From positions 744,001-808,000 of the forward strand of contig NZ_JAUSUZ010000001.1 of the NCBI RefSeq assembly GCF_030813715.1: a stretch of DNA of 64,000 bases. Direction: 5' to 3'. The stretch is from Catenuloplanes indicus. GTDB lineage: Bacteria > Actinomycetota > Actinomycetes > Mycobacteriales > Micromonosporaceae. The position numbers and the translations under genes were made by a program. The notes under the pieces are model-generated. The model worked only from the letters and a program-made list of their open reading frames with translations. It was not told the DNA's origin and searched no databases. Of the stretch, positions 1 to 64,000 are shown in pieces; the first letter of the stretch is position 1; each line of letters begins with the position of its first letter.

Positions 1-1
1 G

Positions 2-2140
2 CGCGTGCTGAGCGGCGAGTCCGAGGCGGCGTCCCGGGTGCGGGTGCAGGACCGGCTGCCACCGGACCCGGCCGGGTTCACCGGCCGGGTCGCGGAACTG
101 GACCGGCTGCGGCGGGCCGCGCGGGCCGGTGACAGCGTGGTGATCTCCGCAATCGAGGGGATGCCGGGCGTCGGCAAGACCCAGCTGGCGCTGCACGCCG
201 GTCACGTGCTGCTGCGCGAGGAGCCGTTCGACCGGGTGCTGTTCGTGAACCTGCGCGGCTTCCACCCGGACCCGGCGCAGCCGCCGGCCGACCCGGCGGC
301 GGTACTCGACGGGTTCCTGCGGCTGCTCGGTGTGCCGGGACGGCAGCTGCCGCACGGGCTGGCCGCGCGGACCGCGGCGTACCGGGAGCGGCTGGCCGGC
401 ACCCGTACGCTGGTGGTGCTGGACGACGTGGCGACCGCGGCACAGGTACGGCCGCTGCTGCCGGCCACGCCCGGCTGTCTCGCGCTGATCACCAGCCGGC
501 GGCGGCTCGGGGCGCTGCGGCCGGCGGCGCGGCTGACCGTGGACGTGTTCACGTCGCGCGAGGCGGTCGCCTACCTGCGGGAGGCGGCGCCGGGCACACC
601 GGTCGGCACGGATCCGCGTGCGGCCGCCCGGATCGCGCGGCGCTGCGGTCATCTGCCGCTGGCGCTGAGCCTGGTCGCGGGCCACATCCGGGGTACGCCG
701 GGCTGGACGCTGACCGATCACGCGGACCGGCTCGACCAGCGGCACCGGGAGCGGCGGCTGGACTCCGGGGTCGAGCTCGCGCTCGCGCTGTCGTACCAGG
801 CGCTGTCGGTTGATCTTCGGCTTCTGCTGCGGTTGGCGGCACTGCACCCGGGCCAGGACCTGGACGCGTACGCGGCGGCCGCGCTGACCGGCACCGGCCT
901 GAGCACCGCACGGGCCGGGCTGGACCGGCTGCGCGACGATCACCTGCTGCAGCAGCCCGCACCCGGCCGGTACGCGTTCCACGACCTGGTCCGCGCGCAC
1001 GCCATCACCCGCGCGCAGGACGAGGACCGCCCGCCGGACCGCCGCGCCGCGCTGGACCGGCTGTCCGGCTACTACGTGGCCGCCACGGCCGCGGCGATGG
1101 ACACGCTGCACCCGGCCGAGGCGCATCTGCGGCCGCGGATCGCGCCGATCGTGGGCCCGCTGCCCGGCCTGTCCGATCCCGACACGGCACTGGACTGGCT
1201 GAACGCGGAGCGGACGACGCTGGTCGCGATCGCCGCCCGGGGCCCGGACCCACACACGGTACGGCTGTCCCGCACGCTGTTCCGCTACCTGAGCGGCGGG
1301 CACCTCACGGACGCGCTGACCGTGCACGGCCACGCGGTGGAGGCGGCCCGGCGTGCCGGTGACACGCTCGGCCAGGCGCACGCGCTCACCGACCTCGGCG
1401 GCGTCCACTGGCGGCTGGGCCGGCCGGAGGACGCGGCCCGGCACTTCACCGAGTCGCTCGCGCTGTTCGCGCGCGCCGGTGACTCCGACGGCGAGGCCCG
1501 CGCGCTGACCAGTCTCGGCATCGTCGCGGACCGCGGCGGGCGCCCGGACGAGGCGATCGGCCTGTTCGAACGCGCGCTCACGCTGTTCGCCGCGGCCGGG
1601 AACCGGACCGGCGAGGCGCGCACGCTGAACAACGTGGCGAACGTGGAGGCACGCCGGGGCCACACCGATGCCGCAACCGCGCACTGGGAGCGCGCCATGC
1701 GCCTGTTCCGCCAGGCCGGCGACCGGGCCGGCGAGGCGAACGCGCTGAACGGTCTCGGCGACCTTGAGGTGCAGGCCGGTGCGTTCGAGGCCGCGGCCGG
1801 CCGCTTCCAGCGCGCGCTCACGCTCTACCGGCAGATCGGCAACCGGGCCGGCGAGGCGAACATCCTGGACAGCCTCGGCATGCTGCACACCCGGCTCGGC
1901 CACCCGGACCAGGCCACCGACCTGCACCGGCTGGCACTGACCATGTACCGGGAGACCGGCGACCGGTACAGCGAGGCCCGTGCCCACAACGGCCTCGCCG
2001 AGGCGGCCCGGGCCGCGGGCCGGTTCACGGACGCGCTCGCCCACCACGAGCAGGCCCTGACGATCGCGGACGGCATCGGCTCCGGCGACGAACAGGCCCG
2101 CGCCCGCACCGGCATCGCCGAGGTGCGGCAGCGCCGCTAG
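2..2140 (+). CDS. NB-ARC ATPase with TPR repeats, AfsR/SARP-like regulator (N-terminus off window)
   Basis: The frame is open to the left edge, so the gene probably begins upstream; a GTG at base 5 is possible but I do not trust it. The visible protein starts with the linker 'FTGRVAELDRL' typical of the NB-ARC segment of SARP/AfsR-type proteins. It has a Walker A motif GMPGVGKT near residue 53 and a Walker B motif LVVLDDV near residue 138, followed by winged-helix-like sequence. At least six TPR units with recurring 'GEA..L..LG' patterns fill residues 430-700. Family knowledge: these STAND ATPases control secondary metabolism, usually through an N-terminal DNA-binding plus BTAD region, which would lie off-window here. 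Whether it regulates the NRPS locus 3 kb away is not shown. Its stop codon overlaps the stop of the convergent small gene at 2137. Confidence 0.8.
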   Translation, partial: RVLSGESEAASRVRVQDRLPPDPAGFTGRVAELDRLRRAARAGDSVVISAIEGMPGVGKTQLALHAGHVLLREEPFDRVLFVNLRGFHPDPAQPPADPAAVLDGFLRLLGVPGRQLPHGLAARTAAYRERLAGTRTLVVLDDVATAAQVRPLLPATPGCLALITSRRRLGALRPAARLTVDVFTSREAVAYLREAAPGTPVGTDPRAAARIARRCGHLPLALSLVAGHIRGTPGWTLTDHADRLDQRHRERRLDSGVELALALSYQALSVDLRLLLRLAALHPGQDLDAYAAAALTGTGLSTARAGLDRLRDDHLLQQPAPGRYAFHDLVRAHAITRAQDEDRPPDRRAALDRLSGYYVAATAAAMDTLHPAEAHLRPRIAPIVGPLPGLSDPDTALDWLNAERTTLVAIAARGPDPHTVRLSRTLFRYLSGGHLTDALTVHGHAVEAARRAGDTLGQAHALTDLGGVHWRLGRPEDAARHFTESLALFARAGDSDGEARALTSLGIVADRGGRPDEAIGLFERALTLFAAAGNRTGEARTLNNVANVEARRGHTDAATAHWERAMRLFRQAGDRAGEANALNGLGDLEVQAGAFEAAAGRFQRALTLYRQIGNRAGEANILDSLGMLHTRLGHPDQATDLHRLALTMYRETGDRYSEARAHNGLAEAARAAGRFTDALAHHEQALTIADGIGSGDEQARARTGIAEVRQRR

Positions 2141-2508
2141 TCGCCGAGCCGCTGCAGCGTGGCCGCGTCCCAGGACAGCGTGACGACACCGTCGGTGACC
2201 CGCACCCCGCCGCCGGTCCAGTCGACGGTCAGCGCCTCACCGTGGTCGAACGGGTTCTTCGCGGAGTAGAACCGGCCGCCGTCGCGCAGGCTCACCCAGA
2301 TCTCGTCGTACGGCGCCAGGAACAGCCGTTCACCACGGTGCACCCGCTCCACGCAGTATCCGGCCTGGCAGCCCAGCTGATCCGCTTTCGTGGCGAACAG
2401 CAGATTCGGCGACAGCCACCGTCCGGCCAGCACGGCCAGCACCAGCAGCCCGAGAACGACCCCCAGCGCGACCCGCCCGGCCCGCGCCTTCCGCGACGAC
2501 GATTCCAT
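2137..2508 (-). CDS. Small membrane-anchored protein of unknown function
   Basis: This 123-residue protein has a basic N-terminus, one hydrophobic segment at residues 12-30, and an exported-looking C-terminal domain of about 90 residues. It holds two close cysteines (CQAGYC) that could form a disulfide. The start is the ATG giving MESSSRKAR, because the hydrophobic helix then follows a positively charged stretch as in an N-in/C-out anchor. The frame stays open further upstream but that extension has no protein-like character. It is convergent with the NB-ARC gene, and the two stop codons overlap. I do not recognise a family. The 173 bases between this gene and the M23 gene show no further gene. 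Confidence 0.6.
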   Translation of the reverse strand: MESSSRKARAGRVALGVVLGLLVLAVLAGRWLSPNLLFATKADQLGCQAGYCVERVHRGERLFLAPYDEIWVSLRDGGRFYSAKNPFDHGEALTVDWTGGGVRVTDGVVTLSWDAATLQRLGD

Positions 2509-2681
2509 GTCGCCCACCGTACAAATCCAGCCCGCCCGTGCACTCCCCGGATCGTGCCGTGGCGAGAATCCGGGGTCCGCTCGGACGGCGATCGGGTATC
2601 CGCCCACCCACCGGCCAGGACGGGGTGAGGCCGGAACGCCACCACGCCGGCCGCGGGAGAACCGCTTGCCGACATCGTTGC

Positions 2682-3281
2682 CTACGGGCAGTTGGCGCTG
2701 GTGTGGTTGACCGCGTACTCCTCGTTGTCGTGGGTGATGCCGGAGCGTTCGCCGGCGAAGTAGGACTCGACCTTCTCGCCGTCGCGGAGCTGCTCGAAGT
2801 GCAGGTGCGGGGCGCTGGACTCGCCGGTGCTGCCGAGTTTGCCGATCTGGTCCCCCATCTCGACGCGCTGGCCCTCGGTGACCATCGGGGGTTCGAGCAG
2901 GTGCAGGTAGAGGGTGGACCACTTGCCGCCGTGGTCGATGCGGACCCAGTAACCGCCGCCGCGGCCCATCGGGCCGCGCGGGTTGTCCGGGGTGCGCTCG
3001 CCGAGGCGGCCGTTGATCCCGGCCCGGACCACGGTGCCGGCGTACGCGGCCAGGACCGGGCGGCCCCACGTCTCGCCGCTGGTCGGATAGAGGTCGACGT
3101 CGAAGTCGCCGTGGCCGGGGTAGGTGCTGAGCCGCCACGTCTCGCCGCACGCCACCGGCAGCTGGAACGCGGGGCGCGGGCCCGGCGGGCGCATGGTGCG
3201 CTCGGCGAACCACACCGCCACCGCGGCCAGCATCAGGACCACGACGACGGAGACGACGGTGCGGACACGAGTGGCAGTCAC
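2682..3281 (-). CDS. M23-family metallopeptidase, membrane anchored
   Basis: This 199-residue protein (GTG start giving VTATRVRTVV; an ATG nine codons upstream is the alternative) has an N-terminal hydrophobic anchor at residues 9-25 and an extracytoplasmic peptidase domain. Candidate zinc ligands of the M23 (LytM/peptidase) fold are present: the His/Asp cluster GHGDFDVD at residues 56-63, YLHL with H127, and the HLHF motif with H159 and H161. The spacing YWVRIDHGG...YLHL...V.EGQ.V..GD.IG..GSTG...PHLHFE is classic for the family. M23 enzymes cut peptide cross-bridges in peptidoglycan outside the membrane or act as regulators of amidases. It is divergent from the ThuA gene with only 73 bases between starts, so they probably share a promoter region. 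Confidence 0.8.
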   Translation of the reverse strand: MTATRVRTVVSVVVVLMLAAVAVWFAERTMRPPGPRPAFQLPVACGETWRLSTYPGHGDFDVDLYPTSGETWGRPVLAAYAGTVVRAGINGRLGERTPDNPRGPMGRGGGYWVRIDHGGKWSTLYLHLLEPPMVTEGQRVEMGDQIGKLGSTGESSAPHLHFEQLRDGEKVESYFAGERSGITHDNEEYAVNHTSANCP

Positions 3282-3354
3282 CGTCCGATGGTGCCAGGCC
3301 GAGACCATGAGCGGCGAACGTGGAAAGCTGGACGAAACGAGCGAAGGAGCGCAC

Positions 3355-4119
3355 GTGAGCACACCGATCCGGGTCACGGTCTGGGGCGAGAACGTCCATG
3401 AGCAGCATGAACCGGAGGTGGCGGCGCGGTATCCGGACGGCATGCACGGCGCGATCGCGCAGGGCGTCACGCAGCATCTCGGTGATCGGGTGACGGTGCG
3501 CACCGCCACGTTGCAAGATCCGGAACACGGCCTCACCGAGGAGGTTCTTCGCGAAACGGACGTGCTGACGTGGTGGGGGCACGCCGCGCACGCGGACGTG
3601 GCGGACGACGTGGTCGACCGGGTGCACCGGCACGTGCTGGCCGGAATGGGCCTGATCGTGCTGCACTCCGGGCACTGGTCGAAGATCTTCACCAAGCTCA
3701 TGGGTACGTCGTGCACGTTGCGCTGGCGATCCGCGCACGACCGGGAGCTGGTCTGGACCGTGGACCCGACGCACCCGATCGCGCGCGGCGTCCCGCACCC
3801 GATGATCATCGAGGAGGACGAGATGTACGGGGAGTTCTTCGACATCCCCGCGCCGGACGAGCTGGTGTTCATCTCGTCGTTCTCCGGCGGCGAGGTGTTC
3901 CGGTCCGGGTGCACGTTCAAGCGCGGCCACGGCAAGGTCTTCTACTTCCGGCCCGGTGACCAGGACTACCCCACGTACCACCACGACGGGGTACGGAAGG
4001 TGATCGCGAACGCGGTCGAGTGGGCGGTGACGGTGCGCCCGGAGCGGGCCGAGCCGACGCTGCTGCGCTACGAGACCGAGGACTTCTACCACGGCCACGG
4101 GTACGGTGGACCGCTGTGA
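3355..4119 (+). CDS. ThuA-like domain protein (trehalose-utilisation family)
   Basis: This 254-residue protein has a GTG start chosen because GAAGGAG lies five bases upstream (3343-3349). It has the ThuA features: an N-terminal strand IRVTVWGENVHEQ, a central 'DVLTWWGHAAHADV' segment, 'HVLAGMGLIVLHSGHWSKIF', a DPTHPIA segment, and a C-terminal 'GGEVFRSGCTF..GHGKVFYFRPGDQDYPTYH'. ThuA proteins have a class-I glutamine-amidotransferase-like fold and accompany dehydrogenases in sugar or inositol catabolism; the exact reaction is not settled. The stop overlaps the GTG of the following Gfo/Idh/MocA gene (GTGA at 4116-4119), so the two are translationally coupled and probably act on the same carbohydrate. 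Confidence 0.85.
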   Translation: MSTPIRVTVWGENVHEQHEPEVAARYPDGMHGAIAQGVTQHLGDRVTVRTATLQDPEHGLTEEVLRETDVLTWWGHAAHADVADDVVDRVHRHVLAGMGLIVLHSGHWSKIFTKLMGTSCTLRWRSAHDRELVWTVDPTHPIARGVPHPMIIEEDEMYGEFFDIPAPDELVFISSFSGGEVFRSGCTFKRGHGKVFYFRPGDQDYPTYHHDGVRKVIANAVEWAVTVRPERAEPTLLRYETEDFYHGHGYGGPL

Positions 4120-5180
4120 CGCTGCGGGTCGTGGTCATCGGCGCGGGGGCGATGGGCCGCGCCTGGATCCGTACCGTCGAATCGGATCCTGATGTGGAAC
4201 TGGTGGGTGTCGCCGACCTCGACGTTGACACCGCCGTCGAGGCCGTCGAGGGACGCGTACCGACCGGGCCGGACGGCGTCGCGCTGGCTCAACGGACGAA
4301 CGCGGACGCCGTCATCAACGTGACCGTTCCGGCCGCGCACCATCCGATCACCACGGAGGCGCTGTTCGCCGGCCTGCCGGTGCTCGGGGAGAAGCCGGTC
4401 GCGGAGACGGTCACGCAGGCGTTGTCGCTGGCCGCGACCGCGGAAGTGACCGGCGAACTGTTCATGGTCAGCCAGTCCCGGCGCTACAACGCGCACCTGT
4501 GGGCGCTGCGCGCGCAGGCCCGCGCGCTCGGCCGCCCCGGCCTGCTCACCACGGAGTTCTTCAAGGCGCCACGGTTCGGCGGCTTCCGGGACGCGATGGA
4601 CCATCCGCTGCTGCTGGACATGGCGATCCACCCGTTCGACACCGCCCGGTTCGTGCTCGGCGCGGAGCCGGTCTCGGTCTACTGCGAGGAGCACAACCCG
4701 CCGTGGAGCTGGTACGCCGGCGACGCGGCCGCGACCGCCACGTTCGAGATGACCGGCGGGGTGCGGTACGTCTACACCGGCAGCTGGTGCTCCCCCGGCC
4801 TGGAGACGTCATGGAACGGATCGTGGCGGCTGTCGGCCGAGCACGGCTCCGCGGTGTGGAACGGCGACGATCCGCCGGTGTCGTCGGTGCCGGTCACGGA
4901 CGGGGTCGTGGCGGACCCGGGCGTGGAGATCGCGGGCGCGCTGCGCGCGTTCACCCGCGCACTGCGCACCGGGGAGGTGCCGATGGGCGAGGTGCACGGC
5001 AACGTGATGAGCCTGGTCATGGTGGAGGCCGCGGTCCGGTCCGCGTCGACCGGCGCCCGGGTGCGGATCGACGACGTGCTGGAACGCGCCTACGAGCGGG
5101 CGATCGCGGAGGAACCGCACCCCGAGGTCCGCGAGGCGCTGCACTCGTGGACATCGGTACGCGAGGCGCTGAAGGGCTGA
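4116..5180 (+). CDS. Gfo/Idh/MocA family NAD(P)-dependent oxidoreductase
   Basis: This 354-residue protein has an N-terminal Rossmann fold with GAGAMG at residues 9-14, followed by 'DVELVGVADLD'. The EKPVAE motif near residues 94-99 carries the lysine that family members use near the nicotinamide. The C-terminal alpha/beta domain includes 'DMAIHPFDTARFVLG', where the His is the usual catalytic/substrate-binding residue. Members oxidise or reduce sugars, sugar acids and inositols. Overlap with the ThuA gene and the shared strand suggest one sugar-degradation operon. The start is the overlapping GTG. Specific substrate not predictable. The 250 bases downstream hold no gene, only two inverted repeats, before the convergent methyltransferase. 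Confidence 0.88.
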   Translation: MTLRVVVIGAGAMGRAWIRTVESDPDVELVGVADLDVDTAVEAVEGRVPTGPDGVALAQRTNADAVINVTVPAAHHPITTEALFAGLPVLGEKPVAETVTQALSLAATAEVTGELFMVSQSRRYNAHLWALRAQARALGRPGLLTTEFFKAPRFGGFRDAMDHPLLLDMAIHPFDTARFVLGAEPVSVYCEEHNPPWSWYAGDAAATATFEMTGGVRYVYTGSWCSPGLETSWNGSWRLSAEHGSAVWNGDDPPVSSVPVTDGVVADPGVEIAGALRAFTRALRTGEVPMGEVHGNVMSLVMVEAAVRSASTGARVRIDDVLERAYERAIAEEPHPEVREALHSWTSVREALKG

Positions 5181-5340
5181 CGTCGCGCGGCGCCGCCCAC
5201 GTCGTTCCCGCGGCGTGGGCGACGCCCGTCCCCGGCGTCGTGCTCGTCTGCGGCCCTGCTCCCGGCGTGGCCCGCGGCCGCTCCGGCGGCATTCGCGTCG
5301 TGGGCGGGTGCCGTGGTCGCGGTATCGTTCGCCGTGTGGA

Positions 5341-5360
5341 CGACGCCGCCTCCGGCGTCG
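5341..5360. terminator. Perfect 8-bp GC hairpin after the oxidoreductase gene
   Basis: CGACGCCG and CGGCGTCG flank a CCTC loop, a perfect stem 160 bases past the stop of the Gfo/Idh gene and before the convergent methyltransferase. No T-tract follows. Actinobacterial terminators often lack one, so termination is plausible but inferred. Confidence 0.4.
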
Positions 5361-5394
5361 GGCCGGTTAGCGGAACGCATCGACGACGCGATGA

Positions 5395-5422
5395 ACGTGT
5401 TGACCAGCTTGAGTCAACACGT
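5395..5422. promoter_or_regulatory. Perfect 10-bp inverted repeat with 8-base spacer (operator or terminator)
   Basis: ACGTGTTGAC is followed after CAGCTTGA by its exact complement GTCAACACGT. A third partial copy of the half-site (GTCAACACA-like) overlaps the right arm. The repeat is AT-richer than its surroundings and sits 8 bases beyond the methyltransferase stop, between two convergent genes. It could be a bidirectional terminator or a dimeric regulator site. Position favours termination; the operator-like half-site repetition keeps the second reading open. Confidence 0.45.
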
Positions 5423-5429
5423 CAACACA

Positions 5430-6467
5430 TCAACCCGGCGCGCGGACCGCGGTGACGACGTGGTCGGTGTCGGAGCCGGTCAGTGCCGCCTCGTGCACGT
5501 CGGTGAAGCCGGCCTCCTTCAGCAGCTCCGTCAGTTCCGGCATGTCGTAGGCGCGGCCGCCCTGCGTGTGGAACATGTTCAGGCTGAACATCCGCACGAA
5601 CGCCTCCGCCGGTCCGGGACCGCGGGACGGCACGTCCGCCAGCGGCTCCAGCAGCGTCAGCCGGCCGCCGGGCCGCAGCGCGGTCGCGGCCCGGCGCAGC
5701 AGCGTGAGCACGTCCGCGGGGCGGTAGCCGTGCACGATGTTGCACAGCAGCACGAGATCGTGGCCGTGGCCGAGATCCGTGGTGAACAGATCCCCGGGGC
5801 GCAGCGTCACCCGCTCCGCCACGCCGGCCTCGGCCACGGTCCGGGCGCCCTGCTCCAGCGCACCCGGCAGGTCGACCACGGTGGCCCGCAATCCCGGCCT
5901 GGCCCGCAGGAACGCGACCGTGTAGCCCGCGTGCCCGCCGCCGAGATCGAGCAGACTGTGGTCGTCGCCGGCCGGGGTCAGCGCCACGATCTCGTCACCG
6001 AGGTGCGCGGCCAGCCGGCGCAGCATGGTCTGGAAGTCGGCCAGCGTGTCCGGGTGGCGCTCCAGCCACGCGTAGAAGTCACCGGACGGCCCGCCACGCC
6101 GCACCGACTCCTCCAGGTCGCCCCACCAGTGGTCGAGCACCGCGACCCAGAACCGCAGCACCGGCACGAAGCTGCCCGGCACGTCGGTGCGCAACCAGCG
6201 TGCGGTGTGTGGCGTGTCGGCGTAGCGGTCCCCGGCACGTTCCAGGTAGCCGTAGCCGGCCAGGGCGTCGAGCAGGATGCGCAGCCCCGCCGGGTCGGTG
6301 CCGGTGCGGGCCGCGGCCTCCTCCGCGGTCAGCGGCTCGGCGGCCAGCGCGTCGAAGACCCCCAGCCGCGCCCCCGCACCCGCGGCACGGAACGACACCG
6401 CGTCCAGCAGATCCAGATACGCCGCCGGAAACGCTTCCGGATCGACACCGTTCAACGGTACGGGCAT
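5430..6467 (-). CDS. SAM-dependent O-methyltransferase (Methyltransf_2/COMT-like)
   Basis: The 345-residue protein begins at the ATG giving MPVPLNGVDP, preceded by GGAGGAG eight bases upstream; the frame extends further upstream without protein-like sequence. Residues 15-110 form the winged-helix dimerisation domain. The SAM-binding glycine loop LLDLGGGHAGYT is at about residues 172-183, followed by the acidic 'VVDLPGALEQ' and the C-terminal 'GGRLTLLEPL' strand. Family members O-methylate small aromatic or polyketide/peptide scaffolds. It lies 190 bases after the MFS exporter on the same strand as the NRPS genes, so it probably tailors the peptide, perhaps on a phenol introduced by the flavoenzyme (16393-17724). 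It may instead have its own promoter in the 190-base gap. Confidence 0.85.
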   Translation of the reverse strand: MPVPLNGVDPEAFPAAYLDLLDAVSFRAAGAGARLGVFDALAAEPLTAEEAAARTGTDPAGLRILLDALAGYGYLERAGDRYADTPHTARWLRTDVPGSFVPVLRFWVAVLDHWWGDLEESVRRGGPSGDFYAWLERHPDTLADFQTMLRRLAAHLGDEIVALTPAGDDHSLLDLGGGHAGYTVAFLRARPGLRATVVDLPGALEQGARTVAEAGVAERVTLRPGDLFTTDLGHGHDLVLLCNIVHGYRPADVLTLLRRAATALRPGGRLTLLEPLADVPSRGPGPAEAFVRMFSLNMFHTQGGRAYDMPELTELLKEAGFTDVHEAALTGSDTDHVVTAVRAPG

Positions 6468-6657
6468 GAGCGTGCTCCTCCAGGAAGATGTCGCGGCCGG
6501 GCAGGCCGGCTTTCTCTGGTGACCGAGGCGCCACCGACGTCGTAGGAACGACATGGACGACGCCTCAGTCACGGTGGTCGATTCAGAAGCAGCGCCGGGC
6601 TGGTCCCGGCCGGGACCAGCCCGCCGACCGGGACCGGTCAGCTGGGTGGGCATGCGG

Positions 6658-7968
6658 TCACCCGGCCGGGGCCGGCACCGCGTCGGGCAGGTCGTCGGCG
6701 CGGCGTAGCGTCCGGGAGGCGGCGGTGATCGCGGCGAGCAGGACCATCGCGGTGCCGCTGACCACGAACAGCAGCGCGATCCCGCGGCCCGGGCCGGTGC
6801 CGATCACCTCGCCGGCCGTGTTCGCGAGCGCGCCGCCCGGGGCCATCAGGGGCTCCGCGACCGCGTCCGCGAGCGGGCCGGCCAGCAGGTAGGCGAGCGG
6901 GACCGCGGCGTCACCGATCACCCGGGCCGCGGCCATCACCCGGCCGAGCACGGCGGGCTCGGTCTTGAGTTGCAGCAGCGTCATCGTGGAGCTGTTCACG
7001 ATCGGCAGCGTGAACAGGAACAGCGGCGCGACGACGCCGATCAGCCACGGTGACGGTGCGAGCGCATGCAGCGCGAGCGCGATACCGCCGCCGGCCAGGC
7101 CGCCGATCACGGCCCGGCTACGGCGGCGCGGACCGCCCCAGGCGCCCATCACGAGGCTGCCGGCGAACAGGCCCGCGCCGCCGGCGAACATCAGCACGCC
7201 GAGCGTGGCCGCGTCCGCGAACGACAGGATCAGCGGCTGGATCAGCACGCCCGCGATGCCGAACAGGAAGTTGAAGACACCGAACACGATCACCAGATGC
7301 AGCAGGCCGGGCCGGTCCCGCAGATGCCGCCAGCCCTCGGCGGCGCCGCCACGCGGCTGCTTCGCGGTGCCGTCCGCCGGTGGGCGGGTGACCGCGGCCG
7401 GGAGCCGGACCAGGAACAGCGTGCCGGCCGCGATCGCGAACGTGAGCAGGTCGACGGTCAGCACACCGCCGATGCCGATCGTGACGACCAGCGCGCCCGC
7501 GATCAGCGGCGCCGCGATCTGCACGGCGCGGGAGATCTGCATGAAACCGTTGAACCGGGCCAGGTGCCGGGTGCCGACCAGCGCCGGGGTCATCGCCTGG
7601 TACGCGACCTGGTGCACGGTCGACGCACCCGCGGTCAGCGCGGTCGCCAGGTAGATGTGCCACACCGCCAGCTGGTCCGTGGCGACCAGCACGGCCAGCG
7701 CGGCCGTGCCCACCGCGGCCACGGTGTCCGCGCGCAGCATCAGTGTCCGCCGGTCGCCGGCGTCCGCGGCCGTGCCGGCCAGCGGGGCGACGAGCAGCGC
7801 CGGTACGGTCGCGGCCAGGAAGATCAGCGAGAACTGCAGCACGGAGCCGGTGCGCTGGTAGACCCAGACGCCGAGGACGAACGCGGTGAGGCTGGAGCCG
7901 ACCAGCGACGCGAGCTGGCCGAGCCAGATCGCGACGAGCAGCCGGGTGGCGACGGGACGCTCAGTCAT
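6658..7968 (-). CDS. MFS exporter (EntS/MFS_3-like)
   Basis: This 436-residue integral membrane protein has about twelve hydrophobic helices. Its N-terminal half reads 'FRLLVAIWLGQLASLVGSSLTAFVLG'-like family sequence, with the loop 'GTAADAGDRRTLM' after the second helix matching the DxxxRR loop of major facilitator proteins. It resembles the enterobactin-exporter branch often found beside NRPS genes. Its start overlaps the end of NRPS module 4 by eight bases, so it is cotranslated with it. Likely job: export of, or self-protection against, the peptide. Substrate is inferred from context only. Confidence 0.85.
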   Translation of the reverse strand: MTERPVATRLLVAIWLGQLASLVGSSLTAFVLGVWVYQRTGSVLQFSLIFLAATVPALLVAPLAGTAADAGDRRTLMLRADTVAAVGTAALAVLVATDQLAVWHIYLATALTAGASTVHQVAYQAMTPALVGTRHLARFNGFMQISRAVQIAAPLIAGALVVTIGIGGVLTVDLLTFAIAAGTLFLVRLPAAVTRPPADGTAKQPRGGAAEGWRHLRDRPGLLHLVIVFGVFNFLFGIAGVLIQPLILSFADAATLGVLMFAGGAGLFAGSLVMGAWGGPRRRSRAVIGGLAGGGIALALHALAPSPWLIGVVAPLFLFTLPIVNSSTMTLLQLKTEPAVLGRVMAAARVIGDAAVPLAYLLAGPLADAVAEPLMAPGGALANTAGEVIGTGPGRGIALLFVVSGTAMVLLAAITAASRTLRRADDLPDAVPAPAG

Positions 7969-10900
7969 CGGCGAGCACCTTCAGGTAGGTGTGCAGGAGT
8001 CGTTCGTCCGCGGCCGGGCAGACGATCCCGGCCGCGGCCAGCCGGGCCTCGGTGCCGGTGCAGTCGAAGTCCGGCTGGGTGCGGACCGGCGTGTCCGGCC
8101 CGAACAGCGGCGCGAACGCGGCCAGTGCCGCGTCCGGCCGGTCGAGCAGCGCGGCCCGCCAGCGCGGGTACGGCACCAGCTCGGCCCGGTGCCCGAACGA
8201 GGTGAGTGCGCCGGCGAGCGCACCGAAGCTCATCGTCCGGTTGTTGTAGTAGTGGTGGTCGGCCGTGCTGCGGTCGCGGGTGAGCAGCCCGATCCCGGCG
8301 GCCACGTAGTCGACCGGGGACAGGTCGATCCGGTCGTCGAGGTCCGGCACCGCGCCGAGCTGGACGCAGGTGGCGAGCAGCCGGCTGAAGTAGTCGCCGG
8401 TGTTCCCGGCGCCGGTCACCGAGTGCCCGCTGACCCGGGCCGGCCGGTGCACACTGACCCGCAGCCCCCGGTCCCGGGCCGCCCTGACCAGCGCGTCCGC
8501 GGCCCACTTGGTCGCGTTGTAGCCGCCGAGCCCGGTGCAGTCGTCCGGCGCGTCGCCCTCGCGGACCAGCCCGAGCCGCCGGGCCGGGGTGAGGAAGACG
8601 CCGAGCGTGGAGACGAGGTGGACGTCGCTCGGGTCGCCGTGCGCGGCGAGGCGAAGCACGGTCAGCGTGCCGCCCACGTTCGCCGGCTTCAGCGCCGCGT
8701 ACGGCCGGAGGAAGTCGACCACGCCTCCGTTGTGGACGATCACCTGGACGCGCGCGCCGAGCGCGGCGAAGTCGTGCGCGGTCAGGCCGAACGCGGGTGC
8801 GGCCAGGTCGCCCGGGACACCGGCGAGCCGGTCGCCGAACGACGGGTGCCACAATCCGTACCGTCGCAGGTTGTCCTCGACCCGCGCGGTCGCCGCGGCT
8901 TCCCCGGCGGCCCGGACCAGGCAGTGCACGGTCGCGGTGGTGTGCCGCAGCCAGTCGGCGAGCAGGTAGGCGCCGAGGAAGCCGGTCGCGCCGGTGAACA
9001 GCACGTCGGTGACCGGCAGCAGCGGCCCGGCCGGGGCCAGGTGCAGGTCCGCGGGCAGGCGCGCGTCGGCCCGCAGCACGTCCTCGGCCGGCGTGCCCGG
9101 CCGGTCACCGGCGTCCAGCGCCGCGGCGAGGGCGGCCAGGTCCGCGGTGCCGAAGACCAGCGGCAACGGTACGGGCCGGCCGAGCACCGCCTCCGCACGT
9201 GCGGTGAACCGGGCCGCGAGCAGCGAGTGCCCGCCCAGGTCGAAGAAGTTGTCGTGCCGCCCGACCGGCCCGATGTCGAGCAGATCCGCCCAGACGTCCG
9301 CGAGCACGCGCTCGACCGGGGTGCGCGGCGGCACGTGCGCGGGCCGGGCCGGCGCGTCCGCGGGCGTGGGCAGCGCGGCCGTGTCCAGCTTTCCGTGGCG
9401 GGTCGTCGGCAGCTCCGGCACCACGACGACCGCGGTCGGCACCAGATGATCCGGCAACATCTCCCGCAGCCGCGCCCGCACCGCGACCGGGTCCGGAGCG
9501 CCGCCGGCCGGGTCCGGGGTGCCGCCCGCCGGGTCCGGCGCACCACCGGCCGGGACCGGGACCAGGTAGGCGATCAGGCGGCGGCCGGTGGGGTGGTCGG
9601 CGGCGACGACGGCGGCCTGGCGGATGCCGGGCAGGGACGCGCAGGCCGCCTCGATCTCGCCGGGCTCGATCCGGTAGCCGCGGATCTTGATCTGCCGGTC
9701 GGTGCGGCCGAGGAACTGCAGCGTGCCGTCGGAGCGGTGCCGGGCGAGATCACCGGTGCGGTAGAGCCGGGCGCCGGGCTCGCCGCCGAACGGGTCCGGG
9801 ACGAACCGGACCGCGGTCGCGCCCGGGGCGCCCAGATAGCCGCGGGTGGGCGCCATGCCGCCGATGTAGACCTCGCCCGGCCGGCCGACCGGGACCGGCC
9901 GCATGGCGTCGTCGAGCAGGTGGACGCGCACGTTCGGCACCGGGCGGCCGATCGGCAGGTGCGTCAGGCCGGGCAGCTCGTGCGCGTCCACGGTGGTGTA
10001 GGTCGTGGCGCAGACGGTCGCCTCGGTCGGGCCGTAGTGGTTGTAGAGCGGCACCCGGCCACGGGTCAGCGCGGCCCACCGGCGCACCTGCGCCACCGGA
10101 ACAGGTTCCCCGCCGACCAGCACGGCCCGCAGCGGCCCCGCGGCCACTCCGGCCGCGCCACCGGCCGGTCCGGGCAGCGGGTGGCCGGGCGCCTGAAGGT
10201 CCGAGGTCCAGCTCGACCACAGCGGCGCCGCCGTGTCGACCACGGTGATGCCGTACTCGCGGCACAGCCGGAGCAGTTCCGGGCCGTTGATCGTGGCCGG
10301 GTCCGGGTGGACGACCAGCGCGGCGCCGGTGATCAGGGCCGGGAACAGGTCGCCGACGGACGCGTCGAAGCTCAGCGGCGGGATCATCAGCAGCCGGTCA
10401 TCGGCCGTGAGGCCGTGCAGGCCGGCGAAGCCGCGCGCGAACGTGACCGCGGTCCGGTGCGCGACCATGACGCCCTTCGGCGCCCCGGTCGACCCGGACG
10501 TGTAGACCACGTAGGCCAGCTGATCAGGGTGGTCGCCGACGCCGGCCGGGACCTCGTTGCCCTCGGTTGCCGGATCATCGGGCCGCACGACCGTACCGTG
10601 GAAGCCCGGCACGGAACCGGAGGCGATCGTGACCGCGGCCCCGGCCGCGGACAGCAGTGCCGCGGAGCGGGCCGGTGGCGCGGCCGGGTCGAGCGGCAGG
10701 TAGCCGGCGCCGGCCCGGAGGATGGCGAGGACGGCCACGATCGCGTCCGCGCCGGACGGCAGCAGCAGCCCGACCGGCGTGTCCCGGCGGACGCCGAGCG
10801 CGCGCAACCGGCCGGCCAGCGCCGCCGACCGCCGGTCCAGCGCGCCGTAGGTGAGCGGCGCCCGCCCGGGTTCCAGCACCGCGAGCGCGTCCGGCGTGGC

Positions 10901-12355
10901 CGCGGCGCGCGCCACCACCAGCGCGTGCAGCGTGGTGGCGGCGCCGACGTCGAGCGCCGTGTCGTTCCAGGCGGTCAGGTCGCGGCGCTCGCCCGCGGTC
11001 AACGTGTCCAGTTCGGACAGTCGTGCGTCGCCGCGGACGGCCATCGCGTGCACCGTGTCCCACAGCCGGTCGATCAGCCGGTCCACGGTGGACTCGTCGA
11101 ACAGATCCGTGTTGTAGTCGGCCAGACCGCCGAGCCCGGCGTCGAACTCGTGGATGGCGATCGTCAGGTCGAGCCGGGACGTGTCGCGGCGGACCGGCAC
11201 CGGGCGGACGGTCAGGCCGTGCCGTTCCCGGACGCCGCCGCCGCGGTTGAGCACCAGCATCGTCTGGAACAGCGGGTTGCGCCCCGGGTCACGCGGCGGC
11301 GCGGCCAGCTCCACGATCCGGTCGAACGGCAGCGCCGCGTGCGCCAGCGAGTCCATGGTGGTCCGTCGCACCCGCGCCAGCGCCTCGTCGAGCGCCGGGT
11401 CGCCGGACAGGTCGGTGCGCAGCGGCAGGCTGTTGACGAACAGCCCGACCGTGCGGTCCAGGTGATCGCCCGATCGCAGCGACACCGGGGAGCCGACGCA
11501 GACGTCGTGCTGGCCGCTGAGCCGGGCCAGCACCACCTGCAGCGCGGTCAGGAAGATCATGAACCGCGTGGCGCCGGTACGCCGGGCGAGCGCGTCCACC
11601 TCGGCCGCGAGCTCCGGTGCGATCGTGAACGCCCGGGTCGCACCGGCCGTCGACGGCGTCGCGGGCCGGGGCCGGTCGGTGGGCAGGTCGAGCACGGCGG
11701 TACCGGCCAGGTGCGCGGCCCAGAACGACTCCGCCTCGCCGGACGCCCGGTCCCGCTGCCACAGCACCCAGTCGCCGAACTGGACGTCCGGCGGTGGTGC
11801 GGCCGGCTCACCCGCGCGGTGCCGGCGGTGGCCGTCGAGCAGCTCGTCGAGGATGACGCCGAGCGACACCTCGTCCGCCACGATGTGGTGCACCGCGACC
11901 GTGAGCAGGTGGTCGTCCGGGCCGAGCCGGACCAGCCGGATCCGCAGCAGCGGCGCCTCGGCCAGGTCGAACGGGGTCTCGCACTCGCGGCGCACGATCG
12001 CGGCCGGGTCCGCGCCGGGCCGGTCCTCGTAGGTGAGCGGGTCCGGCGCCGCCGCGAGCACGTCCTGGTTCCCCGCGCGGATCCGGGTGCGCAGCGCCTC
12101 GTGCCGGCCGGTCAGCGCGATCGCGGACGCGCGCATCGCGGCCGGGTCGACCGGTCCGGTCAGCCGCACCCCCTGCCCGAGGACGTAGGCGGGGTTGCCC
12201 GGCAGCAGCCGGTCGAGGAACCACATGCCCTCCTGCGACGGTGACAGCGGCACCGGCACCCCGGCCGGCCGGCGCGGGATCTCCGCGGCCGGTGCGCTGC
12301 CGCCCAGCCCGCGCCGGGCCAGCAGTTGGCGGATCAGCCGTTCCCGGTCGGTCAT
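7961..12355 (-). CDS. NRPS module 4: C-A-PCP with terminal thioester reductase
   Basis: The 1464-residue protein starts at the ATG giving MTDRERLIRQ, with AGGGGGAG five bases upstream. Order: condensation domain at residues 35-450 (motif HHIVADE at 156-162, with Glu where Gly is usual); adenylation domain at about 460-960 (YTSGSTGAPKGV, FDASVGD, NHYGPTEATV, GYRIEPGEIE); carrier domain with FFDLGGHSLL and pantetheine Ser near 1044; reductase domain at about 1114-1464 with the NAD(P)H loop TGATGFLG and catalytic Tyr1279/Lys1283 in YNATK. Such domains release the thioester reductively as aldehyde or alcohol, so this is the last module. The A-domain pocket reads by eye D-A-G at positions 235/236/239, and I cannot assign a substrate. 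A three-copy 21-bp repeat lies in the A-domain C-terminal part. Confidence 0.92.
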   Translation of the reverse strand: MTDRERLIRQLLARRGLGGSAPAAEIPRRPAGVPVPLSPSQEGMWFLDRLLPGNPAYVLGQGVRLTGPVDPAAMRASAIALTGRHEALRTRIRAGNQDVLAAAPDPLTYEDRPGADPAAIVRRECETPFDLAEAPLLRIRLVRLGPDDHLLTVAVHHIVADEVSLGVILDELLDGHRRHRAGEPAAPPPDVQFGDWVLWQRDRASGEAESFWAAHLAGTAVLDLPTDRPRPATPSTAGATRAFTIAPELAAEVDALARRTGATRFMIFLTALQVVLARLSGQHDVCVGSPVSLRSGDHLDRTVGLFVNSLPLRTDLSGDPALDEALARVRRTTMDSLAHAALPFDRIVELAAPPRDPGRNPLFQTMLVLNRGGGVRERHGLTVRPVPVRRDTSRLDLTIAIHEFDAGLGGLADYNTDLFDESTVDRLIDRLWDTVHAMAVRGDARLSELDTLTAGERRDLTAWNDTALDVGAATTLHALVVARAAATPDALAVLEPGRAPLTYGALDRRSAALAGRLRALGVRRDTPVGLLLPSGADAIVAVLAILRAGAGYLPLDPAAPPARSAALLSAAGAAVTIASGSVPGFHGTVVRPDDPATEGNEVPAGVGDHPDQLAYVVYTSGSTGAPKGVMVAHRTAVTFARGFAGLHGLTADDRLLMIPPLSFDASVGDLFPALITGAALVVHPDPATINGPELLRLCREYGITVVDTAAPLWSSWTSDLQAPGHPLPGPAGGAAGVAAGPLRAVLVGGEPVPVAQVRRWAALTRGRVPLYNHYGPTEATVCATTYTTVDAHELPGLTHLPIGRPVPNVRVHLLDDAMRPVPVGRPGEVYIGGMAPTRGYLGAPGATAVRFVPDPFGGEPGARLYRTGDLARHRSDGTLQFLGRTDRQIKIRGYRIEPGEIEAACASLPGIRQAAVVAADHPTGRRLIAYLVPVPAGGAPDPAGGTPDPAGGAPDPVAVRARLREMLPDHLVPTAVVVVPELPTTRHGKLDTAALPTPADAPARPAHVPPRTPVERVLADVWADLLDIGPVGRHDNFFDLGGHSLLAARFTARAEAVLGRPVPLPLVFGTADLAALAAALDAGDRPGTPAEDVLRADARLPADLHLAPAGPLLPVTDVLFTGATGFLGAYLLADWLRHTTATVHCLVRAAGEAAATARVEDNLRRYGLWHPSFGDRLAGVPGDLAAPAFGLTAHDFAALGARVQVIVHNGGVVDFLRPYAALKPANVGGTLTVLRLAAHGDPSDVHLVSTLGVFLTPARRLGLVREGDAPDDCTGLGGYNATKWAADALVRAARDRGLRVSVHRPARVSGHSVTGAGNTGDYFSRLLATCVQLGAVPDLDDRIDLSPVDYVAAGIGLLTRDRSTADHHYYNNRTMSFGALAGALTSFGHRAELVPYPRWRAALLDRPDAALAAFAPLFGPDTPVRTQPDFDCTGTEARLAAAGIVCPAADERLLHTYLKVLADD
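9489..9551. repeat. Three tandem 21-bp units inside NRPS module 4
   Basis: Three in-frame imperfect copies of a GGGTCCGG...GCC unit encode repeated PDPAGG(A/T) in a surface loop of the A-domain's small subdomain. The in-frame length keeps the gene intact and suggests slippage expansion. Confidence 0.85.
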
Positions 12356-12401
12356 GCCGGCTCCCCCTCGCACGGCGGCGCGATCGGGGCGACGGGCGCG
12401 C

Positions 12402-15400
12402 TCATGGCTTCTCCTCCAGCATGCGGTGCAGTTCCTCGTCGGACAGGCCGGCCACCTCGAGGCGGACCGCGGCGACCGCGTGCAGGTGGCCGGGCTCGGG
12501 TTCGAACGCGGTCAGCGCGGACGCCATCGTGGCCACGGTCGGCGCCTCGAACAGCACCCGGATCGGCACGCTGATCCCGAAGGTGTCGGACGTGCGCGCG
12601 ACCACCTGCGCGCCGAGCAGCGAGTGGCCGCCGAGCCGGAAGAAGTCGTCGTGCGCGCCGACCGGGCCGCCGCGCAGCACGTCCTGCCAGATCCCGGCCA
12701 GAACCTGTTCCACCGGGGTACGCGGGGCGACCGCCGGCGCGGTCTGATCACCCCAGCGCGGTGCGGGCAGCGCGCCGCGGTCGACCTTGCCGTTCGCGTT
12801 CAGCGGCAACGCGGGCAGCACGTCCAGGTGCGACGGGACCATGTAGCCGGGCAGCCGCGCGGCCAGCACCGGGCGCAGCAGATCCGGCAACGTGGCCGGG
12901 TCGGCGCCGTCCGCGGCCACGATGTGCCCGGCGAGCCGGGTGTCGCCGTCGCCGCCGGTCCAGGCACCGACGACCGCGTCCGCGACCCGGGGGTCCGCGC
13001 GCAGCACGGCCTCGATCTCGCCGGGTTCGATCCGGAAGCCGCGCACCTTGATCTGGTGGTCGCCGCGGCCGAGGAACTCCAGCCGCCCGTCGGCGCGGCG
13101 GCGGGCCAGGTCGCCGGTGGCGTAGAGGCGGGCACCGGGCGTGTCGGCGTACGGGTCGGGCAGGAACCGGCGCGCGGTCAGCCCGGCGCGGCCGTGGTAG
13201 CCGCGCACCACACCGGTGCCGCCGATGTAGATCTCGCCGACCACGCCGGCCGGTACCGGTTGCAGCGCCTCGTCGAGCACGTAGACGCGGGTGTTCGCGA
13301 TCGGCGTGCCGAGCCCGATCGGCGCCGGTGCGGGCGGCACGGCCCCGGCCGCGGACCAGACCGTGGTCTCGGTCGGGCCGTAGCAGTTCCACAGCCGGGC
13401 GTCGCCGGTCAGCAGCCGGTCGGCCAGGTCGCGGGGCAGCACCTCGCCGCCGCAGAGCCGCAGCCGCAACCGGTCCGGCACGCCACCGGACGCGAGCAGC
13501 AGCCGCCAGGTGGCCGGCGTGGCCTGCATCGCGGTCGCGCCGGACGACTCCAGCCGGGCCCGCAGCGCGGCGCCGTCACCGGCCTCGGCCGCGCCGACGA
13601 TCTCCAGCCGGATGCCGCGGACCAGCGGGACCAGCAGCTCCAGCACGGAGATGTCGAACGACAGCGTGGTGACGGCCGCGAACACGTCACCGTCACCGAG
13701 ATCGAGGTCGTCGTGGAACGACGCGACCAGGTTGACCACGGCCCGGTGCGGCACGGCCACGCCCTTCGGCCGCCCGGTCGACCCGGACGTGTAGATCAGA
13801 TACGCGAGCCCGTCCGGATGCACCGGCTGCCGCTCCGGCGCCACCGCCGGGAGGTCCGCGTCGATCAGCACGGTCGGCGCGGTCGCCAGCACGTCGCCCA
13901 GCCGGGCCGCCACGGACGCGTCGGTGAGCACCACCCGCGTGCCGGAGTCGGTGAGCATGTACCGCAGCCGGTCCTCCGGCAGTTCCGGGTCCAGCGGCAG
14001 GTATCCGGCGCCGGCCCACCACACGCCGAGCACGGCCGCGAGCATCCCGGTGCCGCGCGTCATGCACAGCCCGACCGGCGTGTCCGCGGTGACGCCGGCG
14101 TCGCGCAGCCGGGCCGCGATCCGCCCGGCGCGCTCCAGCAGCGCGGCGGTGTCCCGCGTGCCGTCCGGCCCGGTGACGGTGGCACCGGCGACCGGGTCGA
14201 TCAGGCCGAGCACGGAGCCGTCCGGCGGCGTACCCCGGTCGGTGTCGTTCCAGCCGGTCAGCACCTCCCACCGTTCCGCGCCGCGCAGCAGCGGGATCAG
14301 GTGCAGCGGCCGGTCCGGTGCGGCGACGCCCGCGGTGAGCAGCGTGCTCAGGTGCCGGGTGAGCCGGTCGATCGTGGACGCGTCGAACAGGTCGGTGTCG
14401 TACTCGACGGCCAGCCGCAGCCCGCCGGACGGCGTGGCCTCGCCGACCAGGGTCAGGTCGAACTTGGCGGTGCCGGTGTCCAGCTCCAGCGACGTCGCGG
14501 CCGTGTCGCCGAGCCGGAACGGCGCGTGCGGCGCGTTCTGCAGGATCAGCTGTGCCTGGAACACCGGCGTGTGCGCGAGGCTGCGCTCCGGCTGCAGTTC
14601 CTCGACCAGCCGTTCGAACGGCAGGTCCGCGTTGCCGAGCCCGTTCAGCGTGACCTCGCGGGCGCGGGCGGCCAGCGTGCGCAGCGACGGCCGGCCGACC
14701 GACGACAGCCGCAGCGCGACCGTGTTGACGAAGAACCCGACCAGCCCCTCCAGGTCCGGGTGGCCGCGCCCGGCGACCGGGGTGCCGATCACCACGTCGT
14801 CCTGGCCGGCGTGCCGGGCCAGCACGGTCTGGAACACGGCCAGCAGCGTCATGAACATGGTGACGCCGGTGTCCTGGTTGAACGCGGTGACCCGGTCGAC
14901 CAGCGCGGGCGGCAGCGTCAGGTAGTGCACGGCGCCGCGGTGCTCGCGGACCGCGGGCCGGTGCCGGTCGGTGGGCAACGTGAGCAGCGCCGGCGCGCCG
15001 CGCAGGTGGCCGAGCCAGTAGTCGAGCTGACCGGTGAGCAGGTCGCCGCCGAGCTGCCCGCGCTGCCAGCGGGCGAAGTCCGCGTACTGCACCGGCAGCG
15101 GCGGCAGCGCCGGGTCGCGGCCGTCCCGCGCGGCCGTGTACGCGGCGTTCAGCTCGGTGAACAGCACGCCGAGCGACCAGGCGTCCGAGATGATGTGGTG
15201 CAGCACCAGTGTGAGCACGTGCTCGTCCGGGCCGAGCCGGATCAGCGCGGCGCGCAGCAGCGGCCCGGTGGCCAGGTCGAACGGCCGCCGCCCGAACTCG
15301 GCCGCGAGCGCCCGGCCCTCGACGCGGGTGCCACCGGACGCGTCGGCGATCTCCAGTTCCACCGGCAGGGCCGGGTGCACGATCTGCACCACCTCGCCAC

Positions 15401-15701
15401 CGGACTCCGCGAACGTGGTCCGCAGCGTCTCGTGCCGCGCGACCACGGTGGACAGCGCGGCGCGCAGCGCGGCCGGGTCGACCGGTCCGCGCAGGTGGAA
15501 CGCGACCGGGATGTGGTAGACCGCGGTACCGCCGGCGAACCGGTCCAGGAACCACAGCCGCTGCTGCCCGAACGAGGCCGGGTGGGTACGCGGCGCCCGC
15601 GCCCGCTCGGTCAGCAGCCGGGCCAGCAACGCCCGCTTACCCTCACGCGGCACATCCGATCGCGGCGCATCCGATCGCGGCGCCGGGGATTCGGTGCTCA
15701 T
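12402..15701 (-). CDS. NRPS module 3: C-A-PCP
   Basis: This 1099-residue protein (start ATG overlapping the upstream stop as TGATG) has a Ser/Pro/Arg-rich N-terminal tail at residues 1-25. The condensation domain follows at about 40-470, with HHIISDA at 168-174. The adenylation domain is at about 490-990 (YTSGSTGRPKGV, FDISVLE, NCYGPTETTVW, GFRIEPGEIE). The carrier domain is FFRLGGHSLL, and a short acidic/hydrophobic C-terminal tail ending LHRMLEEKP may be a docking helix. Reading the pocket by eye gives D-I-L-Q-L-G-C-V-W-K, close to the glycine code I remember (D-I-L-Q-L-G-L-I-W-K), so glycine is a tentative substrate. There is no epimerase or methyltransferase domain. A 46-base gap separates it from module 4. 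Confidence 0.92.
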   Translation of the reverse strand: MSTESPAPRSDAPRSDVPREGKRALLARLLTERARAPRTHPASFGQQRLWFLDRFAGGTAVYHIPVAFHLRGPVDPAALRAALSTVVARHETLRTTFAESGGEVVQIVHPALPVELEIADASGGTRVEGRALAAEFGRRPFDLATGPLLRAALIRLGPDEHVLTLVLHHIISDAWSLGVLFTELNAAYTAARDGRDPALPPLPVQYADFARWQRGQLGGDLLTGQLDYWLGHLRGAPALLTLPTDRHRPAVREHRGAVHYLTLPPALVDRVTAFNQDTGVTMFMTLLAVFQTVLARHAGQDDVVIGTPVAGRGHPDLEGLVGFFVNTVALRLSSVGRPSLRTLAARAREVTLNGLGNADLPFERLVEELQPERSLAHTPVFQAQLILQNAPHAPFRLGDTAATSLELDTGTAKFDLTLVGEATPSGGLRLAVEYDTDLFDASTIDRLTRHLSTLLTAGVAAPDRPLHLIPLLRGAERWEVLTGWNDTDRGTPPDGSVLGLIDPVAGATVTGPDGTRDTAALLERAGRIAARLRDAGVTADTPVGLCMTRGTGMLAAVLGVWWAGAGYLPLDPELPEDRLRYMLTDSGTRVVLTDASVAARLGDVLATAPTVLIDADLPAVAPERQPVHPDGLAYLIYTSGSTGRPKGVAVPHRAVVNLVASFHDDLDLGDGDVFAAVTTLSFDISVLELLVPLVRGIRLEIVGAAEAGDGAALRARLESSGATAMQATPATWRLLLASGGVPDRLRLRLCGGEVLPRDLADRLLTGDARLWNCYGPTETTVWSAAGAVPPAPAPIGLGTPIANTRVYVLDEALQPVPAGVVGEIYIGGTGVVRGYHGRAGLTARRFLPDPYADTPGARLYATGDLARRRADGRLEFLGRGDHQIKVRGFRIEPGEIEAVLRADPRVADAVVGAWTGGDGDTRLAGHIVAADGADPATLPDLLRPVLAARLPGYMVPSHLDVLPALPLNANGKVDRGALPAPRWGDQTAPAVAPRTPVEQVLAGIWQDVLRGGPVGAHDDFFRLGGHSLLGAQVVARTSDTFGISVPIRVLFEAPTVATMASALTAFEPEPGHLHAVAAVRLEVAGLSDEELHRMLEEKP

Positions 15702-16399
15702 CAGGCCTCCTGGATCTGTGCGGGCAGGTCGAGCCCGAAGCGGGTGGCGGCGGCCGCGACCTGCCGGCGCAGCGCCACCGGGCCATTGCCGGAGAAGCGG
15801 CTCAGGTACGCGCCGAGCGTCACCGGGTCGTCGGCGAGGAACGGGAAGTCGCTGGGCACCATGTGCCGGATCGCCAGCAGCGGCACCGGGCTGTGCAGCG
15901 GCCGGAAGTCCGGGTTCCACAGCCCGCCCTTGGCCGGTGGCCCGTCGTGGAACTCGCCGATCATCAAGCCGCGCTCGGTGTACGCGGCCTTGAGCCGGGC
16001 CTGCGCGCTGTCCACCTGCACCCGGGCGATCTCGTCCGGCAGGTCGGGCAGCGTGAGCAGGATCGTCTTGAACTGGGCGGCCGGGCCGTGCGCGGGTTCC
16101 AGCGCGGTGAACCAGTCCCGGTACCCGGCCAGCAGCGCGTCCAGGTCGTCCGGGTCGAGCGTGTCGCCCCGGTGCACCGCCAGGTAGAACACGCCGCGGT
16201 CCAGCGAGCCCTGCACGAACGGGCACACCGGTCCCTTCCGGCCGAGGTCCGGGTGCGGCCCGCAGAGGTAGTGCTGTGCCCAGGCGAGCACCTCGAGCAG
16301 CCGGCCGGTGACGCCGGCGACGAGCGGGTGCGGCAGTTCGGCGTGCAGGTCGGCCGCGTCGAACAGCACCTGGCCGGGGAATCCGGGGCGGGTCAGCAT
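15701..16399 (-). CDS. Conserved protein of unknown function in the NRPS operon (possibly DUF6875)
   Basis: The 232-residue protein starts at the ATG giving MLTRPGFPGQ, overlapping the end of the flavoenzyme gene by seven bases, and its stop overlaps the start of NRPS module 3. It is soluble with no signal peptide. Conserved-looking blocks are 'GRKGPVCPFVQGSL' near residues 63-76, a 'MIGEFHDGPP' block, and 'GLWNPDFRPLHSPVPLLAIRHM...DFPFL'. I associate these with a domain of unknown function (from memory DUF6875, not verified). The tight packing between the flavoenzyme and an NRPS gene implies a role in making or delivering the unusual building block. No catalytic residues can be named. Confidence 0.65.
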   Translation of the reverse strand: MLTRPGFPGQVLFDAADLHAELPHPLVAGVTGRLLEVLAWAQHYLCGPHPDLGRKGPVCPFVQGSLDRGVFYLAVHRGDTLDPDDLDALLAGYRDWFTALEPAHGPAAQFKTILLTLPDLPDEIARVQVDSAQARLKAAYTERGLMIGEFHDGPPAKGGLWNPDFRPLHSPVPLLAIRHMVPSDFPFLADDPVTLGAYLSRFSGNGPVALRRQVAAAATRFGLDLPAQIQEA

Positions 16400-17724
16400 G
16401 CCCGCCCCCGCAGGGAGAGACGGGCGGCCAGCACGGCGACGGCGGTACCCACGGTCACGGCCGCGGCGAGCGCCCGGCGCTGGCGGCGTACCCGGGCGAG
16501 CGCGTCCGCGTACGGCGTGGTGGTGTGCGCGACCAGCGTGTAGAGCGGCACCCAGCGGTGCGGCAGCAGCCGGGACAGCGCCCGGTCCGCGGCCGCGGCC
16601 AGCACGTACCCGGGCCGGTGCACGCGTGCCCGCAGCTCGGTGAAGTTCGCGGCGGACAGGTCGGCGAGCACGTCGGTGTGCGGGCGGCGCGCGGCCTCGT
16701 ACGCGGCCAGCGCGGTCCCCCGGTCCGGGTGCCGGCCCAGGCAGGCGTCCAGCACCAGGCAGTCCTCGAACGCCGCGTTCATCCCCTGCCCGAAGAACGG
16801 GTAGACCGCGTGCGCCGCGTCGCCGACCAGCACCACCCGGTCCTCGTGCCGCCACGGCGCCGTGCGCACGGTGACGAGCCGGCCGACCGGGTGGGCCAGC
16901 AGCTCGTCGGCCAGGTCCGGCATCAGCTCGCGCGCGTCCGGGAACGCGGCGTCGGCGAACGCGTGGATCGCGGCCCGGTCACGCAGCGCCGCGAAGCTGA
17001 CCGGCCCCTCGTGCGCCATGAACAGCGAGCAGGTCAGCGAGCCGTCCCGGTTGGGGTGCGCGACCATCAGCGCGTCCTCGCCCGGCCAGACGTGCAGCGC
17101 CTCGAGGCGCACCCGGGGCACGCCGCCGGGGCCGGCCGGGATGGTCAGCTCGGTGTAGCCCCACGGCAGGAACTCCTGCGCGTAGTCGGCGCGCAGCCCG
17201 TGCTGCAGGTGGCGGCGCGCGGCGGAGAACACGCCGTCCGCGCCGACGATCAGGTCGGCCTCGACGGTCTCGGCCGGATCGGCGACCTCCACCGTGCCCT
17301 TGTCCCGGTCCAGACCGGTCAGCGTCCGTCCGAAGTGGAAGCTGACGTCCGGGTGCGCGGACGCGGTGTCGACGAGCAGCCGGAGCAGGTCGTCGCGAAG
17401 GACCGAGTGCAGGATCTCGTGCTCGCGCACACCGTACGGCTGAAATCTGGTCGTGCCGTCGGGCCGGTGCACCACCCGGCCGCGCATCGGCACGCCGCGG
17501 GCGAGTACGGCGTCGAGCAGCCCGGCCTCGTCGAGCGCGGCCATGCCGCGCGCGGACAGCCCGAGGTTGATCGATCGGCCGGTGGCCGCGGTGCCGGCGG
17601 TGCGCGGGTCCGGCCGGCGTTCGTAGACGGACACGCGATACCCGCGGCGGGCGAGGAACACCGCGGTCAGCGAGCCGGCGAGCCCCGCGCCGACGACGAC
17701 CGCATGTTCCTGTGGGCCGGTCAT
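16393..17724 (-). CDS. FAD monooxygenase, kynurenine 3-monooxygenase-like
   Basis: This 443-residue protein has the class-A flavoprotein hydroxylase layout. The ADP-binding GAGLAGSLTA is at residues 12-21. 'GRSINLGLSARG' and 'PMRGRVVH..DG...FQPYG' are hallmarks of kynurenine 3-monooxygenases. The DG motif is in 'VGADGVFSAARR', and the GD motif in 'VLVGDAAHAVYPFFGQGMNAAFED'. A C-terminal hydrophobic helix (about residues 415-435) matches the membrane tail of that family. The expected reaction is NADPH/O2-dependent ortho-hydroxylation of kynurenine or a related aromatic amine. No tryptophan dioxygenase, formamidase or kynureninase gene is in the window, so the substrate could be primary-metabolism kynurenine or a carrier-bound residue. 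Start ATG overlaps the NRPS module 2 stop (ATGA). Confidence 0.88.
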   Translation of the reverse strand: MTGPQEHAVVVGAGLAGSLTAVFLARRGYRVSVYERRPDPRTAGTAATGRSINLGLSARGMAALDEAGLLDAVLARGVPMRGRVVHRPDGTTRFQPYGVREHEILHSVLRDDLLRLLVDTASAHPDVSFHFGRTLTGLDRDKGTVEVADPAETVEADLIVGADGVFSAARRHLQHGLRADYAQEFLPWGYTELTIPAGPGGVPRVRLEALHVWPGEDALMVAHPNRDGSLTCSLFMAHEGPVSFAALRDRAAIHAFADAAFPDARELMPDLADELLAHPVGRLVTVRTAPWRHEDRVVLVGDAAHAVYPFFGQGMNAAFEDCLVLDACLGRHPDRGTALAAYEAARRPHTDVLADLSAANFTELRARVHRPGYVLAAAADRALSRLLPHRWVPLYTLVAHTTTPYADALARVRRQRRALAAAVTVGTAVAVLAARLSLRGRAC

Positions 17725-20700
17725 GACTCCTCCTCCGAGGTCAGTGCGTCCAGCAGCGCGTCGATCTCGGCGTCGGAGAGCGAGTCGAGCGAGTCCGGAA
17801 GCCGGTCCGGCGCCGGTCGTGCCGGGCCGGTGTGCGGTGATGCCGGGCGGGTGGCCCGGTCGAGCAGCGGTGCGAGCTCGGCGACGGTCGGCGCCGCGAA
17901 CAGGTCGCGCAGCGTGACGTCCGCGCCGAACGCGGTACGGATCCGGGCGATCAGCCGGGCCGCGTTGAGCGAGTGCCCGCCGAGCGCGAAGAAGTTGTCG
18001 TGGACGCCGACCTCGGGCAGGTTCAGCACCTCGCGCCAGAGCGCGGAGAGCTCCGACTCCACCGGGGTACGGGCGAGCACGGCCGGTGTCGCGGTCGTCT
18101 CCCGCCAGGACGGCTCGGGCAGCGCCGCCCGGTCGGCCTTGCCGCTCGCGGTGCGCGGCAGCGCGTCCAGCACCACCAGCGCGGCCGGGATCATGTAGTC
18201 CGGCAGCCGCGCCGCGAGCCCGGAGCGCAGCTGCGGCCAGAGCCCGGCCGCGCTCCGCTCGCCGGTGGTGACGACGTAGGCGGCGAGCCGGCCGCCGTCC
18301 CGCGCGGTCACCACCGCCTCGGCGACGGCGGGGTGCTCGCGCAGCAGCGTCTCGATCTCACCCGGCTCGATCCGGAAGCCGCGCACCTTCAGCTGGGCGT
18401 CGGCGCGGCCGAGGAAGTCGAGCGTGCCGTCGGCCCGCCATCGCCCGAGGTCCCCGGTCGCGTAGAGCCGGCCACCCGCACGGTACGGGTCCGGCCGGAA
18501 CCGGGCCGCGGTCGCACCGGGCTGCCCGAGGTAGCCGCGCGCCACGCCCGGCCCGCCGATGTGCAGCTCGCCGACCACCCCCTCAGGCACCGGCCGCCCG
18601 GCCGCGTCGAGCAGGTACACGGTCGTGTTCGGCGTCGGCCGGCCCAGGCTGACCGGCCCGTCCGGGCCGGCCGGTCCCGCGGTGGAGTAGACCGTGGTCT
18701 CCGACGGCCCGTACCCGTTGATCACCGTGCCGCCGTCGCGGAGCCGGTCGGCCAGGTCCCGGGAGAGCGCCTCGCCGCCGCTGATCCGCAACCGCACCCC
18801 CGCGGGTACGCCACCGGCGGTGACCAGCATCCGCCAGGTCGCCGGCGTGCCCTGCGCGACGGTGACGCGCCGGCCGGCGAGCGCGGCCCGCAGCAGCGCG
18901 GCATCCCGGGCGGTGTCCGCGTCGATCATCTCGATTCGCGCACCGGCCAGCAGCGGCAGCACCAGCTCGACGACGGAGATGTCGAACGCGTGCGTGGTCA
19001 CGGCCGCGACCCGGTCCGCCGCGGTCAGCCCGAGCACCGCGTGGAAGCCGGCGAGCAGGTCGGTGACGGCCGCGTGCGGCACCGCGACGCCCTTCGGCCG
19101 GCCGGTCGACCCGGACGTGTAGAGCAGGTAGGCCAGCGCGTCCGGGTGCGTCTCCACCGGCGGTGGCGCGGACGCGGGGAACCGGTCCAGATCGGCGGTG
19201 TCCACCCGTACGACGGTCGATCGTGGATCGTCGAACGGCGCGTCGGTGAGCACGACCGGTGGGCGGGCGTCGGCCAGCATGGTGGCGATCCGGGCCGGTG
19301 GCAGGCCCGGGTCGAGCGGCAGGTAGCCGGCACCGGCCCGCCAGACCGCCAGGATCGCCGCGACCAGCCACGTGCTGCGGCCCAGCGCCAGCCCGACCGG
19401 CGTGTCCGGCCCGGCGCCGTGCGCGTGCAGCAGGTGCGCGAGCCGGTTCGCCCGCGCGTCCAGCTCCCGGTAGCTGAGCCGGCCGTCCGGCCCGGACACC
19501 GCGATCGCGTCCCCGGTCAGCCGGGTCAGGTCCGCCACCGCCGGCAGCGGGTCCCCCGTGCCGTACCCGCGCAGCCGTTCCCGGTCCCCGGGTCGCAGCA
19601 TCGGCAGCGTGGCGACCGGGGTCCCCGGCCGGTCCAGGCCCGCCTCCAGCAGCGCCAGGTACTGCCCGGTCAGCGCGCGGACGCGCGTCTCGTCGAACAG
19701 CCCCGACCGGTACGTGACGCGCAGCCGCAGCCGGTCCGCGCGCTCCTCCACGGTGAGCGTGAGGTCGAACTTGACGGTGCCGTTCTCCCACAGCTCCGGC
19801 GTGATGGTCAGCCCGGCCGCGGTCCGCGGCGGCGGCGCCTCCTCCAGCGCGAACATCACCTGCACCAGCGGCGGGTGGGAGAGGCTGCGCGGCACCGCGA
19901 GCCGCTCCACGACCTGCTCGAACGGCGCCTCCTGCCGGGTCTGTGCGGCCGCGACCGAGTCCTGCGCCGCGGTCACCAGCTGCCCGAACGTGACGCCTTC
20001 CGGGAACACGGCGCGCAGCGCGAGCGTGTTCGCGAAGAAGCCGACCACGTCCCGGGTCTGCGGCCGGGTGCGGGCCGCGACCGGCAGCCCGACCAGCAGG
20101 TCGTCCTGGCCGGTGAGCCGGTGCAGCAGCGCCTGGAAACCGGCCAGCAGCAGCGTGCTCCTCCCCCGGTGGAGCCGCGCGGTCAGCTCCGCCGGCACGT
20201 CGCAGGTGACCGTGCCGCCGGCGTCGTCCTGTTCGGGCGGGCGCGGCCGGTCGGCGGGCAGGTCGAGCAGCACCGGGGCGCCGGCGAGCGCGCGGTGCCA
20301 GTGGTCCAGGTCGTCGTCGAACGCGCCGCGCGCGGCCTGCTCGCGCTGCCAGATCGCGAAGTCGCCGTACTGCATCGGCGCGTCCGGCAGTGCCTCGCCC
20401 GCGTACGCCGCGGCCAGCTCGCCGAAGAGCACGCCGAACGACCAGCCGTCCGCGACCGCGTGGTGCACCACCCAGACCAGCGCGTGCGAGCCGTCCGGCC
20501 GGCGCAGCAGCGTGAACCGGTTCAGCGGGCCGGCGGCCAGGTCGAACGGGCGGCGGGCCGCCTCGTTGACGTGCCGCCGCCAGTCGTCGCCGGTCTCGAC
20601 CGGGTGCAGCCGGACCGGGCCGGCCGGCGCGACCACCTGGGCCGGTTCGCCGTCCACGGCCGTGAAGTGCGTGCGCAGGCTCTCGTGCCGGGCCACCAGC

Positions 20701-20855
20701 CGGGTCAGCGCGGCCTCCAGCGCCGGCCCGTCCAGCGGCCCGTCCAGGACCACGAGCCAGGCGATGTTGTACGTGGCGGAGCCCGGGCTCAGCTGGTCGA
20801 GCAGCCACAGCCGCCGCTGGGTGAGCGAGGCCGGCAGGAGATAGGTGTCGCTCAC
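17721..20855 (-). CDS. NRPS module 2: C-A-PCP
   Basis: This 1044-residue protein starts with a GTG that overlaps the stop of module 1 (GTGA). Condensation domain at about 5-440 with the classic HHAVADGWS at 131-139. Adenylation domain at about 460-900 (YTSGSTGRPKGV, AFDISVVE, NGYGPSETTVY, GFRIEPGEIE). Carrier domain FFALGGHSLN with Ser near 962. The tail rich in Ser/Asp/Leu (SLSDAEIDALLDAL) looks like a docking or recognition helix. The pocket reads by eye D-I-V-Q-I-G-G-V-Y-K, which I cannot match to a known amino acid; an aromatic non-proteinogenic substrate such as a kynurenine is possible but unsupported. Order on the transcript makes it the second extension step. Confidence 0.92.
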   Translation of the reverse strand: MSDTYLLPASLTQRRLWLLDQLSPGSATYNIAWLVVLDGPLDGPALEAALTRLVARHESLRTHFTAVDGEPAQVVAPAGPVRLHPVETGDDWRRHVNEAARRPFDLAAGPLNRFTLLRRPDGSHALVWVVHHAVADGWSFGVLFGELAAAYAGEALPDAPMQYGDFAIWQREQAARGAFDDDLDHWHRALAGAPVLLDLPADRPRPPEQDDAGGTVTCDVPAELTARLHRGRSTLLLAGFQALLHRLTGQDDLLVGLPVAARTRPQTRDVVGFFANTLALRAVFPEGVTFGQLVTAAQDSVAAAQTRQEAPFEQVVERLAVPRSLSHPPLVQVMFALEEAPPPRTAAGLTITPELWENGTVKFDLTLTVEERADRLRLRVTYRSGLFDETRVRALTGQYLALLEAGLDRPGTPVATLPMLRPGDRERLRGYGTGDPLPAVADLTRLTGDAIAVSGPDGRLSYRELDARANRLAHLLHAHGAGPDTPVGLALGRSTWLVAAILAVWRAGAGYLPLDPGLPPARIATMLADARPPVVLTDAPFDDPRSTVVRVDTADLDRFPASAPPPVETHPDALAYLLYTSGSTGRPKGVAVPHAAVTDLLAGFHAVLGLTAADRVAAVTTHAFDISVVELVLPLLAGARIEMIDADTARDAALLRAALAGRRVTVAQGTPATWRMLVTAGGVPAGVRLRISGGEALSRDLADRLRDGGTVINGYGPSETTVYSTAGPAGPDGPVSLGRPTPNTTVYLLDAAGRPVPEGVVGELHIGGPGVARGYLGQPGATAARFRPDPYRAGGRLYATGDLGRWRADGTLDFLGRADAQLKVRGFRIEPGEIETLLREHPAVAEAVVTARDGGRLAAYVVTTGERSAAGLWPQLRSGLAARLPDYMIPAALVVLDALPRTASGKADRAALPEPSWRETTATPAVLARTPVESELSALWREVLNLPEVGVHDNFFALGGHSLNAARLIARIRTAFGADVTLRDLFAAPTVAELAPLLDRATRPASPHTGPARPAPDRLPDSLDSLSDAEIDALLDALTSEEES

Positions 20856-23800
20856 GCGATGTCCCTTCGGGTGTCGACGGCGACCAGGCGCAGCTCGGCG
20901 GTGTGCCGGCGGCCGTCGGCGCCGGTCAGCCAGGTCTGGTCCGGGCCGGGCAGCATCTCGCTGAGCTTCAGGCGCGCGTCCGGCCCGGCGCGGCGGACCG
21001 CGCGGGCGAACACGTCCACCGACGCGAGACCGGCCAGATCGAGGTGGAACGGCTTCTTCTCGGCCGGTGACACGACGAAGACGTGCCGGGGCAGCCGATG
21101 CGCGCGCTGCCAGGCACGCGCCCGCCGGAACCGTTCGGCCTCGTCCGGCACGTGCACGAAGTCCAGGCCCGCGGCCGGGAACGTCCACGACTCCCGCGAC
21201 CAGACCACCCGGTCGACCGTCACCCGCGGCCGGTGGTCCGCCGCGGGCAGCACGTCGAAGCGCTGCAGCAGTTGCAGCATCACCGGCTCGCCGATCACCT
21301 CGGCCAGCGGCATCCGGTGCCGCCCGTCCCGGCTGGCCACGGTCAGCACGCCGCCGTCGTCGCGCAGCACGCAGTCCGCGACCGGCAGCGCGGTCGCCGG
21401 GTCCAGGCCGCCGCTGTCGTGCCCGAACACGATCCGCAGGTCGCGGCCGGTGATCAGGCCGTCGGTGATCCGGGCCGGGGCGCCGCCCTCCTCGCCGGTC
21501 GCGGCCAGCACGATCCGGCGGCGCGGCAGGTCGGCCAGCATCGCGGCGCGCAGCGCGTCCGGGTCCGGGTGCTGAGCGACGAACAGCGCGGACCGCAGCG
21601 TGTTCACGCCCGGGTGCACCTCGCCGACCACCCAGTGGAAGTCGCCGCGCCGGACCGCGTCCGGGCCGTCCGCGGCCAGCATCACGTCCGGGCTGTGCTG
21701 GTGCGCGCCGGACCAGCCGGGCCGCGGTGCCGCGAACCGTCGCCGGACCGCGTCGGCGAGCGCGGCCGAGTCCGCGGTGATCCGGTTCCCGTCCGCCGCG
21801 GGCAGGATCTGCGACCAGCGCTCGCGCAGGCCGCGCACGACCGGGCCGATCAGGCGTTCCGGCGCGTCGAACAGCACGTCGTTGGCCCAGAGCCAGAAGT
21901 CCGCGAACGGTACGCCGGGCGAGCCGGTGCGGGCGGCCAGCTCGCGGTAGCGGTCCGCGCAGGCCCGGTGGAACAGCGCGGCCCCGGCGAACGTGAACCA
22001 GCGCGCACTGGTCAGCAGCAGGCTCAGCGACGGCCAGAGCGTGCCCATCAGCTCGGTCGACAGCGTCACGCCGGTGCCGGAGCGGCAGTCCTCGTAGACC
22101 ACGGTCCGCCCGGCGTAGGCCTTCCCGGCGCGGCGGGTGGCGGCCGTACCGGTGAGGCCGGTGAAGGTCTGTTCGAGGCGGGTGACGGCCGCGTCGAGGC
22201 GGTCCGGGTCACCGGCCGCGGCGGCGACCGCGTCCCGGGCCGTCTCCAGGCGGTCGAGCGCGGCGAGCGCCCGCGCGCGGGCCCCGGCGTCGCCGACCGC
22301 GGTGAGGCGGGTGCGGAGCACGCGTTCCGGGAACACGTCCTCCTTGGGCACCTCGAACGACCACGAGATCCGGCGCGCGTCGCGCAGCGTGGCCAGCCGG
22401 TGGAACACGTCGTCCGGGTCCGCGCCGAGCGCGGCGGCGATCTCACCGGCGGTGCGGGTGCCGTCCGCGGCGCGCAGCAGCCGCGCGGTCTCCGGGTCGA
22501 GCGGCGTGGGCGGGGTGAGCGGCAGCAGCAGGTGGTCGCCGTCGACGCGCAGGAACGGCATCCGGCGCGGGATCAGCCACGGGCGCAAGCGGTCGTCGTC
22601 GGCGGCCAGCCGGCCGGCCAGTTCGGACACGGCCCAGTTCTCGAAATAGACGGTACGGGTGGCGAGCCCGCCCGGCCGCACCCGCAGCGCCGGGCCGGGA
22701 CCGCCGATCTCTGCCCAGCCGACCGGGCCGAAGAAGCCGATCGTGTCGTTCTTGCCGCAATACCGCTGCAGGTACGTGGCGACCAGCGCCTGATGCTGCC
22801 GGTACTGCGAGCCGGCCCCGCCGGGCTTCGCCACGTCCGCGACGCCGGTGTGCAGCGCGGCCCGGTTCTGCCAGGTGACGGCCTCCCGGAACCGCGGGTC
22901 GGCGGCGGCCCGGCGCAGCGCGTCCGTGCGACGCGCGGACGCGCGCTCGTAGGCGGCGGCGAAACGGTCCCGGGCGTCCTCGTGCGCGGCGTGCGCGGCG
23001 ACCGCGGCCGCGTGTGCCTCGGCCAGTTCGGCGCGGCCCGCCTCGCCGGACGGCGCGGGTCCGCCCGCCTCGGCGGCCCCGGCCGGAGACGGCGCCGGCA
23101 GCGGGGCCGGGGTGGCGTCCCGGCGGGCGTGGCGGGCGGCCCGGTTCCAGGGCCCGCGTGCGCCGGGCGGTGCGGCCGCGCGCGCGAGCTGCAGCAGGTG
23201 GCCGAGCGCGCGACGGGCGTCGTCGCATCGCTGTCCGGCCTCGTCCAGCGCGTCGGCGGCATCACCGAGCGCCGGATCGCCGAGCGCGGTCAGCGTGTCG
23301 ATCGGGAAGCCGGCCGCACGCAGCCCGGCCCACCGCCACAGCGCCCAGTCGCCGCCCGGCCGTACGAGATGCCCGCCGCCGCCGAGCTCGCGCCCGCCGT
23401 CCGCAGGCTTGCGCCCGCCGTCCGCAGGCTTGTGGTCCGACGCGGGTCCGACGTCGTCGCCCGGCGCGGGACGGTCCGCCGTGCGCGGGGCACCGCCTGC
23501 CACCGCGGGCGGCGACGCGAGCGTGACGCCACCCGCCGGACCCCACCGATCCACCGACGGTGTTCCGGCGTCGTCAACGGCGGCGCCGGATGCCGCCGGC
23601 CGGGCCGTCGCGGCCGGTGCGAGCCGGTACGCCGTGCGGTCGCGGGCAACCGGACCGTCCACATCCGACCGCGGCAGTGCGGCGATCGTGGCGGCGATGT
23701 CGCGCAGCGCCGGTGTGTCGAAGACGGCGCGGACCGGCAGGTCGACGTGGAACGTGTCCGCGACCGCGAACGTGAGCCGGGTCGCGAGCAGCGAGTTGCC

Positions 23801-26800
23801 GCCCTGCGCGAAGAAGTCGTCGTCCCGGCCGGCCGCCGGCACGCCCAGCAGGTCACGCCAGAGCGCGGCCAGCCGGGTCTCCACGTCACCGCGCGGCGCA
23901 CCGCCGGACGAGGCCGCGGGCGGTGCGGGCAGCGCCCGGCGGTCGAGCTTGCCGGCCGGGGTCAGCGGCAGCGCGGGCAGCCGGACCAGCGCGGCCGGGC
24001 GCAGATACGCGGGCAGGTGCCGGCCGGCGAAACCGGGAAGATCATCCACCGGTACGCCGTCGCGGGCACAGTAGTAGCCGACCAGCCGCCGCCGTTCGCC
24101 GGTGCCGTCGACGACCACGGCGGCGTCGGTGACCGCGGGATGGCGGCGCAGCACCGCGGCGGCCTCGCCCGGCTCGACCCGGAAACCGCGGATCTTCACC
24201 TGGTCGTCGGCGCGGCCGAGGAACTCCAGCGTGCCGTCCTCGCGGACGCGGGCCCGGTCACCGGTGCGGTACATCCGCGCGCCCGGCACCGCGCTGAACG
24301 GATCCGGCAGGAACACCCGCGCGGTCGCGGCCGGCCGCCCGAGGTAGCCGCGGGCCAGCCCGGCCCCGCCGGTGTAGAGGTCACCGGCCGTCCCGGCCGG
24401 GACCGGGCGCAGCGCGGCGTCCAGCAGGTACACGCCGGTGCCGGGCACCGGACAGCCGATCGGTACCGGGTCGGGCACCTCGTCCGCGCCGGTCAGCACG
24501 TGCACGGTGGTGAACGTGGTGTTCTCCGTCGGGCCGTACCCGTTGATCAGGGGTTTGCCGTCGCGGGCGCGCAGCGCGCGGCGGACCGCGGCCGGGTCGA
24601 GCACGTCACCGCCGGCCAGCAGCTGCCCGACAGCGGCCAGGCCGTCCGGGGCCAGCTCGACGACCTGGTGGAACAGTCCCGCGGTCAGCCAGAGCACGCT
24701 GATCCGCTCGCGGCGCACCACGTCCGCGACCTCGGCCGGGCCGAGCGGGCCGGGTGGCGCGACCACCAGCGTGGCGCCGGACGCGAGGCTGCCCCAGATC
24801 TCCAGCGTGGCCGCGTCGAACGCGACCGGCGCCAGGTGCAGCACCCGCTCGCCGGGCCCGAGCCGCAGGTAGCCGGGTTCGTGGACGAGCCGGACCACGG
24901 CCGAGTGCGGCACGCCGACCGCCTTCGGTGCGCCGGTCGAGCCGCTGGTGTGGCAGACGTAGGCGAGCCCGGCCGGGTGCGGCGCACGGGTGCGCGGCGG
25001 CGCGTCCGGCATCGACTCCGCGTTGATCGTGACCGGGTCGCCCGCCTGCGCCAGGATCGCGGCGGTGCGGTCCGGCGGGTCGGCCGGGTCGAGCGGAAGG
25101 TAACCGGCGCCGGCCCGGAGCACGCCGAGCAACGCGACGATCAGCGCGGCCGAGCGGGGCAGCGCGACCGCGACCGGCGTGTCCGGCCGCACCCCCGCGT
25201 CCAGCAGCCCGCCGGCCACGCGGTCCGCGCGTGCCAGCAGCTCGCGGTAGGTGAGCGTGCCGTCCGGCGCCACGACCGCGACCGCGTCCGGCCACGCCTC
25301 GGCCCGGGCCACGACCAGATCCACCACGGTACGGGTGGCGAGCGCGGCCGGCAGGCCCGGTCCGGACAGCACGGCGCCGCTCCGGCCGGCGGCATCGCCC
25401 GGCAGACCGCCGAGGCTGTCCCCGCCCCGCGGTTCGACCGGGCGGCCCGCGGTCGGCAGCTCGCCGCGGCCCGTGTCCGCGGGACCCTCCGGGGGCCTCA
25501 TGTCCGGCGGATCGTCGAGACGGCCCACGCCGGCCGGATCACCGAAGCCGCCCGCACCGGGATCATCACCGCGGCCGTTCACACCGGGCCCGTCGCCGAG
25601 CCGATCCGGATCGTCGGGACCACCCGGGTTCGGCGGTGCCACGCGGTGCGCGCCCGGAACGCCCGCCGGGCGGCTCTCGCCCGGCGCACCGGCGGGGCGA
25701 TCCGTGCCCGGCAGGTCGCGGACGTATCCGTCGAGGTGGGCCGGGAGGCCGGTGAGGATCGTGCCGAACAGGTGCAGCAGTGCGTCGGCCGCGGCCGGGG
25801 TGAGCCGGTGCTGATCGTGGTAGAGCAGCGCGTGCGGGCCCGGTTCGCCGAAGACGCACAGCGTGACCGGTGGGCCCGGGTGGCGGTGGACGCGGGCCCG
25901 CCGGCCGCCCCAGCCGGGCACGGCCGCGGCCAGCGAGCTCTGCAGGTTCCGGTGGTCGTACATCAGCAGCGTGTCGAACAGCGGCCGGTCGGCGGGTACG
26001 CCGCTCCACCGCTGGATCCGGTCGAGCGGGGTGAGCCGGTGGTCGTGCAGCCCGGCGACGCGCCGGCCGGTCTCGGTCAGCCAGTCACGGACCGGCAGGT
26101 CGGCGCGGACCGGCACGCGCAACGGCAACGTGTTGATCAGCAGGCCGATCATCCGGTCCGCGCCGTCGACGGTGTCCCGGCGGCAGGAGCGCACCGAGCC
26201 GAATACCACGTCGTCGCGGTCGGTGTGCTGCCGCAGCGTGGCCGCCCAGGCCGCGGTGACCAGCGTGTCCAGCGGCACGCCGGTCGCCCGCAGCGCACCG
26301 GCCTGCGCCGGGGTCAGTTCCAGCACGGTCTCCCGGACCGAGCCGGGCGTCCGGTCCGGCGCGCCGGCCGCGGGCGCGAGCACCGGCAGTGGCGTCGGCA
26401 GCGTCGCGCCGGCCAGGTGCGCGCGCCAGAACGGGCGGTCGCCGTTCTCCGGCCGGGACGCCACCCAGCGGGCGAAGTCGCGGTACGCGGGCCGGTCCGG
26501 CGCGGTGAACGGCCGGCCGGCCGCGAGCGCGTCGTGCTCGGCGAAGACCTCGGCGAGCAGGTGCCGGACGGACCGGCCGTCCAGGATGGCGTGGTGCAGC
26601 GTGATCGCGACGGTGTGCCGGCCGGGTCCGTGCGTGATCAGCGTGACGCGGGCCAGCGGCGGGTGCGCGTGGTCGAAGCCGGTGCCGCGGTCCGCGGCGA
26701 GGAACGCGGCCAGGTCCCGCTCCGGCGTGCCGGTCCAGTCGTGCAGTTCGACCGGCACCTCGGCGGACGGCCGGACCGCCTGGGTTGGCGGGGCGCCGGG

Positions 26801-27022
26801 CGGCCAGTCGAAGCCGGTGCGCAGCACCGGGTGCCGTGCGGCCGCGTGCCGCCACGCGGTGCGCATCGCGGCGGGATCGAGCCGGACCGGCCAGTCCACG
26901 ACGACCTGCAGCAGATCGACGCCGGAATGCCGCCGATGCCGCCCGAACAGCATTCCGGGTTGCAGCGTAACCGCTTCGTATCGTTCGTGACTTGCATTCT
27001 CCGACGGCCGGGCATGCACCAT
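20852..27022 (-). CDS. NRPS module 1 (C-A-PCP) fused to a LanB/PEARL-like lantibiotic dehydratase domain
   Basis: This 2056-residue protein is counted from the ATG giving MVHARPSENA, preceded by AAGGAG; GTG one codon later or ATG at 27034 are alternatives. Residues 15-440 are a condensation domain of 'QPGMLF' type with HHAILDG at 143-149. Residues 441-555 are a Gly/Pro/Asp linker. Residues 560-1035 are adenylation (CHTSGSTGAPKAV, FDAATLEIW, NGYGPTENTTF, GFRVEPGE); the pocket reads D-A-L-W-L-G-G-T-F-K, close to valine codes I remember. The carrier Ser is 1077 in FFAQGGNSLL. After a 100-residue repetitive linker, residues 1225-2045 match the lantibiotic dehydratase glutamylation region (WAGLRAAGFP, RYCGKNDTIGFFGP at 1420-1433, DFWLWANDVLFD, GEVHPGVNTL, RLPRHVF). 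No SpaB_C elimination domain is visible. There is no loading module, so the first residue may be N-acylated. Confidence 0.9.
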   Translation of the reverse strand: MVHARPSENASHERYEAVTLQPGMLFGRHRRHSGVDLLQVVVDWPVRLDPAAMRTAWRHAAARHPVLRTGFDWPPGAPPTQAVRPSAEVPVELHDWTGTPERDLAAFLAADRGTGFDHAHPPLARVTLITHGPGRHTVAITLHHAILDGRSVRHLLAEVFAEHDALAAGRPFTAPDRPAYRDFARWVASRPENGDRPFWRAHLAGATLPTPLPVLAPAAGAPDRTPGSVRETVLELTPAQAGALRATGVPLDTLVTAAWAATLRQHTDRDDVVFGSVRSCRRDTVDGADRMIGLLINTLPLRVPVRADLPVRDWLTETGRRVAGLHDHRLTPLDRIQRWSGVPADRPLFDTLLMYDHRNLQSSLAAAVPGWGGRRARVHRHPGPPVTLCVFGEPGPHALLYHDQHRLTPAAADALLHLFGTILTGLPAHLDGYVRDLPGTDRPAGAPGESRPAGVPGAHRVAPPNPGGPDDPDRLGDGPGVNGRGDDPGAGGFGDPAGVGRLDDPPDMRPPEGPADTGRGELPTAGRPVEPRGGDSLGGLPGDAAGRSGAVLSGPGLPAALATRTVVDLVVARAEAWPDAVAVVAPDGTLTYRELLARADRVAGGLLDAGVRPDTPVAVALPRSAALIVALLGVLRAGAGYLPLDPADPPDRTAAILAQAGDPVTINAESMPDAPPRTRAPHPAGLAYVCHTSGSTGAPKAVGVPHSAVVRLVHEPGYLRLGPGERVLHLAPVAFDAATLEIWGSLASGATLVVAPPGPLGPAEVADVVRRERISVLWLTAGLFHQVVELAPDGLAAVGQLLAGGDVLDPAAVRRALRARDGKPLINGYGPTENTTFTTVHVLTGADEVPDPVPIGCPVPGTGVYLLDAALRPVPAGTAGDLYTGGAGLARGYLGRPAATARVFLPDPFSAVPGARMYRTGDRARVREDGTLEFLGRADDQVKIRGFRVEPGEAAAVLRRHPAVTDAAVVVDGTGERRRLVGYYCARDGVPVDDLPGFAGRHLPAYLRPAALVRLPALPLTPAGKLDRRALPAPPAASSGGAPRGDVETRLAALWRDLLGVPAAGRDDDFFAQGGNSLLATRLTFAVADTFHVDLPVRAVFDTPALRDIAATIAALPRSDVDGPVARDRTAYRLAPAATARPAASGAAVDDAGTPSVDRWGPAGGVTLASPPAVAGGAPRTADRPAPGDDVGPASDHKPADGGRKPADGGRELGGGGHLVRPGGDWALWRWAGLRAAGFPIDTLTALGDPALGDAADALDEAGQRCDDARRALGHLLQLARAAAPPGARGPWNRAARHARRDATPAPLPAPSPAGAAEAGGPAPSGEAGRAELAEAHAAAVAAHAAHEDARDRFAAAYERASARRTDALRRAAADPRFREAVTWQNRAALHTGVADVAKPGGAGSQYRQHQALVATYLQRYCGKNDTIGFFGPVGWAEIGGPGPALRVRPGGLATRTVYFENWAVSELAGRLAADDDRLRPWLIPRRMPFLRVDGDHLLLPLTPPTPLDPETARLLRAADGTRTAGEIAAALGADPDDVFHRLATLRDARRISWSFEVPKEDVFPERVLRTRLTAVGDAGARARALAALDRLETARDAVAAAAGDPDRLDAAVTRLEQTFTGLTGTAATRRAGKAYAGRTVVYEDCRSGTGVTLSTELMGTLWPSLSLLLTSARWFTFAGAALFHRACADRYRELAARTGSPGVPFADFWLWANDVLFDAPERLIGPVVRGLRERWSQILPAADGNRITADSAALADAVRRRFAAPRPGWSGAHQHSPDVMLAADGPDAVRRGDFHWVVGEVHPGVNTLRSALFVAQHPDPDALRAAMLADLPRRRIVLAATGEEGGAPARITDGLITGRDLRIVFGHDSGGLDPATALPVADCVLRDDGGVLTVASRDGRHRMPLAEVIGEPVMLQLLQRFDVLPAADHRPRVTVDRVVWSRESWTFPAAGLDFVHVPDEAERFRRARAWQRAHRLPRHVFVVSPAEKKPFHLDLAGLASVDVFARAVRRAGPDARLKLSEMLPGPDQTWLTGADGRRHTAELRLVAVDTRRDIA
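23391..23432. repeat. Perfect 2 x 21-bp tandem repeat in the PCP-LanB linker
   Basis: The 21-bp unit CGCCCGCCGTCCGCAGGCTT plus G occurs twice without mismatch and encodes repeated KPADGGR in the linker between the carrier protein and the LanB-like domain. Perfect identity suggests a recent duplication. Confidence 0.9.
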
Positions 27023-27137
27023 TTGCTCCTTCATCCCGCGAGGGATTCCCGTCAATTTCCGTTCCGGACACGCGCACAGCGGAATGACCACCGTCGGCAT
27101 TAAAGGTGGTTTTGTGATCCGGAAAAGGATTGCACAG

Positions 27138-27166
27138 AAGCTACGTAAGTGCCTGCACTCTGTCAA
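27138..27166 (-). promoter_or_regulatory. Sigma-70-like promoter for the NRPS operon
   Basis: On the minus strand TTGACA (27166-27161) is followed by exactly 17 bases and TAGCTT (27143-27138). Transcription would start near 27131, giving a leader of about 110 bases before the module 1 ATG. The 343-base divergent region 27023-27365 containing it is markedly AT-richer than the genes and holds no other gene. Confidence 0.65.
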
Positions 27167-27279
27167 CCGGACGTCACTGAAAGTAGGATGCGGGGCGATT
27201 TGTCGGCAAATCTGGGGGCCAAAGTGGACGGTGACCGGAAAAGGGCATTGACGTAGCAGCGCCAGTAAGTCCGACCTTG

Positions 27280-27300
27280 CCTCAATAGTGCGTGTTGAGG
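27280..27300. promoter_or_regulatory. Inverted repeat CCTCAA-N9-TTGAGG in the divergent NRPS/mbtH region
   Basis: A perfect 6-bp inverted repeat with centre spacing typical of a dimeric regulator site lies between the NRPS promoter and the mbtH start, about 115 bases upstream of the NRPS -35 box. It is a candidate operator, possibly for the LuxR-type protein encoded at 28785. That pairing is inferred. Confidence 0.35.
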
Positions 27301-27349
27301 TTTTACCGGCCGTATCCAGAAGTCACCCTCGACCGGGACCGCGCGTGCG

Positions 27350-27355
27350 TATAAC
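27350..27355 (+). promoter_or_regulatory. Candidate -10 box for a leaderless mbtH transcript
   Basis: TATAAC lies 10 bases before the mbtH ATG, and no Shine-Dalgarno sequence is visible between them (CTCTTTCGCC). A weak TCGACC at 27329-27334 could be the -35 with a short 15-base spacer. The geometry fits a leaderless or nearly leaderless mRNA, which is common in actinobacteria. Confidence 0.4.
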
Positions 27356-27365
27356 CTCTTTCGCC

Positions 27366-27578
27366 ATGGACACGGAAGGTATTGACGGCCGAATTTATGA
27401 CGTAGTGATGAACGACGAGGAGCAATACTCGGTGTGGCCGCACGGGACGCCCGCGCCGGCCGGCTGGCACGGCACCGGCTTCAGCGGCGACGAGGCGGCC
27501 TGCCTGGCCCACATCGACGAGGTCTGGACCGACCTGCGCCCCCGGGGTCTGCGCGAGTGGCTGGCCGCCCGGTCCTGA
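27366..27578 (+). CDS. MbtH-like NRPS accessory protein
   Basis: This 70-residue protein matches the MbtH family in length and motif order: NDEEQYSVWP, then PAGWHGTGFSG, then CLAHIDEVWTDLRP and a final LREWLA. These small proteins bind adenylation domains and are needed for folding or activity of many actinobacterial NRPSs. The start is the only ATG that gives the family N-terminus. Unusually it is divergent from the NRPS genes rather than inside their operon, and sits behind a TATAAC box only 10 bases from the ATG. It is followed by a strong hairpin at 27599-27624. It most likely serves all four A domains here. Confidence 0.95.
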   Translation: MDTEGIDGRIYDVVMNDEEQYSVWPHGTPAPAGWHGTGFSGDEAACLAHIDEVWTDLRPRGLREWLAARS

Positions 27579-27598
27579 CCGTCCCCGGGCACGGCGAA

Positions 27599-27624
27599 AG
27601 CCGGGAGGCACGCGCCTCCCGGCT
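27599..27624. terminator. Perfect 11-bp GC-rich hairpin between mbtH and the bicupin gene
   Basis: AGCCGGGAGGC and its complement GCCTCCCGGCT flank an ACGC tetraloop. It lies 20 bases past the mbtH stop and 33 bases past the convergent bicupin stop, so it can terminate both strands. Confidence 0.8.
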
Positions 27625-27657
27625 CCCGCACGGCGACCGGCCGGTCGCGACCGCCTC

Positions 27658-28662
27658 TCAGTCGCGCAGCGCGTGCGCCGGGATCATGTCGCCGGTCTCC
27701 AGCGGCGGGCCGAGAACCGTCTGCCCGGTCGCCGCGGACGCCTCCCCCATCAGCGCATAGTCGATCGCCCAGCCGTCCGGCCGAGGTTCGCGCACGTCGC
27801 GGCCCACGGTCCGGAAGAACGACTCCAGTCCACCCGGCGTCGTCAGCGCGAGCATCTCCGCGTCCGCGGTGATCCGGTACGCCAGCGGAACGCCGCGCGG
27901 CACGAACACCAGGCCGCCCGCGGCCAGCTCGAAGCGGTGCGCGCCGGCCCAGAAGACGCCGCCGCCGCGCAGCAGCAGGATGATCTCGTCCTCACGGGAG
28001 TGTGCGTACACCGGCGACGCCGCACCGGCCGGCGCGCTGGACCGGAACATCGCCAGCTGCCCGGCGGTGTGTTCCGCGGTCAGCAGGATCCGCATGAGGC
28101 CGCCGCCGATCCACTCCAGCGTCTCGTGCGCACCGGCCCGCGCCACGTACGGCTCGCCGACCGCTTCGGAGCCGGCCCGCGGCAGCACACCGTCCGCCGG
28201 CAACGGCGGGCCGAGGATGGCCTGCCCGTTCGCCGCCGCAGCCGCGGCCATCGTGGCCGGTGTGACCACGAACCCCTCCGGGCGCGGCATGCTCAGGTCG
28301 TGCCCGGCGCCGCGGAAGAAGTTCTCCAGCCCGGCCGGTGTGCTGACCGCGAACAGGTCGGCGTCCTCGGTGATCCGGTACGCGTGTGGGACACCGCGCG
28401 GCAGGAACGCCACGCTGCCCGCGTCCGCCTCGTACCGCTCGTCACCGATCCAGAAGATCGCGCTGCCCTCGAGCAGCACGAAGATCTCGTCCTCGCGAGC
28501 GTGTACGTACGCGGGTGACGCGGCACCGGCCGGCGCCTGCGACCGGAACATGGCCAGCCGCCCGCCGGTCCGCTCGCCGTCGAGCAGGACCCGCATCACA
28601 CCGCCGCCCAGCCATTCCAGCTCCTGGTGCTCGTCTGCCTGCGCCGCGTAGGGGTGCGTCAT
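27658..28662 (-). CDS. Bicupin protein (quercetin 2,3-dioxygenase-like)
   Basis: This 334-residue protein is two cupin domains in tandem with clear internal similarity (repeated EWIGGG.MR.LL, FRS.APAGAASP.Y, PRGVP.AYRIT). In the first cupin the metal ligands H54, E59 and H93 are recognisable. In the second, H221 and E226 are present but the position of the last His is Leu260 (PRGVPLAYRI), so only the N-terminal site may bind metal fully. Such bicupins are dioxygenases, isomerases or sensors of small phenolics. It is convergent with mbtH and divergent from the LuxR gene. A role next to the NRPS cluster is possible but not shown. The 122-base gap to the LuxR gene probably holds both promoters. 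Confidence 0.8.
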   Translation of the reverse strand: MTHPYAAQADEHQELEWLGGGVMRVLLDGERTGGRLAMFRSQAPAGAASPAYVHAREDEIFVLLEGSAIFWIGDERYEADAGSVAFLPRGVPHAYRITEDADLFAVSTPAGLENFFRGAGHDLSMPRPEGFVVTPATMAAAAAANGQAILGPPLPADGVLPRAGSEAVGEPYVARAGAHETLEWIGGGLMRILLTAEHTAGQLAMFRSSAPAGAASPVYAHSREDEIILLLRGGGVFWAGAHRFELAAGGLVFVPRGVPLAYRITADAEMLALTTPGGLESFFRTVGRDVREPRPDGWAIDYALMGEASAATGQTVLGPPLETGDMIPAHALRD

Positions 28663-28784
28663 CGGTGAATCCGTCCGTGAGATGTTCGCCGTCGACGGAA
28701 AACTAGGAACTCACGCGGGGGCGCCGATATCCCGGAAATCAGGGGTTGTGCAAGATCAGCCGTCGTTCTACGGTGTGGGGTCTG

Positions 28785-29822
28785 ATGGCACGCCTGTCGG
28801 TCCGGGACCGCGATTCACTGCACGGCGTCGAACGGGCCTGCGCGCTCGACCTCGACTCCCGGGCGCTGCGCCGGGAGCTTGCCGCACGGCTGTCCCGGCT
28901 GGTCGGCTACGACGCGTACTGCTTCGCCACCGTCGACCCGTGGTCGCTGCTGCTCACCGACGAGGTCTCCGCGGGCATGCCGCCGGACGGTGGGCCCGCC
29001 GTCACGCACAACGAATACTTCGTCGACGACGTGGACAAGTTCGCCGAGCTGGCCCGGACCCGCCGCGCGGTCGGCATCCTCGGCCACAGCACCGGCGGCG
29101 AACCGGTCCGCAGCCACCGGTACCGCACCGTCCTGCCGATGCTCGGCGCCCGGGACGAGATGCGCGCCGTGTTCATCGCCGACGGTCGCTGCTGGGGCGC
29201 GATCTCGCTGTTCCGCGGCGCCGGCCGGCCCGCGTTCACGCCGCACGAGGGCACGCTGGTCCGGTCCGTCGCGCGCACGATCGCGGTGGCGCTGCGTCGC
29301 GCGGCCTGCCGCCGGCCCGGCACGACCGCGCCGGCTAGTCACCCGTCCGCTCCGGGCGTGCTGACGGTGGACCAGCGCAACCGGACCGTGTCGGCCACCG
29401 AGTCCGCCCGGCGCTGGCTGGACGAGCTGTCGCCGCTGCGGATGGGCGTGCACGAGATCGCGGCCTCGGCACGCGCCGGCGGCGAATCGTACCTGCGGGT
29501 CCGGTCGCGCACCGGCCCGTGGCTGTCGCTGTGGGGATCCACCATGGACGGCGGCGAGCGTGGCACGGTGTCGATCGTCGTCCAGCCCGCACCGGCCGCC
29601 GACGTCTTCCGTATGCTCGCACTCACCCACGCGCTCAGCCCACGTGAGCAGGAGGTGCTGCAATCCGTCATCGGCGGCACCCCGCCCGCCGCGATCGCCA
29701 CCAACCTGCACGTCTCCGCCCACACCGTGGACAGCCACCTCAGATCACTGCTCGGCAAGTTCGGCGCCGGCACCAGGGCCCAGCTGATCGGCCAGGTCAT
29801 CGGCGAGATCTACGAGATCTAG
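28785..29822 (+). CDS. GAF-domain LuxR-family transcriptional regulator
   Basis: The 345-residue protein starts at the ATG giving MARLSVRDRD (GTGGGG just upstream); an in-frame extension of 13 residues is possible. Residues 20-175 look like a GAF-type sensory domain. The C-terminal 65 residues are a GerE/LuxR helix-turn-helix: LSPREQEVLQSVIGG, then IATNLHVSAHTVDSHLRSLLGKFG. No receiver aspartate is seen, so it is ligand-sensing rather than a two-component regulator. Its place at the edge of the NRPS locus, divergent from the bicupin gene, makes it a candidate cluster regulator, with the inverted repeat at 27280 as a possible target. Confidence 0.85.
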   Translation: MARLSVRDRDSLHGVERACALDLDSRALRRELAARLSRLVGYDAYCFATVDPWSLLLTDEVSAGMPPDGGPAVTHNEYFVDDVDKFAELARTRRAVGILGHSTGGEPVRSHRYRTVLPMLGARDEMRAVFIADGRCWGAISLFRGAGRPAFTPHEGTLVRSVARTIAVALRRAACRRPGTTAPASHPSAPGVLTVDQRNRTVSATESARRWLDELSPLRMGVHEIAASARAGGESYLRVRSRTGPWLSLWGSTMDGGERGTVSIVVQPAPAADVFRMLALTHALSPREQEVLQSVIGGTPPAAIATNLHVSAHTVDSHLRSLLGKFGAGTRAQLIGQVIGEIYEI

Positions 29823-29840
29823 AGAGCTGATGAGGCGGCT

Positions 29841-29858
29841 CGGGCCGGAACCGGCCCG
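29841..29858. terminator. 7-bp GC hairpin between the LuxR and STAS genes
   Basis: CGGGCCG, loop GAAC, CGGCCCG lies 19 bases after the LuxR-type regulator stop and before the convergent STAS gene. No T-run; likely bidirectional terminator. Confidence 0.55.
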
Positions 29859-29929
29859 GCGTCAGGGGCAGGCCCCGCTGATCGCGGAGGTCGGCGCGGC
29901 CGGGCGGGACGCGGCGGCGTACCGTGCGG

Positions 29930-30229
29930 TCAGTTCTTGATCGTGGTTATGTCGTCGAGGCCGGCGATGGCCAGGACCGGGGCGAGCAGCGGCGCGGCGA
30001 CCAGCGTGGCGTGGTCGACGTGCTGGAAGAGCACGGCGAGGCCGGCGCTGTCGAGGTACTCGACCGCGGTCAGGTCGACGACGAAGGAGTCGCTGCCGGC
30101 GTCGGCGAGCGCGGCGGCGAGCGCGGTCGCGAACGCCGCCGCGTTGCTCATGTCGATCTCCCCGGCGACGGCCAGGACCAGCGCGCCGTCGGGGCGCTCG
30201 GTGGTGGCGAAGCTGACGTCGGTGCTCAT
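29930..30229 (-). CDS. STAS-domain anti-sigma factor antagonist (RsbV/SpoIIAA-like)
   Basis: This 99-residue single STAS domain carries the conserved phosphoacceptor segment 'VEYLDSAGLAVLF', with the candidate serine at position 61. In partner switching the unphosphorylated antagonist binds an RsbW-like kinase/anti-sigma factor, and a PPM phosphatase restores it. Both activities are present as domains of the preceding 1347-residue protein, whose stop overlaps this start (ATGA, 30226-30229). The two are therefore translationally coupled and probably act on each other. No sigma factor gene is adjacent in the window, so the downstream target is unknown. Confidence 0.85.
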   Translation of the reverse strand: MSTDVSFATTERPDGALVLAVAGEIDMSNAAAFATALAAALADAGSDSFVVDLTAVEYLDSAGLAVLFQHVDHATLVAAPLLAPVLAIAGLDDITTIKN

Positions 30230-33200
30230 GCCGGGCGACCCTTCGCGTCGAGCCGGGAAGACGTCATGGCGGGAATCCTCGCTCGCATGCCGACGACGGT
30301 GCCGTCCAGACCGGTGGTGATGGTGACCTCGTGCATCAGGGCGCGGATCAGGACCAGGCCGCGGCCGCGGTGCGGGTCCGCCTCCGGCCGGGGGGCACGC
30401 CAGCTGCCGGTGTCCGTGACGACCAGGTGCAGGTCGTCCGCGGTGACGGCGGCGCTCAGGTGGATCTGGCCGCCGAGCTGGCGGTGCCCGTGCTCGATCG
30501 CGTTGGCGCACGCCTCACCGGCCGCGACCAGCACGTTCTGCGCGGTGCCGGTGTCCACGCCGCAGCGTTCCAGCCAGCGGCGCAGCGAGGAACGGACCGG
30601 CGCGAGCCGCGTCGCCTCGGCCGGGAACTCCAGGTCGAGCGGGCCGGGGTGACGGTAGAGCAGCAGCGCGACGTCGTCGTCGTAACCGGCGTCCGGTGCC
30701 ATGCTGTCCATCACCTCGGAGGCCAGCGCGTCCAGTGGGGCGGACCGGCCGCGCTGGACCACCGTGCTGACCCGGCCGATGCCCGCGGTCAGCGGCGCCC
30801 GGCGGCGTTCTATCAGGCCGTCCGTGTAGAGCAGCAGCGTGGCGCGGGCCGGCACGGTGTACGTCGCCTCGGGCCGGTCGGCCGCGCCGCGGACGCCGAG
30901 CGGGCGGGAGCGCCCCTGGTCGAGCAGCTGGGTGGTGCCGTCCGCGTGGGTGACGATCGCGGGCGGGTGACCGGCACTGGAGTAGCGCAGCTCGCCGGTG
31001 CCGGTGTCGAGCGTGCCGCAGAAGACGGTGGCGCACGAGGCGCCGGGGAGCTGGGCGGCGAACCGGTCGAGCGCCATCAGCGTGGCGGCCGGGTCCAGGT
31101 TCTGCAGCAGCAGCGCCCGGCAGGCGCTGCGCAGCTGGCCCATCACGGTCGCGGCCTGCAGTCCGTGGCCGACACAGTCGCCGACCACGATGCCGATCCG
31201 GTCGTCCGGGAGCCGGATCGTGTCGTACCAGTCGCCGCCGACCTTGAGCGGGCGGGTCGCGGGCGCGTACCGGACCTCGAACCCGATCGGGAGCTGGGCC
31301 GGGCCGAGGATCGCGCGTTGCAGCGCGAGCGCGGTCTCCCGCTGCTGGTCGATCTGGTGGATGCGGTGCAGGCCCTGGCCGAGGTGGCCGGCGAGCAGCG
31401 CGAGCAGGGTCTGGTCCTCCTGCGTGAACGCGCGCTTCTCGGCCGGTTCGACCCAGAGCACCATGGTCCCGTCCGGGTGCTCCAGCGTGATCCCGGCGCC
31501 GGCGAGCGGGTCGGCGAGCGGGGTGAGCAGCGGCGTGTCGCGCAACGCGGTGAGCGTGGCGCGCAGCGACTCCGGCAGCGTGTCCCAGTGCCGGTCCGGG
31601 TCGGTGGAGACCACGTCCGGCGTGCTGCCGCCGCCGAAGACGACCGCGTGCACCGCGGTGGCCCGCCACAGGCCGGTCAGCACCGGCAGCACGGCCCGCA
31701 GCGCGCCGCCGGCCGTGTCCGCCTGGCTGAGGCGCAGGCCGAGCGCGGCGAGCGCGCTGTCCCGCTGCACCGCGTAGTGCTCCGCGGTGACGTCGCGGAA
31801 CGTGCCGACGATGACGCGGCGGCCGGTGTCCGGGTCTTCGACCTGGTTGAACGCGGCGGCCACCCAGAGCCGGTGGCCGTCGCGGTGGTTGACCGGGATC
31901 GTGTACGAGCCACGGGAGTGTTCCATCAGCAGCGCGAACGCGTCCTCGACCAGGCGGTGGCCGTCCGGGTCGCGCTCCGCGTCCGGCCACCACGGGTGCA
32001 CCGGCGGGTACGGCAGGCCCTCCGGCCCGTACCCCAGGATGGTCTGGAACGTGGAATTGATCTCGATGACCGCACCGTCCTCGTCGCAGACGAAGAAGGC
32101 CTCCTGCAGCGAGTCGACCAGCGCGGTGCGCCACCGCGCATGGTGGTTGCGCAGCCGGGACAGCTCCAGGTTCGCCCGGACCCGGGCCAGCAGCTCGGCC
32201 GACGAGAACGGCTTGACCAGGTAGTCGTCGGCGCCGGCCTCCAGGCCCTCGATCGACGACTCCTGGCCGGCGCGGGCGGAGAGCAGCAGCACCGGCGTGC
32301 CGGCCGTGCGCGGGTCCGCGCGCAGCGCCGCGACCAGTTGCAGGCCGTCCAGCAGTGGCATCATCACGTCGCTGACGATCAGGTCGGGGCGGCGGACCCG
32401 GGCCGTGTCCAGCGCGGCCTGCCCGTCCGCGACCGCCTCGACCCGGTGCCCGGCGGAGCGCAGCAGCCGGACCAGGTAGTCGCGCATGTCCGCGTTGTCG
32501 TCGGCGACCAGGACGGTCGGCTGCGTGCCGGGGTCCGCCGGCGCCGACGGGGTGGCGGGCACCCAGCGGGACACCTCCGCCACGTACGGCGTGGCCGCGG
32601 ACGGCGTCGAGGAGCCGGCCGGGACCAGCGCGTCCGCGGGCAGGTGTGCGGTGCCGAACGGCAGCCGGATGGTGAACGCGGTGCCCTCGCCGAGCACGCT
32701 GTCCGCGGTGATCGCGCCGCCGTGCAGCTCGACCAGCTCCTTGACCAGCGCGAGGCCGATGCCGCTGCCCTCGTTGGACCGGGACCGGGCGTGCTCGATC
32801 CGGTGGAACCGCTCGAACAGGCGGGGGATCTCGTCCGGTGGCACGCCCACGCCGGTGTCGGCCACGGTCACGGTCGCACGGTCGCCGTCGGCGCGGACGG
32901 TGACCCGGATGCCCCCGCGGAAGGTGAACTTGAGCGCGTTGCTGAGCAGGTTGAGGACGACCTTCTCCCACATGCCGCGGTCGATGTGGACCGGGGCCGG
33001 CAGCGGCGGGCAGTCGACGTCCAGCCGCAGGCCGGCGCGTTCGATCGCGGACCGGAACACGCTGGCCAGCTCCGCGGTCGCGGCGGCCAGGTCGGCCGGC
33101 TCGTACCGGGCCTGCATGCGCCCGGCCTCGATGCGGGAGAAGTCGAGCAGCGTGTTGACCAGCTTGCCGAGCCGCAGCGCGTTGCGGTGGATGACCTCCA

Positions 33201-34269
33201 GGTTCGGGTCGGACGCGCCGATCCGGGCGCGAAGATCCTCGACCGGACCCATGATCAGCGTCAACGGGGTGCGGAACTCGTGGCTGATGTTGGAGAAGAA
33301 CGTGGTCTTCGCGCGGTCCAGTTCGGCCAGTTCCTCGGCCCGGCGCTGCTGGGCCTGGTAGCTGCGCGCGCTGGCGATGCCGGACGCGACGTGCCCGGCG
33401 GCCAGCTCGACGAAGCCGCGGTAGCCCTCGTCCAGCGGCCGGAACCGGTTCAGGCCCGCGACCATGAACCCGTAGGGCGTGCCGCCCTGCTGCAACAGTG
33501 GCACGACGAGCGCCTCGGTCGGCGGCTGGTCCCAGTCGCCGTGCGGCAGCCCGTCCACGCCGTCCAGCGGGATCAGGCCCTCGGCCGGCCCGGCACCGGG
33601 CCAGGTGGCCGGCTGGAAGCCACCGGTGGAGCCGGCCAGCCGCGGCTCGCCGTCATCGTCGTCGGTCAGGTATATCAGCGTGAACGGCAGGTCACGCAGG
33701 TTCCGGGCGAGCTGGGCGGACGCGAACGCGAGCACCTGCTCCTCGGACCGGATCGCGCTCGGGTCGGAGCCGAGGTCGCGCAGCGTCGCCATCCGCCGCT
33801 CGCCGATCACCCGGTCGGTGTCCTCGCTGACCACGCACAGCATGCCGACGACCGCACCGGCGTCGTCGCGCAGCGGGCTGTAGGAGAACGTGTGGTACGT
33901 CTCCTCCGGGTAGCCGGACCGTTCCAGGAACAGCAGGAGGCCCTCGTCCCAGGTGGCCTCGCCGGTGGACAGGACGGTCTCGATCCGCGGGCCGATGTCG
34001 TCCCAGATCTCCGCCCACACCTCGCTGGCCGGCCGGCCGAGCGCCCACGGGTACTTACGGCCGAGCGTGTCCCGCCGGTACGCGTCGTTGCAGAAGAACG
34101 TCAGCTCCGGGCCCCAGGCCATCCACATCGGGAAGCGGGAGGACAGCATCAGGCTGACCGCGGTCCGCAGGCTCTGCGGCCACGCCTCCGGGGCGCCGAG
34201 CGGCGTCTCGCGCCACCCCACCGCGGCGAGGTCGCGGCCCACAGGGCCGACGAACACACGTCCAGTCAT
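30226..34269 (-). CDS. Hybrid sensor histidine kinase / response regulator / PPM phosphatase / RsbW-like kinase
   Basis: The 1347-residue protein (ATG giving MTGRVFVGPV; a GTG 29 codons upstream also fits) joins a whole signalling pathway in one chain. N-terminal PAS-like region 15-165; GAF 170-310; HisKA with phosphoacceptor H330 in SHEFRTPL; HATPase 430-540 (N-box NLLSNALKF, G-boxes DTGVG and GSGIGLAL); receiver domain 585-700 with D634 (SDVMMP) and K686; PAS 715-830; GAF 840-970; SpoIIE-type PPM phosphatase 1000-1205 with GGDWYD and GDCVGHG; and a C-terminal RsbW-like HATPase 1215-1335 (GEACANAIEHGH). Coupling to the downstream STAS gene suggests it sets the phosphorylation state of that antagonist. 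Cytoplasmic; no membrane segment seen. Confidence 0.88.
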   Translation of the reverse strand: MTGRVFVGPVGRDLAAVGWRETPLGAPEAWPQSLRTAVSLMLSSRFPMWMAWGPELTFFCNDAYRRDTLGRKYPWALGRPASEVWAEIWDDIGPRIETVLSTGEATWDEGLLLFLERSGYPEETYHTFSYSPLRDDAGAVVGMLCVVSEDTDRVIGERRMATLRDLGSDPSAIRSEEQVLAFASAQLARNLRDLPFTLIYLTDDDDGEPRLAGSTGGFQPATWPGAGPAEGLIPLDGVDGLPHGDWDQPPTEALVVPLLQQGGTPYGFMVAGLNRFRPLDEGYRGFVELAAGHVASGIASARSYQAQQRRAEELAELDRAKTTFFSNISHEFRTPLTLIMGPVEDLRARIGASDPNLEVIHRNALRLGKLVNTLLDFSRIEAGRMQARYEPADLAAATAELASVFRSAIERAGLRLDVDCPPLPAPVHIDRGMWEKVVLNLLSNALKFTFRGGIRVTVRADGDRATVTVADTGVGVPPDEIPRLFERFHRIEHARSRSNEGSGIGLALVKELVELHGGAITADSVLGEGTAFTIRLPFGTAHLPADALVPAGSSTPSAATPYVAEVSRWVPATPSAPADPGTQPTVLVADDNADMRDYLVRLLRSAGHRVEAVADGQAALDTARVRRPDLIVSDVMMPLLDGLQLVAALRADPRTAGTPVLLLSARAGQESSIEGLEAGADDYLVKPFSSAELLARVRANLELSRLRNHHARWRTALVDSLQEAFFVCDEDGAVIEINSTFQTILGYGPEGLPYPPVHPWWPDAERDPDGHRLVEDAFALLMEHSRGSYTIPVNHRDGHRLWVAAAFNQVEDPDTGRRVIVGTFRDVTAEHYAVQRDSALAALGLRLSQADTAGGALRAVLPVLTGLWRATAVHAVVFGGGSTPDVVSTDPDRHWDTLPESLRATLTALRDTPLLTPLADPLAGAGITLEHPDGTMVLWVEPAEKRAFTQEDQTLLALLAGHLGQGLHRIHQIDQQRETALALQRAILGPAQLPIGFEVRYAPATRPLKVGGDWYDTIRLPDDRIGIVVGDCVGHGLQAATVMGQLRSACRALLLQNLDPAATLMALDRFAAQLPGASCATVFCGTLDTGTGELRYSSAGHPPAIVTHADGTTQLLDQGRSRPLGVRGAADRPEATYTVPARATLLLYTDGLIERRRAPLTAGIGRVSTVVQRGRSAPLDALASEVMDSMAPDAGYDDDVALLLYRHPGPLDLEFPAEATRLAPVRSSLRRWLERCGVDTGTAQNVLVAAGEACANAIEHGHRQLGGQIHLSAAVTADDLHLVVTDTGSWRAPRPEADPHRGRGLVLIRALMHEVTITTGLDGTVVGMRARIPAMTSSRLDAKGRPA

Positions 34270-34357
34270 CCTTGACAGCTCTCCCGGTCCGGAGTCCTCA
34301 GCAGGATACGCAGCCTGGCCGGACCGGGAGAGTTCGTACGCCGAACGGTCGACCACG

Positions 34358-35542
34358 CTACGGCTTCAGGACGACCTTGATGCAGCCGTCCTCCTTCTTC
34401 TTGAAGATCTCATACGCCTGCGGTGCCGACTCCAGCGGGAGGCGGTGGGTGACGAGGTCGTCCACGCCGAGCGGGTCGCCGGCGCCGGTGAGCAGCGGCA
34501 GCACGTCGTCGGACCAGCGGCGTACGTGCGCCTGGCCCATCCGCAGCGTGACCCCCTTGTCGAACAGGTCGAACATCGGGATCGGGTCGGCCTGCCCGCC
34601 GTAGACGCCGACGATCGACACGGTGCCGGCCCGCCGGACCGAGGCGAACGCGGTGCGCAGCGCGCCCATCCGGTCCACGCCCATGGTGTCGATCGCCTTG
34701 CGGGCCAGCGCGTCCGGGAGCATGCCGGCCGCGGTCATGGCGGCGGCCTGGAACGGCGTGCCGTGCGCCTCCATACCGACCGCCTCGATCACGCCGTCCG
34801 CGCCGCGCCCGTTCGTCAGCTCGATCACGGCCGCCGGGATGTCGTCGATCTTGTCGTGGTTCAGCACCTCGATGCCGTGGCGCTCGGCCATCGCCAGCCG
34901 CTCCGGCACGTTGTCGACCGCGATGACGCGCTCGGCACCGAGGTGGCGGGCGATCCGCGCGGACATCTGGCCGATCGGGCCGAGGCCGGTGACCAGCACG
35001 GTGCTGCCCGGCTCGATGTCCGCCCACTTCGCGGCCTGCCACGACGTGGTGAGCACGTCGGAGAGGAACAGGTAACGCTCGTCCGGGTGACCCTCCGGCA
35101 CCTTGATCGGGCCGAAGTGGGCCTGGGGGACGCGCAGGTACTCGGCCTGACCGCCGGGCACCTGGCCGTACAGCCTGGTGTAGCCGAACAGCGACGCGCC
35201 CTTGCCGTGCTCCTTGACCTGCGTTGTCTCGCACTGGGCGTAGTAGCCGCGGCTGCACATCCAGCAGAAGCCGCAGGAGATGTTGAACGGGATCACCACG
35301 CGGTCGCCGGGCTTGATGTGGGTGACGTCCGCACCGACCTCCTCCACGATGCCCATCGGCTCGTGGCCCAGGATGTCACCCTTGTCCAGGTACATGCCGA
35401 GCACGTCGTACAGGTGCAGGTCGGAGCCGCAGATGGCGGTCGAGGTCACCCGGATGACGGCATCCGTCGGCTCCTGAATGGTCGGGTCGGGGACGTTCTC
35501 CACGGACACCTTGCCGGTGCCCTGCCAGGTGAGTGCTCGCAT
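34358..35542 (-). CDS. Zinc-dependent alcohol dehydrogenase (threonine/formaldehyde dehydrogenase-like MDR)
   Basis: This 394-residue medium-chain dehydrogenase has catalytic-zinc residues C38 (ICGSDLH), H60 and E61 (LGHEPMG). The structural-zinc set is C90, C93, C96 and C104 (CGFCWMC...QC). The NAD-binding turn is VTGLGPIGQMSARIA. An insertion around residues 255-290 and the C-terminal 'KKKEDGCIKVVLKP' match the glutathione-independent formaldehyde-dehydrogenase-like branch common in actinobacteria. Substrate uncertain. It is divergent from the SDR gene with 62 bases between starts, and its stop is about 90 bases upstream of the kinase gene start on the same strand, so readthrough into the kinase operon is conceivable. 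Confidence 0.85.
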   Translation of the reverse strand: MRALTWQGTGKVSVENVPDPTIQEPTDAVIRVTSTAICGSDLHLYDVLGMYLDKGDILGHEPMGIVEEVGADVTHIKPGDRVVIPFNISCGFCWMCSRGYYAQCETTQVKEHGKGASLFGYTRLYGQVPGGQAEYLRVPQAHFGPIKVPEGHPDERYLFLSDVLTTSWQAAKWADIEPGSTVLVTGLGPIGQMSARIARHLGAERVIAVDNVPERLAMAERHGIEVLNHDKIDDIPAAVIELTNGRGADGVIEAVGMEAHGTPFQAAAMTAAGMLPDALARKAIDTMGVDRMGALRTAFASVRRAGTVSIVGVYGGQADPIPMFDLFDKGVTLRMGQAHVRRWSDDVLPLLTGAGDPLGVDDLVTHRLPLESAPQAYEIFKKKEDGCIKVVLKP

Positions 35543-35604
35543 GGGTGAGGGTGTGCCCCGGACCCGACGGGATTAACCACGGTTTCCCGGGGCATCCGGC
35601 AGGT

Positions 35605-36387
35605 ATGGCTAATCAGTTTGCAGTGGTCACCGGCGCGTCCAGCGGCATCGGGTACGAGCTCGCCCGGCAGCTGGCGTCGCGCGGCTACGACCTGTTGATC
35701 ACGGCGTCGGGCGAGGAGCTCGCGCAGGCCGCCGCGAACCTGCGGCGGGACGGCGCCGGCGTCGAGGTGACCGAGGTCCGCGCCGACCTCGCCACGCCGG
35801 AGGGCGTGGAGAAGGTGTGGGCCGCGATCACCCGCGACGTGGACGTGCTCGCGCTCAACGCGGGCCGCGGCATCGGCGGCGAGTTCGTCGGCGGCACCGA
35901 CCTGCGCGACGAGTTCAACGTGATCGACGTCAACGTCACCTCGACCGTGCACCTGGCCAAGCTCGCGCTGCCCGCGATGGTCGCGCGCGACGCCGGCGGC
36001 GTGCTGTTCACCTCGTCGATCGCGTCCACCATGCCGGGTACGTACCAGGCGGTCTACAACGCGTCGAAGTCGTTCGTGCAGTCGTTCGCGGAGGCGCTGC
36101 GCGAGGAGCTGAAGGACACCGGCGTGACGATCACCGCGCTGATGCCCGGTCCGACCGACACGAACTTCTTCCACCGCGCGGACATGGACGACACCCGGGT
36201 CGGCGCGTCGAAGAAGGACGACCCGGCCGTGGTCGCGGAGCAGGGCATCGAGGCGTTGCTCAAGGGCAAGGAGAAGGTCGTGGCCGGCTCGGTCAAGACC
36301 AAGGTGCAGGGCGCGGCCAGCAAGGTGATGCCGGACAGCGCGAAGGCGACCATGCACGCCAAGATGGCGGAGCCGGGCTCGGCATGA
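35605..36387 (+). CDS. Short-chain dehydrogenase/reductase
   Basis: This 260-residue classical SDR has TGASSGIG at residues 9-16, LNAG near 84-87, serine at 137-138, and the catalytic YNASK (Y151, K155). The C-terminal tail of about 45 residues, rich in Lys and Ala, resembles the branch that sits beside fatty-acid enzymes. Substrate not predictable. The stop overlaps the ATG of the CYP152-like gene (ATGA at 36384-36387), so the pair is coupled. The SDR may oxidise or reduce the hydroxy acid made by the peroxygenase. Confidence 0.88.
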   Translation: MANQFAVVTGASSGIGYELARQLASRGYDLLITASGEELAQAAANLRRDGAGVEVTEVRADLATPEGVEKVWAAITRDVDVLALNAGRGIGGEFVGGTDLRDEFNVIDVNVTSTVHLAKLALPAMVARDAGGVLFTSSIASTMPGTYQAVYNASKSFVQSFAEALREELKDTGVTITALMPGPTDTNFFHRADMDDTRVGASKKDDPAVVAEQGIEALLKGKEKVVAGSVKTKVQGAASKVMPDSAKATMHAKMAEPGSA

Positions 36388-37547
36388 TGCTCCTCGAGGG
36401 TTACTCCTGGCTCCCCGGCCTCGGCCGCACCCCGGTGCCCACCCGACTGTTCGGCCTGCGCGCCACCGCGCTGCGCGGGCCGGACGCGGTCCGGTTCTTC
36501 TACGACGAACGCCACGTGCGGCGGCACGGCGCGTTGCCGGAACCGGTGCGCGGCACGCTGACCGGCAAGGGCGCGGTGCACACGCTGGACGGCGACGCGC
36601 ACCGTGCCCGCAAGGCGATGTTCCTGGCGCTGCTGAAGGAGCCCGCGCAGGTCAAGCGGCTGGCCGACGAGCTGGACGCGGCCTGGGACGCCGCATCGGC
36701 CCGCTGGCCCGGCCGCCGCGTCATCCTGTTCGAGGAGTCCGGCCGGATCCTCGCCGACGCGGTGTGCCGGTGGGCCGGCGTCCCGCTCGCGCCCGGCACG
36801 CTCCCGGCCGTGGCGGCGGACCTGCAGGCGATGGTGGACGGCTTCGCCACCGGTGGTCCGCGGCACTGGCGGGCCCGGCGGGCGCGCGGCCGGCAGGAGC
36901 GGCACGCCGAAAAGCTCATCACGGGGGTACGGGACGGGAGCGTGACCGTACCGCCGGGCTCGGCGTGCGAGGTGGTGGCGCGGCAGCCTTCGCTGTCTCC
37001 GCGCACCGCCGCCGTGGAGTTGCTGAACATCATCCGGCCGACCGTGGCAGTGTCCTGGTTCGCCGCGTTCATGGGCCACGCGCTGTGGCGGTACCCGGAA
37101 CAGCGGGCCGCGCTGCGCGACGGGGGCGACGACTACGCGCGGGCGTTCGCCCACGAGGTGCGGCGGTTCTACCCGTTCGCGCCGTTCGTCGGCGGGAAGG
37201 CGGTGCGCGACCTGTCCTACGGCGGCGTGCGGATCCCACGGGGGTCGATGGTGCTGCTCGACATCTTCGGGCAACACCATGATCAGCTTTTGTGGCCGGA
37301 GCCGTACCGGTTCGCGCCACAACGATTCCTGGAGCGCGAGCCGGGCCGCGACGACCTGATCCCGCAGGGCGGCGGCGACCCGGAACTGCACCGGTGCCCG
37401 GGCGAGGACATCACGGTCACGCTGATGTCCCGGATCGCCCAGCGCCTGGCCGCACTCGACTACCGGGTGCCGGACCAGGACCTGGAGATGTCGCTGCGCC
37501 GCATCCCGGCGCTCCCCCGCAGCGGGATGATCATCCGGGTCGCCTGA
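36384..37547 (+). CDS. Cytochrome P450 of the CYP152 fatty-acid peroxygenase type
   Basis: This 387-residue P450 has the heme-thiolate loop 'GGGDPELHRCPGED' with C338 and the ExxR motif at E258-R261. The I helix reads 'LLNIIRPTVAVSWF', with R218-P219 in place of the usual acid-Thr pair. The Arg-Pro pair is the signature of CYP152 peroxygenases, which bind the substrate carboxylate and use H2O2 to alpha/beta-hydroxylate or decarboxylate fatty acids without a redox partner. Consistent with that, no ferredoxin or reductase gene is nearby. Start is the first ATG of ATGATG, overlapping the SDR stop; the second ATG is equally possible. Confidence 0.88.
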   Translation: MMLLEGYSWLPGLGRTPVPTRLFGLRATALRGPDAVRFFYDERHVRRHGALPEPVRGTLTGKGAVHTLDGDAHRARKAMFLALLKEPAQVKRLADELDAAWDAASARWPGRRVILFEESGRILADAVCRWAGVPLAPGTLPAVAADLQAMVDGFATGGPRHWRARRARGRQERHAEKLITGVRDGSVTVPPGSACEVVARQPSLSPRTAAVELLNIIRPTVAVSWFAAFMGHALWRYPEQRAALRDGGDDYARAFAHEVRRFYPFAPFVGGKAVRDLSYGGVRIPRGSMVLLDIFGQHHDQLLWPEPYRFAPQRFLEREPGRDDLIPQGGGDPELHRCPGEDITVTLMSRIAQRLAALDYRVPDQDLEMSLRRIPALPRSGMIIRVA

Positions 37548-37614
37548 CCGGCTCCGGCGATCGCGCGGCCATCCCCGTCCGCGGGACGGCCGCGCTCCGC
37601 GGGGCCGCCGCCCG

Positions 37615-37728
37615 GCGATCCGCGGCCGGTCGCGTGATCCCCGCGGCCACCGCGATCCGCGGGCCGCCCCGCGATCCGCGACCGGTCGGGTGCTCCCCGC
37701 GGCGACCGCGATCCGCCGGGGCGGCCGC
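37615..37728. repeat. Two tandem imperfect 56/58-bp GC-rich repeats, intergenic
   Basis: Two adjacent copies both begin GCGATCCGCG(G/A)CCGGTCG and contain an internal CCGCGATCCGC. The third copy starts at 37729 and runs only a few bases. The 192-base region between the convergent P450 and rifampin phosphotransferase genes is otherwise without a gene and has many short inverted CGCGG/CCGCG arms that could act as a terminator. Confidence 0.75.
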
Positions 37729-37739
37729 GCGATCCGGCC

Positions 37740-40541
37740 TCAGTCGAGGAGTTCGACGAAGCCGTCCGTGCCGTGCACCCGGATCCGGCTGCCGTCCCGG
37801 ATCAGGCGGGTCGCGCCGACCACGCCGACCACGGCCGGCAGGCCGTACTCCCGGGCGATCACGGCGCCGTGCGTCATCAGGCCGCCGACCTCGGTGACCA
37901 GGCCGGTGACCGCGACGAACGCCGGGGTCCAGCTCGGGTCGGTGTACGCGGTGACCAGGATGTCACCGGGCGCGAGGTCGGCGACGGACAGGTCCAGCAC
38001 GACGCGGGCCCGGCCCTCGACCGTCCCGGCGGAGACCGCCAGCCCGGCCAGCGCGCCGTCCGGCACGTCGTCCCGCCGGTAGGCGCCACGCACCGCCTCG
38101 CCGTCGGAGGTGAGCACCCGCGGCGCGGTGAGCGTCCGGAAGAACCGGAACTCGTCCTTGCGGCGGCGGATCAGGTCATGGTCCGCGCGTCCGCTGCGGA
38201 CCACGGCGTCCAGTTCGTCGAATCGTAGGTAGAACACGTCCTCCGGCTCGTGCAGCACACCCGCGGCGACCAGCCGGGCGGCCTCGGCCAGCAGCGCCCG
38301 CTTGTAGATCAGGTAGCGGCTGACCATGCCGTACTTCGGGAACTCACGGTAGCCGCTGAACGTGCGCAGCCGGTCGATCACCCGCTTCGTCTCCGCGGCC
38401 TTCGCCTCGCCGTCCGGTAGCGCGCGCACCCGCCGCAGCACGTCGTCCTCCGCGGCCCGCGCCTCCGCGAGCTTCTCCGCGAACCGCCGCGTCCCGGCAC
38501 CCGCCGCGAAGTTGCGCACGTTGCCGAGCAGCAGCGGGATCAGCATGGCCGGCTCCTCACTCCACCGCGGCCGGGTGATGTCGATCTCGCCGGGGCAGCG
38601 CATGCCGTACACGTGCAGGAAGTTCGTGATCGCTTCCCGGGTCTCCGGCCCGCCGTCCAGCCGGTCGATGCCGTCCAGCCCGTGCTCGCCCAGGTGCGCG
38701 ACCAGCTCCGGATGCGGGCGGATCACGTCCGCGACGTCCAGCAGCGCCAGGCCCATCTCCGCGGTCACGTTGCCGGGCGCGGACCGTGCGAGCGTGTCCG
38801 CCGCGTCCCGCTCCCCCAGCCACGTTGACAGCCGGTCGTTCAGCCAGGTCGCGGCCTCCTGCGCCGACACGATCACCGGCAGGCTCCGCGGGTCGGACAG
38901 GACCCGGCGCAGCTTCTCCACGTCGGCCCGGACGGCGTCCATCAGATCCGCGCCGGACCGGCCACGGAGGTCGTGCTCCGCCGCGGCGACGGACGCGCGG
39001 ACGTGCTCGACCAGCGCGGTGACCAGGGCCGGGTCCGCCTCGATCGGCGCGGTCGTGGCGCCGGGTGCGGCCCAGGGCCGCTCGCCGTCCGGGACCGTGC
39101 GGATGAATCCGTCCCGCGCGGCGATCGTCCGCAGCGCGTCCCCGGTCAGCGGGTCGGACGTGCCGAGCGCGGCCACCAGGTTCGCCCGGCCGGTGGGCGA
39201 CGCCAGTGCTGCGGTGACGTCGACGAACAGCCGGCCACCGGCCTCCGCCATCGGCCGCGGCGTGGTCATCTGCCAGAGCGACAGTCCGAGCGGCTTCATC
39301 GCGTCGGTCATCATCTGCTGATGCCCGACGGACACGTAGACGTGGTTCTCGCCGTCCCCGGCGGCGGGAATCGGGAACAACGTGGTGATCGGGCGGCTCT
39401 GCACCACACTGATGTCGTCGCCGGTCAGGCACCACTCGATGTCCTGCGGCACGCCGAGCTGCGCCTCGATCCGCCGGCCGAGCGCCACCAGCCGCACGAC
39501 CTGGGCGTCCGTGAGCGCGGGACGAGCCGGGTCGTCGACCGCCACGTCCTGCACGCCGCCGCCCGGCGCGGCGCGGACCGCGGTCGGCTTGACCGCGATC
39601 GCCCGGGTGAGGATCTCGCCGTCGCGGACGGTGAAGCTGTCCGCGTGCGCCCGGCCGGAGACGAGTGCCTCGCCGAGCCCGACGGCCGCCTCGACCGACG
39701 CGAGCCGCCGGTCCGAGGTGACCGGGTCCGCGGTGAACAGCACCCCGGCGGCGTCCGGCGCGACCATGCGCTGGACGACCACCGCCATGAACACCCGGCG
39801 ATGATCAAACCCATTCCGGCGCCGGTACGCGACCGCCCGCTCGGTGAACAGCGACGCCCAGACGCGCTGGACGTGCGCGAGGACCGCATCCGTCCCGGCC
39901 ACGTTGAGGAACGAGTCCTGCTGGCCGGCGAAGGACGCCTCGGGCAGATCCTCCGCGGTCGCACTCGACCGCACCGCGAACGCCGCGTTGCCGCCCGGTA
40001 CGTCCCCGGCGGGTGTCCCGTTTCCCCCGGACGGCCCGCTCCGGCCGGATTCCCCGTCCCCGGCGGCTACCTCACCGCCACCGGATGCCCCGTTCCCGGC
40101 GGGCAGCTCGTCCCCGCCGGACGCCTCGGTCACGCCGGACGACTCACTGCCGCCGGATGCGCTGCTACCGGCGGACACCTCGCTGCTGGTCGGCGACTCG
40201 CGCCCGGCGGGTGCCTCGTTCCGGCTTGACGCGCGCACCGCCTCGGTGATCTCCGCCGCGAGATCGCCGGGGACCGGGACCGCTTCGATCGCGGCCCGGA
40301 TCTCCGCGCTGAGCGCGCGGATCCCGTCATCACCGGCGTTCTCCAGCCGCGCGAACAGCTCGTCCACCGCCGGGATCTCCGCCATGATCCGCCGGAACGC
40401 GGCGGCCGTCACGCAGAAGCCGGACGGTACCCGGACCCCGTCGATCCGGGACAGCACGGCCAGCTGCCGCGCCTTGCCGCCGACCTCCGCCGCGTCCGCC
40501 GCGTCCGCCTCCGCCAGCCCTACCACATAACGCCCCAGCAC
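37740..40541 (-). CDS. rph: Rifampin phosphotransferase (PEP-synthase-like)
   Basis: This 933-residue protein (GTG start with GGGGGTG upstream) has the three RPH parts. The N-terminal ATP-binding domain contains 'VGGKARQLAVL' and AVRSSATAEDLPEASFAGQQ. The middle rifamycin-binding domain spans about residues 400-790. The C-terminal swivelling phosphohistidine domain has GGLMTHGAVIAREYGLPAV, with the catalytic His near 891. RPH converts ATP to AMP and phosphate while phosphorylating the ansa C21 hydroxyl of rifampin, giving resistance. A rifampin-associated element upstream supports the assignment. Oddity: about 83 extra Gly/Ser/Glu-rich residues (104-186) interrupt the ATP-binding domain between two conserved blocks. 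Confidence 0.93.
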   Translation of the reverse strand: MLGRYVVGLAEADAADAAEVGGKARQLAVLSRIDGVRVPSGFCVTAAAFRRIMAEIPAVDELFARLENAGDDGIRALSAEIRAAIEAVPVPGDLAAEITEAVRASSRNEAPAGRESPTSSEVSAGSSASGGSESSGVTEASGGDELPAGNGASGGGEVAAGDGESGRSGPSGGNGTPAGDVPGGNAAFAVRSSATAEDLPEASFAGQQDSFLNVAGTDAVLAHVQRVWASLFTERAVAYRRRNGFDHRRVFMAVVVQRMVAPDAAGVLFTADPVTSDRRLASVEAAVGLGEALVSGRAHADSFTVRDGEILTRAIAVKPTAVRAAPGGGVQDVAVDDPARPALTDAQVVRLVALGRRIEAQLGVPQDIEWCLTGDDISVVQSRPITTLFPIPAAGDGENHVYVSVGHQQMMTDAMKPLGLSLWQMTTPRPMAEAGGRLFVDVTAALASPTGRANLVAALGTSDPLTGDALRTIAARDGFIRTVPDGERPWAAPGATTAPIEADPALVTALVEHVRASVAAAEHDLRGRSGADLMDAVRADVEKLRRVLSDPRSLPVIVSAQEAATWLNDRLSTWLGERDAADTLARSAPGNVTAEMGLALLDVADVIRPHPELVAHLGEHGLDGIDRLDGGPETREAITNFLHVYGMRCPGEIDITRPRWSEEPAMLIPLLLGNVRNFAAGAGTRRFAEKLAEARAAEDDVLRRVRALPDGEAKAAETKRVIDRLRTFSGYREFPKYGMVSRYLIYKRALLAEAARLVAAGVLHEPEDVFYLRFDELDAVVRSGRADHDLIRRRKDEFRFFRTLTAPRVLTSDGEAVRGAYRRDDVPDGALAGLAVSAGTVEGRARVVLDLSVADLAPGDILVTAYTDPSWTPAFVAVTGLVTEVGGLMTHGAVIAREYGLPAVVGVVGATRLIRDGSRIRVHGTDGFVELLD
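39984..40232. repeat. Low-complexity in-frame insertion in rph
   Basis: About 249 bases encode residues 104-186, rich in Gly, Ser, Glu and Ala with recurring (P)AG, SGG and GNG motifs. The DNA shows degenerate CCGGCGG/CCGCCGGA repeats, suggesting minisatellite expansion. The reading frame is preserved and both flanking conserved blocks are intact. Confidence 0.75.
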
Positions 40542-40635
40542 GCGACACCCCCGGCACCGTCATACCTCGCCACCCCACGGTCCGGGCCGCACCTCCCCGG
40601 ATCGTGGCCCGGCCGACGATTCTGCGCCCCGTACC

Positions 40636-40654
40636 GGGCCTTGCCGCAAGTCCC
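40636..40654 (-). promoter_or_regulatory. Rifampin-associated element (RAE)
   Basis: On the minus strand the 19 bases read GGGACTTGCGGCAAGGCCC. The RAE consensus I remember is GGGGCTTGCGGCAAGGCCC, so only the fourth base differs. RAEs sit upstream of rifamycin-resistance genes (rph, rox, helR and others) and confer rifampin-inducible expression. This one lies 95 bases upstream of the rph start. Its palindromic core also supplies a TTGCCG -35 for a plus-strand promoter (TATATG at 40664-40669, 17-base spacer) facing the gene at 40779. Confidence 0.85.
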
Positions 40655-40778
40655 ACCCTCCGCTATATGTTGAAGATGGCGGGAGGGCTTCCCCTCCGCA
40701 CGCGGCCCGCCGATCCGGCCACCCGGTCCCGGCCGAATGCCGATACCCCTCCGCCCGCGCCGCGTCCAGGATTCCGGC

Positions 40779-41048
40779 ATGGAGTGCTTCGTCGATCGGG
40801 ACGCCGACTACGTACGGTGGACCAGGGACAATCCGGGCGGCTTCGTCATCAACACGTATCGGCGTCCGAGCGCCCGCTATCTGAAACTGCACCGGGCCGG
40901 CTGCCGCACCATAACCGTGCTGCAGCCCGCGGCGACCCGCTGGACGACCGGCGACTACGTCAAGATCTGCGGAACCCGCGCCGACCTGGAGGCCTGGGCG
41001 GCGCGGATGCTGCGGGCCTCGCCGGAGCCGTGCTCGCTGTGCTGCTGA
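40779..41048 (+). CDS. Small conserved-looking hypothetical protein divergent from rph
   Basis: This 89-residue protein (ATG with AGGA seven bases upstream) reads 'GGFVINTYRRPSARYLKLHRAGCRTI', then 'TTGDYVKICG..ADLEAWAARML', and ends CSLCC. The first part resembles N-terminal domains I have seen attached to nuclease-like or DNA-associated proteins in actinobacteria, but I cannot name the family. The three C-terminal cysteines plus C3 and an internal Cys-His arrangement could bind a metal. It faces away from rph with the RAE between, so it may be co-induced by rifampin. That is inference. Confidence 0.6.
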   Translation: MECFVDRDADYVRWTRDNPGGFVINTYRRPSARYLKLHRAGCRTITVLQPAATRWTTGDYVKICGTRADLEAWAARMLRASPEPCSLCC

Positions 41049-41172
41049 GCCGGCCGCGTGGTTCCGCCGGGAAATGTCGCCGGGATGGTGTCGTATCGGG
41101 GGGCGCTCGTTCGTAGGACGTGTGGGCGGCGTCCACGGGCCGTCGCGTTGCGCAGATCCAAGGGAGAAGACC

Positions 41173-41547
41173 ATGACGGAGTATCTGATCGCGTTCAACG
41201 ATGAGTGGGTGGCTCCGCACACGCCGGAGCAGATCGCGCAGAAGGCCGAGGCCTCCCTGGCCGTGATCGACGAGATGCTGGCGGCGGGCATCCTGCTCTT
41301 CAGCAACGGCGGGCTGGACCGGTCGACCGCGGTCTGCAGCGTCGAGGCCGTCGACGGCAAGCCGGTCTTCACCGACGGGCCGTACATCGAGACCAAGGAG
41401 CACCTCGGCGGTTTCGCCGCGATCGACGTGCCGGACGACGAGACCGCGCGGTACTGGGCCGGCCGGCTCGCCACCGCGCTCGAATGGCCGCAGGAGGTGC
41501 ACCGCTTCCGCGGCCCCGGCGCGTACCGGCTTCCCAGGCAGGACTGA
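41173..41547 (+). CDS. YCII-related (DGPF-domain) protein
   Basis: This 124-residue protein starts at an ATG preceded by AGGGAGA at a six-base spacing. It has the DGPF-family core 'FTDGPYIETKEHLGGFAAIDV', an N-terminal MTEYLIAF strand and a C-terminal 'VHRFRGPG'. Proteins of this ferredoxin-like fold are small dimeric enzymes of mostly unknown reaction, frequently encoded with ECF sigma factors, none of which is present here. No partner gene is evident; the VOC protein downstream is convergent. Confidence 0.85.
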   Translation: MTEYLIAFNDEWVAPHTPEQIAQKAEASLAVIDEMLAAGILLFSNGGLDRSTAVCSVEAVDGKPVFTDGPYIETKEHLGGFAAIDVPDDETARYWAGRLATALEWPQEVHRFRGPGAYRLPRQD

Positions 41548-41593
41548 CCGGCCGATCCGCGTCGCCGGGCGGGAGTCCGCCCGGCGGCGTGTG

Positions 41594-42025
41594 TCAGTCG
41601 AGGCAGAACTCGTTGCCCTCGACGTCCTGCATCGGGATGCACGACTCGTTCTCGTCGTCCGCGACCAGCACCTGCACGACGCTCGCGCCGAGCGCGACCA
41701 GCCGTTCGGCCTCCGCCTTCAGCACGGCCAGCCGCTCCTCGCCGGCCAGGCCGGTGCCCGCCCGCACGTCCAGGTGCACCCGGTTCTTGACGACCCGGCC
41801 CTCCGGCACCCGCTGAAAGAACAGCCGCGGCCCGGCCCCGGCCGGATCGACGCACGCGAACCACTCACCGCGCCGCTCGGCCGGCCGCGACCGCTCGTAT
41901 TCCTCCCACGACTCGAACCCCTTCGGCGGCCGTACGACGTACCCGAGCACCTCGCACCAGAACCGGCCGACCCGCTCCGGGTCCGCGCAGTCGAACGTCA
42001 CCTGAAACTCCCTGACCAACGCCAT
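41594..42025 (-). CDS. VOC-family (glyoxalase-like) protein
   Basis: This 143-residue protein (start MALVREFQVTFD) has the vicinal-oxygen-chelate signature of the Glyoxalase_6 group: 'FDCADPERVGRFWCEVLGY', then 'RLFFQRVPEGRVVKNRVHLDV', then a C-terminal 'CIPMQDVEGNEFCLD'. Such single-domain VOC proteins are often resistance or detoxification enzymes or are uncharacterised; no substrate can be proposed. The start is chosen because the family begins within a few residues of this Met; the ribosome site is weak. Confidence 0.82.
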   Translation of the reverse strand: MALVREFQVTFDCADPERVGRFWCEVLGYVVRPPKGFESWEEYERSRPAERRGEWFACVDPAGAGPRLFFQRVPEGRVVKNRVHLDVRAGTGLAGEERLAVLKAEAERLVALGASVVQVLVADDENESCIPMQDVEGNEFCLD

Positions 42026-42075
42026 CCGGACACCATAGACAGACCGAACACCGGCCGGCGCGCACAATCGAGCGG

Positions 42076-42363
42076 ATGCGGTGGACGAGCTGGAGCCGGG
42101 GGCGGCCTGCGGCGCCGTCGGCGGGCATCCGCCGGAGTCGCTGGCATGTCCGGCTGGACATGGTGTTCGCGGACACGCCCACGCTGACCGATCTCGATCG
42201 GCTTTCCGTGCAGGACACCGATTTCGGCTTCAGCCCGCCCGGCCCCGGCCGGGCGCGGGCGATCGCGGAGGCGGAGCGGGAGGCGCGGCACTGTCCGGTG
42301 CCGCGGGCACTGTGGCAGAGCACTCCGACGCGCAGCGCCGTCGTGCCGGAACGGGCGGATTGA
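42076..42363 (+). CDS. Short hypothetical protein
   Basis: A 95-residue open frame with strong GC3 bias in the plus frame and no convincing alternative on the other strand. The N-terminal 25 residues are Arg/Trp/Pro-rich and may be untranslated if a later start is used. The core 'WHVRLDMVFADTPTLTDLDRLSVQDTDFGFSPPGPGRARAIAEAEREA' looks like a real soluble domain. No family recognised. It is divergent from the VOC gene with only 50 bases between starts, and no good Shine-Dalgarno is seen. Confidence 0.45.
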   Translation: MRWTSWSRGRPAAPSAGIRRSRWHVRLDMVFADTPTLTDLDRLSVQDTDFGFSPPGPGRARAIAEAEREARHCPVPRALWQSTPTRSAVVPERAD

Positions 42364-42395
42364 TCAGCGGGGAGCGCGGTGTGCCGGCCGCGGGG

Positions 42396-42827
42396 TCAGC
42401 GGCGGTGGGCGACCGCCGCGGCCAGGCCGAGTACGACCGCGTCCTCCAGCAGTGCGGCAGCGAGCGGCGGCCATCCGCGCCGATCGGCGAACGCGCGCCA
42501 GCGGGCACCGGCGACACTGCCGGCGAGGGCGCCGGCCGCCGCCGGTAGCGCGTGCCACACCGGATTGCCGTGCGATCGCGCGGCCAGCGCCGCGGCCGCG
42601 GCGGCACCGGTGGCCGCGCGCACCGTGAGCGCGGGCGGAGTGAGGCGGCTCGGGGCGTTCGGGAGTTTGTCGCCGGCGAGTTCGCCGAGCGCGCCGGCGG
42701 TCGTCAGAGCACGGGTCCACGGTCCGACGAGCGGGCCGGACCGGGACGTGAGCGCGACCGCGGCCAGGCCGGTCATGCTGCGGCCGCCGGAGACCACGCC
42801 GAGCAGGAACGAGCGCACGAGAAGCAT
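42396..42827 (-). CDS. DUF4126-like small membrane protein
   Basis: This 143-residue hydrophobic protein begins 'MLLVRSFLLGVVSGGRSMTGLAAVA' and contains an 'ALGELAGDKLPNAPSRLTPPALTVRAATG' segment and a Gly/Ala-rich C-terminal pair of helices. The Asp-Lys-Leu-Pro segment between helices is characteristic of the DUF4126 family as I remember it. Function unknown; predicted in the cytoplasmic membrane with four to five helices. It is flanked by hypothetical genes and divergent from the tiny gene at 42906. Confidence 0.75.
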   Translation of the reverse strand: MLLVRSFLLGVVSGGRSMTGLAAVALTSRSGPLVGPWTRALTTAGALGELAGDKLPNAPSRLTPPALTVRAATGAAAAAALAARSHGNPVWHALPAAAGALAGSVAGARWRAFADRRGWPPLAAALLEDAVVLGLAAAVAHRR

Positions 42828-42845
42828 GCCGGCCGGATACCCGGA

Positions 42846-42862
42846 CGTTTCGCTGCGAAACG
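42846..42862. promoter_or_regulatory. Small hairpin CGTTTCG-CTG-CGAAACG
   Basis: A perfect 7-bp inverted repeat with a 3-base centre lies between the divergent DUF4126-like and 40-residue genes. It is AT-richer than its surroundings and fits an operator for a dimeric repressor. Function inferred. Confidence 0.35.
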
Positions 42863-42905
42863 ACCTGCGGCGATTGCCGGACGCGTTCGGGGGTAGTCGC
42901 TGCGC

Positions 42906-43028
42906 ATGCGTATCGGAAACGTGGAGATCCGGCCGCTGGGCGGCGGCCTGGGGTGTCTCGGGATGATCCTGGTGTCGATCCTGCTGTCGGTGCTGTGCAC
43001 GGTCGGCGCGAATCTGTTCATCCGATGA
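42906..43028 (+). CDS. 40-residue single-helix membrane protein
   Basis: This short frame encodes 40 residues. A polar N-terminus MRIGNVEIRPLGGG is followed by one hydrophobic helix (about residues 15-38, rich in Leu/Val/Ile with two Cys), ending in LFIR. GGGGGTAG lies about nine bases upstream of the ATG. The pattern 'R.GN....PLGGG.GCL.MIL.S..LSV' recurs, as I remember, in tiny membrane proteins of many actinomycetes, so I believe it is expressed. Function unknown. Confidence 0.6.
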   Translation: MRIGNVEIRPLGGGLGCLGMILVSILLSVLCTVGANLFIR

Positions 43029-43094
43029 CGAAGCACGCCGGCGGCAGCTTCCCGGCGCCGGGTCACCGCTTCGGCACCGATCCGCCGCGCCGTC

Positions 43095-46079
43095 TCAGGC
43101 CTGCGGCCGCAGCAGGGTGATCCGGTTCGCGCCCAGCTCGGTGACGTACAGGTTGCCGGCGTGCTCGGTGACGTCGAGCGGCTGACTGAAGCCGGTCAGC
43201 CCGGCGATCCCGGTGGTGCGGTTGCTGAGCGTGCCGTCCGCGGCCACGTCGAACGTCTGGATGTCCTGCCCGGACGAGTAGCGTACGACGAGCAGCTTTC
43301 CGCGCAGCGCCCCGCCGAACGCGGCGCCGGTGTACTCGATGACGCCGTTCGCGGACGCGTGCAGGCCCGCGTCGTACATGCCGGCCAGGTCCAGGTTCGC
43401 GTCCGGCGGCGTGCCCACCGGGTATCCGGGGACCTGGAACGGGTCGGTGCCGCCGGTCGGGTTGCCGCCGGCCAGCACCCATTCGCACCGTTCCGGGTTC
43501 GGGTGGCCGTAGTAGCGGCCCGGCCGCACGTCGAACACGTAGTCGGTCTCGGCCGTGCCGACGCCGGTCAGGCCGGGCACGGCCGGGCCGGTGTAGCCGC
43601 GCCGCGCGCAGGACGCGGGCAGCGGTGCCGGTGTCGCGGGCGTGTTCCCACCAGCCGCGGACCCGTTCGTCGGCGCGTAGAGGTGGCCGTTGGAGTGCCA
43701 GACCAGGTCGTAGGCGTTGCGCACGCCGGTGGCGTGGATCGTCAGCGGCGCCCCGGCGGCGTACGGGTCGTAGGTGCCGCCCTCCGCGGTCTTGACGTCC
43801 AGCGGGAGTGCGCCCAGCGCGGCCGGGTCGAGGCGGAGCACGGCCGCGGACAACAGCCGTTCCGGCCGGTTCCCCCAGGTCGAGTCCGGTGCGCCCATCG
43901 CGTTGTTCGCGCCCTGCGAGACGTAGAGCGCGCCGTCCGGCCCGAACGCCAGCGAGTTCGTCTCGTGGTCCTTGACCGACCGCGGCAGGTTCGTCACCAC
44001 GTCGGTGTAGACGCTCAGGTCCGGCCCGCTGAGCCGGGCGATGTGGCTGGACCAGTCCGGCACGTTGAGCGGCCCGGCGTACTCGTAGTTGTCCGTGATC
44101 CACAAAATCGGCGCGGCCGGTGTCGAGGCAGGATCAAAGGCCAGGCCGATGACGGTACGGTCGGGGGCGCCCGCCAGCCCGGCCGCGACCGCGTGGTCCC
44201 GCACCGTGTTGATCACCGTGGCCGTGCCGAGCGTGCCGTCCGCGTCGATCGGGAAACGGAGGATGCGCCCGTCCAGCGTGCCGGCGTAGAGCCGGCCGTC
44301 CGGCCCGGTCACCACCGAGGTGAACGGCGCGCCGGTGGCCACGCCGACCGTCTTGGTGAACGCGATCGGCCCGCCGGTCCCGCCGCCCGCACCGGTCCGG
44401 AACACGATCGAGTACGGCTGGAAGGCACGCCCGGCGACGTCGCGCACCTCGGAGGTGACCGCGAACCGGTACAGCGTGGACGGTTGCAGCGGCGCGGCCG
44501 GCGAGAGGTTGATGACGTCGCCGCCACCGCTGGTGATCGGGTTCGCCGGGACGGCCGCGCCGTCGGCGACCCGGGTGAGCGTGACCGTGGCGGACGTAAG
44601 CGTGGCCGGGTCGACGCCGCCGCCGGGCAGCCGCAGGTCCTCGACCACGCTCGCGGTGACCGGCACGTCCACCGCCAGGTTAGGCGGTGTGCTGGCCCGC
44701 ACGGACGGCAGCGCGGCGGACGCGGGCACGCTCGCCACGTCCACATAGTTGAGTTTGGTGTTCGTGCCACCGGCCGGGCTGACCGTGAGCCGCCCGTCCG
44801 TCACCGTCACGGTGCGGGTCACCACCGCGTGCTTCACGGACGTGGTGGGCACGAACGCCGCCACCGCGTTCTGGTCCTCGATGTTGACCCAGTGCGCGCT
44901 GTTCACGGCCGTGCCGGAGTCACCGGCCGCGACCGTGACGGTGTAGGCGCCGTTCGGCACGGCCGCCTCCCAGCTGCCCGGCGTGGTCACGCCGGTGGAC
45001 CCGGCCGGCAGTTGCGGGTGGATCAGCGTGGCCAGGCGCACGTCCGGCTGCCCGCTCCCCCGGTTGCGCCCGTTGCCGGCCAGCGACAGCGGCGTGCTCG
45101 TGCCGAGCGCCACCCACCCGTATCCTCTGGTGGTGGTGAACGCCTCGCCGAAGTCGCGGCCGTAGCCGGCCGGCGGCGCGGTCGCCGCGTCGGAGAAATT
45201 GATCTTCAGGGCGAACGCCGCGGGCGTCCCGGTGACCGCGGCCGAGGCGGCGGACTCGTTGCCGTGCCGGTCGACCGCCCGCACGGTCCAGGAGGCGGTG
45301 TTCCCGTTGACGGCGGTGGTGTCCGTGAAACTGGTGGCCGGCACCAGCCCGGGCCCGGAGATCAGCGTGCCGCCCCGGTAGACCCGGTAGCCGCCCAGGT
45401 CGGCCGCGGTGCTCGCGGTCCAGCTCACCGTGGCCTGCCGGTCACCGACGGCGACCGCCACCCCGCTCACCGTGGCCGGCGCCGCCGTGTCCGACGTGTC
45501 CCGCGCGATGGTGACGTGGGTCAGTTTCGTGTTCGTGCCGCCGATCGCGTCGAGCGTCAGCCGCCCGTCCAGCACCGGCACCGTGACCGTGGCGGCGGAG
45601 AACTCCGCGGACGCGCTGCCCTGGAAGCCCGGCACCACGGTCACGCCCTCCGCGCGCACCACGTGCCGGCTGTCGTAGGACGGCTGGTCGCCCACCCCGG
45701 CGGTCACCCGGTAGGTGCCCGGCGGGAGCGCGTGCTCCCAGGCCCCGGCGGTCGCCACGCCGTTGCCGCCGCCGACGTGCCCGTACTGCATGTGGATGAT
45801 CGTGTTGAGCAGCGCGGCGACGCCGGACCGCGCCCGGTTCCGGGTGTTCGCGGTCAGGTCCAGCGGCGTGTCCGGCGCGTCCTCCCGCACCCAGCCGTAG
45901 CCGCGGGCCGCGTCGAACGCCGCCCCGGTGTCCGCCACGTGGCCGCTCGCCGCCGGCACGCTCGCGGGCCCGAAGTCGATCGCCGCGACCGGCACCACCG
46001 CGGCCCGCGCCGGCACCGCGAGGAACACCGGGAAGCAGGAGAGCACAAGGACGAAGGCGACGCGACGGTACGTGGACAC
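43095..46079 (-). CDS. Secreted malectin-like / FN3 / Ig-like / sugar-dehydrogenase beta-propeller protein
   Basis: The 994-residue protein starts at a GTG with GGAGGAG upstream and has a Sec signal peptide (VSTYRRVAFVLVLSCF, cleavage near ARA-AVV). Two malectin-like domains repeat the pattern 'FGEAF..TRGYGWV....PL.L..N.RNR' (about residues 28-180 and 290-450) around a fibronectin-III domain (about 185-280). A bacterial Ig-like region follows (about 460-560). The C-terminal 430 residues form a six-bladed propeller like PQQ-dependent glucose/sorbosone dehydrogenases (DGRLYAGTLDGRILRF, GVRNAYDLVWHSNGHLY). It is probably an extracellular carbohydrate-active or binding protein. PQQ/calcium residues cannot be confirmed by eye. 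The gene stands alone; 136 bases separate it from the oxidoreductase genes. Confidence 0.82.
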   Translation of the reverse strand: MSTYRRVAFVLVLSCFPVFLAVPARAAVVPVAAIDFGPASVPAASGHVADTGAAFDAARGYGWVREDAPDTPLDLTANTRNRARSGVAALLNTIIHMQYGHVGGGNGVATAGAWEHALPPGTYRVTAGVGDQPSYDSRHVVRAEGVTVVPGFQGSASAEFSAATVTVPVLDGRLTLDAIGGTNTKLTHVTIARDTSDTAAPATVSGVAVAVGDRQATVSWTASTAADLGGYRVYRGGTLISGPGLVPATSFTDTTAVNGNTASWTVRAVDRHGNESAASAAVTGTPAAFALKINFSDAATAPPAGYGRDFGEAFTTTRGYGWVALGTSTPLSLAGNGRNRGSGQPDVRLATLIHPQLPAGSTGVTTPGSWEAAVPNGAYTVTVAAGDSGTAVNSAHWVNIEDQNAVAAFVPTTSVKHAVVTRTVTVTDGRLTVSPAGGTNTKLNYVDVASVPASAALPSVRASTPPNLAVDVPVTASVVEDLRLPGGGVDPATLTSATVTLTRVADGAAVPANPITSGGGDVINLSPAAPLQPSTLYRFAVTSEVRDVAGRAFQPYSIVFRTGAGGGTGGPIAFTKTVGVATGAPFTSVVTGPDGRLYAGTLDGRILRFPIDADGTLGTATVINTVRDHAVAAGLAGAPDRTVIGLAFDPASTPAAPILWITDNYEYAGPLNVPDWSSHIARLSGPDLSVYTDVVTNLPRSVKDHETNSLAFGPDGALYVSQGANNAMGAPDSTWGNRPERLLSAAVLRLDPAALGALPLDVKTAEGGTYDPYAAGAPLTIHATGVRNAYDLVWHSNGHLYAPTNGSAAGGNTPATPAPLPASCARRGYTGPAVPGLTGVGTAETDYVFDVRPGRYYGHPNPERCEWVLAGGNPTGGTDPFQVPGYPVGTPPDANLDLAGMYDAGLHASANGVIEYTGAAFGGALRGKLLVVRYSSGQDIQTFDVAADGTLSNRTTGIAGLTGFSQPLDVTEHAGNLYVTELGANRITLLRPQA

Positions 46080-46215
46080 GGGCGCTCCTCCAGGGCCGGG
46101 GAGGCCCACGCTCGCACACCCGTGACGTCCACGAGACCCCGTCGCGCCGCTTCGACCCCGCTCGCGCCGATTAGGAGTTCGCCCGGCTGCATCGCATAGC
46201 GGCAAACGCGTCCGG

Positions 46216-48288
46216 TCACGGCAGATGCGGCAGGATGCGGTCCATCCGGGCCGGAAGGTCACGGATGCGGACACCCGTGGCGTGCCATATCGCGTTGAGG
46301 ATCGCGGCGGGTGAACCGACGATGCCGATCTCGCCGATGCCCTTGCTGCCCATCGGGTTGAGATGGTCGTCGTGCTCGTCGATCCAGGCCGCGTCGATGT
46401 CCCGGACGTCCGCGTGCACCGGGATGTGGTAGTCGGCCAGGTCGTGGTTGACCCAGTCGCCGGTGTACGGGTCGAGCACGCCCTCCTCGTGCAGCGCCAT
46501 CCCCATGCCCATGGTCATGCCGCCGATGAACTGACTGCGGGCGGTGCGCGGGTTCAGGATCCGGCCGGCCGCGTAGATGCCGAACAGCCGGTCCACCCGG
46601 ACCTCGCCGGTGACCGCGCTGACCCGTACCGCCGCGAAGTGCGCGCCGAAGGCGTGCCGGCCGTCGTTGCCGCGCGCCTTCACCAGCTCGGTGCTGTCGA
46701 AGACGACCTCGCCGCTCATTCCCCGCTCACGCAGCCGCCGGCAGGCGCCGTCGATCGCCCAGCCCCAGCTGGCGGTGCCGGACGAGCCGCCGGCCACGGA
46801 CGCCTTGGGCAGCCGGGTGTCGCCGATCCGCACGACCACGCTCTCGACGGGCAGGCCGAGCGCGTCCGCCGCGATCTGGGTGAGCACGGTCCGGGCGCCG
46901 GTGCCGATGTCGGTGGCGGCGATGCGCACCTCGACGCGCCCGTCCGGCAGCGCGGTGGCGGCCGCGGTGGACGCCTGGGCCATCGCCGGGTACGTCGCGC
47001 CGGCCACGCCGGTGCCGGTCCACCACTCGCCGTCGCGGCGCCGGGCCGGGCGCGGGTCGCGGCCGGCCCAGCCGAAGCGTTCCGCGCCCTCGCGCAGGCA
47101 GCGCAGGTAGTGCCGGCTGGTGAACGGCTCGCCGCTCTCCGGTTCGGCGTCCGGTTCGTTGCGGGCGCGCAGCTCGATCGGGTCGATGCCGAGCGCGTAC
47201 GCCAGCTCGTCCATCGCGCACTCCAGCGCGACCATGCCGGGTGCCTCGCCGGGCGCGCGCATCCAGCGTGGCGTGGGCATGTCCAGCCGCACCAGGCGGT
47301 GGCCGGTGCGGCGGTGCGCGGCCGCGTACATGTGCCGGGTGACGACCGCGGTCTGCTCGGCGAACTCGAACAGCCGCGACGACTGCGAGACCGCGTCGTG
47401 CGTGATCGCGGTGAGCGTGCCGTCCTTCGTGGCTCCCAGACGTACCCGCTGGATGGTGGGGGTCCGGTAGCCGACCATGGTGAACAGCGCCTGGCGGGGC
47501 AGCGCCAGCTTGACCGGCCGTCCGGTGACCTTGGCGGCGATCGCGGCCAGCACCGCGTTCGGCCGGGCCGAGCCCTTGGAGCCGAAGCCGCCGCCGACGT
47601 GCTCCGCGACGATCCGCACGCGCGCCGGGTCGAGGCCGAGCGCCGACGCCACGTCCGGCGCGACCGAGTGCGGGCCCTGGTTGGAGTCGTAGAGCGTGAG
47701 GTCCTCGTCGCCGTCCCAGACCGCGATGGTGGCGTGCGGTTCCATCGGGTTGTTGTGCAGCGCCGGCGTCGTGTAGGTGACGTCGACCGTGACCTCGGCC
47801 TCGCTCAGGGCGGACTCGGCGTCGCCCTGCGCGGTCCCGGCCGGGAAGCCCGGGTTGACCTTGTCCGGTGTGTAGAGATCGGGGTGGTCCGCGCGCAGCA
47901 CGACGTCGTGCGGTGCCGCCTCGATGTCGAGGACGACCGACTGGGCCGCGTGGCGTGCCGCCTCCAGTGTCTCCGCGACCACAAGGGCGACGACCTGGCC
48001 ACGGTACGAGATGGAGTCCGACTGCAGCACGTGCAGCTCCGGGTCGGCGGTCTCGGCCAGCTCCGGCGCGTTGCCGTGCCAGAGCACCGCGAGCACGCCG
48101 TCGAGCGTGGGGTCGATCTCGACGTCCGTCAGCCGCCCGCGCGCGACCGGGGACCGGACGACCCAGGCGTGGGCCGCGTTCTCGACCGGGTACTCCACGG
48201 CGTACCGGGCCGCGCCGGTGACCTTGTCCGGCCCTTCGACGCGGGCCAGCGGCGTGCCGAGCGCGTGCCCGGGAACGGTGGCGGTCAT
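46216..48288 (-). CDS. Molybdenum-cofactor aldehyde oxidoreductase, large subunit (PaoC/YagR-like)
   Basis: The 690-residue subunit carries 'LARVEGPDKVTGAARYAVEY', the cofactor-binding 'GGGFGSKGSARPN', 'MRAPGEAPGMVALECAMDELA' and the active-site loop GSKGIGEIGIVGSPA, with the catalytic Glu near residue 653. At about 690 residues it matches the shorter PaoC/YagR branch rather than full xanthine dehydrogenases. With its partners it should oxidise aldehydes to acids using the molybdopterin site. No twin-arginine signal is seen here. The start ATG overlaps the FAD-subunit stop (ATGA). The operon order is FeS, FAD, Mo subunit. Confidence 0.9.
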   Translation of the reverse strand: MTATVPGHALGTPLARVEGPDKVTGAARYAVEYPVENAAHAWVVRSPVARGRLTDVEIDPTLDGVLAVLWHGNAPELAETADPELHVLQSDSISYRGQVVALVVAETLEAARHAAQSVVLDIEAAPHDVVLRADHPDLYTPDKVNPGFPAGTAQGDAESALSEAEVTVDVTYTTPALHNNPMEPHATIAVWDGDEDLTLYDSNQGPHSVAPDVASALGLDPARVRIVAEHVGGGFGSKGSARPNAVLAAIAAKVTGRPVKLALPRQALFTMVGYRTPTIQRVRLGATKDGTLTAITHDAVSQSSRLFEFAEQTAVVTRHMYAAAHRRTGHRLVRLDMPTPRWMRAPGEAPGMVALECAMDELAYALGIDPIELRARNEPDAEPESGEPFTSRHYLRCLREGAERFGWAGRDPRPARRRDGEWWTGTGVAGATYPAMAQASTAAATALPDGRVEVRIAATDIGTGARTVLTQIAADALGLPVESVVVRIGDTRLPKASVAGGSSGTASWGWAIDGACRRLRERGMSGEVVFDSTELVKARGNDGRHAFGAHFAAVRVSAVTGEVRVDRLFGIYAAGRILNPRTARSQFIGGMTMGMGMALHEEGVLDPYTGDWVNHDLADYHIPVHADVRDIDAAWIDEHDDHLNPMGSKGIGEIGIVGSPAAILNAIWHATGVRIRDLPARMDRILPHLP

Positions 48289-49268
48289 CGCTGTCCCTCC
48301 GTGAGCGAGCCGAGCACGGCCGCGGTCAGGTTCCGGATCAGCTGGATCTTGTACGCGTTGTCGCGCAGCGGCTCGGCCGCGGCCAGTTCGGCGTCCGCGG
48401 CCGCGAGGAACGCCTCGCGCGTGGCAGGCCCGCCACGCAGCGCCTCCTCGGCCAGGTGGGCACGCCACGGCCGGTGCGCGACCGCGCCCCACGCCAGCCG
48501 TACGTCCTCGACGGTGTCGTCCGTGATCCTTATCGCGGCCGCGACCGCGCCGGTGGCGAACGCGTAGGACGCGCGGTCCCGGGCCTTGCGGTACGTGGAG
48601 CGCATCTCCAGCGGCGGGAGGTCGACCGCGGTGATCAGGTCGCCGCGCCGCAGCACCGTGTCCTGATCGGGCCGGTCGCCGGGCAGCCGGTGCAACTCGT
48701 CCGCCGGGATCTCCCGCTCGCCGTCGATCCCGTGCACGCGGACGCGCGCGCCGAGCGCGGCCAGCGCGACCGCCATGTCGGACGGGTGGGTGGCGACGCA
48801 TGCCTCGGACGCCCCCAGGATCGCCAGGTTGCGGTGGTCGCCCTCACGGGCCGGGCAGCCGGTGCCGGGCGCGCGCTTGTTGCAGGCCTTGCCGGTGTCC
48901 TGGAAGTACCGGCAGCGGGTGCGCTGCAGCAGGTTCCCGCCGGTCGTGGCCATGTTCCGCAGCTGACCGGACGCGCCCTCGAGCAGCGCCTGGGACAGCA
49001 CCGGGTAGCGGCGCCGGACCTCCGGGTGCGCGGCCAGGTCACTGTTGCGGACCGTCGCGCCGACCCGCAGCGAGCCGTCCGGCAGCGCGGTCACGTCGTG
49101 CAGCGGCAGCCGCGCCACGTCGACCAGCGCGCCGGGCGTCGCCACACCCAGCTTCATCAGGTCGACCAGGTTCGTGCCGCCTGCGATGAACGCCGCGTCG
49201 GGGTCCGCCGTCAGCGTGGCGACCGCACCGGCCACGTCCGCGGCCTCGTGATACGTGAACTCCCTCAT
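48285..49268 (-). CDS. FAD-binding subunit of the molybdenum oxidoreductase (PaoB/YagS-like)
   Basis: This 327-residue subunit has the CO-dehydrogenase flavoprotein-type FAD domain ('FIAGGTNLVDLMKLG', 'LRNMATTGGNLLQRTRC'). It also has a cysteine insertion (C119, C129 and C138 in CRYF....CNKRAPGTGC). That insertion is what distinguishes PaoB-like subunits, which hold an additional [4Fe-4S] cluster. It would pass electrons from the FeS subunit to FAD and an external acceptor. Both ends overlap neighbours by ATGA, so stoichiometric translation is expected. Confidence 0.9.
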   Translation of the reverse strand: MREFTYHEAADVAGAVATLTADPDAAFIAGGTNLVDLMKLGVATPGALVDVARLPLHDVTALPDGSLRVGATVRNSDLAAHPEVRRRYPVLSQALLEGASGQLRNMATTGGNLLQRTRCRYFQDTGKACNKRAPGTGCPAREGDHRNLAILGASEACVATHPSDMAVALAALGARVRVHGIDGEREIPADELHRLPGDRPDQDTVLRRGDLITAVDLPPLEMRSTYRKARDRASYAFATGAVAAAIRITDDTVEDVRLAWGAVAHRPWRAHLAEEALRGGPATREAFLAAADAELAAAEPLRDNAYKIQLIRNLTAAVLGSLTEGQR

Positions 49269-49777
49269 CGGGCCGCCTCCGCGATCGCCGGGACGATGTT
49301 CGCGTACGCGCCGCACCGGCACAGGTTGCCGCTCATCCGCTCCTTGATCTCGTCGTCGGTGAGCGTGCTCCCGTCGCCCTCGGTGAGCGTGCTCCCGTCG
49401 TCCTCCGTGACCGCGCTCGGCCACCCCTTACGGGCCTCGCCGAGCATGCCGACCGCGGAGCAGATCTGGCCCGGCGTGCAGTATCCGCACTGGAACCCGT
49501 CGTGCGCGAGGAACCCGCGCTGCACCGGGTGATCGCCGCCGAGCCCTTCCACGGTCACCACCTGCGCGTCGCGCTGGGTGATCGCGAGGATCAGGCAGCT
49601 GTTGACCCGGCGGCCGTCCAGCAGCACCGTGCACGCCCCGCACTGCCCGTGATCGCACCCCTTCTTCGCCCCGGTCAGCCCGAGATGCTCGCGCAGCGCG
49701 TCCAGCAGCGTGGTCCGCGGATCCACCACGAGATCCCGCCGCTCCCCGTTGACCTCGATCGTGAACGCGACCGCCAC
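49265..49777 (-). CDS. [2Fe-2S] subunit of the molybdenum oxidoreductase (PaoA/YagT-like)
   Basis: The 170-residue subunit starts at a GTG (VAVAFTIEVNGE) with GGGAGG five bases upstream. The frame stays open to an ATG 30 codons earlier, and that extension has no clear twin-arginine signal. Plant-type cluster cysteines are in 'GCDHGQCGACTVLLDG', and the second cluster is in 'CGYCTPGQ' and 'NLCRCGAY'. A perfect-looking 8-residue duplication (GSTLT with D/E) is inserted between the two halves of the second cluster domain. It is the first gene of the operon; the 476-base divergent region upstream should contain its promoter. Confidence 0.88.
   Translation of the reverse strand: MAVAFTIEVNGERRDLVVDPRTTLLDALREHLGLTGAKKGCDHGQCGACTVLLDGRRVNSCLILAITQRDAQVVTVEGLGGDHPVQRGFLAHDGFQCGYCTPGQICSAVGMLGEARKGWPSAVTEDDGSTLTEGDGSTLTDDEIKERMSGNLCRCGAYANIVPAIAEAAR
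49357..49404. repeat. Two 24-bp tandem units inside the [2Fe-2S] subunit gene
   Basis: Two adjacent copies of CGGTGAGCGTGCTCCCGTCG plus CCCT or TCCT differ at a single base and add eight residues to the loop before the second cluster motif. In-frame, so tolerated. Confidence 0.85.
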
Positions 49778-50133
49778 CTGCGCCTCCCAGAGTCGTCTCC
49801 GTGGCGAAGTGCCCGTCAGCGACCGCCCGAAACACGATCCAGGAAGCCGGGCGGCACCGGTTTGCACGCGCCGGGCCGCTCGATGGTCGTCCCGTGCCCG
49901 GCGCGCGTGGGCCGGAAGCAGCCCACGTCACCGCCGGCCGACGCCGTCGTCCATGAAGCCGACCGAGCATATCGCTGTTTTCCGACGATTCGGGCGCTTT
50001 CCTAACGCCGCGGCGATAACGCAGCGACCGCGAGTAGCAGATCATGAATGCAATGTTCGATCCAGTGACACCAATACAAATGATCTACATTAATCGAAAA
50101 CTCGACAAAGGACCGGTGCGGGGTTTCAAGGCA

Positions 50134-50162
50134 TTGACAGCGGCCATCCGCGAGGCCAAGGT
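50134..50162 (+). promoter_or_regulatory. Candidate promoter for the contractile-injection operon
   Basis: TTGACA (50134-50139) with a 17-base spacer and a weak CAAGGT (50157-50162) faces the sheath gene. It lies at the end of an AT-rich stretch (49975-50110) within the 476-base region 49778-50253. No gene was found in that region on either strand. Confidence 0.4.
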
Positions 50163-50221
50163 GGGTCGCAGTTGGACTTTGCTCGGCGACACGGGGGATC
50201 GAGCCTGGGGACCGGTGTGAC

Positions 50222-50251
50222 CACCTCCGTGATCAGCGAAGACCGGAGGTG
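50222..50251 (+). promoter_or_regulatory. Hairpin that sequesters the sheath-gene Shine-Dalgarno
   Basis: CACCTCCG (50222-50229) is the exact complement of CGGAGGTG (50244-50251), which contains the GGAGG ribosome site for the ATG at 50254. The 14-base loop is AT/GC mixed. The fold would block initiation, so translation of the first CIS gene may need an opening factor or an alternative fold. Confidence 0.6.
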
Positions 50252-50253
50252 CC

Positions 50254-52059
<1,806 letters not shown>

Positions 52060-52060
52060 C

Positions 52061-52585
52061 ATGGCCGAGTTCACGGTGAACGCGCAGCGGTTCGATCCGT
52101 ACAAGAACTTCAAGTTCCTGGTGCTCTGGGACGGCCGGGTGGTCGCCGGGGTCAGCAAGATCAGCCCGCTGAAGCGAACCACCGAGGTGGTCAAGCACCG
52201 CAGCGGCGGCGACCCGAGCACGCCGCGGAAGTCGCCCGGCCGCAGCGAGGTCGAGGCGGTCACGCTGGAGAAGGGCCTGACCCACGACCGCGCGTTCGAC
52301 GAGTGGGCGACCAAGGCCTGGGTGGTCGGCGGCGGCCTCGGCTCCGAGGTGTCACTGCGCGACTTCCGCAAGGACGTGGTCATCCAGGTGCTCAACGAGG
52401 CCGGTCAGGTCGCGGTCGCCTACAAGCTCTACCGCTGCTGGCCGAGCGAGTTCCAGGCGCTCGGCGAGATGGACGCGAACGCGAACGCGGTCGCCATCTC
52501 GAGTCTGAAGCTCGAGTGCGAGGGCTGGGAGCGCGACCTCGAGGTGCCCGAGCCCGAGGAGCCCGTCATCCAGCTGCCGGCCTGA
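52061..52585 (+). CDS. Inner tube protein of the injection system
   Basis: This 174-residue protein starts one base after the sheath stop. It has the conserved tail-tube core (T4 gp19/Hcp-like): 'DPYKNFKFLVLWDGRVVAGVSKISPLKRTTEVV', then '..LEKGLTHDRAFDEWA', and 'DVVIQVLNEAGQVAVAYKLYRCWPSEFQ'. Hexameric rings of it stack inside the sheath. Its position directly after the sheath is standard in CIS operons. Confidence 0.9.
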   Translation: MAEFTVNAQRFDPYKNFKFLVLWDGRVVAGVSKISPLKRTTEVVKHRSGGDPSTPRKSPGRSEVEAVTLEKGLTHDRAFDEWATKAWVVGGGLGSEVSLRDFRKDVVIQVLNEAGQVAVAYKLYRCWPSEFQALGEMDANANAVAISSLKLECEGWERDLEVPEPEEPVIQLPA

Positions 52586-52590
52586 CCGCC

Positions 52591-53304
52591 ATGACCGGGG
52601 CCGCCGAGCTGCTCGCGGTCTGGGAGTCCGGGCTGCCGGCCACCGGGCCGCGGCGGACGCTGCTGCTGCACGCGCTCGCCCGCGGCACCGGCCAGGAGAC
52701 GGACGCGCTGCTCACGACGCCGGTCGGGCGGCGCGACGGCGACCTGCTGCGGCTGCGCCGCGGCCTCTTCGGCGACCGGCTCACCGGCCGTCTCGCCTGC
52801 GCACGGTGCGGAGAGGAGTTGGAGTTCGACGTGGACACCACACGGCTGCTCGACGCCGTGACCGACCCGCCGGCGACGGTCACGATCACGGACGGCGGGT
52901 GGCGGATCACCGCCCGGCCACCGACCGCGGGCGACCTGGCCGCGCTGGCCTCCGTCTCCGCGGACCGCGCACGTGCCGCGCTCCTGCGGCGATGCGTCCT
53001 CGACGGTACGACCGACACCTCCGGCATTCCGGCGGAGCTGGCGGACCGGGTGGTCGCGGCGCTCGCGGCGGCGGATCCGGGCGCGGACCTGCGGTTCACG
53101 GTGCCATGCGTCGGGTGCGGGACGACCTGCACGGCACCGCTCGACATCGGCGGCTACCTGTGGGCGGAGCTGGACGCGTGGGCCCGGGCCACGCTCCTGG
53201 ACGTGCACCTGCTGGCGACCGCGTACGGCTGGGGCGAGGCGGAGATCCTGGCCATCAGCCCGACTCGCCGGCGGTACTACCTGGAGCTGTGCGGCCATGC
53301 CTGA
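52591..53304 (+). CDS. CIS-associated protein with two Cys-pair motifs (T4 gp26/baseplate-like)
   Basis: This 237-residue soluble protein starts at ATG five bases after the tube stop. It carries CxxC pairs at about residues 70-73 (CARCGEE) and 172-178 (CVGCGTTC), which suggest a zinc-binding fold. The end 'VHLLATAYGWGEAEILAISPTRRRYYLEL' is the conserved C-terminus of the T4 base-plate-like proteins that follow tube genes in actinobacterial CIS clusters. Exact role unknown: assembly factor or baseplate. It overlaps the next gene by eight bases. Confidence 0.75.
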   Translation: MTGAAELLAVWESGLPATGPRRTLLLHALARGTGQETDALLTTPVGRRDGDLLRLRRGLFGDRLTGRLACARCGEELEFDVDTTRLLDAVTDPPATVTITDGGWRITARPPTAGDLAALASVSADRARAALLRRCVLDGTTDTSGIPAELADRVVAALAAADPGADLRFTVPCVGCGTTCTAPLDIGGYLWAELDAWARATLLDVHLLATAYGWGEAEILAISPTRRRYYLELCGHA

Positions 53305-53986
53305 CTTCTTCGACCGCCTGGCGGAGCGGGCGCGGGGCGTGCCGGCGGCGGACCCGTCGTGGGTGCGGCCCCGGCTGCCGGCCGCGTTCGAGCGGGCGCC
53401 CGGGCTGGAGATCCAGGAGGTGGAGGTGGACGCGCCGGATGGACGGGCCGAGCCCGCCCGCATCCCGCCCCGGGTCGATGCGCCGCGGCCGGTCCCGGTG
53501 CCGCGCGCTTCGGAGCCACCGGCCGCCGCGGCCGCCACTCCCCCGGTGACGGTCCCGGTGAGCGTGCCGGTCGACGTGCCCGTGCGGCCGCCGGTGCTTC
53601 CGGTGCCGGCGCCGGTCGCGGTGACTCCGGTGGAGAGCGTCGTGGAGCGCACGGTGCGGTCGGCCGGCGAGGCGACGGACTCGGAGCTCGCCCCGGTTGC
53701 GGCCTCGCCCGTACCGTCGAGGCCCGATTTTGATCTTGCGCCGCTTGCGCCGCTTGCGGCGCGGACGGTGCCGCCGGTGCCGTTCGACGCGCGCGGCACG
53801 GCCGCCGAACCCACCGCCGCCCGTGCGCCCGCGGCCGCGGCCCAGCCGGTGATCCGGGTCAGCATCGGCCGCCTCGAGGTCTCCGCGGCACCGGAACCAC
53901 CCCGGGACGAGCGCCGCCGCCCGGTTCCCCGCCCTGAGCCCCGGATCAGCCTGGATCGGTATCTGAGCGACCGGGAGGCGCCGTGA
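53297..53986 (+). CDS. Proline-rich CIS-cluster protein of unknown function
   Basis: The 229-residue protein has a short conserved-looking start MPDFFDRLAERARG and end 'RISLDRYLSDREAP'. Between them it is almost all Pro/Val/Ala low complexity (about residues 50-200), probably disordered. Similar short genes with a conserved head and a Pro-rich body follow the gp26-like gene in actinobacterial CIS loci. It may be a flexible linker or assembly chaperone; no function is known to me. Stop overlaps the DUF4255 GTG. Confidence 0.7.
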   Translation: MPDFFDRLAERARGVPAADPSWVRPRLPAAFERAPGLEIQEVEVDAPDGRAEPARIPPRVDAPRPVPVPRASEPPAAAAATPPVTVPVSVPVDVPVRPPVLPVPAPVAVTPVESVVERTVRSAGEATDSELAPVAASPVPSRPDFDLAPLAPLAARTVPPVPFDARGTAAEPTAARAPAAAAQPVIRVSIGRLEVSAAPEPPRDERRRPVPRPEPRISLDRYLSDREAP

Positions 53987-55176
53987 GCAACGGGCTCGCA
54001 CTGGCCACGGTGACGGAGGCGCTGCGGCACTTCATCGGGCGGACCGTGCAGGAGGACGTGCCGCTCGGGGTGAACGTGGTGGCCGGGCGGCCGCCGGTGG
54101 ACCCGCCGGACGACCCGACGATCACCGTCTTCCTCTACCAGCTGACGCCGAACGGTGCGCTGCGGTCGGCGGACGCGCCGACCCGGGCCGCGGACGGCAC
54201 CCCGCTGCGGCGCGCGCAGGCCGCGGTCGACCTGCACTACGTGATCAGCTGCTACGGCGCGGAGACCGAGCTGGTCCCGCAGCGGCTGCTCGGCTCGGTG
54301 GTGCGCAGCCTGCACGACGAGCCGCTGCTCAGCCTCGCGGACATCGAGGCGGCGTCGGCCGCGGCGTTCCTGGCCGGCAGCGATCTGGCCGCGGCGGCGC
54401 AGCGGGTGCGGTTCACGCCGAACCAGCTGGATCTCGACGACATGTCGCGGCTGTGGCAGATGCTCGGCCAGACGCCGTACGGGCTGTCCGTCTGCTACCA
54501 GGCCACGGCCGTGCTGCTGGACGGGCGCGCGACCCCGGCCGGTGGGCCGCCGGTGCGCGACCGGCGGATCGTGGTGGCGCCGATCGTGTCGCCGGCGGTC
54601 GAGCGGGTGCTGTCGTCGCCGCCGGGCGGCGTGCCGGACGCCGGGCCGGTCACGGCGGACCGCGACCTGGTGCTGGTCGGGACGGGGCTGGCCCGGCCGG
54701 GCATGACCGCGCGCGTCGGCGGGCGGCCGGCCGCGGTGCTGTCCGCGTCGGAGCGGCGGGTGATCGTGGGCCAGCCGGCCGGGCTGCCGCCGGGCGCGCA
54801 TCCGGTGCAGCTGCTCTACGACGTGATCTTCGGCGACCGGCAGCGGCCGCTGATCGAGTCGAACGCGGTGGCGTACGTGCGGCGGCCGCGGATCACCCGG
54901 GTCACGTCCGGGGCGAGCGGTGTCACCGTGCAGCTCGATGTCGCGGTGCTCGCGGAACAGCGGGCGGTGCTGCTGCTCGACGCGGTGGACGGCCGCGGGT
55001 ACCGGTTCGACGCTCCGCATCCGCTGGCCGAGCCCGGGGTGACCACCGACCGGTTCACCGTGCCGGTGCCGGGTGTGGCGCCCGGGACGTACCTGGTGCG
55101 GGTGCAGATCGACGGTGCGCAGAGCCCGCTCGAACTGGACGGGGACGTGTACCGCGGGCCGACGGTCGAGGTGTGA
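53983..55176 (+). CDS. DUF4255 protein, tail-cap/terminator of the injection system (Pvc16-like)
   Basis: This 397-residue protein has the DUF4255 N-terminal domain (LATVTEALRHFI, then 'ITVFLYQLTPNGALRS', 'VDLHYVISCYG', and 'LGSVVRSLHDEPLL'). The C-terminal part contains IPT/TIG-like Ig strands (about residues 200-390). In characterised CIS, DUF4255 proteins cap the distal tail end. GTG start overlaps the previous stop (GTGA), and its own stop overlaps the ATPase start, so it is cotranslated. Confidence 0.88.
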   Translation: MSNGLALATVTEALRHFIGRTVQEDVPLGVNVVAGRPPVDPPDDPTITVFLYQLTPNGALRSADAPTRAADGTPLRRAQAAVDLHYVISCYGAETELVPQRLLGSVVRSLHDEPLLSLADIEAASAAAFLAGSDLAAAAQRVRFTPNQLDLDDMSRLWQMLGQTPYGLSVCYQATAVLLDGRATPAGGPPVRDRRIVVAPIVSPAVERVLSSPPGGVPDAGPVTADRDLVLVGTGLARPGMTARVGGRPAAVLSASERRVIVGQPAGLPPGAHPVQLLYDVIFGDRQRPLIESNAVAYVRRPRITRVTSGASGVTVQLDVAVLAEQRAVLLLDAVDGRGYRFDAPHPLAEPGVTTDRFTVPVPGVAPGTYLVRVQIDGAQSPLELDGDVYRGPTVEV

Positions 55177-56990
55177 GCGGGATGCACCGGGAGGCGTTGG
55201 TCGCGGCCGTCGACCGGGTGCTGGGCCGGCTCGACGGGTCCGAGGCGTTGCCGTCCGGTTCCTCTTCTCCGAGCGCGTTGGACGTGGTGTGCGCGGCGTT
55301 CGGGCTGACCGGGTTCGAGCGGGACGTGCTGGTGCTGGCCGCGGCGATGGAGATCGAGCCGAGCGCGGCCGACCGGTGCGCGAAGGCGGGCGGGGTGCCG
55401 TACCCGACGTTCGGCCTGGCACTGTCCACCCAGGACGCGCCGCACTGGAGCGCGCTGACGCCGGTCGCGCCGCTGCGCCGGTGGCGGCTGATCTCCGTCG
55501 ACGACCAGGGTGTGCTGACCGGTGGGCGGCTGCGGATCGACGAGCGGGTCCTGCACTTCCTGCTCGGCGTGCCGTATCTGGCGACGGCTCTGCAGGGACT
55601 GGTCACGCGGGTGGCGGCCTGGGACGGGCCGTTGCCTCCGGCGCACGCGCGGGTCGCGGCGGCGGTGGCGGACGGGTGGGGCCCGGCCGGTGATCCGCTG
55701 GTGCCGGTGGAGCTGACCGGTGCGGATCGGCAGACGCGGGCGGAGATCGCCGCGGCGGTGGCTCGTCAGGCCGGACTGACTCTTCATGCGCTGCCCGGCG
55801 CGCACCTGCCGGAGGACCCCGTCGAACTCCAGGCGCTGGGACGGCTGTGGGAGCGGGAAGCGTTGCTGCTGCCGGCCGCGCTGCTGGTCGAGGCGGACGG
55901 CGACGGGCACGCGCGGCTGGACACGTTCGTGAACGGCCTGGGCGTGCCGGTGCTGATCTCGTCGGACGATCCGCTCCCGGCCGGCCGTCGGCACCGGGTC
56001 GCGCATCCGGTGCCGACGCTCTCCGCGGACGAGCAGCGTGCACTGTGGACCGACACGCTCGGCGGGCGGGACCTCGCGGCGCAGTTCTCGCTGCCCGCCC
56101 ATGTGATCCGGGATGCGGCTCTGCGGGCCGACTCGCCCGAGGCCGCCTGGGCCGCCGGGCTCGCGTCGGCCCGGATGGCGCTGGACACGCTCGGGCGGCG
56201 CATCGAACCGGGCGCGCGCTGGGACGACCTGGTGCTGCCCGCCGCGCAGCGGGACACGCTGCGGGAGATCGTGGCGCATGTCCGGCGGCGCGGGATCGTC
56301 TACGAGGAGTGGGGCTTCGCCGGGGTGCTGCGGCGCGGGCTCGGCGTGACCGCGCTGTTCGCCGGGGGCAGCGGCACCGGGAAGACCTTGGCGGCCGAAT
56401 GCCTCGCCGCGGAACTCGGCCTGGACCTGTTCGTCATCGACCTGTCGCAGGTGATCAGCAAGTACATCGGGGAGACCGAGGAGAACCTGCGCCGCGTCTT
56501 CGACGCGGCCGAACGGGGCGGTGCGCTGCTGCTCTTCGACGAGGCGGACGCGTTGTTCGGCAAGCGCAGCGAGATCAAGGACAGCCATGACCGGTACGCG
56601 AACATCGAGGTCAGCTACCTGCTGATGCGGATGGAGGCGTACCGCGGGCTGGCGATCCTGACCACGAACATGAAGAAGGCGCTGGACACGGCGTTCCTGC
56701 GGCGGATCCGGTTCGTGGTCGACTTCCCGTTCCCGGGGCCGGCCGAGCGGGCGGACATCTGGCGGCGGATCATTCCCTCGTCGGTGCCGTCCGACGGGCT
56801 GGATCCGGACCGGCTGGCGCAGCTGACGGTGGCCGGCGGAAGCATCCGCAACGTGGCGCTGTCGGCGGCGTTCCTGGCCGCGGACGAAGGTGCCTCGCTG
56901 GGCATGCGGCACGTGCGGGCGGCGGCGCGGACGGAGTACCAGAAGCTGGATCGCTCGCTCACCCCGGCGGAGGTGGCCGGGTGGGAGTGA
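55173..56990 (+). CDS. AAA+ ATPase of the injection system (Pvc15-like)
   Basis: This 605-residue protein (GTG overlapping the DUF4255 stop; ATG at 55182 is an alternative) has an N-terminal helical domain and a C-terminal AAA module. Walker A GGSGTGKT is near residue 398, Walker B LLLFDEADALF near 453, and an arginine-finger segment 'DTAFLRRIRFVVDFPFP' near 500. Pvc15-type ATPases are thought to help load or unfold effectors or assemble the particle. It sits between the cap gene and the effector-like gene, which fits a loading role. Confidence 0.9.
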   Translation: MSGMHREALVAAVDRVLGRLDGSEALPSGSSSPSALDVVCAAFGLTGFERDVLVLAAAMEIEPSAADRCAKAGGVPYPTFGLALSTQDAPHWSALTPVAPLRRWRLISVDDQGVLTGGRLRIDERVLHFLLGVPYLATALQGLVTRVAAWDGPLPPAHARVAAAVADGWGPAGDPLVPVELTGADRQTRAEIAAAVARQAGLTLHALPGAHLPEDPVELQALGRLWEREALLLPAALLVEADGDGHARLDTFVNGLGVPVLISSDDPLPAGRRHRVAHPVPTLSADEQRALWTDTLGGRDLAAQFSLPAHVIRDAALRADSPEAAWAAGLASARMALDTLGRRIEPGARWDDLVLPAAQRDTLREIVAHVRRRGIVYEEWGFAGVLRRGLGVTALFAGGSGTGKTLAAECLAAELGLDLFVIDLSQVISKYIGETEENLRRVFDAAERGGALLLFDEADALFGKRSEIKDSHDRYANIEVSYLLMRMEAYRGLAILTTNMKKALDTAFLRRIRFVVDFPFPGPAERADIWRRIIPSSVPSDGLDPDRLAQLTVAGGSIRNVALSAAFLAADEGASLGMRHVRAAARTEYQKLDRSLTPAEVAGWE

Positions 56991-57397
56991 ACGTCGAGAT
57001 CTCGATCGGGGCGCTGGCGTTGCCGGGGTCGCTGTCCCGCGCGGACCGGGACCGGGTGGCAGCGGCGTTCGCCGGGGAGCTGGCCCGGCTGGTGGGGTCG
57101 GGGCTGGCGGTGGAGCCCGGCAGCGTGGACGAGGTGGGCGGGCTGCCGGCGGTGCGGTTGACGGGGTCGCCGCAGCGGATGGGGCGGGAGCTGGCCCGCT
57201 CCGTATACAGCGGACTCGGCGGGGGGAACGCCACCAGCTCGGGCGAGGCCACCGGCTGGGGGGTCGGCAACGCGCATCGCGTGGCCCACGAAACGGCTGC
57301 TCGCAGCGCCGGATCGGCGGGCGACAGCCGGCCGTCGGAGGAGCGATCCGGTGCAGGCCGGGTGGTCGGCGGGCAGGCCGAGAGGGGCGGGTCGTGA
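56987..57397 (+). CDS. Small CIS-cluster protein preceding the DUF4157 gene
   Basis: This 136-residue protein begins at a GTG overlapping the ATPase stop (GTGA); a GTG two codons upstream is possible. The first 75 residues (VNVEISIGALALPGSLSRADRDRVAAAFAGEL..L) form a compact alpha/beta-like region. The rest is Gly/Ser/Arg-rich and looks disordered. Comparable short genes often precede the DUF4157 effector gene in actinobacterial systems. Possible adaptor or chaperone; function unknown. Its stop overlaps the next GTG. Confidence 0.65.
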   Translation: MNVEISIGALALPGSLSRADRDRVAAAFAGELARLVGSGLAVEPGSVDEVGGLPAVRLTGSPQRMGRELARSVYSGLGGGNATSSGEATGWGVGNAHRVAHETAARSAGSAGDSRPSEERSGAGRVVGGQAERGGS

Positions 57398-60300
57398 GCG
57401 GGCCGGCGCCGGCCCGCGCGACGGCGGCGCCGAAGGACGGGCGCGGCGCCAAGCGTGGAAAGCCCGCCGCCGGCACGCGGGTGCCGCGTGAGCTGCGGGA
57501 GATGCTGTCCGCGCCGGGGCGGCCGGTGGAGCCGGGCGTGCGGCGGGAGATGGAGGCGCGGCTCGGCTTCGACTTCGGGCGGGTGCTGGTGCACGCGGAC
57601 CGGGACGCGGCCGCGGTCACCGACCTGGTCGGCGCGGAGGCGGTGACGGTCGGCCAGGACATCTTCTTCGCCGAGGGCCGCTACCGCCCGGGGACCGCCG
57701 AGGGCGTACGGCTGCTGGCCCATGAACTGCTGCACACCGTGCAGGCACCGGACTCCCCGGGCGCGCTGCTGCTCGGCCGGGACGCCGGCGCCGTGAGCCG
57801 CGCGGTCGAGCCGATCGAGCGCGAGGCCGAGTCGATCGCCGCCGGAACGGTGTCGCCGGCGGGTGTGGAGGCGCACGGCCAGGCCGGGGCGCGGTGGCTG
57901 CGGTATGCCTCACAGCGCGCGGACCTGCGGCGCGGCGAGGCCCTGGACCCGGCGACGCTGATCGACCGGATCGCCGCGGGCCTGCAGCGCAGCCTGCGCG
58001 GCGACCCGGCCGACGCCTCCGGCCGGGTGCGGCTGCAGCTGGCCCGGCTCGCGCCGGAGTTGCGCTACGACGTCCTGGAACGGCTGGAGAACCGGCTGCC
58101 GTCGAGCGAGTTCACCCGGGTCACGACGCTGGCCGAGGAGGCGGACGCGGCCCCGGGGGACGGCGCGGTCGAATTTGCGGGCGTCCCGGCCCCGGTCACC
58201 GATCCCGAGTCGGAACGCCGCGATGAACGGGACGACACCGAGGAGTCCGCGGAGTCCGAACGGCAGCAGCATGAGCAGCGCGAGGCGGAGGGCGAGGACC
58301 CGTCCGGCCTCCGGCAACCGGGAACCCGCGGCCCCGAGACCGAAGGCCCGGAGACCCGCACCGAATCGGACGGCGGGACCGCGACCGAGCCCGGCGATCA
58401 GACCGACACGGAAACCGGCGGCTCGCGACCCGGCAGTGAAGCCCACGCGGAACCGCCCGCCGAGGAGACGGAACCGGACGGGTCCGAACCCGAGGGCGAG
58501 GTCCCCACCGAGGACGAGGCAGAGAAGAAGACCGGCGAGGAGAAGGCCGAGGCCGAGGAGAAGGCGAAGCACGAGCGCGACGAGAAGGACGAGAAGGAAC
58601 GCCAGGACGAGGGCAGAGCGGCCGAGGGTGACCAGCAGCCCGGCAGCGGCGCACCCGGCGCCCAGCCGGACGCGGCCGCTGCCCCGGTCGCCGGCGCGGG
58701 CGCCCCGGCTGCCGCGGGACCGGTCGGTGACGGCGCCGCCGGTGGCGTCGGCGAGGCCGCCGAGGGCAGAGCAGACACGATAGCGACTGATCCCAACGGG
58801 CCGCTGACCGGTCACAATGTGCTGGAACAGCCGGATCGGGAGGCCGACCCGGAGGAGCTACCCCTCGGTCTCGAGTCGGACACGACAGACGAACCCGGCG
58901 AGGATGCGACTCCCTCCCGGTCGCCGGTAGCACCGGAACTCGATCTGTCGGTCGCACCCGACGAGAGGCCACCGGCTGATGCACCGGCGGCCGAGACTCC
59001 CGACTTCCCGGAACTGGCCGACCTCAGACGGGGGGCCGGCACGCCGGAGGAGCCACGCTCGGTCGATCCTGGAGCCGCGCGCGCTCTCGCAGTGACTGCC
59101 CATGACTACGAGGTAAGGCGCGACGACACGGAACCGCTGACTCCGGCGGCCGACCGGCCGGAGGCGGCCGCGAACGCGCCACAGCCCGTAGGACGGGCGG
59201 AGACGCGCGAACGCGCGCAGGATGCGGCGATCGGTGCGGACGATGTGGCGCCCGGGCAGCTCAGCACGCCGGACGAGCAGTCGGAGACGGTCGCGGCGCC
59301 CCTGGCGGAGGAATCCGTCACGTTGAGCCGGTCCGACGCGAATCCGGAGCCAGCGCCGATGGCCGGCGGGGGCGCGACGACCGAGCAGCCGGACACGACC
59401 GGTGCCGCACTCACGGCGGACCTGGCCGACGGGTCGCCGACGGCGGCCCCGGCCGGTGCACCCATGACTGCGGAAACGTCTGGTGCACCGACGACGACCG
59501 ACATCGCGGACACCACGGGAGGTGAGCTTCCGCAGGACGCGTCGCTGGAGCCGGGCGGCGGTGGTTGTGCCGGTGCGCCGGAACCGACCACCGAGGGCGA
59601 CGGTGAGAGCGGAGGCGGCTGTGGCGGCGGAGGTGGCGTGCCACCGGCCGCGGCCGAAGAGGAGCCGCAGGGACCGTCGCCGGCCGACGTGGTCGGGATG
59701 GAGCCGTCCGCGGCGCTGACCGCGGCCGCCGCGCTGCCCCCACATCAGATGCAGACCGCGCTGACCGGCGTCGACGCGGCCGCCACCCGTACCGTCGGGG
59801 AAGAGGAGGGCGCGCTCGCGGCCGCGCCGCCCATGATGGAACGCCCGTCCGGCGCGCCGCAGACGCTGCAGGGCCCGCCGGTGGCCGCACCCCCGGCCGC
59901 CAGCGACGTGGGCCGGCTGGAGCAGGTGCGTCCGGAGGGCGCGGAGGGCCAGGAAGGGCCGCAGACGCGGGACGTGCCCGCTGGGGCGCTGCCGACCTCG
60001 CAGGTGTCGTCGCCGGCCGTGGCCGGTACGCCGGAGGGTGAACTCACCGACGAGGACCTGGGGTCGATCGAGGACGCGGTCGACAACGTGCCGACCACGG
60101 ACCCGGCGCTGACCGGCGCCACGGTCGGGCCGGCGCCGCGCGTGGAACTGGCCGGGGAGACCGATCCCGCGCTCACCGACCGGCAGACGCAGGCGCTGAC
60201 CGAGACGTCCGGCCGGCTGGCCACGGTCGGGCGCGAGGACGCCGGCCGGCCGCTCGGCGAGGATCGGGTCTTCCCCGACGTACCCCCGGAATCTCTGCAG

Positions 60301-63300
60301 GCGAATGTGCCGGCACCGGCCGGCGGCGGGCAACCGGCCGCGGGTCCCGCGCCCGGCGGCGGGGCCGGGGCGCCGGCCGGTGTGCCGATGACGGCCGTGT
60401 CCGTGGTGGCGCAGCAGGAGCGCGGGCCGCAGATCCAGGCGTCGGTCGGCGAGGGCCAGGCGCAGATGGCCGCCGGCGCGCAGCAGAAGGAACAGGACGC
60501 CGCGCAGGCCCACCAGCAGCACCAGGCGGACGTGGCCGCGACGCTGCAGGAGAACGTGGACGCGCAGGCGTCCGAACGACAGCGGGTGAGCGTCGAGGCG
60601 GCCGCGCAGCGCGAGCAGTGGCAGTCCGAGCAGGACACGCTTCTGCTGGAGAACGGCGAGCAGGCCGCCGCGGAGCACACCACCGCGCGCACCGACATCA
60701 GCACCGAGGAACGCGACGCGAACGACGAGATCGAGGCGGAGCGGGAGACACACAACGAGGACATCGCGGAGGAGCGGCGCGAGGCCGAGGAGGACGCGCG
60801 CGAGGAGAAGGAGAAGGGCAAGGAGCAGGACGGCGGCTTCTGGGGCTGGGTGAAGAGCAAGGTCGCCGCGCTGTTCGACGCGATCGTCTCCGCCGTCAAG
60901 GCCGTGTTCGAAGCGGCGCGGCGCGCGGTCCAGGGGTTGATCGACGCGTTCAAGAGCATCGCGACCGGCCTGATCGAGGCGGCCCGGCGGGCGATCGTGG
61001 CCGCGATCAACGTGCTGGCCACCGCGCTGATCGCGATCGCGGACGTGCTGCTGGCCGCGTTCCCGGAGCTGCGCGACCGGTTCCGCAGCGCGATCGAGGG
61101 CTTGCGCGACCGCGCGATCAACGCGGTCAACGAGCTGGCCGACCGGCTGAAAACCGGCATCGAGGCGCTGCTCGATTTGCTCGCGGCGGGGTTGATGGCG
61201 TTGCTGTCGCTCTACGAGACGTTGCTGCTGGCGGCGGTGCAGGTCGTCCGGACGATGGTGGAGTCGGCGATCGCGTTCGCCCAGGCGGCGATCGCCGCGC
61301 TGGGGATGCTGGCGGAGCTGATCGCGGACATCGCGCCGGATCCGATCGGGTGGCTCGGCAAGCTCGGCACGGCCGCGAAGGAGGGCACGCGGCAGCATCT
61401 GTGGGGCGAGATCAAGATCGCGGTGAAGGCGTGGTTCAACGCGAAGGTCCAGTCGATCCTGGGGCTGGGCAAGATGCTCTTCGACGTGCTGGTGAAGGGC
61501 TGCGTGTCGGCCGGCCAGATCGGGCGGATGGCGTGGCAGGCCATCATCAAGTCACTCCCGATGATGATCGCCACGATCATCATCGAGAAGCTGATCTCGA
61601 TGATCATCCCGGCCGCCGGTGCGGTGATGGCGATCGCGCAGGGCCTGGTCGCCGCGTATCAGTCGATCAGCCAGATCATCGCCGCGTTCGCGAAGTTCTT
61701 CGAGTTTCTCAAGGCGGTCAAGGGCGGCAACGCCGCCTGCCTCTTCGCCCAGGCGATGGCGGCGGGCGTGGTGGCGCTGCTGGAGTTCGTCACGAACTTC
61801 TTGATGGTACGGCTGGGAATGGCGCTGAAGGGGGTCGCGACCAAACTCAAGGGCATCGCCCAGAAGATCATGAAAGGGCTCCGGCGCGGGGCGAGATCGT
61901 CTCGGCGGGCGGCCGGTCGAGCGGTCAACAGCGCCCGCCGAGGGCTACGGCAGGCCACGCGCTCGGTGAGCGCGGCGGGAAGGCGAGGAGGCCGGTCGCT
62001 CGGCAACGCACGGCGAGCTGTCGTGAGCCGCGTTCGCCGGGCGGGCCGCGTCCTCCGGCAACTGGGCGGGCCGCTCAGGCGATCACGTGTCGGGCGTGCA
62101 CTGACCGGATCGGTGCGGGACCTGCGCGCGCGGTTCGACCGGACGCGGCATCGTGCCACCGATCGGCGCACGGATCGGCACCGGCGATCCGAGGCACGGA
62201 AGAACGCACGGCTCACCCAGGCGATGAACGCGGCGACCGCGGTCGCCAACCGTTACTCGGGTCGAAAGATCGCCGCCTGGCTGATCAGACCGCGACTGCT
62301 GCTGATTCAGGGCCGCTACCTGCTCAACGCCCTCCGGACCCGCCGTGCGGGCCAGAGATGGTCACTCTTCGGTCGGATCAACCCGTCTCAGGGGCGGGAC
62401 ACGGGAGCACTCGTCCTCACGAATCCGGGCGAGGCGGTCGCACTGTTCATCCGGCGGGCCCTGGCTGCGGAACGACGGCTGTTCGGCACGGACGGACCGC
62501 CCAGGACGGCAGGCGACCTGCGGGGTCCGCCTGCACGCCTCCCAGGTGCCATACCCGAGGCGGGTCCCGGACTGTCACCGAACGCATCGGCCGCGCCCGG
62601 CTCGCAGCTTCTCCGGCCGGAGCCATTGGCGACAACCGAGCCTGCCGTCGGTGAGATGCTGCGCGGCGTGGTGCCGCAGCAGCGCCAGGTCGGCCTGCTG
62701 GGATCGCACCGGCCGTGGGACATCACCGGGCTTCCGCAGGCCGAGGTCATCCGCACCCAGTTGCGGGCGCAGGAGCTCGTGGGGCCGCTGACCGGCCGCC
62801 TGCAGATGCAGATGGGCTCGACGAGGATCCACTCCGAATTGCGCGACACCCCGGACAACCTGGGTCAGGCTCACATCGGGCACGTCGGCGACTACACCCG
62901 CTCCATCCCCGCCAAAATCGCGAAACTGCGCGAGCGACTGGGCGGTGGCGTCATCGCCGATGCCGACCTCGTCGACCTCTGGCGGCACGTCTCGAGCACC
63001 GGCGACCCGGCCACTCCGCAGATGCTCCGACAGCTCGGCTCCCGAGCCACGACCAACCAGCTCCAGACCGCCGCGAACAACCTGAACCGGATCGTCCTGC
63101 TCGGCGGTCAGGAGGCGACCCGGTTCCTGCGACGAGGGTTCAACGCACGAGAGCACCAGCCGGTCGCGACCGCCACGGCCCTCACCTCGGAGCAGATCCG
63201 TGCCGGCCGGCTGCCGGCCGAGACCCTGATAAGCACCGGCGAGATGCCCTCGCAGCGACGTGGCCGCACCGGTCGAAGTAATCCGGCGGGCGTCCGGCCC

Positions 63301-63573
63301 CCGACACTGCGCCCGTCCGGCCTGATGCTCCCCGGCACGGCGGGCGTGAACCTGGCACCGTTCTCCCCGGTCGGCATCACTCGGCAGGACGTCCTGGCCG
63401 GCGCCATCGTCGCGCGCGCCTACCTGTCCTGGAACGCTTACAAGCAGGCGACGAGCCGCGCACTCGCGCTGGAGGCGCAACAGCGTGGGGAGTCCATCGT
63501 CTACCTGGTGCCGAGCGAGGCGGACTTGGTCATGCGTCTGCGCGCCTTCTATGGCACCCCCCGGGCCCCGTGA
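57394..63573 (+). CDS. Giant DUF4157 (eCIS core domain) protein, probable effector
   Basis: The 2059-residue protein starts at a GTG overlapping the previous stop. DUF4157 spans residues 35-125 with the zincin motif HELLHTVQ at 110-117. Residues 250-1000 are acidic and low complexity, including a Gly/Cys-rich patch at 720-750. Residues 1010-1150 are a charged predicted coiled coil. Residues 1150-1490 are long amphipathic and hydrophobic helices that could span or perturb a membrane. Residues 1490-1620 are strongly basic. The last 310 residues form a folded-looking domain with no motif I recognise. DUF4157 marks CIS cargo, with toxins C-terminal. Codon bias looks weaker in the last 1.4 kb, suggesting exchange of the effector tip. 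Confidence 0.85.
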   Translation: MSGPAPARATAAPKDGRGAKRGKPAAGTRVPRELREMLSAPGRPVEPGVRREMEARLGFDFGRVLVHADRDAAAVTDLVGAEAVTVGQDIFFAEGRYRPGTAEGVRLLAHELLHTVQAPDSPGALLLGRDAGAVSRAVEPIEREAESIAAGTVSPAGVEAHGQAGARWLRYASQRADLRRGEALDPATLIDRIAAGLQRSLRGDPADASGRVRLQLARLAPELRYDVLERLENRLPSSEFTRVTTLAEEADAAPGDGAVEFAGVPAPVTDPESERRDERDDTEESAESERQQHEQREAEGEDPSGLRQPGTRGPETEGPETRTESDGGTATEPGDQTDTETGGSRPGSEAHAEPPAEETEPDGSEPEGEVPTEDEAEKKTGEEKAEAEEKAKHERDEKDEKERQDEGRAAEGDQQPGSGAPGAQPDAAAAPVAGAGAPAAAGPVGDGAAGGVGEAAEGRADTIATDPNGPLTGHNVLEQPDREADPEELPLGLESDTTDEPGEDATPSRSPVAPELDLSVAPDERPPADAPAAETPDFPELADLRRGAGTPEEPRSVDPGAARALAVTAHDYEVRRDDTEPLTPAADRPEAAANAPQPVGRAETRERAQDAAIGADDVAPGQLSTPDEQSETVAAPLAEESVTLSRSDANPEPAPMAGGGATTEQPDTTGAALTADLADGSPTAAPAGAPMTAETSGAPTTTDIADTTGGELPQDASLEPGGGGCAGAPEPTTEGDGESGGGCGGGGGVPPAAAEEEPQGPSPADVVGMEPSAALTAAAALPPHQMQTALTGVDAAATRTVGEEEGALAAAPPMMERPSGAPQTLQGPPVAAPPAASDVGRLEQVRPEGAEGQEGPQTRDVPAGALPTSQVSSPAVAGTPEGELTDEDLGSIEDAVDNVPTTDPALTGATVGPAPRVELAGETDPALTDRQTQALTETSGRLATVGREDAGRPLGEDRVFPDVPPESLQANVPAPAGGGQPAAGPAPGGGAGAPAGVPMTAVSVVAQQERGPQIQASVGEGQAQMAAGAQQKEQDAAQAHQQHQADVAATLQENVDAQASERQRVSVEAAAQREQWQSEQDTLLLENGEQAAAEHTTARTDISTEERDANDEIEAERETHNEDIAEERREAEEDAREEKEKGKEQDGGFWGWVKSKVAALFDAIVSAVKAVFEAARRAVQGLIDAFKSIATGLIEAARRAIVAAINVLATALIAIADVLLAAFPELRDRFRSAIEGLRDRAINAVNELADRLKTGIEALLDLLAAGLMALLSLYETLLLAAVQVVRTMVESAIAFAQAAIAALGMLAELIADIAPDPIGWLGKLGTAAKEGTRQHLWGEIKIAVKAWFNAKVQSILGLGKMLFDVLVKGCVSAGQIGRMAWQAIIKSLPMMIATIIIEKLISMIIPAAGAVMAIAQGLVAAYQSISQIIAAFAKFFEFLKAVKGGNAACLFAQAMAAGVVALLEFVTNFLMVRLGMALKGVATKLKGIAQKIMKGLRRGARSSRRAAGRAVNSARRGLRQATRSVSAAGRRGGRSLGNARRAVVSRVRRAGRVLRQLGGPLRRSRVGRALTGSVRDLRARFDRTRHRATDRRTDRHRRSEARKNARLTQAMNAATAVANRYSGRKIAAWLIRPRLLLIQGRYLLNALRTRRAGQRWSLFGRINPSQGRDTGALVLTNPGEAVALFIRRALAAERRLFGTDGPPRTAGDLRGPPARLPGAIPEAGPGLSPNASAAPGSQLLRPEPLATTEPAVGEMLRGVVPQQRQVGLLGSHRPWDITGLPQAEVIRTQLRAQELVGPLTGRLQMQMGSTRIHSELRDTPDNLGQAHIGHVGDYTRSIPAKIAKLRERLGGGVIADADLVDLWRHVSSTGDPATPQMLRQLGSRATTNQLQTAANNLNRIVLLGGQEATRFLRRGFNAREHQPVATATALTSEQIRAGRLPAETLISTGEMPSQRRGRTGRSNPAGVRPPTLRPSGLMLPGTAGVNLAPFSPVGITRQDVLAGAIVARAYLSWNAYKQATSRALALEAQQRGESIVYLVPSEADLVMRLRAFYGTPRAP

Positions 63574-63617
63574 GACCGTCGCGTCACGACCGGCCCGACG
63601 ACCCAGGAGAGACGGAA

Positions 63618-64000
63618 ATGTCCGACCAGCGCTATCAGACCTGCCCCTTGGTTCTCCGTGCAGAGTCACCGGGAGACGCGATGAACGAGATCCTCGACCA
63701 GATCGGCGTTGGGGCGGGTGACGAGATCGCAGCGGATCCGGAGAACGGTATCCGTTATCAGGAGCTGTTCGGCGTTGCACCGGACCTCGTCATCCATTAC
63801 GTCGAGGACGACCTGACCGACGATTATGCGGTCTTCGTGACCTCGTCGCCGGACACGGCGCGGCAGGCGGACGAACTCGCCTCGGTGTTCACCGACCAGC
63901 TCGAGCATTGGACGTTGGACGAGCTGGCTCGGGCGATCGACGACGCGTCCGACCCCCGCGAGTTCGCCGCGGCGCTCGCCCGGGCCGCGCTAGGCGCGCC
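63618..64000 (+). CDS. Acidic protein after the effector gene, cut by the right edge
   Basis: The frame starts at ATG (MSDQRYQTCPLVLR) with AGGAGA upstream and is still open at the window end, giving 127 visible residues. The protein is acidic and soluble. It has an alpha/beta-like first half (APDLVIHYVEDDLTDDYAVFVTS) and a helical second half with 'LDELARAIDDASDPREFAAALARAAL' that resembles the start of HEAT-type repeats. Codon bias is weaker than in the CIS structural genes. By position it could be an immunity protein or chaperone for the upstream effector. This is inference. Confidence 0.6.
   Translation, partial: MSDQRYQTCPLVLRAESPGDAMNEILDQIGVGAGDEIAADPENGIRYQELFGVAPDLVIHYVEDDLTDDYAVFVTSSPDTARQADELASVFTDQLEHWTLDELARAIDDASDPREFAAALARAALGA

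Follow-up and report, generated by a model that had tools for sequence, protein, structure and literature searches.

The locus examined here raises the question of what a lantibiotic dehydratase (LanB)-type domain does when it is joined to a module of a nonribosomal peptide synthetase (NRPS). A preliminary description of this 64,000-nucleotide stretch of Catenuloplanes indicus DNA (the window) had proposed a covalent fusion of this kind, with aminoacyl-tRNA chemistry placed on the assembly line as a result. We lean towards an amide ligase of the PEARL type rather than a dehydratase, and set out below the evidence on either side.

Gene organisation and fold

The fused gene and its domains are as follows:

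20852..27022, minus strand: fused gene, C1-A1-T1-linker-LanB/PEARL-like domain, 2056 aa (single open frame; Pfam)
25706..27007, minus strand: C1 domain, motif TLHHAILDGRS, in the C-domain clade found with LanB domains (Pfam PF00668, motif, tree)
23918..25342, minus strand: A1 domain, specificity residues DALWLAGTFK (Pfam PF00501; residues by motif position)
23684..23875, minus strand: T1 (PCP), motif FAQGGNSLLA (Pfam PF00550, residues 1050-1113; motif)
20855..23350, minus strand: LanB glutamylation-fold, PEARL-like domain, residues 1225-2056 (PF04738; AlphaFold2; Foldseek)

The gene runs from 27022 to 20852, opens with ATG, ends with TGA and is free of internal stop codons. An AGGAG sequence lies 3 nt ahead of the ATG and 6 nt ahead of the GTG codon that follows it, which leaves the precise start uncertain. 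Pfam placed Condensation, AMP-binding with its C-terminal domain, PP-binding and Lant_dehydr_N in this one frame, and the core motifs of the C, A and T domains were intact, as in an NRPS elongation module. Third-position GC remained at 0.82-0.99 in each 100-codon block (57 codons in the last) across the whole gene, linker included, and this uniformly high value gave no sign of a hidden frameshift. A frameshift or assembly artefact was ruled out by this codon periodicity together with the intact fusion in 9/9 fetched orthologous clusters. The proposed covalent fusion was thus confirmed, and all four motifs quoted for it were found in the translation. The A1 specificity residues, read by motif position with the GrsA numbering of Stachelhaus codes, presumably denote an aliphatic, Val-like residue, which would lack the hydroxyl needed for dehydration.

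Assignment of residues 1225-2056 to the lantibiotic dehydratase N-terminal family, and their structural likeness to NisB, were both upheld. PF04738 matched the whole protein in two stretches (E 1.8e-25, 89.6 bits, cut-off 28) and the isolated residues with 95 bits. The AlphaFold2 model of these residues (mean pLDDT 93.2, pTM 0.91) retrieved 11 PDB chains with Foldseek, all of LanB type (TbtB, MibB, GodF, MadB and NisB), with no other kind of chain at E<=0.001; TbtB aligned at E 5.5e-25, TM 0.64/0.66 and 19% identity. At the sequence level, phmmer with the single domain found no PDB match up to E 10, a profile of 8 domain rows matched PqqD alone (E 0.027), and a profile of 54 rows matched TbtB (E 1.1e-15). 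In NCBIfam the domain had no match at E 0.01 or better, PADLOC returned nothing for it, and viral contigs gave no match.

The remaining genes of the cluster, with a divergent MbtH-like gene, are:

17721..20855, minus strand: NRPS module 2, C-A-T (Pfam; start by overlap with the upstream stop)
16393..17724, minus strand: FAD monooxygenase, VioC/KMO-like (PF01494; NCBIfam VioC E 2.3e-51, 175 bits, below its cut-off of 760)
15704..16399, minus strand: DUF6875 protein (PF21780, E 9.2e-66)
12402..15701, minus strand: NRPS module 3, C-A-T (Pfam)
7961..12355, minus strand: NRPS module 4, C-A-T-reductase (Pfam PF07993; TIGR01746 above its cut-off)
6658..7968, minus strand: MFS exporter (PF07690)
5430..6653, minus strand: O-methyltransferase (PF00891)
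27366..27578, plus strand: MbtH-like protein (PF03621)

Neighbouring genes of the operon either overlap or are separated by no more than 46 nt, which leaves no room within the operon for a precursor-peptide gene. The module 4 reductase is predicted to release the product as an aldehyde or alcohol. No gene for a diacid starter was present among the annotated cluster genes, and a motif search of the four C domains in the window (LHHAILDG, VHHAVADG, LHHIISDA and VHHIVADE) found the ureido (Curea) signature EHHXXHDG in none of them.

Dehydratase or PEARL

The preliminary description had treated the domain as dehydratase-like, a view that the following comparison does not sustain. Pfam found the elimination domain PF14028 neither in the fused protein nor in the cluster. 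The two matches to it in the genome lie at 3.999-4.002 Mb, more than 3 Mb away, beside a separate, full LanB at 3.997 Mb in which PF04738 is followed by PF14028, apparently in one 1099-residue frame. Candidate counterparts of known PEARL residues were then mapped by motif, order, position and spacing rather than by direct PEARL alignment:

21686..21688, minus strand: Asp1779, proposed counterpart of TglB Asp542 (ATP site; criterion from PMC11117183), 54/54 rows
21614..21622, minus strand: Glu1801-Val-His1803, proposed counterpart of TglB Glu564 and the conserved PEARL His, 54/54 rows
20888..20896, minus strand: Glu2043-Leu-Arg2045, proposed counterpart of TglB Glu801-x-Arg803, 54/54 rows
22763..22765, minus strand: Arg1420, proposed counterpart of BhaBCTrp Arg208 (tRNA CCA end; role from PMC11962472), 54/54 rows

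These rows comprise the window domain and 53 of 102 candidate segments, the identical LanB sequences of loci L084 and L113 being counted once; 29 full LanBs (30 loci, L014 left out on account of a wrongly chosen frame) served as the dehydratase reference. Neither Glu nor His occupied the Glu1801 and His1803 columns in 29/29 full LanBs. The Asp1779 column held Asp in 0/29, but an acidic residue stood two columns earlier in 29/29, so this contrast depends on the alignment register. Asp1779 and Glu1801 are 22 residues apart, as in TglB, whereas the two acidic residues of BhaBCTrp are 17 apart, and TglB Glu564 is reported as not essential (PMC11962472, PMC11117183). In the tail, the HHalign alignment ran about 3 residues out of register (the Arg2045 column was Pro in 27/29 full LanBs), and the comparison was therefore made by motif. 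A first pattern caught 18/29 tails; when all 29 were read by eye, each carried E-x-L, V, I, A or T and none E-x-R, the Glu being kept and the Arg missing in 29/29. The candidate CCA-end residues (Tyr in 51/54 rows, Arg in 54/54) also occurred in 29/29 dehydratases and so are not PEARL-specific. With no elimination domain in the cluster and the candidate PEARL residues in 54/54 rows, the fused domain is probably not a dehydratase.

Relatives of the fused protein

All nine fetched orthologous clusters (9/9) combined the fusion with three more NRPS modules ending in a reductase, the FAD monooxygenase, the DUF6875 protein, the MFS exporter and the methyltransferase. The fusion was also found in Salinispora and Saccharothrix and is conserved across several actinobacterial genera; in two Saccharothrix genomes a search for a reductase came up empty, a result of little weight. 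Among 75 named loci, drawn from the best 80 of 281 relatives, one broken copy was seen (L102, split between A and T).

Three features of these relatives are new here. In our trees, the fused LanB domains group as a single clade. Of those whose first C domain is visible, most are preceded by members of a private C-domain clade that lacks the ureido signature (99/94 for the 22 fused rows in a tree of 83 of 162 C domains). Nested within the fused clade is a sub-group with A-T-Curea-A-T-LanB in one chain, in which the Curea motif reads EHHF[IV]HDG and the parts of SnaA and SnaE are brought together in one protein. The ureido signature was present in the sister loci L078, L081 and L113. Curea was visible in only 3 of the 75 named loci (from the best 80 of 281 relatives), and the published partner logic therefore does not apply generally.

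The 162 C domains (at least 330 residues with an HH...D motif, from the window or from loci fetched for their LanB) are a biased sample, since the loci were fetched as LanB holders. A less biased search of 121 genomes with C1 (matches above 230 bits) found LanB next in the same chain at 10/11 places among the matches listed; L206 held a C1 relative without LanB. Two loci, L115 and L122, supplied the sister rows both for the C1 clade and for the fused LanB clade. The best PDB matches of C1 were PvdL and McyB, close in score.

Proposed mechanism and alternatives

We consider it reasonably likely that the last 830 residues of the protein work as an amide ligase of the PEARL type that depends on ATP and aminoacyl-tRNA. 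Tethered as it is to module 1 of four NRPS modules, this ligase would extend the T1-bound intermediate. In the chemistry that we infer, C1 would acylate the A1-loaded aliphatic amino acid on T1 with a candidate donor that leaves a free carboxylate facing away from the thioester. Acting in cis on T1, the LanB/PEARL domain would use ATP to phosphorylate this carboxylate; an aminoacyl-tRNA would attack the activated group through its amine, and the tRNA would then be hydrolysed off. The chain would thereby gain one tRNA-derived residue, whichever amino acid this may be, against the direction of the assembly line, before T1 hands it to module 2. The earlier proposal of aminoacyl-tRNA chemistry on an NRPS gains support to this extent.

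The model is supported by the conserved candidate counterparts of TglB D542, E564, E801 and R803 and of the PEARL His, by the fold match to TbtB with PF14028 more than 3 Mb away and an aliphatic A1 code, by the SnaE precedent with the nested A-T-Curea-A-T-LanB chains, and by the C1-LanB pairing with its shared sister loci. The register-dependent Asp contrast, the BhaBCTrp spacing, the dispensable TglB Glu564, the rarity of Curea and the LanB-free L206 count against it, and the lack of a ureido signature in all four window C domains (0/4) counts against the free-carboxylate step.

Dehydration on the line, in which the domain would glutamylate T-bound Ser/Thr from Glu-tRNA for elimination by another enzyme, draws on the family name and on the fold common to TbtB and NisB, but is very unlikely given the E-x-R and E-x-H motifs, the absence of PF14028 from the cluster and the A1 code. 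Still less probable is a catalytically inactive domain that persists as a scaffold for docking or of an RRE-like kind: a PqqD-like stretch seems to be retained (a weak match, E 0.0027) despite the lack of operon room for a precursor gene, but the candidate ATP- and tRNA-site residues are invariant or nearly so over the 54 rows.

An active PEARL might instead work off the line or on the finished peptide, amidating the released product or a side-chain carboxylate, with the fusion serving co-production only. Whether SnaE uses bound or free substrates is left open in PMC11212132, and L069 and L070 have a separate LanB after the methyltransferase, the L069 copy lying within the fused clade. We regard this as unlikely, though deserving of weight, since 9/9 orthologues retain the fusion point behind T1 and the A-T-LanB unit recurs behind two different C types. 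Rather improbable, too, is amination of an oxidised indole, in which the monooxygenase and DUF6875 protein would make a hydroxyquinone for the domain to aminate in the manner of BhaB5 and AmmB3. PEARLs are described as aminating hydroxyquinones as vinylogous carboxylates (PMC11117183), and DUF6875 proteins as heme-binding enzymes that can oxidise Trp (PMC13307353); both genes also occur in L097-L106 (10/10) and L205 besides the 9/9 orthologous clusters. Neither, however, was found in type-2 or type-3 fused clusters within the fetched stretch (short for some), and the domain sits on module 1, whose A domain looks aliphatic.

Returning to the tethered ligase, we tentatively suggest, as a possibility that we ourselves hold to be doubtful, that the C1 clade (HH..[LI]DGRS) represents a second type of chain-reversing C domain, one not described so far. 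Such a domain would, like Curea, leave a free carboxylate on the T-bound intermediate, using a soluble donor and no upstream A-T pair, and would be matched to a cis PEARL, which would lengthen the chain backwards from aminoacyl-tRNA and leave the thioester in place on the carrier. In the boldest form of this idea, the PEARL ATP site would activate a carbamate carried by the T1 amino acid and would itself join it to aminoacyl-tRNA as a urea.

Significance and comparison with known systems

The only NRPS case that we found studied in which tRNA-linked and thioester peptide-bond formation are combined has a separate enzyme after a ureido-forming C domain. Here both routes may share one polypeptide, and most fused chains have no ureido-forming domain. 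A single protein thus lets one ask whether a PEARL can act on a carrier-bound substrate and what the first C domain supplies to it. The proposed assignment would correct the dehydratase annotation of these fused proteins, and would let product prediction take in a tRNA-derived residue.

SnaE, the stand-alone NRPS-linked homologue of threopeptin biosynthesis, forms a Thr amide at a carboxylate that a ureido-forming C domain has left free (PMC11212132). The same paper mentions some SnaE-like proteins joined to thiolation domains. A fusion of this type is therefore not in itself new, contrary to the initial view that novelty would lie in the fusion; the preprint names thioesterase or condensation domains as the fusion partners instead (PMC10769383). 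The albopeptide pathway, cited earlier as a LanB-like precedent, is not supported as one, its dehydro-residues being ascribed to two dehydrating C domains, AlbB-C2 and AlbB-C3 (PMC10880069).

The window system and that of SnaE both place a LanB glutamylation-like domain within an NRPS cluster that lacks an elimination domain and has an MbtH protein nearby. Unlike SnaE, the domain is fused, and the Curea that supplies the SnaE substrate is missing; the PKS module and acyl-CoA dehydrogenase of the threopeptin cluster are not among the annotated cluster genes of the window. With TbtB and class I LanBs the domain shares the glutamylation fold, whereas in the full LanBs the Arg of E-x-R is missing and an elimination domain is required; the full LanB of the same genome likewise shares PF04738 and differs by PF14028 and by its distance. 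With the PEARLs TglB, BhaBCTrp and AmmB it shares the candidate ATP-site Glu and Arg and CCA-site Tyr and Arg (by order, motif and spacing) and the absence of an elimination domain, and Asp1779 may be a further ATP-site counterpart; those enzymes act on ribosomal scaffold peptides (PMC11117183, PMC11962472), whereas the window domain is joined to a PCP.

The fused gene

The preliminary description proposed that a C-A-PCP module and a lantibiotic dehydratase-like region are encoded by one uninterrupted gene, and this observation holds; the gene lies on the minus strand, which that description left unstated.

Features of the fused gene (domains by Pfam)
27022 to 20852, minus strand: fused gene, one frame, 2056 residues
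Residues 14-359, minus strand: C domain (C1)
Residues about 560-1030, minus strand: A domain (A1)
Residues 1050-1113, minus strand: T domain (T1, the PCP)
C-terminal to a linker of about 110 residues, minus strand: Lant_dehydr_N, two stretches, E 1.8e-25

Third-position GC was high throughout all blocks and the linker; the ATG lies 3 nt after an AGGAG, and the next codon, GTG, 6 nt after this AGGAG. A frameshift concealing two separate genes was looked for in relatives, and the LanB domain was found in frame behind T1 in all nine orthologous clusters. The predicted structure of residues 1225-2056 (mean pLDDT 93.2, input of 54 sequences) matched 11 PDB chains at E<=0.001, every one of LanB type; TbtB ranked highest (E 5.5e-25, TM 0.64/0.66), followed by MibB, GodF, MadB and NisB. 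The winged-helix part of the domain (profile positions 248-318) gave a weak PqqD/RRE-like match (5sxy, E 0.0027). This winged helix seems to be retained and might serve carrier recognition in place of leader peptide binding.

Ligase or dehydratase

The LanB glutamylation fold was supported; the dehydratase label first attached to it was not. According to PMC11117183, the ATP site of the peptide aminoacyl-tRNA ligase (PEARL) TglB contains Asp542, Glu801 and Arg803; TbtB, a dehydratase, has an equivalent of Glu801, and Tyr and Leu replace the Asp and Arg in split LanBs. We aligned the window domain with 53 segments from Actinomycetota, Acidobacteriota, Myxococcota, Cyanobacteriota, Chloroflexota and others, and domain residues Asp555, Glu577, His579, Glu819 and Arg821 (protein Asp1779, Glu1801, His1803, Glu2043 and Arg2045) were each invariant (54/54). 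In 29 full LanB dehydratases the tail Glu was always kept, whereas L, V, I, A or T stood at the Arg position; neither Glu nor His occurred in the columns of Glu577 and His579. Asp was likewise missing from the Asp555 column (0/29), a contrast that depends on the alignment register since an acidic residue stands two columns earlier in all 29 (Glu in 23, Asp in 6), and on which the assignment does not rely. The Asp-Glu spacing of 22 residues equals that of TglB 542-564, the proposed counterparts being mapped by order, motif and spacing; the corresponding pair of BhaBCTrp is 17 apart (558, 575; PMC11962472), and Glu564 of TglB is reported as non-essential (PMC11117183). The elimination domain PF14028 occurs in this genome solely at 3.999-4.002 Mb, beside another, full LanB. 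With the Glu-x-Arg and Glu-x-His pairs invariant and PF14028 so distant, we rejected the dehydratase reading; the fused domain is probably a PEARL-type ligase.

The A1 code, read by motif position with GrsA numbering, was DALWLAGTFK in the window and all nine orthologues (10/10) as well as in L097, L098 and L111, and DLLWLAGTFK in seven Saccharothrix chains. We take DALWLAGTFK to denote an aliphatic residue, which would therefore offer neither a hydroxyl for dehydration nor a side-chain carboxylate.

The cluster and its relatives

The minus-strand order is C-A-T-LanB, C-A-T, FAD monooxygenase, DUF6875, C-A-T, C-A-T-reductase, MFS and O-methyltransferase, with MbtH divergent to this operon. Genes overlap or are separated by at most 46 nt, leaving no space for a precursor peptide gene inside the operon. 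A cupin protein and a GAF-LuxR protein adjoin MbtH (27658-29822) and are possible regulators. PMC13307353 describes DUF6875 proteins as able to bind heme and oxidise Trp, and its authors expect ZigI to hydroxylate Trp at C-7; the product therefore likely contains a hydroxylated, methylated Trp-derived residue. The terminal reductase of module 4 suggests an aldehyde or alcohol end.

Among the matches listed, nine other clusters, in genomes of the same family and six genus groups, kept the gene order of the window from C-A-T-LanB through to the O-methyltransferase. MbtH was found in eight, on the same strand upstream in seven and divergent in L068 as in the window; it was not found in L071. A tenth, divergent cluster (L205) holds the fusion, monooxygenase and DUF6875. 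Two of these window-like clusters carry a second, stand-alone LanB after the methyltransferase (L089:4223-6640, downstream of L069; and L070). Micromonospora echinofusca L097, cut by a contig end, and Salinispora pacifica L098 are window-like across the fetched DNA. Saccharothrix contributed eight fused-type loci (L099-L106), with MFS directly after module 3 in seven (L104 stops short of that point). In S. luteola L102 a break separates A from T-LanB (about 9446-9999), either a sequencing error or a real split. The terminal reductase had no match in the two Saccharothrix genomes searched (L100, L104), an empty answer that shows little; product release may differ there.

T-LanB in one frame was present in 16 of 75 named loci (best 80 of 281 relatives), and the Micromonospora, Salinispora and Saccharothrix loci above belong to this set. 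C1-A-T-LanB also occurs in other clusters (L083, L107, L110, L111, L207, L108, L109), where neither monooxygenase nor DUF6875 was found in the fetched stretch, L108 and L109 ending at a contig edge. In a third layout (L078, L081, L113) the chain is A-T-C-A-T-LanB with the C-domain motif EHHF[IV]HDG. In many Streptomyces loci (e.g. L129, L138), and in L004 and L005, pairs of stand-alone LanBs flank a small carrier protein, a free-standing A domain and a PLP enzyme (the last annotated in L004 and L005); the parts of this system are dissociated, and each carrier has two LanBs. On a Kitasatospora plasmid (L172:10912-29173), three annotated LanB-like genes and several large hypothetical proteins share one strand, and no NRPS gene is annotated in that stretch.

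A C-domain clade that accompanies LanB domains

In a tree of 83 C domains, the 22 fused C1 domains formed their own clade (99/94), adjoined by C domains of L115 and L122 (100/95); six ureido-forming (Curea) domains were separate, grouping less firmly (85/95). The motif HH..[LI]DGRS occurred in 25 of 162 C domains (hits of at least 330 residues with HH...D, from the window and loci picked for holding LanB, hence biased): 22 in a LanB chain, one in the split L102 chain and two in a gene adjoining a stand-alone LanB. A less biased search of 121 family genomes gave, among the matches listed, 11 places (counting that of the window) that scored above 230 bits against C1, and LanB lay downstream in the same chain in ten. 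The remaining one (L206:6840-8678) holds C1 and a short A fragment next to MbtH, without LanB beside C1, and is perhaps a decayed remnant of a C1-LanB cluster. Of three places checked from 190 bits down, L208 and L210 showed no LanB and L209 is a 4.4 kb contig, too short to tell. The best PDB matches of C1 were PvdL (E 6.9e-46) and McyB (4.6e-44), which give no clear verdict on a starter role.

The LanB tree grouped 28 fused rows with a single stand-alone protein (L089) in one clade (100/99), with L115 and L122 adjoining (98/98); the long-branched Chromobacterium L169 was excluded, and joined the fused side in a quick-method tree. Placed inside that clade, the L089 protein looks as though it had split off from a fused one. 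L115 and L122 have a stand-alone LanB in an NRPS-PKS locus (L115: C-T, MFS, KS-AT-T) alongside a divergent C-A-T; in L115, Pfam matches only the first third of the A domain of this C-A-T. Curea-bearing chains nested among C1-bearing chains (100/100, 98/96, 100/98; likewise by the quick method), and the same A-T-PEARL unit has therefore served behind both C1 and A-T-Curea. Since the unit is shared, the simplest reading is that C1, like Curea, would deliver a T-bound intermediate bearing a free carboxylate.

Comparison with known systems

The preliminary description had cited albopeptide as a precedent with a separate LanB-like enzyme; PMC10880069 instead assigns its dehydro-residues to two dehydrating C domains, and the precedent is wrong. 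The fusion itself is confirmed, and the earlier interpretation survives in part. SnaE, a stand-alone PEARL in an NRPS pathway, is described in PMC11212132 as adding Thr to the carboxylate freed by a chain-reversing ureido-forming C domain, and its authors suggest that SnaE-like enzymes serve amide bonds beyond thioester chemistry. The SnaE paper also states that some SnaE-like proteins are joined to thiolation domains, which means that this kind of fusion is not in itself new; its preprint names thioesterase or condensation domains as the partners (PMC10769383). Our search of the open literature, where subscription papers are mostly absent, found no study of a fused LanB/PEARL-NRPS protein, nor any on this cluster or the C1 clade. 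A Curea domain was present in the fetched stretch of at least three of the 75 named loci and no NRPS domain was found in nine (flanks of at most 10 kb, some contigs cut), so ureido logic may not cover most of the LanBs at these loci. The A-T-C-A-T-LanB chains represent the SnaE system united in a single protein, whereas the window cluster differs from it in that none of its four C domains carries the ureido signature (0/4). New here is a carrier-tethered PEARL paired with a private C-domain partner, and with both in one protein it becomes possible to test directly whether a PEARL acts while its substrate is bound to a carrier, and what the C1 clade does.
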